Positions 1 through 40,106 of a DNA stretch of 40,106 nt are shown here, one piece after another; positions within the stretch are counted from its first letter, which is position 1, and every line of letters begins with the position of its first letter. The position numbers and the translations under genes were made by a program. Origin of the DNA: Fusibacillus kribbianus (lineage in GTDB: Bacteria > Bacillota > Clostridia > Lachnospirales > Lachnospiraceae); contig NZ_JASGBQ010000027.1 of the NCBI RefSeq assembly GCF_030053595.1, positions 1-40,106 of the forward strand, in the 5' to 3' direction. A model generated the notes under the pieces. That model searched no databases, was not told where the DNA came from, and saw nothing but the letters and a program-made list of their open reading frames with translations.

Positions 1-53
1 TTGCACCCTGGAGTGAAAAACTCCAATCTATCAAAAATCGCATGTGAATTATA

Positions 54-554
54 GTGAATTACTCCAACTCGCAAAGGGCTGGGGTAATTTTATATCTGAC
101 CGCATTATTATTTGGCGGTTACGATGGAGCGACTTTAGATATTCCAGAAAAAAATGAGATTACAGGTATTAAAGAGGCCTTGGTGGCATTAAAAGAAGAA
201 ACTTACGAGGAGAAAACAGATTTCCTGGATTTCTTCAAATCAAAATCTTCAACAGAACCTAAAGAGCTTGTTCGAGTAGAGATATGCTACTTCGAAAAAT
301 GGAGAGAAAAAGCAATTGAACTAATAATTCCTATTGCGGCACAGTACATTTCCGAAAACCAGCAGAATCTGCAGAATTATTATGATGAGTTGGCAAATCA
401 ATATCATGAAAAGTTGTCACTGTTACATGATTTCAAAATGGATGAAAAGACATGTATAGCATCTCAATTGTCAGAAGACGAAAGAATGTTGCAAGCTGAT
501 AATGATTGGCTGGTTGCATTAAAAGATCAATTGACAAAAATTGAAAGGGGTTAG
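54..554 (+). CDS. Hypothetical 166-aa protein, first gene of the HerA-nuclease cluster
   Basis: I do not recognise this family. The predicted protein is acidic, soluble and largely alpha-helical, with many Glu/Lys and Gln/Asn residues in its second half and no clear membrane segment or catalytic motif. An in-frame stop lies at 45-47, so the GTG at 54 is the earliest possible start; it has no convincing Shine-Dalgarno sequence. The gene may therefore be a truncated or shifted remnant of something longer upstream. It ends 6 bp before the HerA-like ATPase gene and runs in the same direction, so the two are probably co-transcribed. A role as partner or regulator of the ATPase is inference from position only. 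Confidence 0.6.
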   Translation: MNYSNSQRAGVILYLTALLFGGYDGATLDIPEKNEITGIKEALVALKEETYEEKTDFLDFFKSKSSTEPKELVRVEICYFEKWREKAIELIIPIAAQYISENQQNLQNYYDELANQYHEKLSLLHDFKMDEKTCIASQLSEDERMLQADNDWLVALKDQLTKIERG

Positions 555-560
555 TTTGGA

Positions 561-3500
561 ATGACAACAGATTTGATAAAATCAGGGCAGGATATGATAA
601 CACAAACACCTGATATTGCAATAGAGGATAGATTAGAAATCATTGATGAATACGTAAGAAAGAAATATCTTACACGTCTTTCCGATATGCAGATTATGCC
701 GTTAGGAGAAATTACTCCATTAGAGGAAGATCTGATCGATAATGTAAGAATGTACCGGATTACAGAGATGGTATACCAGAAGGATGAATCTGTAATGGAT
801 AAATTCACGACAGTGTTTAATACTCTTTCAACATATAATGCGTCCGTTTTTTTTCTGATTGATTCGGATGGAAAACAGGCAAATTATTATCTTGGTGTAA
901 GAAATAATGAGGCCAATGATTCTCCCCAAAAAAGATCAACAGTTACTTTGGGCGATACTCTTAAGCAAACCTTGATTGGTCATTTTCCTGGAGTGAAGAT
1001 TGAGAATGAAGACCGAAAGAAAATTGCAGAAATTTCAGAGAAAATACAGGCATTGAATAACGTTGCTTCAGTCAGCGTTGTTGGGAGCAGCAGGCGTGAC
1101 AAGGATCAGCCGCAAGACGAATTTGCACAAGGTATGGAAAAATTATGCCTTGCAATGAGTGGACGTCCTTATACTGCCGTTATTATTGCAGATAATAAGA
1201 ATGCGTGGGATGTACAGCAAATGAGAAAACAATATCAGGCTTTGTATACGGCTTTATCGCCACTGCAGAAGGTACAGTTCTCAGATTCGACCAGTGAAAC
1301 AGAATCAAGAAGTCAATCATTTGCTGAGATGGACGGTAAACAGAAAGCTGCGATGATAACTAATGCGGTGATTTCTATTGCAGGAACCGCTGCAGGTGTT
1401 GCATTAGGAGCACAGGTAGGGGGAGCACTGGCAGGAACTGCTGCAATGCTCGGAGGTCAGATTGGAGGCCAGGCAGGAGGCCAAATCAGTAGTTTTATCT
1501 CATCTCTTGCCCCGGCAAAGCAGATTAGTAAATCAACTACAGCAGGCGTAACAACTACAGAAGAAAATAAGGCCGTAACAGATATGCTCATTATGCTCGA
1601 TGAAGCATTAAAGAAAATGAATGAGTATGACAGTTATGGCTTATGGAATGTGGCAGGCTATTTTTTATCGGATGATATGTCTGCTTCAGAGATTGCTGCA
1701 AGTAATTATCGATCATTGATGAATGGAGATAATTACGGTAGAGAGGTATCAGCAATAAACTCCTGGAGGAGTAAGGATCAGGGATTGATTGAAGAGTATA
1801 GGGATTTGACAACTTACTTATCAAGATTTGTCCATCCATTATTCAACTATGGTGGAAATATTGTTGTTACTCCGTCAACAAATATCAGCGGCAAAGAATT
1901 AGGATTGCATTTGGGGTTGCCTCGTTCTACTGTTCCAGGGCTTCCGGTAATTGAGCATGCCGAGTTTGGTAAAGAAGTAAATACATATCAGTTATTTGCA
2001 AAAGAAACAAGTAATCGACCGGAGGATAGAATTACGTTAGGTCGAGTATTTGATATGGGATTAATCACAGATAAGATTGTAGAGTTAAATAATAAAAGTC
2101 TCAATATGCATACTTTTATTACAGGTTCTACCGGTTCTGGAAAAAGTAATACTGTATATCAGATTCTGATGGAATTGAGACAGGATAGAGTTCCGTTTCT
2201 CGTAATTGAGCCGGCAAAGGGCGAATACAAAGATGTATTTGGTCATTTGCCCGATGTAAATGTATTCTCAACAAATCCTAGTATAGCACAGTTGATCAAT
2301 ATCAATCCGTTTATGTTCCCTCATTCAATTCATGTATTAGAGCATATTGACGGTCTAGTGGAAATTTTCAGTGTATGTTGGCCTATGTATGATGCAATGC
2401 CAGCCTTTTTCAAGGATGCTATTCTTAAGTCCTACGAAGCAGTAGGTTGGGATTTGGGATCATCCAGCTTTGAAGGCGAAAGTGTGGCATATCCTGATTT
2501 TGAGGTGCTTGCAGAACAATTAGATAAGCTGATTACAAATTCTGATTATGCTTCAGAAATCAAATCGAACTATAGAGGGGCCTTACTCACAAGAGTGAAA
2601 TCTTTGGCAGTTGGTTTAAATAAATACATCTTTACAGAAGAACAGACCCCGTATGAGAAACTGTTTGATGAAAACTGTATTTTGGATATCAGCAGAGTAA
2701 AATCGTCTGAGACTAAAGCACTGATTATGGGATTAATGGTATATATTCTGAATGAATACCGTGTGGATCAGAAAACTGAGAGCAATAATGGTTTGCGGCA
2801 TGTTACTGTTTTGGAAGAAGCACATAATCTGTTAAAGAATACATCTGGTAGTGAGTCTGAATTGATTGGTAAATCGGTTGAAATGATCACAAACACGATA
2901 GCGGAAATCCGTACATATGGAGAAGGCTTTATTATTGTTGACCAATCCCCTTCTTCTGTAGATATTGCTGCTATCAAGAATACAAACACAAAGATTGTCC
3001 TTAGAACTCCGGAAGCTAATGATCGTGAGGCTGTTGGTCGCTCTATGGGACTATCGACCGCGCAGGTAAATGAAATTGCCAAATTACCAAGCGGTGTAGC
3101 TGTTGTATATCAGAACAACTGGATCAGTCCGGTTCTTACATTGGTAGACAAGGCAAAGGTAAGGGAAGTGTCGTATCAATACGAAAATCCTATCGTAATA
3201 AAGACTGCTAGAGAAGCAAGAACGGAATTACTCTGTATGTTATTACAACCGTGGATCAGCAGAGATCAGTACAAAGGAAAAATCCTGAGGAATGATTTAA
3301 AGGCATTAGATCTATCTAAGAAAGTAAAAGATCACATTTCGTCATGTATTGAACAGTATCTGTTTTTCCAGGGAAATATGATTTGGAAAACAGAGGAAAT
3401 TGCATATCTTCAGGAGCTTGTTATGGCATTACTTGGAATCACTGATGTAGAATTCAAAAATATTGTGGTGGGTGGAAATCCTGATGAACTCAGATCTGCA

Positions 3501-3590
3501 ATCAGTCAGAAAACAACAGGAATGAGCTACCGGGAGATAGAGGAAGTTTGCTGTGTTCTTACTATGGAAACAGGGAAGGAAGGTGAATAA
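561..3590 (+). CDS. HerA/FtsK-like ATPase with glycine-zipper segment (1009 aa)
   Basis: The central-to-C-terminal region is a HerA/DUF87-type P-loop motor. Walker A is GSTGSGKS (about residues 522-529). The Walker B region is VTVLEEAH, with catalytic E752/E753. A downstream stretch with DQSPSSVD, then NTNTKIVLRTPE, matches the HerA pattern around sensor and arginine-finger positions. HerA-type ATPases form hexameric rings that pump or clamp DNA, usually with a nuclease partner. Unusually, residues about 270-315 are a run of Gly/Ala-rich zippers (GAQVGGALAG, GGQIGGQAGG) suggesting membrane insertion or tight helix packing. Residues 1-260 are not recognised. The next gene, starting 3 bp after the stop, encodes a nuclease-like protein that also has glycine zippers, so the two probably act as a pair. 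Confidence 0.8.
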   Translation: MTTDLIKSGQDMITQTPDIAIEDRLEIIDEYVRKKYLTRLSDMQIMPLGEITPLEEDLIDNVRMYRITEMVYQKDESVMDKFTTVFNTLSTYNASVFFLIDSDGKQANYYLGVRNNEANDSPQKRSTVTLGDTLKQTLIGHFPGVKIENEDRKKIAEISEKIQALNNVASVSVVGSSRRDKDQPQDEFAQGMEKLCLAMSGRPYTAVIIADNKNAWDVQQMRKQYQALYTALSPLQKVQFSDSTSETESRSQSFAEMDGKQKAAMITNAVISIAGTAAGVALGAQVGGALAGTAAMLGGQIGGQAGGQISSFISSLAPAKQISKSTTAGVTTTEENKAVTDMLIMLDEALKKMNEYDSYGLWNVAGYFLSDDMSASEIAASNYRSLMNGDNYGREVSAINSWRSKDQGLIEEYRDLTTYLSRFVHPLFNYGGNIVVTPSTNISGKELGLHLGLPRSTVPGLPVIEHAEFGKEVNTYQLFAKETSNRPEDRITLGRVFDMGLITDKIVELNNKSLNMHTFITGSTGSGKSNTVYQILMELRQDRVPFLVIEPAKGEYKDVFGHLPDVNVFSTNPSIAQLININPFMFPHSIHVLEHIDGLVEIFSVCWPMYDAMPAFFKDAILKSYEAVGWDLGSSSFEGESVAYPDFEVLAEQLDKLITNSDYASEIKSNYRGALLTRVKSLAVGLNKYIFTEEQTPYEKLFDENCILDISRVKSSETKALIMGLMVYILNEYRVDQKTESNNGLRHVTVLEEAHNLLKNTSGSESELIGKSVEMITNTIAEIRTYGEGFIIVDQSPSSVDIAAIKNTNTKIVLRTPEANDREAVGRSMGLSTAQVNEIAKLPSGVAVVYQNNWISPVLTLVDKAKVREVSYQYENPIVIKTAREARTELLCMLLQPWISRDQYKGKILRNDLKALDLSKKVKDHISSCIEQYLFFQGNMIWKTEEIAYLQELVMALLGITDVEFKNIVVGGNPDELRSAISQKTTGMSYREIEEVCCVLTMETGKEGE

Positions 3591-3592
3591 AC

Positions 3593-5101
3593 GTGGATGT
3601 ATTAGAACAAAATGCGTTTATGTCAGAAGGAATTAATATTAGTGAAAAACTTTCTGGTTTTCGTAAGAATTTTATGAGTGATATAGCACCAGAAAATGGT
3701 AGTTATGGTATCACAAGAATAGATAAGGGTAATGGTTTAGAGGCGATACGGGGAAAGAGTGCTTCTGGCCATCCTTTTATAGAATATTATCAAAACGGAA
3801 AGCTTACAATGCGAAGGGAAAGTCTTGGGAATCAGCAGCTCATGAAAACAAGCTACGATGATGCAGGTACTGCGTATTTGAAAACAATAACCGAGGCTGG
3901 TAAAAACACAAATTATGAGCTGGCATCCAATGCAACCATAACAAAGGGAAATTTTGTTGCTACGACTGATGCATATGGAAGAACGATATCAACAAAAGTT
4001 ACGGATATCACGCTGAAGGATGGAGGATATCATTCTGTTTCCAAATTGCGAGATCAATTTTATTTAGATGGGGATGAAGTTGGTCATGGCGTACCTGATC
4101 AATTTGGAGGCCCTGCCAGTAAAGAAAATACTTTTGCACAGGCAATGGAAGTAAACAGAGGAGTTGGCAGCAAGGTTCGTCAGGTTGAAAACCTCGCAGC
4201 GCAGCTAAAACAAGAAGGACATACAGTTGATTATGAAATGCGAGCTAACTACAGCGGAACAAAGAATGCACGACCTACATCATTTGAGCCTCACGTTACT
4301 GTTGATGGACAAGAGTATGAGTTGCCGGAGAATTTAAAGAAGATATATAACACATCGGAAGAAACTACTATACAGAAAGCCGCTTTAGAAGCAAAGGAAC
4401 GATTTGGCACTGCAAACGAGGTTGGTTTGAAATCAGGCGCTATTGCGTCTGGAATCACTTGCGCAATTTCAAGTGTTGACAACATATCTGCTTGTATTAA
4501 TGGAGAAATATCCGGTGAAGAAGCTGCTGTAGAAATAGTGAAAGATACAGCTATTGCAGGTGGGGCGGCATATGGAACAGCATTTGTCAGTACAGCTGTC
4601 GCTGAAACTATGAAAGGTTCTTCTAAGGTATTATTGCAACGTGTCGGTAACAGCTGTTTACCCGCTGCGGCTGTTGTATTTGCAGTTGATTCTGCTGATG
4701 CGGTTATTGATTTTGCCACAGGTGAAATTGATGGTGGGGAACTGGCCTATGAGTTAGGAGACAGTGCTTCTTCTGTGGCCGGAGGATTTGCAGGCGGTGC
4801 TGCTGGTGCTAAAGTTGGAGCTGCAATCGGAACAGCAATTGCCCCAGGAGTTGGAACTGCAGCGGGTGCAGTTGTTGGTGGTGTGGTAGGTGGTGTGGTC
4901 GGAACTGTTGTAGCGTCAGAAGCATATGCCACTGCAGTTGAACTGGGAACTGAAGGCGCTGAATTTTTAGTAGAAAAAGCAGAAGCGCTTGCTAAGGATA
5001 CAGTTGAACTTGTTAAAGAAAAAATTCCAGAGAAAGTCGATGAAGTTAAATCGGCATTTAATGATTTTGTAAAGAGTTGCAATTTGCCTTTTAGTTTGTA
5101 A
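3593..5101 (+). CDS. Protein with DNA/RNA non-specific endonuclease-like domain and C-terminal glycine-zipper membrane region (502 aa)
   Basis: GTG start, preceded by GGAAGG with good spacing and 3 bp after the ATPase stop. Residues about 150-255 resemble the Endonuclease_NS_2 family found in polymorphic toxins: GHGVPDQFGG with candidate catalytic His165, EVNRG with Asn188, and a NARPTSF motif near 225-231 followed by a beta-strand TVDG stretch. Residues about 275-450 hold several Ala/Gly hydrophobic segments, the last a dense glycine zipper (GGFAGGAAGAKVGAAIG onward), followed by an amphipathic Lys/Glu helix. In toxins the nuclease is usually C-terminal; here it is central, with membrane-like segments after it. 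There is no signal peptide. A HerA-linked abortive-infection nuclease or an exported toxin are both possible; the cluster has no obvious immunity gene except possibly the first small gene. Confidence 0.65.
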   Translation: MDVLEQNAFMSEGINISEKLSGFRKNFMSDIAPENGSYGITRIDKGNGLEAIRGKSASGHPFIEYYQNGKLTMRRESLGNQQLMKTSYDDAGTAYLKTITEAGKNTNYELASNATITKGNFVATTDAYGRTISTKVTDITLKDGGYHSVSKLRDQFYLDGDEVGHGVPDQFGGPASKENTFAQAMEVNRGVGSKVRQVENLAAQLKQEGHTVDYEMRANYSGTKNARPTSFEPHVTVDGQEYELPENLKKIYNTSEETTIQKAALEAKERFGTANEVGLKSGAIASGITCAISSVDNISACINGEISGEEAAVEIVKDTAIAGGAAYGTAFVSTAVAETMKGSSKVLLQRVGNSCLPAAAVVFAVDSADAVIDFATGEIDGGELAYELGDSASSVAGGFAGGAAGAKVGAAIGTAIAPGVGTAAGAVVGGVVGGVVGTVVASEAYATAVELGTEGAEFLVEKAEALAKDTVELVKEKIPEKVDEVKSAFNDFVKSCNLPFSL

Positions 5102-5153
5102 ATGAGCATATGAGGATTTTCTTTAATCCGATGAAGCATAATTATCATCGATT

Positions 5154-5186
5154 AGAGGCCTTGACTTCAATGCGCCAGAGGCCTCT
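5154..5186. repeat. Inverted repeat between convergent genes
   Basis: AGAGGCC (5154-5160) pairs with GGCCTCT (5180-5186), the right copy lying in a GAGGCCTC palindrome. It sits between the rightward nuclease gene and the end of the leftward relaxase gene. There is no T-run directly after either arm, so it is a weak candidate for a bidirectional terminator. Confidence 0.35.
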
Positions 5187-5228
5187 AACTCTGGAATGGT
5201 GCTGGTGTCCCGGGCCGGTCTTTTCTTT

Positions 5229-6830
5229 TTATGAAAGTGTTTTTGAGATGAGAGGTTCTTCTTTTTGAAGATCCAAGATGCTTCGCACATTGGCTTCGAT
5301 ATTTTCCAGTTCCCGGTCATGAGAACGGGCATCCGAATAATCTTCGTACCGGGCATGTTTCTGGCGATAGAGTACGGATCGTTCTGCTTTGATATCCTTC
5401 AACGGCGGGAATTTCTTTTCGCCGGTCAGCTCCCGGAGCTCTTTTCTGGCGGCTTCATAAAGCAGAATTTCTGCAGCATGGGATTCGCGGAATTTCTTGC
5501 GATTGGGTGCGTTTAGATATTGCTTATACACATCGCGATTCTTTAAAATCGAAAGCCTGGCCTGATACATTTTATCAACGACATGTAACCTGGCTTCTGT
5601 TGCTTTTACTGCGGCAAGTGTTTCTTTTACATGTGCCTTGGACGAGGAGCGAAGTTCCTGTAATTCTTCCATGGTTCCGATATCGTTGGTCTGAAGAAAG
5701 GCAAGTGTATCCGCCATTTTTTGAAGGTTGCTGACCTTAACTTTCAGTGCATAGGCCCGGTTTTTCTGAGCTTTGATACAGGTTTCAAGATCTGTAATCA
5801 GACGGACAGGTTGCTTTGGTTCTGTTTGAGATGCAAGCGGATTATGGATTGCTGTATTGCCTTTTTCCGCAGTTTCATCAGGAACTTTCCGGATAGATAC
5901 ACGATTGGCTGAGATGAAACTCCGGATGAAATTTTGCTCAAAATCTGTGCCGAGAGAGCGGCCGCGAATGGGCTTTTGTCTGTCGGGCAGCAGGTAGCTG
6001 ATCATGCCGCGGCTTTCATGCACCTCGATGCTGTACTTTTCAAAAAGCTTCTTCTGAAATTCTTCCATCGATTGAGAATCCATCATGGTTTCTGTGATGA
6101 CTCTCCGGAGAAATCCTTTTTCTGTCTCGAAGTGTATCGGCGGTTGGATTGGAACGGGTGAGGTTTTGGCTTCGGCGTCCAGCTTTGCCTGACCGCGACG
6201 CTGCGCCCAGTATTCTCTGTCAGTGATTCGTATCTTTGCCGGATTCAAAAGATCCACCTGGTAGAAGGATTTCTGCTGACACATGAGCATGGTCTGGGAC
6301 TTCAGATACTCCAGATATTCCTTTGTGACATGGTGCTTGTGTCCGGCAAGTGCGTCGCCGGGGCGTTCCATAAAATCCCGGCGTTCCACATCATAAGCAC
6401 GGACGCTGTTGATCACGATATGAACATGGATGTTGCCTGCGGAGTTGTGGCCATCCGGATGGGTACAGACAAGAGCTTCGTGTCCGGGAAAATTCTTTCT
6501 GGCAAAATCCATTCCGAGAACCTGCGCTTGTGCCGGAGTGAGCCCGTTGTCATCGCGGTCTCTGGGATCAAAGCTGATGATGTAATGATGTGCTTTGATT
6601 TCCTCTCTGGTCTGATTTTTGTGGAAGCGTTTGTTTGTCTCTTCGCATTCGCTTCCGAAAGAGTAAGGATCACAATGAATTCCCTCCAGAATGAATTCCT
6701 GGCGTGGAATGTGATTGCCTTTTTCATCTATGATGGGTTTGCCGGTAAATTCATCATACTGGGTTGTCAGGTAATCGGTCGCCGCGTTGTAATTGGAATT
6801 TTTGATTGAAATATGCTTAATGACTGCCAC
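5229..6830 (-). CDS. Relaxase / mobilization nuclease (MobA/VirD2-type, PF03432-like)
   Basis: The protein nicks oriT and carries the strand into the recipient. The N-terminal half holds the relaxase fold: an early tyrosine region (NSNYNAATDYL) and the metal-binding His motif HPDGHNSAGNIHVHIVINSVR-type, with the HxHxxxN core. The C-terminal half (about residues 340-530) is Lys/Glu/Arg-rich coiled coil. GTG at 6828-6830 is preferred because GGTAGGTG precedes it at good spacing; an upstream in-frame GTG at 6837-6839 would add three residues. The start overlaps the 3' end of mobC, so the pair is translationally coupled. The protein is about 533 aa, normal for small mobilizable elements. Exact MOB class cannot be set from motifs alone. 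Confidence 0.9.
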   Translation of the reverse strand: MAVIKHISIKNSNYNAATDYLTTQYDEFTGKPIIDEKGNHIPRQEFILEGIHCDPYSFGSECEETNKRFHKNQTREEIKAHHYIISFDPRDRDDNGLTPAQAQVLGMDFARKNFPGHEALVCTHPDGHNSAGNIHVHIVINSVRAYDVERRDFMERPGDALAGHKHHVTKEYLEYLKSQTMLMCQQKSFYQVDLLNPAKIRITDREYWAQRRGQAKLDAEAKTSPVPIQPPIHFETEKGFLRRVITETMMDSQSMEEFQKKLFEKYSIEVHESRGMISYLLPDRQKPIRGRSLGTDFEQNFIRSFISANRVSIRKVPDETAEKGNTAIHNPLASQTEPKQPVRLITDLETCIKAQKNRAYALKVKVSNLQKMADTLAFLQTNDIGTMEELQELRSSSKAHVKETLAAVKATEARLHVVDKMYQARLSILKNRDVYKQYLNAPNRKKFRESHAAEILLYEAARKELRELTGEKKFPPLKDIKAERSVLYRQKHARYEDYSDARSHDRELENIEANVRSILDLQKEEPLISKTLS

Positions 6831-7194
6831 GATATTCACCTACCATTTCTCTTACTGCATCACGGATGTTGTAGATCTCAGCGATGCAGTCTTTTATATC
6901 CTTCCACATCTGATTTGTCATAGTGCCACCCTGGTTTAAATATCTTGCAATCTGGTTCAGGTTCGCTCCGAAGTGACCGAGATTACGAAAGATCTGCAGT
7001 ATTTCCGGATCGTTAAATACGATTTCCTGCCTGATCACCGGCTTGCGATTGGTGATCAATTGCCGGATGTATTCTGTCCGGGGAAGGCCTGCAGCTTCGG
7101 CATCTGCAGTCAGAACATTGTAGAGTTCTTCCGTAAATCGAATGGTCAGCTGATGATCCTTTGCCGGTGGTAATTGCTTCTTTGGTCTTGCCAT
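6817..7194 (-). CDS. mobC: MobC-like relaxosome accessory protein
   Basis: A 125-aa protein with an N-terminal ribbon-helix-helix region (DHQLTIRFTEELYNVLTADAE, then LPRTEYIRQLI) and the MobC signature around FRNLGHFGANLNQIARYLNQGG. MobC-type proteins bind oriT and help the relaxase open the strand. ATG at 7192-7194 follows a GGGAGG ribosome site. It is the first gene of the leftward mobilization pair and overlaps the relaxase start. Its upstream region carries the inverted and direct repeats described as the oriT candidate. Confidence 0.9.
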   Translation of the reverse strand: MARPKKQLPPAKDHQLTIRFTEELYNVLTADAEAAGLPRTEYIRQLITNRKPVIRQEIVFNDPEILQIFRNLGHFGANLNQIARYLNQGGTMTNQMWKDIKDCIAEIYNIRDAVREMVGEYRGSH

Positions 7195-7236
7195 ATGTTT
7201 TTCCTCCCTTTGATAAGCTGAAGGCGTTCAAAGACC

Positions 7237-7294
7237 GCACCTTTGGTGCTGTTGCCGTGGGTTTGGGGACCGGAATCCCCAACAAGTTGCCGTG
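7237..7294. other. Candidate oriT
   Basis: Just upstream of mobC lies a perfect 7-bp inverted repeat, TTGGGGA (7263-7269) and TCCCCAA (7276-7282), with a 6-nt spacer. It is bracketed by two direct copies of GTTGCCGTG (7251-7259 and 7286-7294), and a small CACC-TTT-GGTG palindrome lies at 7239-7246 or so. Repeats of this kind next to mobC are typical of origins of transfer. The nick position cannot be read from sequence alone. Confidence 0.5.
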
Positions 7295-7465
7295 ATGAAA
7301 TGGCCATGAAAATGGTTATTGAATCCCAAGGCGAAACTTGCTCTAAGTGAGTTGTAAAAAAGCCTTCTATATATTTGGTGTTTACGGGAAAGGGGAGGTG
7401 TGTACATAGATAATTGAAAAAGAAAACGGTATATACAAGAGGTGACAGCATAGCATTGCGAATAA

Positions 7466-7487
7466 GGTGTCGTTGCTTAGCGACACC
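7466..7487. repeat. Left GGTGTCG hairpin flanking the cargo
   Basis: GGTGTCG (7466-7472) and CGACACC (7481-7487) form a 7-bp stem with an 8-nt loop. It ends 6 bp before the -35 box of the cargo promoter. A hairpin with the same stem and a different loop lies at 27901-27926, after the last cargo gene. There is no following T-run, so this copy is not a classical terminator. Confidence 0.6.
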
Positions 7488-7493
7488 AAGGAA

Positions 7494-7522
7494 TTGACTT
7501 TAAGCGTGGTTTGGTATATAAT
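7494..7522 (+). promoter_or_regulatory. Sigma-A-type promoter of the defence operon
   Basis: The -35 box TTGACT (7494-7499) and the perfect -10 box TATAAT (7517-7522) are separated by 17 bp. It faces the small HTH gene and the long operon after it, and is the only strong promoter seen before the helicase gene. Confidence 0.8.
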
Positions 7523-7567
7523 TTAACATATCTAATGGTGTGTTTTTATCGGAAAAGGATGACAAAT

Positions 7568-7768
7568 ATGGAATATTTATCTCTTAGACAAACAGCAGAA
7601 AAATGGGGACTTTCAGTACGTAGAGTGCAGACTCTGTGCATCACAGATAGAATTCCAGGAGCAACAAAAATTGGTTCATACTGGGCTATTCCAGTTGATG
7701 CGGATAAGCCTAAAGATGAAAGGATAAAGAGTGGTAAGTATATAAAGAAACAAGGAAAAATGAAATAA
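7568..7768 (+). CDS. Excisionase-type helix-turn-helix protein (66 aa)
   Basis: A small MerR/excisionase-like (HTH_17) protein: YLSLRQTAEKWGLSVRRVQ forms the helix-turn-helix, followed by the wing RIPGATKIGSYWAIP and a basic tail. ATG at 7568 is chosen because AAAAGGA ends 9 bp before it; the ATG at 7559 touches that ribosome site. It is the first gene after the strong promoter and ends 37 bp before the helicase start, so it may regulate the defence operon. Small proteins of this kind commonly precede accessory operons in Lachnospiraceae. Its target site is unknown; the hairpin at 7466-7487 next to the promoter is a possible operator. Confidence 0.8.
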   Translation: MEYLSLRQTAEKWGLSVRRVQTLCITDRIPGATKIGSYWAIPVDADKPKDERIKSGKYIKKQGKMK

Positions 7769-7805
7769 TACTTTGAGAGCTAGAAGCTTCAAAGGAGATG
7801 GGGAT

Positions 7806-10800
7806 ATGGAACTAATTAACAATACGACAAAAAGATTAAGAGATGATTTGGCAGAAGAGATAAAACCAGGCAGCAAGTTGTCAATTGCAGCGGCATGCTT
7901 TTCTATTTATGCGTTTCAAGAATTAAAGAAGGAACTTCAGAGTATAAGTGAATTGCGTTTTATTTTCACGTCTCCAACCTTTACAACTGAGAAATCAAAA
8001 AAGGAAAGTAGAGAATTTTACATTCCACGATTGAACAGAGAGCGCAGTCTTTATGGAACGGAATTTGAGGTAAAGCTTAGAAATGAATTGACTCAGAAGG
8101 CGATTGCAAAAGAATGTGCAGAGTGGATTCGCAAGAAAGTCAAATTTAAGTCTAATGTAACAAATGAAAATATGATGGGCTTTATTAATCTGGATGACAA
8201 GAATTACATGCCTGTTAGTGGATTTACTACTGTTGACCTGGGATGTGAGCGTGGAAACAACGCATACAATATGGTTCAAAAAACGGAAGCACCCTTTTCC
8301 GCTGCGTACATGGAACTGTTTGAAAGCCTTTGGAATGACAATGTGAAATTGCAGGAAGTCACTGATGAAGTCATTGAGAACATTACTGCGGCTTATAACG
8401 AGAACTCTCCTGATTTTATTTATTTTGTAACTCTGTACAACATCTTTAATGAGTTCCTGGAAGATGTGTCGGAAGATAATCTTCCTAATGAAGCAACTGG
8501 GTTTAAGGAAAGTAAAATCTGGTCAATGCTTTATAATTTCCAGAAAGATGCTGTCCTTGCAATTATCAGTAAGCTAGAAAAATATAACGGTTGTATTCTG
8601 GCTGATAGTGTTGGTCTCGGGAAGACATTCACTGCACTGGCTGTAATTAAATACTATGAGAACAGGAATAAGTCTGTTCTTGTTTTATGCCCGAAGAAGC
8701 TGACCAACAACTGGAATACATATAAAGATAACTATGTGAATAACCCTATTGCAGTAGACCGACTGCGTTATGATGTTCTTTATCATACAGATTTGAATCG
8801 TACTCACGGCAAGTCCAATGGTCTGGATTTGGACAGATTAAATTGGAGCAATTACGACTTGGTTGTAATTGATGAATCCCACAACTTCCGTAATGGCGGA
8901 AAGTTGTCGGGTGAGGATAACGAAAAAGAAAATCGTTATCTGAAATTGCTGAATAAAGTTATCCGCAAAGGTGTTAAGACAAAGGTTTTAATGTTGTCTG
9001 CAACACCTGTTAATAATCGTTTCAATGACTTAAAGAACCAGCTGGCACTTGCTTATGAAGGCAACACCGATTTGATAGATGATAAGTTGAACACCACTCG
9101 TAGCATTGATGACATTTTCAAGAGCGCACAGAGAGCGTTCAATACATGGAGTAAATGGGAACCTGCTGATAGAACTACAGAAAATCTGCTTCGGATGTTG
9201 GACTTTGACTTCTTTGAGGTTCTTGATTCCGTAACGATTGCTCGTTCCCGTAAGCATATTCAGAAGTATTACGATACAACGGAAATTGGTACTTTCCCAA
9301 CCAGGTTAAAGCCGATTTCTTTGAGACCACCGCTTACTAATCTAAAGGAAGCAATTAACTATAACGAAATCTTTGAACAGCTTATGCAGCTGTCTTTGAC
9401 AATTTATACTCCTACCCATTTTATTCTTCCGAGTAAAATGGAGAAGTACGCTGAATTGTATGAGGACAACAAAGTGAATGTTGGATTTACTCAGGCGAAC
9501 CGAGAACAAGGTATTCGTCGTTTGACTGCAATCAATCTGATGAAACGAATGGAAAGTTCCGTGTATTCTTTCAATCTGACATTAAAGCGCATACAGGGAT
9601 TGATTGACTCGACAATTCACAGCATTGATGCTTACGACAAGACATCCTCTGTGAAGCTCGAACTGACTGACATTTCTGATATTGACGAGTTTGATGCAGA
9701 AGATCAGAACGGCGAAGAACTATTCACTTTCGGCAAAAAAGTAAAAATCGAAATTGGAGATATGGATTATAAGTCATGGAGAGACAGTCTTGTAAAAGAC
9801 CGTGATATACTGGAACTTCTCACTTTAATGGTTGGTGACATTACTCCGGAATATGACTGCAAGCTCCAGGAACTGTTCCGAGTTATCAAAGATAAGTTGG
9901 AGCATCCGATCAATGAGGGCAACAAGAAAATTATCATCTTCACAGCCTTTGCTGATACGGCTGGTTATCTCTATGACAACGTAAGCAAGTTCGTGAAAGA
10001 AAATTTTGAATTGAACACGGCAATGGTTTCCGGTTCCGTTGATGGACGCACGACTGTTCCGAAATTGCATAGCGATTTGAATACGGTGCTGACTTGTTTT
10101 TCACCTATTTCCAAGGACAAACATCTACTGATGCCAGGAGATAAAACAGAGATTGATTTACTGATTGCAACGGACTGTATCTCTGAAGGTCAGAACTTGC
10201 AGGACTGTGATTATCTGATCAACTACGATATTCATTGGAATCCTGTTCGTATCATTCAGCGTTTTGGTCGTATCGACCGTATTGGTAGTAAGAATGCTTA
10301 TATTCAGCTTGTAAATTTCTGGCCGGATGTAACACTCGACGAGTATATTGACCTGAAAGCAAAGGTTGAGACTCGTATGAAAATCGTTGATATGACAGCT
10401 ACCGGTGATGACAACCTTCTGAGCGAAGAAGAAAAGACTGACCTCGAATATCGTAAAGCACAGTTGAAACGCTTGCAGGAAGAAGTCGTTGATATTGAAG
10501 ATATGTCCACCGGCATTTCCATTATGGACTTGGGATTGAACGAGTTCCGCCTGGATTTGCTTGAGTATATCAAGTATCATCCTGACATCGAAAAAACTCC
10601 GTTTGGACTCCATTCTGTAGCGGCAGCTTCGGAAGATATGCCTGCGGGTGTCATCTATGTTTTGAAAAACCGTTCCAATAGCGTGAACATTGATAATCAG
10701 AACAGACTGCATCCGTTCTACATGGTTTACATTAGCAAGGATGGCGAAGTGATTTGCGATCATCTTTCCCCGAAGCAGATGCTTGATAAGATGCGTTTCC

Positions 10801-11042
10801 TCTGTAAAGGAAAGACCGAGCCTATTCCGGAACTGTATCGTCAGTTCAATAAGGAAACTCATGACGGTCGCAATATGTCTGAGTTCTCCAGACTGCTTGG
10901 CGATGCGATTTCCTCCATCATTGAGGTCAAAGAAGAAAGTGATATTGATAGCTTCTTAGGCGGCGGTCAGATCAGTTTCCTCACAAATGATATAAAAGGG
11001 TTGGACGACTTTGAACTGATTTGTTTCCTGGTTGTCCGATAA
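7806..11042 (+). CDS. SNF2-type helicase with PLD-like N-terminal region (defence operon)
   Basis: A 1078-aa superfamily 2 helicase. Residues about 10-150 resemble the PLD-like domain that precedes many defence helicases (SKLSIAAACFSIYAF, then RFIFTSPTF), but I see no intact HxK motif, so nuclease activity there is doubtful. Helicase motifs: Walker A DSVGLGKT (267-274), DESH (356-359), SATP (398-401), and motif V/VI with ATDCISEGQNLQ and QRFGRIDRIG (R819-G827). The QxxGRxxRxG motif with WNP before it is SNF2-like. ATG at 7806 follows AAAGGAG at 8-bp spacing; a TTG further upstream lacks a ribosome site. DUF4391, an RloC-like ATPase and Type III Mod/Res follow, so it is probably a translocase of a composite restriction system. 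Confidence 0.88.
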   Translation: MELINNTTKRLRDDLAEEIKPGSKLSIAAACFSIYAFQELKKELQSISELRFIFTSPTFTTEKSKKESREFYIPRLNRERSLYGTEFEVKLRNELTQKAIAKECAEWIRKKVKFKSNVTNENMMGFINLDDKNYMPVSGFTTVDLGCERGNNAYNMVQKTEAPFSAAYMELFESLWNDNVKLQEVTDEVIENITAAYNENSPDFIYFVTLYNIFNEFLEDVSEDNLPNEATGFKESKIWSMLYNFQKDAVLAIISKLEKYNGCILADSVGLGKTFTALAVIKYYENRNKSVLVLCPKKLTNNWNTYKDNYVNNPIAVDRLRYDVLYHTDLNRTHGKSNGLDLDRLNWSNYDLVVIDESHNFRNGGKLSGEDNEKENRYLKLLNKVIRKGVKTKVLMLSATPVNNRFNDLKNQLALAYEGNTDLIDDKLNTTRSIDDIFKSAQRAFNTWSKWEPADRTTENLLRMLDFDFFEVLDSVTIARSRKHIQKYYDTTEIGTFPTRLKPISLRPPLTNLKEAINYNEIFEQLMQLSLTIYTPTHFILPSKMEKYAELYEDNKVNVGFTQANREQGIRRLTAINLMKRMESSVYSFNLTLKRIQGLIDSTIHSIDAYDKTSSVKLELTDISDIDEFDAEDQNGEELFTFGKKVKIEIGDMDYKSWRDSLVKDRDILELLTLMVGDITPEYDCKLQELFRVIKDKLEHPINEGNKKIIIFTAFADTAGYLYDNVSKFVKENFELNTAMVSGSVDGRTTVPKLHSDLNTVLTCFSPISKDKHLLMPGDKTEIDLLIATDCISEGQNLQDCDYLINYDIHWNPVRIIQRFGRIDRIGSKNAYIQLVNFWPDVTLDEYIDLKAKVETRMKIVDMTATGDDNLLSEEEKTDLEYRKAQLKRLQEEVVDIEDMSTGISIMDLGLNEFRLDLLEYIKYHPDIEKTPFGLHSVAAASEDMPAGVIYVLKNRSNSVNIDNQNRLHPFYMVYISKDGEVICDHLSPKQMLDKMRFLCKGKTEPIPELYRQFNKETHDGRNMSEFSRLLGDAISSIIEVKEESDIDSFLGGGQISFLTNDIKGLDDFELICFLVVR

Positions 11043-11063
11043 CATAGAAAGCGAGGTGGGATA

Positions 11064-11672
11064 ATGCTTGGTTTGCCAAAAGCAACAGAACTGAATAAGC
11101 AGCTTCCCAAGAATGCGATTTATGCGAAGTTCCAGATGAACACCGCAGAGAAAGCAAAAATAGATGCTGATATTTCGAGGATCACCATTGTCAATGAGGT
11201 ATCCTCTGCAAAAGTAAATATTGCAGACGGTGAGCAGGTCAAATCTTTCTTCGTCCTTATGGTTGCTTTGAAAAAGAAAGACTTTGATGACAAGACCATT
11301 ATTACCATTTCAAAACTAATCCCACAGAATATGTTGCTTGTGCTTGAGTGTGGTGGAGAAGCAAAACTCGCCACCTACCACACCAAGCTGATGCAGACGG
11401 ATTGGAAATGTAAAGAAGATATTTCCATAGAACTGAAAGGATTGAACATGGATGCCGTTTGGGAGAACATCATCGTTCAGATCGGCGGCATTACCATAGA
11501 ACAGGGCAACACCCTGGATGAACAGATTGCGGTCGACGAACAGAGAATGAAGATTCAAAAGGAAATCGACCGCTTGACTAAAGCTGCGAAGAATGAAAAG
11601 CAACCGAAGAAAAAGTTTGAGCTGGCACAAAAAATCAACAGACTCAAGCTGGAAATGGAGAAATCTGAATGA
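11064..11672 (+). CDS. DUF4391 family protein
   Basis: A 202-aa protein I recognise as DUF4391 from its opening LGLPKATELNKQLPKNAIYAKF, the core IIVQIGG and the C-terminal basic coiled coil. The biochemical role of this family is not known. It is regularly found beside SNF2-like helicases and Type III or adenine methyltransferases, which fits its position here. ATG at 11064 follows GAGGTGGG. Its stop overlaps the ATG of the next gene (ATGA overlap), implying translational coupling and stoichiometric production with the ATPase. The N-terminal 130 residues look like a mixed alpha/beta domain; no catalytic signature is evident to me. Confidence 0.85.
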   Translation: MLGLPKATELNKQLPKNAIYAKFQMNTAEKAKIDADISRITIVNEVSSAKVNIADGEQVKSFFVLMVALKKKDFDDKTIITISKLIPQNMLLVLECGGEAKLATYHTKLMQTDWKCKEDISIELKGLNMDAVWENIIVQIGGITIEQGNTLDEQIAVDEQRMKIQKEIDRLTKAAKNEKQPKKKFELAQKINRLKLEMEKSE

Positions 11673-13900
11673 TACGAAAAATCAAATTAGACAAGATACC
11701 TCCATATATTGGCTGTGCGCAAGTCATTGAACCGAAGAAGGTCAATTTTATATTTGGCCTGAATGGAAGTGGAAAGACAACAATAAGTCGCTTCTTGCGC
11801 TGTCACAATAATCCGGAATACCATGACTGTATGTTGGAATGGAGCGGAAATCCATTAAGCTGTTCTGTATATAATCGAGATTTTGTACAGGACAATTTTA
11901 GCGAGTCATCAATTCCGGGTATTTTTACATTGGGGGAAGAAAACATTGAAACCCAGCGAAGAATAGATGCGCTCAACGGAGAAATTAGTGCTCTCCAAGA
12001 AAGAAAAAAAAGCTTAAAAGAGACCATTGATGGTTCTGACTCAGCATTAGGTCTAAAACAGAAGCTGACCTCACTCGAAAACTCATATAATGACAAGTTT
12101 TGGAGTGTTAAACAACGATTGGATCACGATGATAGCCCTCTTAAACTGGCTATATCTGGGGTAAGAGGCAATAAGGAGACTTTTAAGACGACCCTATTGG
12201 CGCAGAACACTAAAAATCAAGCGGAACTACAGCCCAAGGATGAACTGGAAACACTGTGTTCTCAACTGTTTGGTACCGTTGTAGAACGTGTCGATTCTAT
12301 TCCCACAGTTTCCTTTGAACGGCTGCTTGCGCAGGAATCATCAGACATACTTCAGAAGGTTATTGTCGGAAAAGAAGATGTTGATATAGCCGGACTTATA
12401 AAAAAATTGGGAAATGATACTTGGTTCAGGCAAGGTGTTTCATATATTGAGCATAGTGAAGGGAAATGCCCGTTCTGCCAAAGAGAACTTGAAGCGAGTT
12501 TTTCTGAAAAGGTGGCTGAGTATTTTGATGAAACATACCTGCGAGAAATTCAAGCTATAACTGATTTGCAAAATAGTTATAATCGTGAATCCAATACTGT
12601 TATTTCTCAAGTGAGTGCGTTACTTGTCAACCCTACAGAGTTTTTGGGTAAGCCCGATTTAGAAGCAGCGTTACAGCAACTTAGAGCAATCATCGAGACA
12701 AATTCTGCACGGATAAAAGCCAAAAAGGAGTCCCCTAATATTGTGATACATCTTGAAACGGTGAATGAGGTCGCTTCGGCAATCGGAGATATTATTTCAA
12801 AAGCTAATTGTGCTATTGCAACACACAATACTCGAATTGCGAACATTCGCAATGAAAGAGCAGCACTTACCAACAAGGTATGGAGGTATATCCTAAATGA
12901 GCTTGCATCAGATATAGAAGCTTATCTTTCTGAAAAGAACGGGCTTAATACAAGTCTGGTAGCCGCTGATGGTGAAATGGGATGTATTGAAAGAAGCATA
13001 ACTGAAAAAACGGCAGAGCGTAGGCAGTATGAGCAGCAACTTACGAGTGTCGTTCCTACAGCAAATGGAATCAATGAGTTACTTAGAAACTATGGCTTTA
13101 CAGGATTTTCGCTAAAAGTTGATGATTCACAGCACAATTACCAGTTCATTCGTGAATCCGGTGAGCCGGCCTTTGAGTCTTTAAGTGAGGGTGAACGAAA
13201 CTTCGTTACGTTTTTGTATTTCATGTACTCGCTCAAAGGGAACATAGATGCAAGCGGTCACAATGATGATAAGGTTGTGGTGGTAGACGACCCGGTATCG
13301 AGTCTGGATAACGATGTATTATTCCTTGTCAGCTCTTTGTTGCGTGATTTATTTGCAGGTATATACGCTGGTTCGGCAGCAATAAAGCAAATATTCATAC
13401 TCTCACACAATCTCTATTTTTTCAAAGAGGTTTCGTATGATAAGGGCTTGAAAAAGTCCATGACAGGATATTGGATGATTCGAAAGTCAAGCAATGTATC
13501 AGAGATTATTGCATACATCACGAATCCTATAAGTTCAACATATGAAATGCTATGGGACGAAATACGAAACGCAAGCATTGCTCCCGAAAATCATAATACT
13601 GCGGTTCTGGCAAATACAATGCGCAGGATATTGGAGCATTATTTCAAGCTATTAGGTGGAATGGATCTCAATACATTTCATCTGCAATTTCCAGACGGAG
13701 AACGACAAGTGTTCAAATCCTTAATTTCCTGGTCAAATTCAGGTTCGCATTCTGCTTTTGACGATTTTTCAGCAACTCCCAATATGTTTGATGTGGAAAA
13801 GCACTTAATGGTATTTAAGGAATTGTTCTCTAAGGCCGGACACACAGCGCATTACAATATGATGATGAGAATCAATACGGAGGAAGAAACAAATGGATAA
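11669..13900 (+). CDS. RloC/PrrC-like ABC ATPase with zinc hook and putative anticodon-nuclease C-terminus (743 aa)
   Basis: An AAA_13-type ABC/SMC-like ATPase. Walker A is GLNGSGKT (30-37), followed by a coiled coil with CPFC (C267-C270), matching the zinc hook of RloC. A second coiled coil leads to the signature LSEGER (505-510), Walker B KVVVVDDP (535-542) and D-loop SSLD (544-547). The C-terminal 140 residues hold R652, E656 and H694, spaced much like the Arg-Glu-His catalytic triad of PrrC anticodon nuclease. PrrC is kept silent by a partner restriction enzyme and released when phage inhibits it; RloC responds to DNA damage. This protein sits inside a restriction operon, so a second-line tRNA-cleaving guard is plausible. 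The nuclease assignment is inference. It overlaps mod by 8 bp. Confidence 0.82.
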   Translation: MIRKIKLDKIPPYIGCAQVIEPKKVNFIFGLNGSGKTTISRFLRCHNNPEYHDCMLEWSGNPLSCSVYNRDFVQDNFSESSIPGIFTLGEENIETQRRIDALNGEISALQERKKSLKETIDGSDSALGLKQKLTSLENSYNDKFWSVKQRLDHDDSPLKLAISGVRGNKETFKTTLLAQNTKNQAELQPKDELETLCSQLFGTVVERVDSIPTVSFERLLAQESSDILQKVIVGKEDVDIAGLIKKLGNDTWFRQGVSYIEHSEGKCPFCQRELEASFSEKVAEYFDETYLREIQAITDLQNSYNRESNTVISQVSALLVNPTEFLGKPDLEAALQQLRAIIETNSARIKAKKESPNIVIHLETVNEVASAIGDIISKANCAIATHNTRIANIRNERAALTNKVWRYILNELASDIEAYLSEKNGLNTSLVAADGEMGCIERSITEKTAERRQYEQQLTSVVPTANGINELLRNYGFTGFSLKVDDSQHNYQFIRESGEPAFESLSEGERNFVTFLYFMYSLKGNIDASGHNDDKVVVVDDPVSSLDNDVLFLVSSLLRDLFAGIYAGSAAIKQIFILSHNLYFFKEVSYDKGLKKSMTGYWMIRKSSNVSEIIAYITNPISSTYEMLWDEIRNASIAPENHNTAVLANTMRRILEHYFKLLGGMDLNTFHLQFPDGERQVFKSLISWSNSGSHSAFDDFSATPNMFDVEKHLMVFKELFSKAGHTAHYNMMMRINTEEETNG

Positions 13901-15893
13901 ATTGAAGATGCACACCCCTAACAGGGCTGATGATAATTTCAAGAAACTCGCAGCATTGTTCCCGAATGCTGTTACTGAAACGATCAATGAGAACGGCGAA
14001 GTGGTACGTGCGATTGATAAGGATGTTCTGATGCAGGAAATTTCCTGCACAGTAGTTGAGGGCAAAGAGGAACGCTATCAGTTCACTTGGCCTGACAAAA
14101 AGAAGTCTATGCTTCTTGCAAATGCACCTATTTCAAAAACGCTGCGTCCTTGTCGTGAGGAAAGTGTTGATTTTGACAGCACCGAAAACCTTTATATTGA
14201 AGGCGATAATCTGGAAGTTTTGAAACTCCTACAAGAGACGTATCTTGGCAAAGTGAAAATGATTTACATAGATCCTCCATACAACACCGGTAGCGATTTT
14301 GTTTATGAGGATGATTTTGCTCAAAGTGCGAGCGAATATCTTGCAAATAGTGGACAGTTTGATGCAGAAGGAAACAGACTGGTACAGAACACGGATACAA
14401 ATGGGCGTTTTCATTCGGATTGGCTTAACATGATTTATCCAAGATTGAAACTCGCTAAAGATCTGTTGACCGATGATGGTGTGATATTTATTGCCATTGA
14501 CGATAATGAAAACATCAATATGGCAAAAGTATGTAGTGATGTGTTTGGAGAATCTAATTTTGTTGGTTGTCTAATTATTCAAACTGCAACAGATAATAAT
14601 CCGAGACAAATTAACACCGAGCATGAGTATGTTTTGTGTTATGCGAAAAATAGTGTTCTTCTTGAAAGTTGGCAGGCAGAAAGTGAGAAAGCGCAGCTGA
14701 TTATGGATAAGTACAAAGAGTTGAAAGCAACTTTCGGCTCGAATTTGAGTGTTATCCAGGACGAACTGCGCAAATGGATCAAGAAAAATGCAGATGCACT
14801 TAAGGGTGTTACGCATTATGATAACGTCGATGAAAAAGGTGTATTCCATGACGGTGATATTGCGAACACGGTTTTTGGCGGTTACAACTATGAGATTATG
14901 CATCCAGTAACAGGTAAGCCTTGCAAAGTTCCTGATAAGGGATTTAGATTTGCAGAAAAGACCATGCGTGAGATGATTGCTGCAGGCGACATCATGTTTG
15001 GTGCTGACGAGACAACGCTGATTAAACCGAAAAAGCGTCTGGAAAATGCAAAAGACGTTCTTCGTTCTGTAATTTACGAAGATGGTCGTGCTTCAACCAA
15101 ACAGTTTGAAAGCCTTATGGCAAGAGATATTTTCCAGAATCCTAAATCTCCAATGATTATTGAAAGGCTCATCAATTTTATTGTAAAGCCTGGAGATATT
15201 GTGATGGACTTCTTCTCCGGAAGTGCAACTACCGCAGAAGCAGTTATGCGGTTAAATGCCAAATATCCTGATAAGAAGATTCGTTTCATTATGGTGCAAT
15301 TACCTGAAGATTTGGACGAGTCTATTTCAAAGGCGGATAGTCGTGCTAAAAAGATACTCCAGAACGCAGTGAAGTTCTTGGATTCTATAAATAAGAAGCA
15401 TACTATCTGTGAAATTGGTAAAGAGCGCTTACGCCGTGCAGGTGCAAAAATCAAATCCGACAACGGACTTACTGATGATGAATTGGATGTTGGTTTCCGT
15501 GTCCTGAAATGTGACACATCCAATATGAAGGATGTTTATTACAGTCCTGCTGAGTACGAAATGGACTTGTTCGACTTTATGACTGATAATATTAAGGAAG
15601 ATAGAACTTCTGAGGACTTGCTGTTCCAGGTTATGCTTGATCTTGGCGTTGAACTTTCCAGCAAGATTGAGGAAACGGTCATCGCCGGCAAGAAAGTATT
15701 TAATGTTGCCGATGGCTTCCTGATTGCCTGCTTTGATGCGGATGTGACTGACGAGACCATCAAGGCTATTGCTCAGAAGCAGCCTTATTATTTCGTGATG
15801 CGTGATAGTTCTTTGGCAAATGATAGTGTCGCTACGAACTTTGAGCAAATTTTTGCTACATACAGTCCTGACACAGTAAGGAAGGTGCTGTAA
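13893..15893 (+). CDS. mod: Type III restriction-modification DNA methyltransferase (Mod)
   Basis: A 666-aa beta-class adenine methyltransferase, the usual length for Type III Mod. The catalytic motif DPPY (D127-Y130, in YIDPPYNTGSDF) precedes the AdoMet-binding motif DFFSGSATT (439-447), the order expected of the beta class. The region between, about residues 190-400, should hold the target recognition domain, and the C-terminal third is the part that contacts Res in this family. It reads and methylates one strand of a short asymmetric site, protecting self DNA. Its start overlaps the ATPase gene and its stop overlaps the next start by 1 bp. The recognition site cannot be predicted from sequence here. 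Confidence 0.92.
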   Translation: MDKLKMHTPNRADDNFKKLAALFPNAVTETINENGEVVRAIDKDVLMQEISCTVVEGKEERYQFTWPDKKKSMLLANAPISKTLRPCREESVDFDSTENLYIEGDNLEVLKLLQETYLGKVKMIYIDPPYNTGSDFVYEDDFAQSASEYLANSGQFDAEGNRLVQNTDTNGRFHSDWLNMIYPRLKLAKDLLTDDGVIFIAIDDNENINMAKVCSDVFGESNFVGCLIIQTATDNNPRQINTEHEYVLCYAKNSVLLESWQAESEKAQLIMDKYKELKATFGSNLSVIQDELRKWIKKNADALKGVTHYDNVDEKGVFHDGDIANTVFGGYNYEIMHPVTGKPCKVPDKGFRFAEKTMREMIAAGDIMFGADETTLIKPKKRLENAKDVLRSVIYEDGRASTKQFESLMARDIFQNPKSPMIIERLINFIVKPGDIVMDFFSGSATTAEAVMRLNAKYPDKKIRFIMVQLPEDLDESISKADSRAKKILQNAVKFLDSINKKHTICEIGKERLRRAGAKIKSDNGLTDDELDVGFRVLKCDTSNMKDVYYSPAEYEMDLFDFMTDNIKEDRTSEDLLFQVMLDLGVELSSKIEETVIAGKKVFNVADGFLIACFDADVTDETIKAIAQKQPYYFVMRDSSLANDSVATNFEQIFATYSPDTVRKVL

Positions 15894-16606
15894 TGGGGGT
15901 AGATTTATTCGAGAGCAAAGATGCTTGGAAAAAAATAGATACAAAGGCTTTGATGGATATTATTCCAAACTACTTTGAATTTACAGGGGATATTGAAAAG
16001 TCAGCATATCTGAATTGGCGCTTTAATTTTATTCGTGATACCGAATGCCAGTTTTATGAGATGGGAAAAGCTTATTTTGAAACAGCAATACATCTTATTG
16101 ATGAATGCATAAAAGATAACAGCGATAAGAAAGCAGATATCTGGATTTTTCCTATTTTGTTCAATGTCGTACATGGCACGGAGATATATCTTAAAGGCTT
16201 TAATTCGCAAATTCGGATATTAGAAAAGATTGAAAAACAAGAATATCAGGAAAGTCGGATTGAGGGAAAGCATAACATTCTGCAACTGTGTCAAACAGCA
16301 ATAAGTTTAATCCGATTGAGTTCGCACAAAGATTTGCTTCCAGAGTTCGAGTTTGTAAAGAGCTTTATTGATATTCTCTATGCCAACACAAACGATATGA
16401 CTTTCGCTCGGTATCCTGTGGATAGCGGCAAACAACCGCATTTTTATGTTCAAAAGACAGAAAATATCACAATCGATCTTGATGTTTTGAGAATATGGGT
16501 TTGTAAGGTTTTTGAAATTCTCGATGGTTGCACCGGATTTGTCGATTTTCAAATAGACCAGATAAAAGAATGGCTTTATGAAATGCAACAAGAATACGGT
16601 GAGTAA
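15893..16606 (+). CDS. Unknown alpha-helical protein inserted between mod and res, possibly HEPN-like (237 aa)
   Basis: I do not recognise a named family. The protein is predicted to be nearly all helical. The stretch HGTEIYLKGFN followed about 30 residues later by GKHNILQLCQ resembles the layout of HEPN proteins (helix ending in a long-chain partner, then a GH-x-L helix), and FARYPVD later also fits. A clear Rx4-6H catalytic motif is not obvious, so an inactive or binding HEPN is as likely as an RNase. Its start shares the TAATG junction with mod. The gene is bracketed by near-identical junction sequences (see findings), which suggests a later insertion into a mod-res pair. It might be an immunity, inhibitor or toxin partner of the operon. 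Confidence 0.6.
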   Translation: MGVDLFESKDAWKKIDTKALMDIIPNYFEFTGDIEKSAYLNWRFNFIRDTECQFYEMGKAYFETAIHLIDECIKDNSDKKADIWIFPILFNVVHGTEIYLKGFNSQIRILEKIEKQEYQESRIEGKHNILQLCQTAISLIRLSSHKDLLPEFEFVKSFIDILYANTNDMTFARYPVDSGKQPHFYVQKTENITIDLDVLRIWVCKVFEILDGCTGFVDFQIDQIKEWLYEMQQEYGE

Positions 16607-16617
16607 GGAGTGCTGTA

Positions 16618-19600
16618 ATGAAATTTAATTTTAAGATACAGCAATATCAGACGGATGCCGTTGATGCTGTTGTCAAGGTATTCCAGGGTCAGGGATACCA
16701 CGACAGAATCAGCTATATCCGTGATGTTGGCAAAAAGCAAGAGGTTCAGCAGATGCGGCTGAATGTGGAAATGGATCAGCAGTATTCTCTTGACCTTGGT
16801 GAAAATCGTCAGCTGAACATCTATGACATGGATGACGATGATACCGGCTATAAGAATGAAGTTGTTGAATTAAGCGATGAACAGCTGCTGATTAACATTC
16901 AGAAGCTCCAGAGCCAGAACAACATTAAGCAGTCCAAAGCTCTGGTTAAGGACTTGGGCAGATGCAGCCTTGATATTGAAATGGAGACCGGCACTGGCAA
17001 GACCTACGTATATATCAAGACCATGTTCGAGCTGAACAAGAAGTACGGTTGGAGCAAGTTCATTGTTGTTGTCCCTTCTATCGCTATTCGTGAGGGCGTT
17101 AATAAGACTTTTGAAATTACTGCCGATCACTTTATGGAGCATTATGGAAAGAAAGCCCGTTTCTTCATTTACAATAGCTCAAACCTGAACCAGCTGGATA
17201 ACTTTTCTTCCAGTTCCGGTATCAATGTGATGATTATCAATACGCAGGCTTTCGCTTCCTCTCTGAAAGAAGATGGAAAGAGCAAAGAAGCTCGTATTAT
17301 ATACTCCAAGCGTGACGAGTTTGGTTCTCGTCGCCCAATTGATGTTATCAAGGCGAACAGACCGATTATCATTCTGGACGAGCCGCAAAAAATGGGTGGT
17401 GCTGTTACCCAAAAGGCCCTGAAAAACTTTAACCCTCTGTTTACACTGAACTACTCTGCAACCCATGCCGTTCAGCATAATACCGTTTATGTGCTGGATG
17501 CCCTGGATGCGTTCAACAAGCGCCTGGTTAAGAAAATTGAGGTTAAGGGTTTTGAAGTAAAGAACTTCCGTGGAACGGACAGCTATATGTTCTTGGAGCA
17601 AATTGTTCTTTCGCCTAAAAAACCGCCTATGGCCCGGATTGAGCTTGAAATCGGCTACAACAAATCTATCAATCGTGAGACCCGTATTCTCGGTGTAGGA
17701 GATGACCTCTACTATGTTTCTCAGGAAATGGAACAGTACAAGGGATACACCATCTCTGATATTGATCCGTTCCGTGGCACAGTGACCTTTACCAATGGCG
17801 AAGTAATCAAAGCCGGTGAAGTTTCTGGTGATGTGTCTGAATCTGATATGCGTAGGATTCAGATTCGTGAGACCATTATTTCCCACTTCGAGAAAGAAGA
17901 AAAACTGTTCAACATGGGTATTAAGTCCCTCTCTCTGTTTTTCATTGACGAGGTTTCCAAGTATCGCCAGTATGATGCTGATGGCAACGAACTTCTTGGT
18001 GAATATGGGCAGATGTTTGAACAGGAATACCTGAATGTGCTGAATGAGTACATTACCGTTTTCGATACCCCTTACCAGAAATACCTGAGATCCACTTGTA
18101 GTGATGTAAGTGCGGTACATAAAGGGTATTTCTCTATTGATAAAAAGACGGGTAGAAGTATCGACAGCCAACTGAAGCGTGGCAGCGAGTTCTCTGATGA
18201 TATTTCTGCTTATGATTTGATTTTGAAGAATAAAGAGCGTCTGCTCTCCTTTGACGAGCCGACTCGCTTTATCTTCTCTCACTCCGCGTTGCGTGAAGGT
18301 TGGGATAACCCTAATGTATTCCAGATTTGTACACTGAAGCATTCCGATAGCCAGACAGCAAAGCGTCAGGAAGTTGGTCGTGGTCTCCGTTTGTGCGTAA
18401 ACCAGTATGGTAATCGTATGGATGCTGAAAGCTGTGGTGACACTGTTCACGACATCAATATGCTGACGGTTATCGCAAGCGAAAGCTACAAAGGCTTTGT
18501 CGAAGATCTCCAGAGTGATATTAAGACGGTTCTCTATGACAGACCGACTACGGCTACCAGCGAATACTTCAACGGTAAGTGCGTCAAGATCGATGTGACT
18601 CCGACTCTCATCGACAAGAGTATTGCTGATACCATTGAGTTCTATCTTATCAGCAATGGCTATGTTGATATGAAGCGTAAGGTTACTGATAAGTACCGTA
18701 CCGATGTGAAGATGGGAACCGTTGCTCCACTGCCTGAAGAAATTCAGCCGATGGCAGATGGTATTCATACCCTGATTCAGTCTGTTTACGATGACAGCGT
18801 TCTCAAGAATATGTTTACGGATGGTCACGAGACCAAGGTTAAGGATAACCCTCTGAATGATAACTTTGCAAAGGCTGAGTTCCAGGCACTTTGGAAGCAG
18901 ATTAATCATCGTTATGCTTATACTGTTGATTTTGATAGTGATGAGTTGATCCGCAAGTCTATTGCTCATATAAATGAGAAGCTATTTGTTGCAGAACTTC
19001 AATATACAACGACTGTTGGTAGACAGAAGTCTCAAATGAATGAATACGAGATAAACCGTGGCGATTCATTTATTAGAGAAAGTTCTGGAACATATACATT
19101 GAAACATGCTCAGACCAGTCAGATCAAGTATGACCTTATTGGCAAGATTGCTGAAGGTACGGTTCTTACGCGCAAAACTGTTGCAGCAATTCTGAAAGGC
19201 TTGAGAGCTGATAAACTCTATATGTTTAAGAACAATCCAGAGGAGTTTATCTCTAAGGTGGGTAAACTTATTAAAGAACAGAAGGCCACCATGATTGTTG
19301 AACATATTTCCTACGATCAGCTTGAAGGTGGTTATGATAGCACCATCTTTACGGCTGAAAAGAGTTCCCAGACCTTTGATAAGGCTTTTCATGCGAATAA
19401 AGCAATTCAGGACTATGTGTTCACGGATGGCTCTGCCGAAAAGAGCATTGAGCGTCGTTTTGTTGAAGATCTGGATGCTGCGCAGGAAGTTTGTGTTTAT
19501 GCAAAACTGCCGAAGGGCTTCCATATCCCAACTCCAGTTGGAAATTATTCACCTGACTGGGCGATAGCCTTTTATGAAGGAACCGTGAAACATATTTTCT

Positions 19601-19767
19601 TTGTGGCAGAAACTAAGGGAACAATGGATAGTTTGAACCTCAGACCTATTGAACAGGCAAAGATTTCTTGTGCGAAGAAACTGTTTAACGAAATGTCTAC
19701 ATGCAAGGTTAAATACCACGATGTAGATAGCTATCAGAATTTGCTGAATGTGATGAAGTCTTTGTAG
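16618..19767 (+). CDS. res: Type III restriction endonuclease subunit (Res)
   Basis: A 1049-aa superfamily 2 helicase-nuclease, the typical Res size. Walker A is ETGTGKT (123-129), motif II is DEPQ (254-257) in place of DEAD/DEAH, which is common in Res, and motif III is YSATH. The arginine-rich motif VI is RQEVGRGLRL. Near the C-terminus PDW (P979, D980) and ETK (E998, K1000) give the PD-(D/E)XK nuclease. Res uses ATP to move or diffuse along DNA after Mod binds an unmethylated site, and cuts at head-to-head site pairs. ATG at 16618 follows AAGGAG at 7-bp spacing. Codon choice in the first two thirds looks more GC-rich than in the preceding small gene, a hint of different histories. Confidence 0.93.
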   Translation: MKFNFKIQQYQTDAVDAVVKVFQGQGYHDRISYIRDVGKKQEVQQMRLNVEMDQQYSLDLGENRQLNIYDMDDDDTGYKNEVVELSDEQLLINIQKLQSQNNIKQSKALVKDLGRCSLDIEMETGTGKTYVYIKTMFELNKKYGWSKFIVVVPSIAIREGVNKTFEITADHFMEHYGKKARFFIYNSSNLNQLDNFSSSSGINVMIINTQAFASSLKEDGKSKEARIIYSKRDEFGSRRPIDVIKANRPIIILDEPQKMGGAVTQKALKNFNPLFTLNYSATHAVQHNTVYVLDALDAFNKRLVKKIEVKGFEVKNFRGTDSYMFLEQIVLSPKKPPMARIELEIGYNKSINRETRILGVGDDLYYVSQEMEQYKGYTISDIDPFRGTVTFTNGEVIKAGEVSGDVSESDMRRIQIRETIISHFEKEEKLFNMGIKSLSLFFIDEVSKYRQYDADGNELLGEYGQMFEQEYLNVLNEYITVFDTPYQKYLRSTCSDVSAVHKGYFSIDKKTGRSIDSQLKRGSEFSDDISAYDLILKNKERLLSFDEPTRFIFSHSALREGWDNPNVFQICTLKHSDSQTAKRQEVGRGLRLCVNQYGNRMDAESCGDTVHDINMLTVIASESYKGFVEDLQSDIKTVLYDRPTTATSEYFNGKCVKIDVTPTLIDKSIADTIEFYLISNGYVDMKRKVTDKYRTDVKMGTVAPLPEEIQPMADGIHTLIQSVYDDSVLKNMFTDGHETKVKDNPLNDNFAKAEFQALWKQINHRYAYTVDFDSDELIRKSIAHINEKLFVAELQYTTTVGRQKSQMNEYEINRGDSFIRESSGTYTLKHAQTSQIKYDLIGKIAEGTVLTRKTVAAILKGLRADKLYMFKNNPEEFISKVGKLIKEQKATMIVEHISYDQLEGGYDSTIFTAEKSSQTFDKAFHANKAIQDYVFTDGSAEKSIERRFVEDLDAAQEVCVYAKLPKGFHIPTPVGNYSPDWAIAFYEGTVKHIFFVAETKGTMDSLNLRPIEQAKISCAKKLFNEMSTCKVKYHDVDSYQNLLNVMKSL

Positions 19768-19785
19768 ATCATAATATGTTATGAT
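19768..19785 (+). other. Hairpin directly after res
   Basis: ATCATAA (19768-19774) and TTATGAT (19779-19785) form a perfect 7-bp stem with the loop TATG, starting at the base after the res stop. No T-run follows. It could be a weak terminator, an mRNA processing or stability element, or an operator for the WYL regulator that follows. Confidence 0.45.
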
Positions 19786-19804
19786 TGCCGGGAGGTTTTA
19801 GTAG

Positions 19805-19828
19805 ATGGAAAATAGAGGTGGAGAATGA
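19805..19828 (+). CDS. Possible 7-codon leader peptide before the SGNH-WYL gene
   Basis: ATG at 19805 is preceded by GGAGG at 19791-19795 and reads MENRGGE, stopping at TGA 19826-19828, which overlaps the ATG (19825) of the SGNH-WYL gene in an ATGA arrangement. Such a mini-reading frame could couple translation of the regulator to ribosome passage. It may equally be chance. Confidence 0.25.
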   Translation: MENRGGE

Positions 19829-21399
19829 GAATCTTAATGCTCGGCAACAGCTTTACATTTGTAAATAACATGCCAGATAAGCTGGCCCAGCTGACAGGGG
19901 CAGAAGTAATCCACCACACCCGTGGCGGGGCGCGCCTTGCAGAACAGCTTAATCCGGAAACCAAGATGGGTAGCTTGACTCAGGCTGCACTTCAGAACGA
20001 GAAATGGGACTATGTCATTCTTCAGGAGATGAGTAATGGCCCTGTTACGTCAAAAGATAGTTTCCTGAAGAATGTTGGCCTTCTCTGTGAGAAAATACGG
20101 GCCAATGGTGCAATGCCTGTTCTTTATGCGACATGGGCTTATCAAAAAGGTGGAAAACAGTTAGCGTCTTTTGGTATGGACTATGATGAAATGTATCAAA
20201 AGATGCATGATGCTTATCATGAGGTCGCCGCTCAGAATAGAGCATTGATTGCAGATGTAGGAAAGCGTTTCTATGAATTAGCTGACCGGCAGAACATCTA
20301 TGCAGAAGATGGATGCCATCCGAATGAATCGGGATCACAGATTGCCGCGCAAGTGATAGCAGATGTCATTCTGGCAGATCAAGCTAAACATACAGAGGTA
20401 GTTGTAGAAACAACCGCAGATGACAACGATACCCGCCTGCGAATTCTGTACTTATATCAAATGCTTCTTACTCAGTCTGATGAGGAACATCCGCTTTCAA
20501 CAAAGCAGATCACCGATCGCATGATGGAACAGCACAATATTCATATGCATAGAACCACCGTACCGAAGGATATAGAGCTCTTAAGGGCAGCCGGCTTTGA
20601 CATCATTGGCGTTCGCAGACGTGCTTGGGAATATCATCTTGCGGATCGACAGTTTTCCTTGCCGGAACTTAAGCTTTTGATTGATGCCGTTCAGTCTTCT
20701 AAGTTTATTACGGAAAAGAAGAGCAAGATTCTGATCGAAAAGCTGATCTCTCTGACAAGTGAGAACAATGCGGACAAGCTGCAGAGAACAGTACATATCA
20801 CCGGTAGAGCCAAAACTGATAATGAAAAAGGATATTACATCGTGGATGCAATCAACGATGCTATGAACGCCGGAGTTAAGATTTCCTTCCTGTATTTTGA
20901 TTATGATGGAAAGAAAAAACAGATACTTAGAAACGATGGCAATCCTTACACCGTTAGTCCTTACGATTTGATTTGGGACGGAGATTTCTATTATCTTACC
21001 GGCTATTGCGATGAACGTGAAGAAGTTAGAGTTTTTCGTGTGGATCGAATCAAAAAGCAGCCGGAACTGTTGAAAGATATTATGGTCAAACCGCCAAAAG
21101 GATACTCTGTTACGAAATACACGCAGGAGGTATTTCGTATGTTTGATACCCAGGAGATTTCTGAAGTGGTACTGTTGTGTGAAAATTCTGCAATGAAATC
21201 TATCATTGATCGCTTTGGCATCACAATTCGTACAAAGTCTCTCGATGATGAACATTTTCAGGTCAAGGTTAAGGTCTGCGCCGGACCGACATTCTATCGT
21301 TGGGTGTTTGGATTTGATGGGAAAATCAAAATAGTTGGACCGGATGAAATAAAAAAGCAGTACAGAGAACGCTTACTTCGTGCACTTGAAGAAATCTGA
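19825..21399 (+). CDS. SGNH hydrolase-WYL transcription regulator fusion (524 aa)
   Basis: Residues 1-185 form an SGNH/DUF4886-like esterase domain: block I GNSFT with Ser9, and block V DGCHPNESG with Asp162 and His165, giving a full Ser-Asp-His set. After a short acidic linker (about 186-200), residues 200-290 resemble the winged HTH of WYL regulators (PLSTKQITDRM, then RTTVPKDIELLRAAGFDI). Residues 350-425 hold the WYL domain with PYDLIWDGDFYYLTGY (FYYL at 388-391) and the C-terminal extension follows. WYL regulators such as BrxR and CapW control phage-defence operons by sensing a ligand. Here a hydrolase could make, remove or recognise that ligand. The fusion is read through without any stop or internal ribosome site that I can see. 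ATG 19825 follows GAGGTGGAG. Confidence 0.8.
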   Translation: MRILMLGNSFTFVNNMPDKLAQLTGAEVIHHTRGGARLAEQLNPETKMGSLTQAALQNEKWDYVILQEMSNGPVTSKDSFLKNVGLLCEKIRANGAMPVLYATWAYQKGGKQLASFGMDYDEMYQKMHDAYHEVAAQNRALIADVGKRFYELADRQNIYAEDGCHPNESGSQIAAQVIADVILADQAKHTEVVVETTADDNDTRLRILYLYQMLLTQSDEEHPLSTKQITDRMMEQHNIHMHRTTVPKDIELLRAAGFDIIGVRRRAWEYHLADRQFSLPELKLLIDAVQSSKFITEKKSKILIEKLISLTSENNADKLQRTVHITGRAKTDNEKGYYIVDAINDAMNAGVKISFLYFDYDGKKKQILRNDGNPYTVSPYDLIWDGDFYYLTGYCDEREEVRVFRVDRIKKQPELLKDIMVKPPKGYSVTKYTQEVFRMFDTQEISEVVLLCENSAMKSIIDRFGITIRTKSLDDEHFQVKVKVCAGPTFYRWVFGFDGKIKIVGPDEIKKQYRERLLRALEEI

Positions 21400-21436
21400 G
21401 ATAGGAGGATACCGACTTGTATTCGGGAGTGAGATT

Positions 21437-24400
21437 ATGTGTAGCTTGTTTGGAAGGCAATGCTTCAGAAAGATAGCTATGGGTCTATTGACCGTGGTGT
21501 TATTGTTGATAATTGCTGTTCCAGCTTATGCTGTTGCTGGTACAGATCAAATTGCTGTGAATGCATACGAGGGAGAGGAAAATGCTGAATTTAATGAAGA
21601 TTCATCGTATTCGGTGAGTCAGTTTTGCTATGGTGAAAGATCAGTTGGTAGTTTTTCGATTGTCGGAAGTAAAGCAACCAACAGAGAAATTTACGGATAT
21701 GCTGTTTATTATGCGTCCGATGGCATCACACTCCAATATGATTATGATGGTTCTTACCGGACGGATGTCAAGGAAAATTGGAATATAGTATCTAGTGATG
21801 AAAAAAGCGTTAATGGAATTTCTGTTTCGAAGAAAATAGGAAATGGTGTACTTATTGTTCAAAAGTCCTATGACCGTATAAAATGGGAGAACGCAATAGA
21901 ACCGGTTTGCAATTTTTTCACTAACAAAAAAATTGACAGGACAAATCTGTGCTCAGTTTCAGAAGAAGATCTCCGTGCCGGCGTATATTATAGGGTTTAT
22001 GTTGCATATGAAATGGGGAGAAAAACCGGTAGAGATGCGGGCAGCTTGTGGCCACCTCGTTTTCCATCTGACATTTATGAATATAGATATTGCTTAGAAA
22101 CATATCAATTTTACGCTTGTTATGGAGGAAATCCTATTGAATTCCGTGATTTGACGACCGGCAATGCTGTTACCTCGGGTGCTACCGTAGAGTCTGGATT
22201 TGTTATTGACACAAAAGGATCTACATTTACAGTGACGTTGACAAAAAATGGTGTAACATCTGATGTGACAAATCTGATGACTGTAAAAAATGCAGGAACA
22301 TATACTATTACTGCGGTTGACACGATTGGAAAGAAATATACTACAACAATCAAAGTCGCTAATGGAATATCTGGTGTAACAATAAGTCCGGAGGTATATG
22401 AGAATAAGAAAAATGATGGATACACGGAAGACAATAGAATATCTGGAGCATTATCTTTTGGAGCTAATTCTCACACGGTATTAACTGTTGCCCAAAATTC
22501 GACAAACAGCATTACGCAGTCTACGCATAAAGGAATTCCGGCATATGGAATAACTGGAAGTGAAGTTTCTCTTTACTTGAAATTACAAAATTCAGATGTA
22601 ATGACCCAAAATGGCTGGGAAATTATTGATGATACCTGGGGTAAAAAAACTTCTCAGATGATTTGTGGAGTTGTTACTGGTCAGGTTGATTCCGGAGCTC
22701 TGATAATTCAGACGTCTACAGATGGAGTTACGTGGGAAAACGTTGATTTGGGCAAATATTCCACAGGCATTTATACAACAGACTACGAAGCAAATTACGG
22801 TCATCGTGGAGATGTGTTGATATATACCCCTGATGGAAAGGCAATCCTAAATGGAGTATACGTGAAAGTGATTTATGCTTACGAAGCAAAACAAGTGGGC
22901 AGTAAGACAGATTTGCGTTTTCTTGAAGAGTATGAATTCTATCTTTGTAGTGATGAACTTGGAGCAGTAGCATTCCATAATCTTTCTGTTGGTGATCAGA
23001 TGAGTGAGATCGCAGAAGAATATGATGATGTTACTGCGGATATTTATCAACATTCCGAGACAATGCAGACGGATGCGTACACTGTTTCAGGATTTTCAAT
23101 TGATACCTCTTTAAATCCGACAGTGACTTACAGTGTAAAAAAAGATGGTACCACAATTGCCATTCCGTCTAACCACCAGTTTACTGAAACTGGAAAATAT
23201 GAAGTTACGCTTACAAGTGCTGCAAATTCAAAGAAAACAGTAACAATCTATGTTGATAGGATGACAACGGAGGACGCACTTCGATATTACTTTGGTGAGG
23301 CCTTTATAACTGGTAAAAGAATTTATTCTGATGGAGAGTATGCAGTATTCGAAGGAGGATTGACTTCATATCATATTGCTGAGGTGGATCAGTATCATTT
23401 GCCTTTGAGTGGCCAAATAAAAAATATGACCACCGGAGAAGTAAGTATTATTAATGCGACCAGAAGTTCGAAGACAGGATATTTTAGTGTTCCAGGAGAA
23501 TATGTTGTAACACTTACAACTAATGCGGATTTTAATACATCTGATGCGTCAGGTGATTGTAAAACATTTACTTTTCATTTTGAGATTATAGCAGAGGGTA
23601 CAGCACCCGGACCAGTCGTGAATCAGCGCAGCCTCGTGGAATACGCAAAAACTGCAGTAACAGACTCATATCCTGTTTACTATTCGTTGACTTATCCAAG
23701 TGCATCAACGGGATATATTACATTGGCTTTTAGTTCAAGAGAAGAAGCTCTTGCGTATGCTTATGATTATGAAAAAGGAATGGTTGAACAACAAAAAGAT
23801 GGTTCTTATCGTTACATAGGATCGTTTATTGTTTCGCAAAAAGAAAAATATGATTCAGCTTGGGATTTAACTGATGCAGTTAACTTCTTCGCAGAACAGG
23901 CAATTCAGGTGGGGTATTTTGATCTGTCAAATGAATTTACTACGCTTTCATTAAGTGATTCGGTCATTGAATCAACACCGAACTTAAGAACACTGGAACT
24001 AGCTAGAAGTGTAACTATATTTGCACCGAACCAGAAGACAGAACTTACGAATGTGGATGCTCTCCCAATTATTGCCCAGAAACCATATAGCTTTTTGACG
24101 GCTGGTTCCTCGGGACATGTCAGCAATGGAACCTATGATTTTAAGTTCGTTCAGGATAAATATAAATGCGATTCGAACTCAGTGGTAATTTTCGATTGTA
24201 ACGGTAAAGAATATAAAATTAATTATAATCAGGGTGTTGGGGCTCAGCTTGCTCAACAAAATTGTCCGAGTGGAGTGGTGACAATTAGAGAAACTACCAT
24301 CTATGGTGATGTCGCAGAGTATCAAGCTGTTTTTATCGCCGAAGGCGAGAATACCTCCTCCTTGACATTGACCTATCATAGTAAAGATGGTGAGAAGAAC

Positions 24401-25267
24401 AAGACGTATACCCAATCGGATGATGGGGTCAGTATTGAAACTGAAGCTTTCTCTGTTAAGAGCCTTGTTGATGAATTAGATCCGTATGGTCTGGTAATAA
24501 TTTCAGATGGACGAAATGAATTCTTCTATGCTGCTGACCAGGAGAGTAAAGGAATTTGGTCAGATCCTGGCGAGTATCAAGTGAAAGTTGTTAATCGTCT
24601 GGGATATTATTATGTAATAAATGTGACTGTAGTGGAGTCGGATTATACTACTATTCGATTTAATGGAAACGGGACTGAATCTCCTCAAGATATTTTAACC
24701 ACCTATGGTGCACAGAATGTAAAATTACCAGTTCTGACAAGGTATGGCTTTAATCTTATCGGTTTTGAAGATGAATCGGGTACTTTGTATAGCAATGAGA
24801 TTTCGACAATTTCCTTTAAAGGATCTGTTGTTCTTGATGCGGTTTGGCAAGCCAAGCAGTTTACGGTTACTCTGCAGAACCCGCAGGGTGATGAGATAAG
24901 TACACTTGTAATGGATTTTGGTAAGGAATACGAATTACCAGTTATAGATGTTGAAAGCGGCTTGACCTTTAAAGGATGGTCATTAAATGGAACCATTTTA
25001 GAATCAAACCTCATCACAATAGAGTCTGAGGGAGATATCACTCTTACGGCTGTAGTATCAGGTTCTGCTGACATTGTAGACAATGTAGGCAGCTCTACAG
25101 ATTCTTCAGTCGAAAAAAATTCTTCATTCGTTTTGGTCATAGTTGGAATTGCTGTGATTTTTCTAGTGATTCTTTACGGTATGCTAGTTAGAAAAAAACA
25201 CGCTCAACGTAAGAACTCTATGATGAATGACTATACAGGGGAAGGAGACGACAATGATGAGAAATAA
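21437..25267 (+). CDS. Membrane-anchored surface protein with InlB-like repeats (1276 aa)
   Basis: ATG 21437 follows GGGAG at 7 bp. A signal peptide is clear: FRK then a hydrophobic run ending AVPAYA, with cleavage near residue 32. The ectodomain is a long beta-rich region with at least two similar blocks: a discoidin- or jelly-roll-like part seen twice (compare GVLIVQKSYDRIKWENA and GALIIQTSTDGVTWENV), followed by Ig-like strands (FTVTLTKNGVTSDVTN, PTVTYSVKKDGTTIAI). Near residues 1090-1220 are two InlB B-type repeats with LTRYGFNLIGFEDESG and GLTFKGWSLNG. The C-terminus is one transmembrane helix (FVLVIVGIAVIFLVILYGM) and a short charged tail; there is no LPXTG. It overlaps the toxin lipoprotein gene by 14 bp, so a joint surface role, for example display or target contact, is inferred. 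Confidence 0.85.
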   Translation: MCSLFGRQCFRKIAMGLLTVVLLLIIAVPAYAVAGTDQIAVNAYEGEENAEFNEDSSYSVSQFCYGERSVGSFSIVGSKATNREIYGYAVYYASDGITLQYDYDGSYRTDVKENWNIVSSDEKSVNGISVSKKIGNGVLIVQKSYDRIKWENAIEPVCNFFTNKKIDRTNLCSVSEEDLRAGVYYRVYVAYEMGRKTGRDAGSLWPPRFPSDIYEYRYCLETYQFYACYGGNPIEFRDLTTGNAVTSGATVESGFVIDTKGSTFTVTLTKNGVTSDVTNLMTVKNAGTYTITAVDTIGKKYTTTIKVANGISGVTISPEVYENKKNDGYTEDNRISGALSFGANSHTVLTVAQNSTNSITQSTHKGIPAYGITGSEVSLYLKLQNSDVMTQNGWEIIDDTWGKKTSQMICGVVTGQVDSGALIIQTSTDGVTWENVDLGKYSTGIYTTDYEANYGHRGDVLIYTPDGKAILNGVYVKVIYAYEAKQVGSKTDLRFLEEYEFYLCSDELGAVAFHNLSVGDQMSEIAEEYDDVTADIYQHSETMQTDAYTVSGFSIDTSLNPTVTYSVKKDGTTIAIPSNHQFTETGKYEVTLTSAANSKKTVTIYVDRMTTEDALRYYFGEAFITGKRIYSDGEYAVFEGGLTSYHIAEVDQYHLPLSGQIKNMTTGEVSIINATRSSKTGYFSVPGEYVVTLTTNADFNTSDASGDCKTFTFHFEIIAEGTAPGPVVNQRSLVEYAKTAVTDSYPVYYSLTYPSASTGYITLAFSSREEALAYAYDYEKGMVEQQKDGSYRYIGSFIVSQKEKYDSAWDLTDAVNFFAEQAIQVGYFDLSNEFTTLSLSDSVIESTPNLRTLELARSVTIFAPNQKTELTNVDALPIIAQKPYSFLTAGSSGHVSNGTYDFKFVQDKYKCDSNSVVIFDCNGKEYKINYNQGVGAQLAQQNCPSGVVTIRETTIYGDVAEYQAVFIAEGENTSSLTLTYHSKDGEKNKTYTQSDDGVSIETEAFSVKSLVDELDPYGLVIISDGRNEFFYAADQESKGIWSDPGEYQVKVVNRLGYYYVINVTVVESDYTTIRFNGNGTESPQDILTTYGAQNVKLPVLTRYGFNLIGFEDESGTLYSNEISTISFKGSVVLDAVWQAKQFTVTLQNPQGDEISTLVMDFGKEYELPVIDVESGLTFKGWSLNGTILESNLITIESEGDITLTAVVSGSADIVDNVGSSTDSSVEKNSSFVLVIVGIAVIFLVILYGMLVRKKHAQRKNSMMNDYTGEGDDNDEK

Positions 25268-27536
25268 AAGGCTATTAAGCCGGAGAATCGTTTCTATTCT
25301 TCTTGTTGTATCGATGCTGGTAACATTATTATCAGGATGTGGAAGATTTAATTATTCAGGGGATGAGGCACAATCAGGTAGTAATAATTATAATCCTGTT
25401 AACGCTGAACCGATTGTTGAATCGTTTATTGAAGGAAACTTGGACAATCTTCCAACAAATGAATCTACTTTACCGATAACGCCATTATCTACCACAGTAG
25501 AGGACTACCAAGGAGATATAGAAACCTTTGTTTATGGTCTCATGGTAAACCAGTTGGAGTATATTTATGATGTGTTTCCGGCGAAAGTAGAGTTGTTAGA
25601 CGGTACATCTGTTTATGGTATTGCCTATACAGATTATAAAGATTGTTATACTAACGAGGAAGAGACTGTATTTTGCTTTGAGGCAGGTTTCATTCCTTTC
25701 GTTGGAGAAGTTGAAATTCCAGATGAAGATTTTAACTCAGGTTTAACAATTACTAATCTAGATGATAGTGTTGATAATACAATCTTTATTCTGGGATATG
25801 GAAGTGGCGCATTCACAGAGCATTGTGTTGTGTATGGACAGTATGTTAAATATGGAGTGGACGAAAGTGGCAGATTTTTTTTCACTGCTGAAAAGTATAC
25901 GCGCGATTACTGTGATTCAAGCTTAGGTTCATTATACTCATATGATGAGTCAAAATATGTATATGACATTGATGTAGGTAATTATATCAATGTAACTGGG
26001 AGTTCGATATATTCTCAAATTGACTATGATGAACTACAGACGGAGATTAATAGAATTTTAGAAACACAAGACGCGAATCTTGTTTCGGTAGATATAGAAT
26101 CATGTGCTTATATTGCGCAGGATGCAGTAATAAACTGTCTGCTGTCAATGCAGGAAGAAACCTTTCTTGGATACAGTGTTGCTGAACTGGTTGAAGCGGT
26201 TGAAGAACTTGATCCTATGCAGTGTTTTAGGGTGATTGACGGAGGACCTGTAGTAATAGATCTCGACTATGATGGAGGAGCCGATGCTCTTACAAAATGG
26301 TTAGTAGGAACAGGGTGCGTCATTGTTACAGCTGTTGCAATGGTAGGATCAGTTGTATTTGTTGAGTGTCCTCCGCTTTCGGCTTTATCAAGTGCAATGG
26401 CGGGAACTGCTATTGAAATTTTTATGGAGGTAGTTGTTTCCGGAGAAACGCTTGATAACATTAATTGGGGTAAGGTAGTAATTGCAGCAGCCACCGGTGC
26501 TGTCAGCGGTTACCTTGGGCCATATGTCTATGCTTCGACAGCGGGTGCTGGTTATTTCTTAGCTGATTCATCTTTGGACGGGTTGCTTGGTGGTATTGAG
26601 CGTGCAGCATCAGCATGGCTCGAAGGTGAGGATGGTGTAGAAATAATTAAGTCATTTGGATATGGTGTTGCTCTTGGTTTTGCGTTAAGTGCGGGATTTA
26701 AGGCTGCAGGGGGCGTTGCGGAAAAGCTAACGACCAAAATAGGACCGAGTATTTCCAAGCTTACCGAAAGAGTATTTCCTAAGCTTACCGGAAAAATCAG
26801 CACTCTTTCATCTACAATAAGCAAGGGTATATACACTCTGAAAAAGACGGCAGACTCAAGCGTATTCCATAGTGAGTATATTTCTAGAAAATTAGCTTTG
26901 CGGCAGATTGAAAGAATACTTGAAGATGGTGCGGACGACTTAGCAAAAAAGGCTATAGATCATCTGTCGCCTGAGGACATAGTTGATTCAAATGGCAGCG
27001 TTATTTCAAAGGATATGCTGAGAGATATGTTTAATGATGCTGATGACGGAGCGATTCTTGCCTATTATAAGAAAGGCACTGAACTAGTTCAGATTGTGAA
27101 GAAGAATGGAATGGTTGGAATAGTTTTTGATTCCTCAAAATACCAGACTGTTACTCTTCCAAATGGAATTTCGGGTAATCGCTTAGAGAATTTTGAAGAA
27201 GCTGCAAAGATCTTAAAAAAGCAATGGCTAGATGACCCCACTCTGATTCCAGAGTCATTAGCGATTTCCATAAAGAAGAGCGGAATAGATTTAGAAGATA
27301 TGGACGCAAAAAAAATAGTGAGTATTATTCAGCAGAGTGATTGGGTAATGCATGAGAACATCGATTTGGCTACAATTACTCTTGTCCCTAGGAGTATTCA
27401 TAATGTTGTTGAAGGGGGAATTGCTCATATGGGTGGAGTCGGATTGGCAAAATATCTGAAAAGCCATATGAGTATGGAATTTTTTGAGCGCTTTATTTCT
27501 GCAGCAGCGACTGGTGCTATACAGGCTACAAACTGA
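25254..27536 (+). CDS. Lipoprotein with C-terminal WHH/HNH-type nuclease toxin domain (760 aa)
   Basis: ATG 25254 follows GGAGACGAC; an ATG 3 bp on is possible. The N-terminus is a lipoprotein signal peptide (MRNKRLLSRRIVSILL, lipobox LLSGC). A mostly acidic extracellular part follows to about residue 340, then several hydrophobic helices (345-500) as in pretoxin or translocation segments, and a helical linker. The last 65 residues match the WHH family of HNH/EndoVII nucleases in polymorphic toxins: W697, H700-E701, LVPRSIHN (H716-N717) and H725-M-GG. These domains cut DNA or RNA in target cells. The canonical WHH is altered to MHE here. The small gene 14 bp downstream is a likely immunity protein. 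A membrane-lipidated nuclease toxin in a Gram-positive is unusual. Confidence 0.75.
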   Translation: MMRNKRLLSRRIVSILLVVSMLVTLLSGCGRFNYSGDEAQSGSNNYNPVNAEPIVESFIEGNLDNLPTNESTLPITPLSTTVEDYQGDIETFVYGLMVNQLEYIYDVFPAKVELLDGTSVYGIAYTDYKDCYTNEEETVFCFEAGFIPFVGEVEIPDEDFNSGLTITNLDDSVDNTIFILGYGSGAFTEHCVVYGQYVKYGVDESGRFFFTAEKYTRDYCDSSLGSLYSYDESKYVYDIDVGNYINVTGSSIYSQIDYDELQTEINRILETQDANLVSVDIESCAYIAQDAVINCLLSMQEETFLGYSVAELVEAVEELDPMQCFRVIDGGPVVIDLDYDGGADALTKWLVGTGCVIVTAVAMVGSVVFVECPPLSALSSAMAGTAIEIFMEVVVSGETLDNINWGKVVIAAATGAVSGYLGPYVYASTAGAGYFLADSSLDGLLGGIERAASAWLEGEDGVEIIKSFGYGVALGFALSAGFKAAGGVAEKLTTKIGPSISKLTERVFPKLTGKISTLSSTISKGIYTLKKTADSSVFHSEYISRKLALRQIERILEDGADDLAKKAIDHLSPEDIVDSNGSVISKDMLRDMFNDADDGAILAYYKKGTELVQIVKKNGMVGIVFDSSKYQTVTLPNGISGNRLENFEEAAKILKKQWLDDPTLIPESLAISIKKSGIDLEDMDAKKIVSIIQQSDWVMHENIDLATITLVPRSIHNVVEGGIAHMGGVGLAKYLKSHMSMEFFERFISAAATGAIQATN

Positions 27537-27550
27537 GGAGGTGAATGGTA

Positions 27551-27886
27551 ATGTTTTTCTCAAAGCCTTGGAAAACAAACAAAATAGAGTTAGAGCGACT
27601 TTATAAAAAGCGACAAGATCTTGAACAGATAAACGAAGGAAAAGTCTTACCTGGCAGTGAATTGGATAAGGTATATAAAGAAATAGATTTGTTAATCGAA
27701 GGAGAATACGCAGAATCAGTATTTGCATATTACGTTAAAAAACGACCAGCACTTATACGCATAAAAACTGGTGAAATTGTTACTTGGGATGATGCATTTG
27801 GAAACTCGTTTGAAAAAGTATCCAAGAGTTTGCGCCATTCTCTTGTAGGTCTTGTTGAAGGCGGAGGACGTTATAAAATAAAATAA
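27551..27886 (+). CDS. Probable immunity protein for the lipoprotein nuclease (111 aa)
   Basis: No family is recognised. ATG 27551 is chosen because AGGAGG at 27536-27541 lies 9 bp before it; an ATG at 27545 is too close. The first 60 residues are a charged helical hairpin (ELERLYKKRQDLEQ, then ELDKVYKEIDLLIEG), followed by a small beta-rich segment (RPALIRIKTGEIVTWDDAF). The protein is cytoplasmic, with no signal peptide. Its position right after the toxin gene, size and final place in the transcript, just before a terminator hairpin, fit an immunity protein. That function is inference from gene order. Confidence 0.55.
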   Translation: MFFSKPWKTNKIELERLYKKRQDLEQINEGKVLPGSELDKVYKEIDLLIEGEYAESVFAYYVKKRPALIRIKTGEIVTWDDAFGNSFEKVSKSLRHSLVGLVEGGGRYKIK

Positions 27887-27900
27887 CGAGAAATAGAGAG

Positions 27901-27926
27901 AAGGTGTCGCTATCCGGCGACACCTT
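27901..27926 (+). terminator. Right GGTGTCG hairpin, likely terminator
   Basis: AAGGTGTCGC (27901-27910) and GCGACACCTT (27917-27926) form a perfect 10-bp stem with the loop TATCCG. A second small stem, AGCCG-TTC-CGGCT (27928-27940), and ACTTTTATCTT follow. It lies 14 bp after the last cargo gene. Its stem repeats that of the hairpin at 7466-7487 at the other end of the cargo. Confidence 0.6.
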
Positions 27927-27949
27927 CAGCCGTTCCGGCTACTTTTATC

Positions 27950-27978
27950 TTGAAAAGTACTCATGCGTGAGTTATACT
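27950..27978 (+). promoter_or_regulatory. Promoter of the S24 repressor operon
   Basis: The -35 box TTGAAA (27950-27955) and -10 box TATACT (27973-27978) are 17 bp apart. The expected start of transcription falls inside the palindrome at 27983-28009. Confidence 0.75.
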
Positions 27979-27982
27979 ATGC

Positions 27983-28009
27983 CTATCATAAACGATTCGT
28001 TTATGATAG
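27983..28009. promoter_or_regulatory. 27-bp perfect palindromic operator
   Basis: CTATCATAAACGA (27983-27995), one central T, and its exact reverse complement TCGTTTATGATAG (27997-28009). It begins 4 bp after the -10 box, over the expected transcription start, and 54 bp before the S24 repressor gene. This is the position expected for an autoregulatory operator. The inner AAACGATTCGTTT part recalls LexA-type boxes but is not the canonical Bacillus site. Confidence 0.75.
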
Positions 28010-28062
28010 AAGAAATGATGATATGTTTGCACAATAATGTGCTTAGAAAGTGAGGATCCACT

Positions 28063-28677
28063 ATGAGACAGAAGGACCCGCAGCTGATGGAGAGTATTTC
28101 AATCTATATAAGTGATTATTATCTGCAGTCTGGAAGGATACCGTCTACGGCAGAGATTGCAAAGGAGCTGGGTATCTGTAAGGCGACTGCATACAACTAT
28201 CTGGTAGAAATGGATGCCAGGGGAATGCTCGAATATAAGGATGGTAAGGTTGTTACTTCCTCAATGGAGAAGATCAAGGTGGATCGCGAGCCGGTAATGG
28301 CTCTCGGTAAGATTGCCTGCGGTGAACCGGTTCTCGAAGAAGAAAATCTTCTATACAGGACTTCCCTCCCCACGGCTATTTTCGGCAGAGGTCCCTTCTA
28401 CATTTTATATGCAAAGGGTGACTCTATGGTGGATGCGGATATCGATGAAGGCGATATTCTTGTAATCCGCAAGAATGCTGAGCCCCATGTTGGAGATATC
28501 ATTGTTGCTCTGGATGAAAACAGTGAAAATACATTAAAGCTTTTTGGAGGGCTTGATCCTGAATCTGGCAAAGTCATTTTAAAATATCAGAACAAGGCCG
28601 TATATGGAGACAAGGTCATCCTGGTAAAGGAGCTTGTATGCCAGGGCGTTCTCAGCCATATCATCAAAGAAAGATAA
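28063..28677 (+). CDS. LexA-like S24 family repressor
   Basis: A 204-aa protein with the LexA layout. Residues 1-75 form a winged HTH (PSTAEIAKELGICKATAYNYLVEMDARGML). The cleavage site is ACGEP (A85-C86-G87), and the S24 peptidase dyad is Ser121 in KGDSM and Lys159 in NTLKLF. Such repressors cleave themselves on RecA filaments after DNA damage and release their operators. It is the first gene of the element's control operon, directly behind a palindromic operator and a good promoter, and an ImmA/IrrE protease lies downstream, so damage-responsive induction of transfer and excision is likely. It is probably the element's own repressor rather than the host LexA. Confidence 0.88.
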   Translation: MRQKDPQLMESISIYISDYYLQSGRIPSTAEIAKELGICKATAYNYLVEMDARGMLEYKDGKVVTSSMEKIKVDREPVMALGKIACGEPVLEEENLLYRTSLPTAIFGRGPFYILYAKGDSMVDADIDEGDILVIRKNAEPHVGDIIVALDENSENTLKLFGGLDPESGKVILKYQNKAVYGDKVILVKELVCQGVLSHIIKER

Positions 28678-28699
28678 CTGTCAGGAGGCGATTTTGCAA

Positions 28700-28891
28700 A
28701 TGAAAACCTATGATGTGAAATGCCCAATATGCGGACATGTTAATCACAATCTGTTCCTGGAAGAAACTGACGGTTGGATGGAATGTGAAAAATGCAGATC
28801 CATGGCCCGTTCCGAGAATTTCGGTGAGATGATCCGGCTTCCGATTGTCAAGCTGAAGCCTTATTCGGAATACAAAGCGGCACATGCGTAA
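28700..28891 (+). CDS. Small zinc-ribbon protein (63 aa)
   Basis: ATG 28700 follows AGGAGG at 28682-28687 and lies 22 bp after the repressor stop. The protein holds CPICGH near its start and CEKC about 20 residues later, a four-cysteine zinc ribbon, and a short C-terminal strand region. No catalytic motif is seen. It sits between the repressor and an unknown small gene in the control operon. A DNA- or protein-binding adaptor role is a guess. Confidence 0.7.
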   Translation: MKTYDVKCPICGHVNHNLFLEETDGWMECEKCRSMARSENFGEMIRLPIVKLKPYSEYKAAHA

Positions 28892-28931
28892 GTTAGGAAA
28901 AAATAGAATCATGATCCGGAGGAGCACTGTT

Positions 28932-29192
28932 ATGAGAAAGCAGTATGTAAGTGTGGAAAGCATTTGCTATCCCGATGGCTCCATCCGCCCGATGAGGATT
29001 ATCTGGGAGGATGGCAGAACCTGGGATATAACGAGAGTCCTCCATATGGCCGAGCCGGTCACAGATGAATTTGAAGGAATTCGCTACACGATATTAATCG
29101 GCAGTGCGGAAAAATACATATACCGGTCAGGTTTGAAGTGGTACGTGATCGTATCGGAAGAACCGATCCATGTGGAGGTTGATTCATCTTGA
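28932..29192 (+). CDS. Hypothetical 86-aa protein
   Basis: ATG 28932 follows GGAGGAG at 28918-28924. The short protein is predicted to be a beta-rich single domain (VSVESICYPDG, then IRPMRIIWEDGRTWDI and GLKWYVIVSE) and is not recognised with certainty. Similar small beta proteins often lie directly before ImmA/IrrE genes in Clostridia mobile elements. Its stop overlaps the TTG start of the protease gene, so the two are translationally coupled. Confidence 0.7.
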   Translation: MRKQYVSVESICYPDGSIRPMRIIWEDGRTWDITRVLHMAEPVTDEFEGIRYTILIGSAEKYIYRSGLKWYVIVSEEPIHVEVDSS

Positions 29193-29902
29193 AGAAGTTT
29201 ATTCCAAACAAGGAGCTCGACGAGCTTGGAGAAGGGCTGGTCCTGACCCAGATTAAGAAATCAGGAATGACATGTCTTCCGAAATGTGTGGATATAGAAG
29301 GCATAGCAAATTCACTTGGACTCAATATTGTTTATGAAGTGTTTGCCGAGGAGGATCTTGATAAGATCGGCTTTCTGGCAGATGGAAGAACACCTTTGAA
29401 GATTATGCGCTCAGGCAGAATCGTTCCATTTCTTTTCCCTTTGGGAACGATTGTTGTGGAGACGAGTCTTCGAAGAGAACGGGAGAGTGGGAAAAGACGC
29501 TTTACCATTGCGCACGAGGTGGCTCATTTTGTGATTGAACGTCACCATCCGGTCGCGCAGTTTCAGCGTTCCTTTGATTCGGAACGAAATTATGATGCAG
29601 AGGAATTGAGACAGCAGTTTAATCTGGTTGAGGCTCAGGCGGATAAGCTGGCAGCGTCTCTTCTGATGCCGTTCTTCATTGTAGAGACTGCATTGAAGGA
29701 TTATAACAATGGAAACAAGCTCAGGATCTACGGAGATAATGTGCTGGCTCCGGCGGATCGAATTAAAATAGAAAAGATGGCAGCACAGATCGGAGTATCC
29801 TTTACGGCACTTCTGATCAGACTGAGACAATTTAAAATGCTGGAGTATCATCCGATCAGCGAATACATTGAATCGGTATTGTTGACGGAGGTGAACGCAT
29901 GA
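29189..29902 (+). CDS. ImmA/IrrE family metallo-endopeptidase
   Basis: A 237-aa protein with the zinc protease motif HEVAH (H109-E110-x2-H113) and a following acidic helix EAQADKLAASLLMP, which supplies the third ligand. ImmA of ICEBs1 cleaves the element repressor to start transfer; IrrE-type proteins do so after DNA damage. TTG at 29189 is the start, with GGAGG 13 bp before it, overlapping the previous stop. The likely substrate is the S24 repressor or another repressor of the same element. It overlaps the next small gene by 4 bp. Confidence 0.9.
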   Translation: MKKFIPNKELDELGEGLVLTQIKKSGMTCLPKCVDIEGIANSLGLNIVYEVFAEEDLDKIGFLADGRTPLKIMRSGRIVPFLFPLGTIVVETSLRRERESGKRRFTIAHEVAHFVIERHHPVAQFQRSFDSERNYDAEELRQQFNLVEAQADKLAASLLMPFFIVETALKDYNNGNKLRIYGDNVLAPADRIKIEKMAAQIGVSFTALLIRLRQFKMLEYHPISEYIESVLLTEVNA

Positions 29903-30189
29903 ATGAACCGGTTTTAACATTCAATCCAAGGTTCCCCACTCCGTCGGCAGAGGTGCAGCATAGAATTCTTCTTTCCAGGAAAGCTGCAGAGAAAGCAGGA
30001 TCCAGAGAGATGCGATGCCCGGTATGTGGATTCAAGGTAACGGATGTTCCTTTGACGCAGACGGAAGTGGTCTATGTCAAATGCCGTAAATGCAAATTCG
30101 AAGGGCCTTTAAGTCCGGCATATTTCCGAAGGCTAAAGAGATACCGCGTTTACAACGGTCCCTGTACCGGAGGACGCATGAAACGGTAA
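29899..30189 (+). CDS. Zinc-ribbon protein of the control operon (96 aa)
   Basis: ATG 29899 overlaps the ImmA stop by 4 bp and follows GGAGGTG. CPVCGF and CRKCKF form a zinc ribbon in the middle, after an N-terminal helix (AEVQHRILLSRKAAEKAG); the tail is basic. It resembles the smaller zinc-ribbon protein at 28700 in its CPxCG/CxKC layout. No family function is known to me. It is the last gene before the structured leader of the sigma factor. Confidence 0.7.
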   Translation: MNEPVLTFNPRFPTPSAEVQHRILLSRKAAEKAGSREMRCPVCGFKVTDVPLTQTEVVYVKCRKCKFEGPLSPAYFRRLKRYRVYNGPCTGGRMKR

Positions 30190-30271
30190 GAATGATAACT
30201 GAATAAGCAACAATATCAACACGAACTTTTAATCGAGCAAGCGGAGCCGGTCATTGATCGGATAATCTACC

Positions 30272-30349
30272 AAGCGCCGTACGAAGCAAGTTTTGAATAA
30301 TGGGATAACTGTATCCTGTTATTCGACTTATTTCGACGGCGCTTTTTTT
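30272..30349 (+). terminator. Extended nested hairpin with T-run (attenuator-like)
   Basis: AAGCGCCG (30272-30279) pairs with CGGCGCTT (30337-30344); inside it CGAA/TTCG, AAG/CTT, GAATAA (30295-30300)/TTATTC (30319-30324) and GGATA (30303-30307)/TATCC (30312-30316) pair in order, closing on the loop ACTG. A run of T follows to 30349. It is a strong intrinsic terminator in the 270-bp gap before the sigma factor and may act as an attenuator. Confidence 0.65.
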
Positions 30350-30427
30350 GATGCAACAGAGGAGCAACTGGTTATATCGCTTGTTTCGCTACCATCCGCC
30401 ATCTCGATTGCTTCGTGCGGCCCTTTG

Positions 30428-30460
30428 AGTCCTGTCCCGGCGACTGCTTGGGAAAGGACT
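30428..30460 (+). promoter_or_regulatory. Hairpin sequestering the sigma-factor ribosome site
   Basis: AGTCCTGTCCC (30428-30438) pairs with GGGAAAGGACT (30450-30460) in an 11-bp stem with one G.A mismatch and an 11-nt loop. The right arm contains the whole Shine-Dalgarno GGAAAGG of the sigma gene, whose ATG is at 30464. When folded it should block translation. Confidence 0.6.
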
Positions 30461-30463
30461 TAT

Positions 30464-30886
30464 ATGATTTTTAAGTATGAAATGGCCTGCAGAGAAGCAG
30501 GTATGACCGACGAACAGATCAGAGAGATTTACAACCTGTTTAATGCAGACTATCAGAGGCTGTTCAGACGTAAGAAGGCAAAAGAAAGAAGCAAACTGGA
30601 TTTTTTAGCTGTAGAGGGAATGAGAGGTCCGGATGGAGAGTTTGGCACCTTTGAAATTCCGGATGAGTCTGTGGACATTGAGGAAGAGATTATTCACAAA
30701 CTGGAGCTGGAACGCCTCAGGGAGGTACTGGCAATGCTTACAGAAGAGGATCGTAGGTTTATCCTCGAATATTTTGAGGGGAAGGGCAGATTCCTGGATG
30801 AGCTTGCGGCAAGATACGGACTTACCAGAAATCAGGCAATTGGAAAGAAGAAGGCCATCATCAGACTGCTGAAAGAACTGTATTGA
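30464..30886 (+). CDS. Sigma-70 family (ECF-like) RNA polymerase sigma factor
   Basis: A 140-aa protein: an N-terminal helical region 2-like part and a C-terminal region 4 HTH (LTEEDRRFILEYFEGKG, FLDELAARYGLTRNQAI, then KKKAIIRLLKEL). ATG 30464 is chosen because GGAAAGG lies 7 bp before it; the reading frame is open upstream to 30293 but that part overlaps the terminator hairpin and has no ribosome site. Short sigma-like proteins of this type occur in many Clostridia integrative elements just before the excisionase and integrase, where they are thought to switch on excision or transfer genes. Its own expression appears controlled by RNA structure. Confidence 0.85.
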   Translation: MIFKYEMACREAGMTDEQIREIYNLFNADYQRLFRRKKAKERSKLDFLAVEGMRGPDGEFGTFEIPDESVDIEEEIIHKLELERLREVLAMLTEEDRRFILEYFEGKGRFLDELAARYGLTRNQAIGKKKAIIRLLKELY

Positions 30887-30975
30887 AAGGTTTTTAATAC
30901 ACGACTGTCGTTATCCGTAAACACCTGATAAGTGAAGGGCTTTTAATAATTCGATTCATAGAAGAGGTGATAAGT

Positions 30976-31176
30976 GTGGAGAAGAGATGTTATTCAGTGA
31001 AGGAACTGCAGGATATTCTGGAGATCAGCCGCCAGTGCGTATATGAGCTATTGAAGAAGAAGGAATTCCGCTGGGTCCTGATAGGCGGGAAATACCGTAT
31101 TTCAAAGAAAAGCTTTGATGAATGGCTGGACAAGGGCAGCGAGAGGCTGCCGGGGCCTGAAGCATCACAGGAATAA
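30976..31176 (+). CDS. Excisionase-family DNA-binding protein (66 aa)
   Basis: GTG 30976 follows AGAGGTG at 30963-30969. The protein is one HTH_17 domain: YSVKELQDILEISRQCVYELL, then the wing RWVLIGGKYRISKKSFDEWL. Excisionases of this family bend attachment DNA so the integrase can reverse integration. Its place between the sigma factor and the integrase fits that role. It could also be a plain regulator. Confidence 0.8.
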   Translation: MEKRCYSVKELQDILEISRQCVYELLKKKEFRWVLIGGKYRISKKSFDEWLDKGSERLPGPEASQE

Positions 31177-31241
31177 AATGCAGAAAATCGGACGAAAACA
31201 GGTCCCGATCGGCATCCTAACAATTTGAAGGAGAAAGCGGT

Positions 31242-32207
31242 ATGCTTTTGAAAGGGAGGGCAGATATGGAGGAGCATAAAGATATCAGTGAGGAAGATTT
31301 TCGGAAGTGGGCGGATGAGATCATAGAGCAGAGCCCGTATAAGAGAAAAGCCGGAAAGAAAAAGAAATATATGACGGTTCATGAAATGGGAGATCTCCTT
31401 GGGCTGAAAAAGACAGAACGTTATTGGCTGGTTCATAAAGGATATTTCAAAACCGATGAAACACCCTATGGAATGCGTGTGGATATTGAAAGCTTTGAGG
31501 ACTGGTATGCGAATCAGGTGAAATACCGGAAAGTGACCGGAGAGGAACCGGGGCTTGAACTGAAGAGGCATTCTTATTCCGCAAAGGACATTGCCGGGCT
31601 TCTGGATATCGGGGAATGGCAGGTCTATGACGAAATGAAGCGCGCACAGGTTCCGTTTATTATCGTCAATTTCTGCAAGCGGTTCCCTGTTGAAGCGTTT
31701 GAAAAATGGTACGGAAAACAGACCAAATATAAAAAGGTTGAAGAAAAGGATGAAAAGCTGGAGGAATCTACCATGCGAATGCCGGAGATGGCAAGGCTGC
31801 TTGGCGTTCCAAGGAGTACCGTCTATTCCATTCTCAGCAGTAATGAGGCAGCTATTGAAACGGTTGTGATCGGTGATCGCAGGCGTGTGGTTAAGAAAAG
31901 CTTTTATGAATGGTACAAAACCCAGAACAAATATCACCTTGTGGGAGGTGATGTGCCGATTGCCATTGAAAAGGAGAGTGATCCCCGGCTTGAGCTGATG
32001 AGAAGAGATATCTATCATATGGACGGCTCTGCAAAAAATATCGGCAATACGGAGAATCTTACCATACGCGAGGCAGCGCTGCTTGCAGATGTGAATCCGG
32101 CAACCGTTTCAAAGTGGGTAACTACCGGAAGAATTCCGCATGTGAAATTCGGAAAGATGATTCGTATCCCAAGAGAAGCGTTTGAAAAATGGCTGACCGA
32201 TCAATAA
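31242..32207 (+). CDS. Protein with four tandem excisionase-type HTH domains (321 aa)
   Basis: Four HTH_17-like units can be read in a row, each ending in an aromatic-rich helix: MTVHEMGDLLGL...FEDWYANQ, YSAKDIAGLLDI...FEKWYGKQ, MRMPEMARLLGV...FYEWYKTQ and LTIREAALLADV...FEKWLTDQ. The spacing of roughly 75-90 residues suggests internal duplication. ATG 31242 has AAGGAGA at 8 bp; ATG 31266 with AGGGAGGG is an alternative. The gene ends 16 bp before the integrase gene. A multi-site DNA-binding architectural factor for excision, or a regulator binding repeated operators, are both possible. Confidence 0.8.
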   Translation: MLLKGRADMEEHKDISEEDFRKWADEIIEQSPYKRKAGKKKKYMTVHEMGDLLGLKKTERYWLVHKGYFKTDETPYGMRVDIESFEDWYANQVKYRKVTGEEPGLELKRHSYSAKDIAGLLDIGEWQVYDEMKRAQVPFIIVNFCKRFPVEAFEKWYGKQTKYKKVEEKDEKLEESTMRMPEMARLLGVPRSTVYSILSSNEAAIETVVIGDRRRVVKKSFYEWYKTQNKYHLVGGDVPIAIEKESDPRLELMRRDIYHMDGSAKNIGNTENLTIREAALLADVNPATVSKWVTTGRIPHVKFGKMIRIPREAFEKWLTDQ

Positions 32208-32223
32208 CAAAAGAAGGAGGGGC

Positions 32224-33630
32224 ATGCAAATGGCATCTATTGTCGAAAGAAGGAACAGATTTTGTGTGGTTTACAACTACAAGGACCGCGATGGCAAGCG
32301 CAAGCAGAAGTGGGAAACCTACAAAACCATGCAGGAAGCAAAGCGAAGAAAAAATGAAGTGGAATATCGTGCCGATATCGGTGAACTGGTGGTTCCACAT
32401 TGTAAGACTTTGAAGGAGCTGGTGAATGAATATATTGCTCTTTATGGGAAAGAACGCTGGTCCTTATCCACCTATTCTTCCAATGTGGCGACTTTTAATA
32501 ATTATGTGCTGCCAATCATAGGAGACGATAAGCTGGAAGATATCAATACCAGATTTATTGAGAGGTATTACCAGCGCTTATTGAAAACGCCGTCGGTAGT
32601 CAATCCGGCTACAGGGAAGCGGGCGTCCGAATATGTAACCCCATCCACGATTCGGGATGTTCACAAACTGCTCCGAAACTGCTTTCATCAGGCGGTTAAA
32701 TGGGAAATCATGCAGAAAAATCCCTGTCAATACGCAACGGTACCCAAATATAAGAGCGAAAAGCGCCAGATCTGGACTGCGGAAACTCTGATGCAGGCCT
32801 TGGATCTGTGTGATGATGATCGCCTGAAGCTGGCACTTAATCTGGCTTTTTCCTGCTCCCTTCGCATGGGCGAGCTCCTTGGACTGACCTGGGATTGCGT
32901 TGATATCACACCTCAGGCGGTGGCAGAGGGGAATGCATATATTTACATCAATAAGGAAGTGCAGCGTGTTGAGAAGAATGCCATCAAGGAGCTGGACGGG
33001 AAGGACATTATCATGGTTTTTCCGGAGGAAAGCAAGCTGAATAAGACGGTTCGTGTTTTGAAGACACCAAAAACAGAAAGCAGTATTCGAAAGATTTTTC
33101 TTCCTAGATCTGTGGCAGTGATGCTGGAAAAATGGAGAAAATCCCAGAATGAGATCAAGGATGTCCTGGGGGATGAATACCAGGATTATGATATCGTGCT
33201 GGCGACACCTTATGGCTTGCCGACAAGCGGATCCTCTTTGCGAAAAGCATTGAATGACCTCATTAAAGAGCATGATCTGCCGCCGGTAGTATTTCACAGT
33301 CTTCGTCATACCAGTGTCACATACAAGCTGAAGCTGAACGGCGGTGATATCAAAGCGGTTCAGGGCGACTCCGGTCATAGCCAGATCAATATGGTCACCG
33401 ACGTGTATAGCCATATTATTGATGATGATCGAAAGCGCAATGCAGAGCTTTTCGAGGAGGCCTTTTATAATAAGCGAAATCTGGACCCGAGCATGAGAGC
33501 AACCGCCAGTGGTAAGACGGTGGAGCTTCCTACTACAGTGGATGCAGAGCTGCTGGCAAAGGTATTGTCGAACCCGGAGATGGCGGCGCTGCTCAGCGCA
33601 CTGGCCAAGGGGATGGAGCAGAAACAGTAA
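32224..33630 (+). CDS. int: Tyrosine recombinase / integrase
   Basis: A 468-aa tyrosine recombinase. The N-terminal beta domain (arm-binding type) and the core-binding SAM-like domain (LKELVNEYIALYGKERW, residues about 60-160) precede the catalytic domain with R214 (CSLRMGELLG), H358 and R361 (HSLRHTS), H385 (SGHSQ) and nucleophile Y395 (VYSHI). All catalytic residues are present, so it should be active. ATG 32224 follows AAGGAGG. It inserts the element, probably at the tRNA-Arg(CCU) 3' end whose fragment lies at 36999-37043, although that link is inferred. The 70-residue C-terminal tail beyond Tyr is longer than usual. Confidence 0.95.
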   Translation: MQMASIVERRNRFCVVYNYKDRDGKRKQKWETYKTMQEAKRRKNEVEYRADIGELVVPHCKTLKELVNEYIALYGKERWSLSTYSSNVATFNNYVLPIIGDDKLEDINTRFIERYYQRLLKTPSVVNPATGKRASEYVTPSTIRDVHKLLRNCFHQAVKWEIMQKNPCQYATVPKYKSEKRQIWTAETLMQALDLCDDDRLKLALNLAFSCSLRMGELLGLTWDCVDITPQAVAEGNAYIYINKEVQRVEKNAIKELDGKDIIMVFPEESKLNKTVRVLKTPKTESSIRKIFLPRSVAVMLEKWRKSQNEIKDVLGDEYQDYDIVLATPYGLPTSGSSLRKALNDLIKEHDLPPVVFHSLRHTSVTYKLKLNGGDIKAVQGDSGHSQINMVTDVYSHIIDDDRKRNAELFEEAFYNKRNLDPSMRATASGKTVELPTTVDAELLAKVLSNPEMAALLSALAKGMEQKQ

Positions 33631-33727
33631 TTGAGAGATTCGCATGGATTGAAGACTATGTGATGTCAGCGAGAACATGATCAGTTCTTTGCGGTTGGAA
33701 TGTATGAAATATGGAGATGGTGAGAAA

Positions 33728-34276
33728 ATGGCCAGATATTATAAAGGAAAAAGAATAGGAGCCGATGTGTATACCATAGGGAAATTCGGAAAAGGACTTC
33801 GAGAGATTCTGGATACGGAAAATCCATTGCTGTACTCTGATGGAAGATATCCCACAAAGCTTTCGGCAGAGGATTTGCCGGAGGATTATATTGCGTTCTC
33901 CAGCCGTGCGATCTGGTATATGAATGGGTATATCCGAACGTCGGGAATTATTGATATGAAATATAGATGGGTGAAGGAGAACCATCTGTTCAAGGATGAC
34001 TATATTTATATTTCTTACCATGGTCCGCTGAAAGAAGTTGTCGGAAGATGGGGATTTATTGATATAGAAGCTTATGATGTATGCGTCTGTGGGAACGATA
34101 TTATAAGGATCGTACTTGCGGCAGAAAAGTATTCCGGTTTTGATACTGCTGAGATCAGAGATGAAATTGAGAAAAAGAGAGTGTGGCTCAGAGACCATGA
34201 GCCCGAGTTTTATCAAAGCTTCGTCGGTGAAGACAAGGATATTTTCGAATTATGGACAGAAAAGGGTTATGTTTAA
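33728..34276 (+). CDS. Hypothetical 182-aa protein
   Basis: Not recognised. ATG 33728 follows GGTGAG at about 5 bp; the frame is open to 33677 but upstream ATGs lack ribosome sites. The protein has no signal peptide or membrane segment and is rich in Tyr, Asp and Glu, with a beta-rich middle (DYIYISYHGPL, WGFIDIEAYDVCVCG) and a C-terminal helix. A terminator follows. Its position just behind the integrase makes it either the last cargo gene of the element or recent neighbouring DNA. Confidence 0.65.
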   Translation: MARYYKGKRIGADVYTIGKFGKGLREILDTENPLLYSDGRYPTKLSAEDLPEDYIAFSSRAIWYMNGYIRTSGIIDMKYRWVKENHLFKDDYIYISYHGPLKEVVGRWGFIDIEAYDVCVCGNDIIRIVLAAEKYSGFDTAEIRDEIEKKRVWLRDHEPEFYQSFVGEDKDIFELWTEKGYV

Positions 34277-34295
34277 CGGATGATGCGGATAGTTT

Positions 34296-34332
34296 AGCAG
34301 TCATACATAAAAGTGTGTGGCTGCTCTTTTTT
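34296..34332 (+). terminator. Rho-independent terminator
   Basis: AGCAGTCATAC (34296-34306) pairs, with G-T wobbles, with GTGTGGCTGCT (34315-34325), and a T-rich tail runs to 34332. It ends the unknown gene's transcript just before the repeat array of the ATPase gene. Confidence 0.75.
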
Positions 34333-34408
34333 AAAACGGGAACTGAATGGTTGAAAAACGAGAACTAAAAATACAAAACGAGAACCAAACATTGATAAAA
34401 TGAGAACC
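34333..34408 (+). repeat. Four phased direct repeats AAAACGRGAACY (operator array)
   Basis: Copies at 34333-34344, 34355-34366, 34375-34386 and 34397-34408 begin 22, 20 and 22 bp apart, about two helical turns each, so they face one side of the DNA. The fourth copy (with T for C) lies in the spacer of the promoter at 34392-34420. They are probably sites for the HTH of the downstream protein. Confidence 0.75.
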
Positions 34409-34420
34409 ATATGCTATAAT
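34392..34420 (+). promoter_or_regulatory. Promoter of the HTH-ATPase gene
   Basis: TTGATA (34392-34397) and TATAAT (34415-34420) are 17 bp apart. The last of four direct repeats occupies most of the spacer, which suggests repression by occlusion. Confidence 0.8.
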
Positions 34421-34453
34421 AAGTATGCAATGAAAGAGAGAGGAGCAAAGCGT

Positions 34454-36205
34454 ATGAAATATTACACGACAAAGGAAGCTGCAGAACTCCTGGGTATAAC
34501 AAAACGGTATATAACTAAACTGTGTGCCAGCAAAGCAATTTCTGGTGCAGAGAAGAAGGGAAGCAGATGGATGATTCCGGAGACTTTTATTGCAGAAAAG
34601 AATAATCGGAATATCCCCAAACGGGTATTTAATACGACTGGGATCTGTGATCCGTCAGAACATTATATGGTGGATTTGACGCAGCGACTTTTCGAAGTCA
34701 GGAAACTCGTTGATGAAGGAAAATATTTTACGATCAATCGAGCAAGGCAATTTGGAAAGACAACTACGCTGCATGCCCTGGCAGAATATCTGAGTCAGGA
34801 CTATCTTGTTATCAGTATGGATTTTCAGATGCAGATGAGTGATGCAAAATTCAGAAATGAGAACAGCTTCTCTCAGGCATTTGCCAGAGCCTTTGAAAAT
34901 TCATTTCGAATTACGGAAAGTAGCAAAAGTCAGGAATATCAGGTTGCTTTAAAGGCGTTTACGGAAGAACGGCAAGAGGCCGGTGAGCAGTTTGAATTGG
35001 TAGAATTGTTTCAGGCACTCAGCAATCTTTGTGCAGCCATTCCAAAGAAGATAGTGCTTATGATCGATGAAGTCGACAGTGCGACAAATAATCAGGTCTT
35101 TCTGGATTTTCTCGCACAGTTACGCGGCTATTATATTAACAGAAGTCGATTTGCAACATTTCAATCAGTAATCCTCGCCGGAGTATGTGATATTCGAAAT
35201 CTGAAGCGTAAAATGCGACCGGATGAGGAACATAAAGATAATAGTCCATGGAACATTGCTGCGGATTTTGATATTGATATGAGTTTTTCTACAGAACAGA
35301 TCAATGGCATGCTTCTTGATTATGCTTCTGAACATGATACTGCCATAGATACAAACCTGATTGCCGGAGAAATCTATGACTACACTTCCGGCTATCCGTA
35401 TCTTGTATCCAGAATTTGTCAGCTGCTGGACGAAATGTACGAAGCCGGAATGCGTGATAGCTGGACCCATGCAGGGGTTTTGGAGGCGGTCCGCAAACTG
35501 GTTAGGGAATCGAATTCTTTATTTGAAGATATGGCAAAGAAGGTGAAGGATTACCCTGATCTGGGAACCATGCTGCGGGATATTTTGTTTTGCGGCAAAG
35601 GAATTCCGTTTAATCTGGGAACAGAATTGGTATCAATTGGTGCCATGTTTGGCTTTTTGAAAGATGAAGATGGACAGGTTGCGATATCAAATAGAATTTT
35701 TGAAATCTGGTTTTATAACCTTTTCATTGCGCAGGACGCGATCGACAGTAAGACGTATGATGTCGGGCAGCAATTGAAGGGGCAGTTTGTCACAGAAAGT
35801 GGCCTGGATGTGGAGAAGATTCTGAAGAAATTTGTGGAGCACTTTACAGAAAGCTTCGGTAATAGTACGGATACATTTGTAGAAGAGAACGGAAGAAAAC
35901 TGTTTATGTTGTATATTCGTCCTTTGATCAATGGCATCGGAAACTATTATATTGAGGCGCGTACACGCAGCATGGGACGTACGGATCTGATTATCGATTA
36001 TCTGGGAAACCAGTATATCATCGAAATGAAGATCTGGCGCGGAAATGAGTACAATACTCGTGGAGAGGAGCAGTTGTTGGGGTATCTTGATGATTATCAT
36101 CTCGAGCGAGGTTATATGCTCAGCTTTAACTTCAACAAGAACAAGAAGCCGGGGGTAAAGGAGCTTCATTTTAAGAATCATACGCTGATCGAGGCAGTGG
36201 TGTGA
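34454..36205 (+). CDS. HTH-fused AAA-ATPase-like protein with C-terminal PD-(D/E)XK nuclease domain (583 aa)
   Basis: Residues 1-45 are an excisionase-type HTH (YYTTKEAAELLGITKRYITKL). Residues 70-370 are the AAA-ATPase-like domain with Walker A RQFGKTTT (98-104) and Walker B MIDEVDS (203-209), and the last 90 residues are a PDDEXK_9-like nuclease fold with D511 (GRTDLIID) and E524-M-K526 (IIEMKIW). Proteins of the ATPase-nuclease type are abundant, often in many copies, in Lachnospiraceae and Bacteroidetes; their function is not settled. ATG 34454 follows GAGAGGAG. The added HTH and the phased repeats over its promoter point to self-regulation. A terminator follows. The gene may be an independent mobile or defence unit. 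Confidence 0.82.
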   Translation: MKYYTTKEAAELLGITKRYITKLCASKAISGAEKKGSRWMIPETFIAEKNNRNIPKRVFNTTGICDPSEHYMVDLTQRLFEVRKLVDEGKYFTINRARQFGKTTTLHALAEYLSQDYLVISMDFQMQMSDAKFRNENSFSQAFARAFENSFRITESSKSQEYQVALKAFTEERQEAGEQFELVELFQALSNLCAAIPKKIVLMIDEVDSATNNQVFLDFLAQLRGYYINRSRFATFQSVILAGVCDIRNLKRKMRPDEEHKDNSPWNIAADFDIDMSFSTEQINGMLLDYASEHDTAIDTNLIAGEIYDYTSGYPYLVSRICQLLDEMYEAGMRDSWTHAGVLEAVRKLVRESNSLFEDMAKKVKDYPDLGTMLRDILFCGKGIPFNLGTELVSIGAMFGFLKDEDGQVAISNRIFEIWFYNLFIAQDAIDSKTYDVGQQLKGQFVTESGLDVEKILKKFVEHFTESFGNSTDTFVEENGRKLFMLYIRPLINGIGNYYIEARTRSMGRTDLIIDYLGNQYIIEMKIWRGNEYNTRGEEQLLGYLDDYHLERGYMLSFNFNKNKKPGVKELHFKNHTLIEAVV

Positions 36206-36223
36206 TCAGTCATCCTCGTCATC

Positions 36224-36265
36224 ATCCCTCCTGTTAGGTGCAATGTACGACAGGAGGGATTTTTT
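36224..36265 (+). terminator. Rho-independent terminator
   Basis: ATCCCTCCTGT (36224-36234) and ACAGGAGGGAT (36250-36260) form a perfect 11-bp stem with a 15-nt loop, followed by six T. It lies 18 bp after the ATPase gene. Confidence 0.9.
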
Positions 36266-36998
36266 ATCATATTGCCCTTTTATCTTTTGATATGACTCAA
36301 ACGATTTCTAATATTAACATTAATGCGCTTATTGTATATAATAATAAACATTTTTTGACGAGACGCCCCTTAGCTATAAGGAAATTAGCGGAAATGATTT
36401 GATAGAATTTCCGCTAAATGCCATCAGATTTCCGATAGACGCTGTAAGATTTCCGAAAGTATCTTCCAAGAACAGTTGCTGAAATGCTGGTCAACCAGGA
36501 TGTTCATAGTGTTAAGGGAAAGGTCAGCAGTAATATTGGGAAGATCATTGAAGCCATTATCGATGATGAGCCACAACACCTTTCCTTTTGAAAAAGCGGT
36601 AGTCCGATTTGTCACATCACGGCAAAAACCCGGCACAGTGGCAGTAAATACTCTACCCAAAACCGGAAAAATGGTGTATAATATTGATACTTACATGGAT
36701 TTCCATGTGGTTTCAGATGAAAATTGAATATGTCATCAATTCCGCAGAGCAATGTGGAATTGGTGGTCGTTTTATGATGTTGGCAGCAAGATATATGCTT
36801 CCCATGGCAGTTTGGTAGCATCCCCGCGATTAGAAAGAGCTAATGATTTTCTAATCCGGAGTGCCCGGCTTAACGTGGCAGGGATGATTTCAGGCCAACA
36901 ATGTGAGTATCCCCTCAGCTAACAAAGCCAGGGAATACAGGCGGTTTCGAACCTCAGGTCGGCTAAGAAGTGAAAAGAACACACAATAGGGTGTTCCT
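36266..36998. other. Intergenic, decayed region with repeats and a gene remnant
   Basis: No convincing intact gene. An AT-rich stretch leads to an inverted repeat TTAGCGGAAAT (36385-36395)/ATTTCCGCTAA (36407-36417), then two further GATTTCCG copies near 36427 and 36449. The short remnant at 36448-36591 follows. Beyond it are small inverted repeats: ACATGG/CCATGT (36693-36708) and CAATTCC (36738-36744)/GGAATTG (36757-36763). The last 100 bp before the tRNA fragment contain no recognised feature. Confidence 0.5.
36448..36591 (+). pseudogene. Remnant of the 3' end of an unknown gene (47 codons)
   Basis: An open stretch without start codon reads DFRKYLPRTVAEMLVNQD, then SNIGKIIEAIIDDEP, and stops at 36589-36591. 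Upstream stops at 36436 and 36445 close the frame. Its composition is protein-like, unlike the overlapping frame. No ribosome site is present. It looks like the C-terminus of a gene lost when the elements inserted. Confidence 0.35.
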
Positions 36999-37043
36999 CT
37001 CCTAAGCGGTAGGTCGGGTGTTCGAATCACCTCGGGAACGCCA
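36999..37043 (+). other. 3' fragment of tRNA-Arg(CCU): probable attachment site
   Basis: From the anticodon loop CTCCTAA (36999-37005) onward the sequence is that of tRNA-Arg(CCU): anticodon-stem 3' strand GCGGT, variable loop, T-arm GGGTG-TTCGAAT-CACCT, acceptor 3' strand CGGGAAC, discriminator G and CCA ending at 37043. The preceding GTGTTCCT cannot pair with GCGGT, and D-arm and acceptor 5' strand are missing, so this is not a functional tRNA. Such displaced 3' ends mark the far end of an element integrated in a tRNA gene. Confidence 0.75.
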
Positions 37044-37134
37044 AAAACTCCGCCGGAAAGCCCAGTAAAATGATATACTCCCCATATGGTAGACAATGGA
37101 AATATCCAAAATCTATCATATGAGGAGCATTTTT

Positions 37135-37818
37135 ATGTCTAAAAAGAAATATAGCAAGGAATTCAAATTGAAGGTGTTAAAGGAACATGAAGAGGGAGCT
37201 TCTTTTTATTCTTTAGAAGAGAAATATGACATTGTGTTTGGTACAGTAAAACGATGGAATGCAGCTTTCAAAGCACATGGAGAAACGGCTCTTGATCACC
37301 ACAATAGCAATCTATGTAGATATTCTGCGGAGTTTAAGCAAAGAGTCGTTTCTGACTATTTATCCGGAGGTGGTTCTTTCAAATCTATTGCTGTAAAATA
37401 CGGTATTCACGCAGAAAGTACTGTTTTAAAGTGGGTAAAGCAGTATAATAGTCATGAGGAATTAACTGATTCACGAAAGGTTGGGGATTATCTCATGGCA
37501 AAAGATATCAAGTCAAGAAAGACAACTCTTGAAGAGCGTATAAGAATAGTTGAGCATTGTGTCTTGCATTCAAATGATTATTCAGCGACTGCAAAAGAAT
37601 TTAATTGTTCGTATGGGCAGGTTTATTCGTGGGTAAATAAGTATAGCAAAAAAGGTGTCGATGGTCTTAAAGACGGTCGTGGGCGTAATAAATCAGTGGA
37701 TGAACTGAGTGAATTGGAAAAACTCAGAGCTGAGAATAGACTATTGAAAGCAGAAAAGAAACGACAACAAATGGAGATTGATTTATTAAAAAAACTCGAA
37801 GAAATCGAGAGAAGGTGA
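37135..37818 (+). CDS. IS3-family transposase OrfA
   Basis: A 227-aa protein with three successive HTH units (KKYSKEFKLKVLKEHEEG, RYSAEFKQRVVSDYLSGG, TLEERIRIVEHCVL) and a C-terminal leucine-zipper-like coiled coil (LRAENRLLKAEKKRQQME). ATG 37135 follows GAGGAG. It binds the IS ends. A run of seven A at 37788-37794, read as A AAA AAA in this frame, is a classic slippery site; a -1 shift there leads openly into orfB and would make the OrfAB transposase. It overlaps orfB by 4 bp. Confidence 0.9.
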   Translation: MSKKKYSKEFKLKVLKEHEEGASFYSLEEKYDIVFGTVKRWNAAFKAHGETALDHHNSNLCRYSAEFKQRVVSDYLSGGGSFKSIAVKYGIHAESTVLKWVKQYNSHEELTDSRKVGDYLMAKDIKSRKTTLEERIRIVEHCVLHSNDYSATAKEFNCSYGQVYSWVNKYSKKGVDGLKDGRGRNKSVDELSELEKLRAENRLLKAEKKRQQMEIDLLKKLEEIERR

Positions 37819-38735
37819 CACTGCGCAGAATAAGACATTATGATTCATATATTGCTATAAAGGAGCTTTCTGAAGAGCATTCTGAATATCCGATCAGTAC
37901 TATGTGCGAAATTCTGAAAATCAATAGAGCTGCCTACTACAAATGGAAAAATCATACTAACAGCGAAAATGATGACCTTAATGAACTTATAGCGAAAAAG
38001 GTTCTTGAAATTCATGGAGAACATCCTGATATGGGCTATAGACGCATCAGGGACACTCTTGCACATGATCATAACATAAATGTCAATGATAAAAGGGTCT
38101 TGCGAGTATGTCGTAAGAAAAAAGTTCAATCTTATATAAAACACAGATATAATTGCTGCACGAAACCAGCTTCAGACCCGGCTTATATTGCTGAAAATGT
38201 GTTAAATCGTGAGTTTAAGTCAGATAAACCTAATGAGAAATGGCTTACAGATGTGTCTGAATTTAAATATGGGACTGGTGATGATGAAAAAAAGGGAAAA
38301 ATATATTTGAGTGTCATACTGGATCTGTGTGGAAAGCGCCCTGTGGCATATGAATACAGTGATCATAATGATAATCCTCTTGTATTTAATACTTTTGATA
38401 AGGCATTAGCAGCGAATCCTGGAGCAACGCCTCTTTTTCATTCTGATAGAGGCTACCAGTATACTTCCAAAACCTTCCGCCAGAAGATAGTTGATGCCGG
38501 AATGACCCAAAGTATGTCAAGAGTTGTCAGATGCATTGATAATGGTCCTATGGAAGGATTCTGGGGAATTATGAAACGTGAAATGTATTATGGGAAAAAG
38601 TACAAAACTAAGGACGAACTGATAAGAGCAATTGAAGAATATATAGATTATTACACAAATAAGCGGGTACAAAGAAATCTTTGTATCTTAACTCCACAGG
38701 AGTATTATGAAAAGCATCTGCTGGAAGCAGCATAA
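37815..38735 (+). CDS. IS3-family transposase OrfB (DDE integrase core)
   Basis: A 306-aa protein with the HTH_21-like start (YPISTMCEILKINRAAYYKW) and the rve catalytic core: WLTDVSEFKYG (first D), HSDRGYQYTS (second D) and NGPMEGFWGIMKREMYY (E, with K/R seven residues on). The catalytic set is complete and no stop interrupts it, so the IS may still be active. GTG 37815 lies in the overlap with orfA; expression is expected mainly as an OrfAB fusion by -1 frameshift at the upstream A-run. Confidence 0.92.
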   Translation: MTLRRIRHYDSYIAIKELSEEHSEYPISTMCEILKINRAAYYKWKNHTNSENDDLNELIAKKVLEIHGEHPDMGYRRIRDTLAHDHNINVNDKRVLRVCRKKKVQSYIKHRYNCCTKPASDPAYIAENVLNREFKSDKPNEKWLTDVSEFKYGTGDDEKKGKIYLSVILDLCGKRPVAYEYSDHNDNPLVFNTFDKALAANPGATPLFHSDRGYQYTSKTFRQKIVDAGMTQSMSRVVRCIDNGPMEGFWGIMKREMYYGKKYKTKDELIRAIEEYIDYYTNKRVQRNLCILTPQEYYEKHLLEAA

Positions 38736-38738
38736 AAG

Positions 38739-38781
38739 CTGCCCGACATAATACCGGGCAGAAAATATTTTTTGCTTTTTT
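38739..38781 (+). terminator. Terminator inside the IS, after orfB
   Basis: CTGCCCG (38739-38745) and CGGGCAG (38755-38761) form a 7-bp stem with a 9-nt loop, followed by T-rich DNA to about 38781. It lies 3 bp after the orfB stop. Confidence 0.7.
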
Positions 38782-38861
38782 TAATTGTCTACTTGACGGG
38801 TAGCACACCAAAATCAAGGGTTTCCGGCGTTTTTTCATTTTTATGGGAAAAGAGAAAAATC

Positions 38862-39418
38862 GTGAAAATCGAAGATACGGACGGAAAGCAGAAGCGTGTC
38901 CTAAATAAAAAGGAGACAACCCTTGCCCAGCAGAAACAGCAGGCAATCAAGGTGTGGACAGCTATGAGGATTTGGTTGCTCTCACAGACAAGCTGACTTC
39001 TCGCTTCTCTGAACTTTCCGATTCCATTAAGGCGGCTGAGAAACGGATGGTTGAGATTGGAGCATTGCAGACGCACATCAATAATTACTCCAAGACCAGA
39101 AAGACCTACGAAGCATACCTCAAATCCGGGTACAGCAAAACGTTTTTTGAAGAACATCGTGATGAGCTGATGCTGCATAAAGCGGCGAAGCAAGCCTTTG
39201 ACCAGCTGGATGGAAAAAAGGTTCCTTCCCGTCACGCTCTTCATGAGGAGTTTAACCGGCTCCTAGTTGAGAAAAAACAAGCCTATGCGGAATATCGTCA
39301 GGTGAAGAAAGAGATGCAGGAATATCTGATTGCCAAGCAGACGGTTGAGCATATCTTGGGTATTGACCGTCACAAACGAGTGGAAGAGAAGAAACAACAA
39401 AAAGAAGAACAGCGCTGA
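38862..39418 (+). pseudogene. Frameshifted C-terminal remnant of a Tn1549-type relaxase
   Basis: The frame reading KETTLAQQKQQAIKVWTA ends in nonsense after 38963, while the next frame continues with YEDLVALTDKLTSRFSELSD. Joining the two near 38961-38963 (one base missing) restores the expected C-terminal coiled coil of Tn1549/CTn-type relaxases, ending at 39418 with a Lys/Glu/Gln-rich tail. The catalytic N-terminal half is absent, cut off at or near the IS. The part from 38954 could still be read as a 154-aa protein, but without a ribosome site. It is debris of a second conjugative element beyond the tRNA fragment. Confidence 0.7.
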
Positions 39419-39431
39419 AGGCAGAGAAAGA

Positions 39432-39477
39432 GCCACGGTCCATTCCGTTTTGGAGTGTGAGGCCGTGGCCACTTTTT
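39432..39477. terminator. Terminator after the relaxase remnant
   Basis: GCCACGG (39432-39438) and CCGTGGC (39463-39469) form a 7-bp stem with a 24-nt loop, followed by CACTTTTTT. It lies between the relaxase remnant and the leftward thioredoxin gene. Confidence 0.8.
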
Positions 39478-39508
39478 TGCATTTTACTTCGATATAATAT
39501 GCTGATCA

Positions 39509-40096
39509 TCACCTGTCGGAAATAATCATGTCAATTCCTTGCTGCAAGGTTTCTTCATCAATTGCACCCGTTGCTTGAGCGATTGCGTTTCCCTCCTCAT
39601 CAATAAAATATGTGGTAGGCAGTGAATAAACACCGTAGGTTGCAGCGGCATCCTGATCTGTATCGTAAAATACCGGGAAAGAATAGCCCTGTTCTGCGAT
39701 GAAAGCAGATGCAGTTTCCACAGTCTCTCTGGAGCCATCGGTCATATTGATGATGAGAAACTGTACTTCTTCACCAATTTCCAGATACTTTTCGTTAAAA
39801 TCAGGCATTTCCATTTTACATGGACTACACCAGCTTGCCCAGAAGTTTAGGACAACGGATTTCCCGATAAAATCCGAAAGATGAACTTCATTTCCATCCA
39901 GATCGTAAACTGTAAAATCCGGTGCCAATATCTTTTCTGACTCATTCTCTTGTGTTGTTGGAGTGGAGGCTTCTGTGGATTCGGTTTCCTGCGGTGTTTG
40001 TGTAGCAAGCAGATTGGGAGCCAGTTTCTGTCCAAGCTGTTTATATAGAATTCCTGCGCCACCTAAAATGAGAACAAACACAAGAACGAGTATCAT
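39509..40096 (-). CDS. TlpA-like membrane-anchored thioredoxin (5' end probably outside the window)
   Basis: The N-terminus is a hydrophobic anchor (MILVLVFVLILGGAGIL), then a Thr/Glu-rich linker of about 40 residues and a TlpA/redoxin domain (APDFTVYDLDGNEVHLSDF) with the active site WCSPC in FWASWCSPCKMEMP and the cis-Pro in SLPTTYFID. It reduces or isomerises disulphides, or supports methionine sulfoxide or cytochrome maturation, on the outer face of the membrane. The frame stays open to the window edge, so the true start may be a few codons upstream of the ATG at 40094-40096. Such genes occur as cargo of Tn1549-like elements, often beside CcdA; no CcdA is seen here. Confidence 0.88.
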   Translation of the reverse strand: MILVLVFVLILGGAGILYKQLGQKLAPNLLATQTPQETESTEASTPTTQENESEKILAPDFTVYDLDGNEVHLSDFIGKSVVLNFWASWCSPCKMEMPDFNEKYLEIGEEVQFLIINMTDGSRETVETASAFIAEQGYSFPVFYDTDQDAAATYGVYSLPTTYFIDEEGNAIAQATGAIDEETLQQGIDMIISDR

Positions 40097-40106
40097 TATT
40101 ATCTTC

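Follow-up and report, generated by a model that had tools for sequence, protein, structure and literature searches.

The window analysed here, a stretch of 40,106 nucleotides from Fusibacillus kribbianus, carries an operon in which genes of a type III restriction-modification (R-M) system are interleaved with a helicase gene, a DUF4391 gene and two further genes. The features of the locus and its flanks are as follows, where core and cargo denote the constant and exchangeable parts described below.

7494..7522, + strand: candidate sigma-70-type promoter, TTGACT-N17-TATAAT (consensus match only, 11/12)
7568..7768, + strand: small HTH_17/excisionase-like DNA-binding protein, 66 aa (weak match, below the Pfam cut-off)
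7809..11042, + strand: HEL, an SF2 helicase of the SNF2 family whose N-terminal domain derives from PLD; core (PADLOC C3a139, 422 bits at full length)
11064..11672, + strand: DUF4391 protein, predicted adaptor; core (PF14335, E=1.7e-33)
11669..13900, + strand: RloC-like ABC ATPase and predicted anticodon nuclease, 743 aa; cargo in the DUF4391-Mod interval (PDC-S06, 795 bits; PF13166)
13893..15893, + strand: Mod, type III N6-adenine methyltransferase; core (PDLC03634, 713 bits)
15893..16606, + strand: 237-aa protein; cargo in the Mod-Res interval (no profile match)
16618..19767, + strand: Res, type III restriction subunit with an SF2 ATPase and a C-terminal PD-(D/E)XK domain; core (PDLC03647, 947 bits)
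19825..21399, + strand: WYL-domain protein with an N-terminal SGNH/DUF4886 hydrolase-like part, 57 nt 3' of Res

The original prediction of a six-gene operon running from HEL to Res was confirmed in coordinates and in its single strand, with successive gaps of 21, -4, -8, -1 and 11 nt, and profile matches bear out the proposed protein types (SNF2 helicase, DUF4391, zinc-hook ABC ATPase, DPPY Mod and PD-(D/E)XK Res). The single consensus promoter also stands as the sole 11-of-12 match within positions 7000-21500, an interval with 20 promoter-like sites in total, fewer than the shuffled mean of 34.5. Between this promoter and the helicase lies a seventh gene, the first of the operon, encoding the 66-aa HTH_17/excisionase-like protein. 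Its HTH_17 match is weak (21.5 bits against a Pfam cut-off of 27), and relatives are found immediately 5' of HEL in 4 of 96 loci, the window counted. This gene is accessory, and its product is a possible regulator of the operon, as is the downstream WYL-domain protein, for which operon membership is uncertain. Short repeats that could give phase variation amount to five entries, none inside mod, and a search for mobile-element ends around the locus returned two short direct-repeat families and no convincing ends.

HEL contains Pfam SNF2/Helicase_C domains and more likely starts at ATG 7809, which has AAGGAG upstream, than at TTG 7773. The helicase residues checked are invariant in 77/77 sequences, save the serine of the SAT motif (76/77). 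The helicase had been described as PLD-like, a description that holds for the origin of the N-terminal domain and fails for its catalysis: the HxK expected ahead of GSxN is missing from HEL of the window and from 75 of the 76 sequences at the aligned place. One divergent relative (L115) retains HGK...GSSNFT, which supports PLD ancestry, and its apparently intact HxK means that loss of the nuclease is not universal. Without HxK, an active PLD nuclease is ruled out for the window, where the domain is a PLD relic, predicted to be non-catalytic. The adjacent DUF4391 protein scores 116.9 bits against a gathering cut-off of 29.9 and is predicted by AlphaFold2 (pLDDT 95.6) to adopt an alpha/beta domain with a C-terminal helical hairpin. 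It has no recognisable catalytic set; positions P5, K16, W114, E178 and Q180 are near-invariant and form no nuclease set. In the open-access literature searched, the family is named in just one paper, and there in a table only.

Mod aligns with EcoP15I Mod (4zcf_A, 1.3e-87), has PF01555 as its sole Pfam match and carries the N6_N4 MTase motifs DPPY and FxG, with DPPY invariant in 77/77. Res aligns with EcoP15I Res (4zcf_C, 3.2e-76), and D980, E998, K1000 and the helicase residues checked are likewise invariant in 77/77. Both are homologues of their counterparts in the Mod2Res1 enzyme EcoP15I (PDB 4zcf; PMC4490356) over the catalytic parts, with intact catalytic residues. EcoP15I is described there as Mod plus Res alone, whereas here an SNF2 helicase and DUF4391 are near-constant extras. 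The premise that type III systems need only mod and res is true of EcoP15I and is not supported for this clade: in the sample analysed, HEL, whole or in pieces, is present in 26 of the 33 resolvable loci with this Res clade; in the Res tree the four-gene form occurs throughout, and two-gene loci are nested inside. Some same-clade Mod/Res loci (L152, L153, L158 and L162) are without HEL and DUF4391, so these two genes are not strictly essential.

Gene neighborhoods across genomes indicate that HEL, DUF4391, Mod and Res recur together as a core of four genes. In a set of 80 HEL loci, counting those with enough sequence, DUF4391 is next in 68/69, Mod is present in 64/65 (those with at least 4 kb downstream) and Res in 63/63. 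The single locus in which Mod does not follow, L066, has HEL in pieces. In an independent draw of 398 genomes from the window's phylum, HEL, whole or broken, lies upstream of DUF4391 at 32 of the 34 places that could be tested, and Mod accompanies DUF4391 in 33 of 33. The linkage check suggested by the original prediction therefore ties HEL and DUF4391 to mod/res far beyond chance. DUF4391 or full-length HEL away from Mod/Res was seen only in broken or contig-edge cases; a 657-aa HEL piece (L187) has no other core gene within 12 kb. A search for proteins in which DUF4391 is fused to any of the other three core proteins, or Mod is fused to Res, found none; HEL-Res pairs were left out because helicases cross-match.

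The two intervals occupied in the window by the RloC-like ATPase and the 237-aa gene hold different genes elsewhere, and both genes are, by this comparison, cargo. Each was found by phmmer in 0 of the 80 HEL loci (63 with at least 8 kb downstream), and the six-gene order is thus not a conserved system. For the same reason, HEL, DUF4391 and the ATPase do not constitute one added layer, as had been proposed. Other co-directional genes fill the two intervals in 56 of 93 loci, many of them of abortive-infection, TIR, Schlafen, Fic or RhuM kinds. Cargo genes are co-directional in 116 cases and not in 4, and 90 of the 116 begin at most 30 nt after the preceding gene. The 94 cargo proteins scanned gave 113 and 134 PADLOC families against 116 for 94 control genes, counts that are uninformative as a measure of enrichment because a single protein matches dozens of models. 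Cargo and flanks contain further defence genes, as they would if the core were itself a plain defence island of four unrelated genes that are neighbors by chance. This explanation is hardly credible against a constant order and near-complete linkage that hold across five phyla of fetched genomes and on plasmids, while cargo is freely exchanged and common to only 7 of 39 locus pairs having HEL at least 80% alike.

Of the two cargo proteins in the window, the ATPase belongs to the AAA_13 family (PF13166) and carries a Walker A motif at 30-38, a CPFC zinc hook at 267-270, LSEGER at 505 and Walker B at 537. RloC is defined in PMC2610378 by ABC ATPase motifs, a CXXC coiled-coil insert, a length of 658-897 aa and the triad Arg-X3-Glu-X36-52-His; the same source notes that 8 of the 72 genes for RloC belong to type I or type III loci. 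The window protein fits this definition in length and motifs, including R652-E656-X37-H694, and its predicted RloC identity is accordingly upheld. RloC-type genes lie in or beside six cassettes of the 398-genome sample, the window counted. A Rad50-like ATPase with a zinc hook could instead be a DNA-break sensor that aids the core rather than a suicide RNase, and relatives at three cassettes (L127, L129 and L132) are without the aligned histidine; we regard this as unlikely for the window protein, which retains R-X3-E-X37-H inside the published range. The 237-aa protein has no match in Pfam, PADLOC, NCBIfam, PHROG or PDB at the thresholds used. Its pattern is vaguely HEPN-like by eye, which no profile confirms. 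It is present in 1 of the 398 genomes, its own, with distant relatives in four plasmid records and none in a viral-contig scan.

Several known systems resemble parts of this locus. DISARM class 1 comprises DrmD, DrmMI, DrmA, DrmB and DrmC, and shares with the operon an SNF2 helicase, an adenine MTase and a second SF2 helicase. Membership was rejected, as HEL scores 144.3 bits against a DrmD cut-off of 610; among the PADLOC matches listed for the operon proteins (the best 25 of 45 for HEL and the best 25 of 34 for Mod), DrmA, DrmB and DrmC are absent apart from a general helicase similarity of HEL to DrmA. The Hma/DUF499-centred BREX-related (BR) type 2 systems (PMC12839542) likewise combine an HKD-type helicase, an adenine MTase, a small alpha+beta protein (DUF3780 there) and embedded back-up effectors. 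BR systems have a DUF499 ATPase, a DUF1156 MTase and, according to that paper, HKD as effector, whereas the operon here has a type III Mod and a PD-(D/E)XK Res, with no DUF499 seen and HxK mostly lost. Membership of this group was also rejected: the ATPase is AAA_13, Mod matches PF01555 alone in Pfam, and HmaC is not among the ATPase's 20 families. PrrC in type I R-M loci and RloC (PMC2610378 and PMC3710099) offer precedents for R-M loci that harbour an anticodon nuclease of the ABC-ATPase kind; here, unlike there, the core is a four-gene type III system and the RloC-like gene is one of many alternative cargos. The embedded 'PDC' and Hma-embedded candidates, as cited from the preprint by Payne et al. 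(2024), share with this locus the principle of defence genes placed inside other systems. No paper describing the four-gene core was found in the open-access literature searched.

Co-divergence among the core genes bears on how they may work together. Rho for DUF4391 is 0.78 with Res and 0.75 with the Mod ends, both higher than with HEL (0.63), and it is 0.05 with the target-recognition region of Mod; joint inheritance of a cassette can itself yield co-divergence, and unequal rates affect rho. Partial rho for DUF4391-Res is 0.66 given HEL and 0.55 given Mod, for DUF4391-HEL 0.35 given Res, and for HEL-Res 0.17 given DUF4391. Although no core gene lies farther from DUF4391 than Res does, the value for DUF4391-Res is 0.21 above that for HEL-Res (bootstrap 0.11 to 0.31). 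Windows along Res all give similar values with DUF4391 (0.58 to 0.73) and single out no interface. The value of 0.05 makes a role of DUF4391 in recognition unlikely and led to its rejection as a specificity factor, and the proposal that the added genes act with Mod's recognition is disfavoured. The same values bear on whether HEL and DUF4391 form a separate antiphage machine, akin to a BREX helicase or DISARM DrmD and acting on replication intermediates, that uses Mod's methyl mark only as a self-signal and travels with mod/res out of need. After C3a139, the best matches of HEL are DrmD-type defence helicases (121 bits PADLOC, 144 bits NCBIfam), HmaA also matches (85 bits, PADLOC), and one locus (L031) is arranged as a MOD-RES block followed by a HEL-DUF4391 block. 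Such a machine seems doubtful given the closer tracking of Res and Mod ends by DUF4391, and given that full-length HEL without Mod was not seen where at least 4 kb lay downstream.

We therefore favor, at a probability of roughly 55%, a type III restriction system that has DUF4391 as the link between Res/Mod and a second DNA motor, with swappable suicide modules as backup. Mod2-Res would mark self DNA by N6-adenine methylation of one strand and, as in EcoP15I, would be switched by ATP to a sliding state at unmodified sites. DUF4391 would act as an adaptor with a purely structural role, binding Res as well as the ends of Mod and bringing in HEL as a dsDNA motor; the PLD nuclease domain of HEL has presumably decayed into a non-catalytic part. 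HEL might then clear obstacles from the DNA or help distant sites to communicate, and could thereby let Res cut where a two-subunit enzyme fails, as at single sites, at sites in one orientation, or on protein-covered or replicating DNA. Conversely, HEL and DUF4391 might be a control or safety device that takes sliding Res complexes off host DNA or holds them back (restriction alleviation), shielding the cell after damage or element entry. A SNF2 motor with a decayed nuclease domain would suit this role, as would the location of systems on mobile elements, which must enter unmodified hosts; we hold it to be quite improbable, as two-gene relatives exist without HEL and DUF4391, though these may have other control. 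Under the favored coupling of HEL to Res and Mod, RloC would be the back-up, as the original prediction had supposed for blocked restriction, and would be triggered by a phage-imposed block of restriction or by a build-up of DNA breaks. The ABC/zinc-hook part of RloC would free the C-terminal nuclease, which would cut tRNA so that the infected cell halts translation.

In the usual description of type III systems, Mod and Res suffice and cutting takes place between two unmodified sites in inverse orientation; most resolvable members of this clade retain two genes beyond these. The orphan family DUF4391 thereby gains a context and a testable function, and the core delineates a kind of restriction system that PADLOC records in two parts, as type III R-M and as a helicase filed as C3a139. 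More tentatively, and at somewhat less than even odds, much of the type III R-M of gut bacteria and plasmids may be a machine of four components rather than a two-subunit enzyme: DUF4391 would form the physical link between Mod/Res and an SNF2 motor, the nuclease domain of which is decayed in most cases, and would alter how sites are found or cut, while exchangeable suicide modules in the operon are released once the core is disabled. The cargo intervals also supply candidates for new defence genes, the unannotated 237-aa protein among them.

The six-gene operon proposed for the window is real: its genes share one strand, are tightly packed and follow a single strong promoter match at 7494-7522. 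The features that frame it are:

7494-7522, strong promoter match
7568-7768, small HTH_17-like gene, placed between the promoter and the helicase
5229-7194, minus strand, relaxase and MobC
32224-33630, tyrosine integrase

Because of the relaxase, MobC and the integrase, the operon looks to be carried on an integrative mobilizable element. A gene 57 nt past Res (19825-21399) fuses an SGNH/DUF4886 hydrolase-like half to HTH and WYL domains, and a WYL gene is also present at another locus, L042, upstream of the helicase gene. At 54-5101, the neighbours of a HerA/FtsK-like ATPase (561-3590) are a 166-aa protein on one side and, on the other, a protein resembling DNA/RNA non-specific endonucleases (3593-5101), a group that could be another conflict module. 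Elsewhere are an S24-type repressor and, beyond it, an ImmA/IrrE-like protein (28063-29902; PADLOC capP match of 67 bits for the latter), and a 769-aa protein (25227-27536) whose C-terminal part weakly matches a WHH nuclease (E=0.003); preceding that protein is a very large repeat protein of secreted appearance (21380-25267).

Within the operon, the SNF2-type helicase (HEL), DUF4391, Mod and Res form a conserved type III restriction-modification core, and a locus that holds it is here called a cassette. One scan of the genome collection with HEL yielded at least 585 relatives, and among the best 80 loci, where enough downstream sequence is available, DUF4391 is present in 68 of 69 (1.2 kb or more), Mod in 64 of 65 (4 kb or more) and Res in all 63 (8 kb or more), which bears out the linkage of HEL and DUF4391 with mod/res in the original prediction. 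The lone exception, L066, has its HEL in pieces. Gene order is HEL-DUF4391-Mod-Res throughout, except in L031, where Mod-Res lies directly upstream of HEL-DUF4391. Full cores occur in Verrucomicrobiota (L076), Lentisphaerota (L026) and Deferribacterota (L077), and presumably, taking the phylum placement from record titles, in Bacillota and Bacteroidota. The window's phylum is taken to be Bacillota, to which its nearest named relatives (Anaerotignum, Gemmiger, Lachnospiraceae) belong. In 398 genomes drawn independently from that phylum, 29 places align with HEL across 1000 residues or more (a count that excludes 13 partial or weak rows), and 28 of these adjoin DUF4391; at the other, L186, the sequence stops 1.5 kb past HEL, in a 271-aa ORF. 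One excluded row, L187, is a HEL piece of 657 aa, and the 12 kb around it contain none of the other core genes. The cassettes L005 and L016 each hold two Mod genes, possibly two specificities sharing one Res.

The same association is recovered from the other core genes. DUF4391 occurs in 34 of the 398 evenly drawn genomes, and all 35 places besides the window were inspected, including three (L124, L135, L136) detected by Pfam and missed by our own profile. Excluding L112, which begins at a contig edge, 32 of 34 testable places have a HEL match above 200 bits upstream on the same strand, broken or shortened in L118, L120, L121 and L138 and cut by contig ends in L114 and L137; the other two, L143 and L144, retain pieces of HEL that score 74 and 70 bits. 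All 33 testable places have Mod. For Res, 59 of 77 PF19778 rows were examined (28 in DUF4391 regions or the window, 31 additional), omitting 18 of at most 38.5 bits; many rows lie at contig edges. HEL is present in 26 of the 33 loci, window included, that combine Res of at least 500 bits with a Mod gene and have 4.5 kb or more of upstream sequence, although in pieces in L138 and shortened in L121. The remaining seven comprise L143, L144 and L150 with fragments, L158 with a 33-bit trace, and L152, L153 and L162, where not even traces of HEL were found. In a tree of 94 Res sequences, given without branch supports and rooted with two distant two-gene loci (L172 and L173), two-gene loci are nested inside the four-gene clade, as is L161, where Mod was not found. 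From these counts and this nesting, HEL and DUF4391 look old in this Mod/Res clade and sometimes lost.

Mod and Res are homologous to the EcoP15I subunits (PDB 4zcf; E=1.3e-87 and E=3.2e-76, respectively). Residues were compared across 77 loci whose four core genes are all near full length, dropping loci with shorter genes or a DUF4391 missed by our own profile. The tested Walker, DE, motif VI and PD-(D/E)XK residues of Res are invariant, as are DPPY of Mod, whose FxG Phe is kept in 76 of 77 and the following Ser in 74 of 77, and the tested helicase residues of HEL, except the SAT Ser (76 of 77). The confident structure prediction for DUF4391 (pLDDT 95.6) shows an alpha/beta domain and, after it, a long helical hairpin; the nearly invariant positions of the protein, P5, K16, W114, E178 and Q180, include no recognizable catalytic set. 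The best PADLOC model for HEL, matched over its whole length at 422 bits, is C3a139 'HKD+Snf2', a name that we take to point to a CRISPR type III accessory; at 7809-11042 it marks type III restriction-modification. HxK is absent from the aligned position in 75 of 76 HEL sequences, including that of the window. The HEL of L115 (10515-13772, minus strand; 47% identical to that of the window) keeps HGK followed by GSSNFT..GLG, a classical PLD signature; HxK strings that 13 other sequences carry within their first 240 residues are at other positions or scattered. The N-terminal domain is therefore, judged by sequence, of PLD descent and decayed in nearly all HEL proteins, the window's included, and the divergent L115 protein, its signature apparently intact, may represent the ancestral helicase state.

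Divergence among the core proteins was compared over the 77 loci by rank correlation of their distances.

Rank correlations of protein distances
Mod-Res: 0.80
DUF4391-Res: 0.78 (partial 0.66 given HEL, 0.55 given Mod)
HEL-DUF4391: 0.63 (partial 0.35 given Res)
HEL-Res: 0.57 (partial 0.17 given DUF4391)
DUF4391-Mod: partial 0.11 given Res
Mod ends (to 170, from 530): 0.91 with Res, 0.75 with DUF4391
Mod target-recognition region (190-415, a boundary from our reading of Mod anatomy): -0.01 with Res, -0.03 with HEL, 0.05 with DUF4391

The DUF4391-Res correlation exceeds HEL-Res by 0.21 (bootstrap 95% 0.11 to 0.31) and HEL-DUF4391 by 0.15 (0.05 to 0.25), intervals that understate uncertainty as the resampled loci are related. 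The pattern is the same in the 73 loci nearer the window (DUF4391-Res 0.71 versus HEL-Res 0.42 and HEL-DUF4391 0.51). Gene proximity does not account for this, because no core gene lies farther from DUF4391 than Res. The co-divergence fits a chain HEL-DUF4391-Res/Mod. The suggestion that the added proteins act with Mod's recognition fares poorly, DUF4391 correlating at only 0.05 with the target-recognition region against 0.75 with the Mod ends, which argues against a specificity role for DUF4391.

Between the core genes lies exchangeable cargo. Of the 93 loci that have HEL, Mod and Res, 56 carry one or more additional ORFs of at least 85 aa on the same strand inside the core. These are ORF calls rather than curated genes, and where a divergent DUF4391 escaped the profile, the first ORF of 160-300 aa past HEL was taken as DUF4391. 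The core-internal ORFs number 116 on the same strand versus 4 on the opposite strand; the interval from DUF4391 to Mod contains 60 of the 116, that from Mod to Res 48 and that from HEL to DUF4391 8, while 90 begin at most 30 nt from the preceding gene, with which 53 overlap. A Pfam scan covered 94 proteins, the window's 237-aa protein and 93 ORFs from L002-L081; the cargo of L111-L145 and 9 ORFs of unresolved loci lay outside its scope. Among 43 of the proteins its matches include RhuM (5), YhcG/DUF1016 (3), Fic (3), Abi_C (2) and Schlafen (2), and among the other 51, DUF4365 (4), TIR (4), Schlafen (4) and one each of AbiH, AbiU2, Abi_C, Fic, YoeB, ParE and AbiEi. Control genes from the same loci (94 random of 254 eligible, more than 2 kb upstream of HEL) matched mostly metabolic and mobile-element families, and none of the cargo families just named is among the 25 listed of 139 control families, each unlisted family matching at most one control protein; PADLOC finds some defence genes among them (Gabija GajB, RTasHel, PDCs). 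Cargo turnover is fast: with cargo in both loci, homologous cargo is common to 7 of 39 pairs at HEL identity of at least 80%, 4 of 105 at 70-80%, 23 of 569 at 60-70% and, at lower identity, 8 of 67.

The window's own cargo is an ABC ATPase that fits the published RloC sequence definition (743 aa, CXXC, R-X3-E-X37-H) and a 237-aa protein. The six-gene unit including the ATPase is not recurrent, as phmmer found the ATPase in none of the 80 HEL loci, yet 6 of 20 places matching the PADLOC model PDC-S06 at 79 bits or more in the 398 genomes are in or beside a cassette (the window, genome G009 twice, G134, G210 and G133); RloC is thus a recurrent yet optional companion. Three of these relatives (L127, L129, L132) lack the aligned catalytic histidine; each lies just downstream of Res after a gene of 440-441 aa. 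The window's genome has a second RloC-type PDC-S06 gene, away from any type III cassette (L147, G000:C25:12576-14867), in which RxxxE reads RxxxQ. The 237-aa protein matched no family at the thresholds used and is found in one of 398 genomes, the window's own, with distant relatives in four plasmid records; one (L183, 715-1377) sits beside lysis genes on a prophage-like Paraclostridium plasmid. The region by prophage lysis genes is a frequent site of stand-alone phage-encoded defence genes.

At E values up to 1e-30, relatives of HEL turn up in 121 of 72,556 plasmid records, and in 97 of these a single place covers at least 80% of the query; among phage records the count is 5 of 50,697. Of 5,426 E. 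coli genomes, 10 carry the version known from E. coli plasmid pHS30-1, with 9 of the 10 places on plasmids. Four-gene cores free of cargo are carried by one plasmid each of E. coli and Listeria and by Erysipelothrix phage phi1605; in the Listeria plasmid and the phage the gene after HEL is annotated otherwise and matches the DUF4391 profile at 72 and 65 bits. No description of the core was found in the open-access literature searched, which is not proof of novelty; there DUF4391 appears in one table entry only, never with type III restriction, and PF14335 not at all.

According to PMC4490356, EcoP15I Mod2Res undergoes an ATP-driven switch, then slides, and cuts upon meeting a second enzyme. 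In the cassette, DUF4391 would bridge Res/Mod to HEL, RloC may serve as a back-up, as argued for PrrC and RloC in PMC2610378 and PMC3710099, and HEL would provide the directed dsDNA translocation or remodelling that the sliding enzyme is missing.
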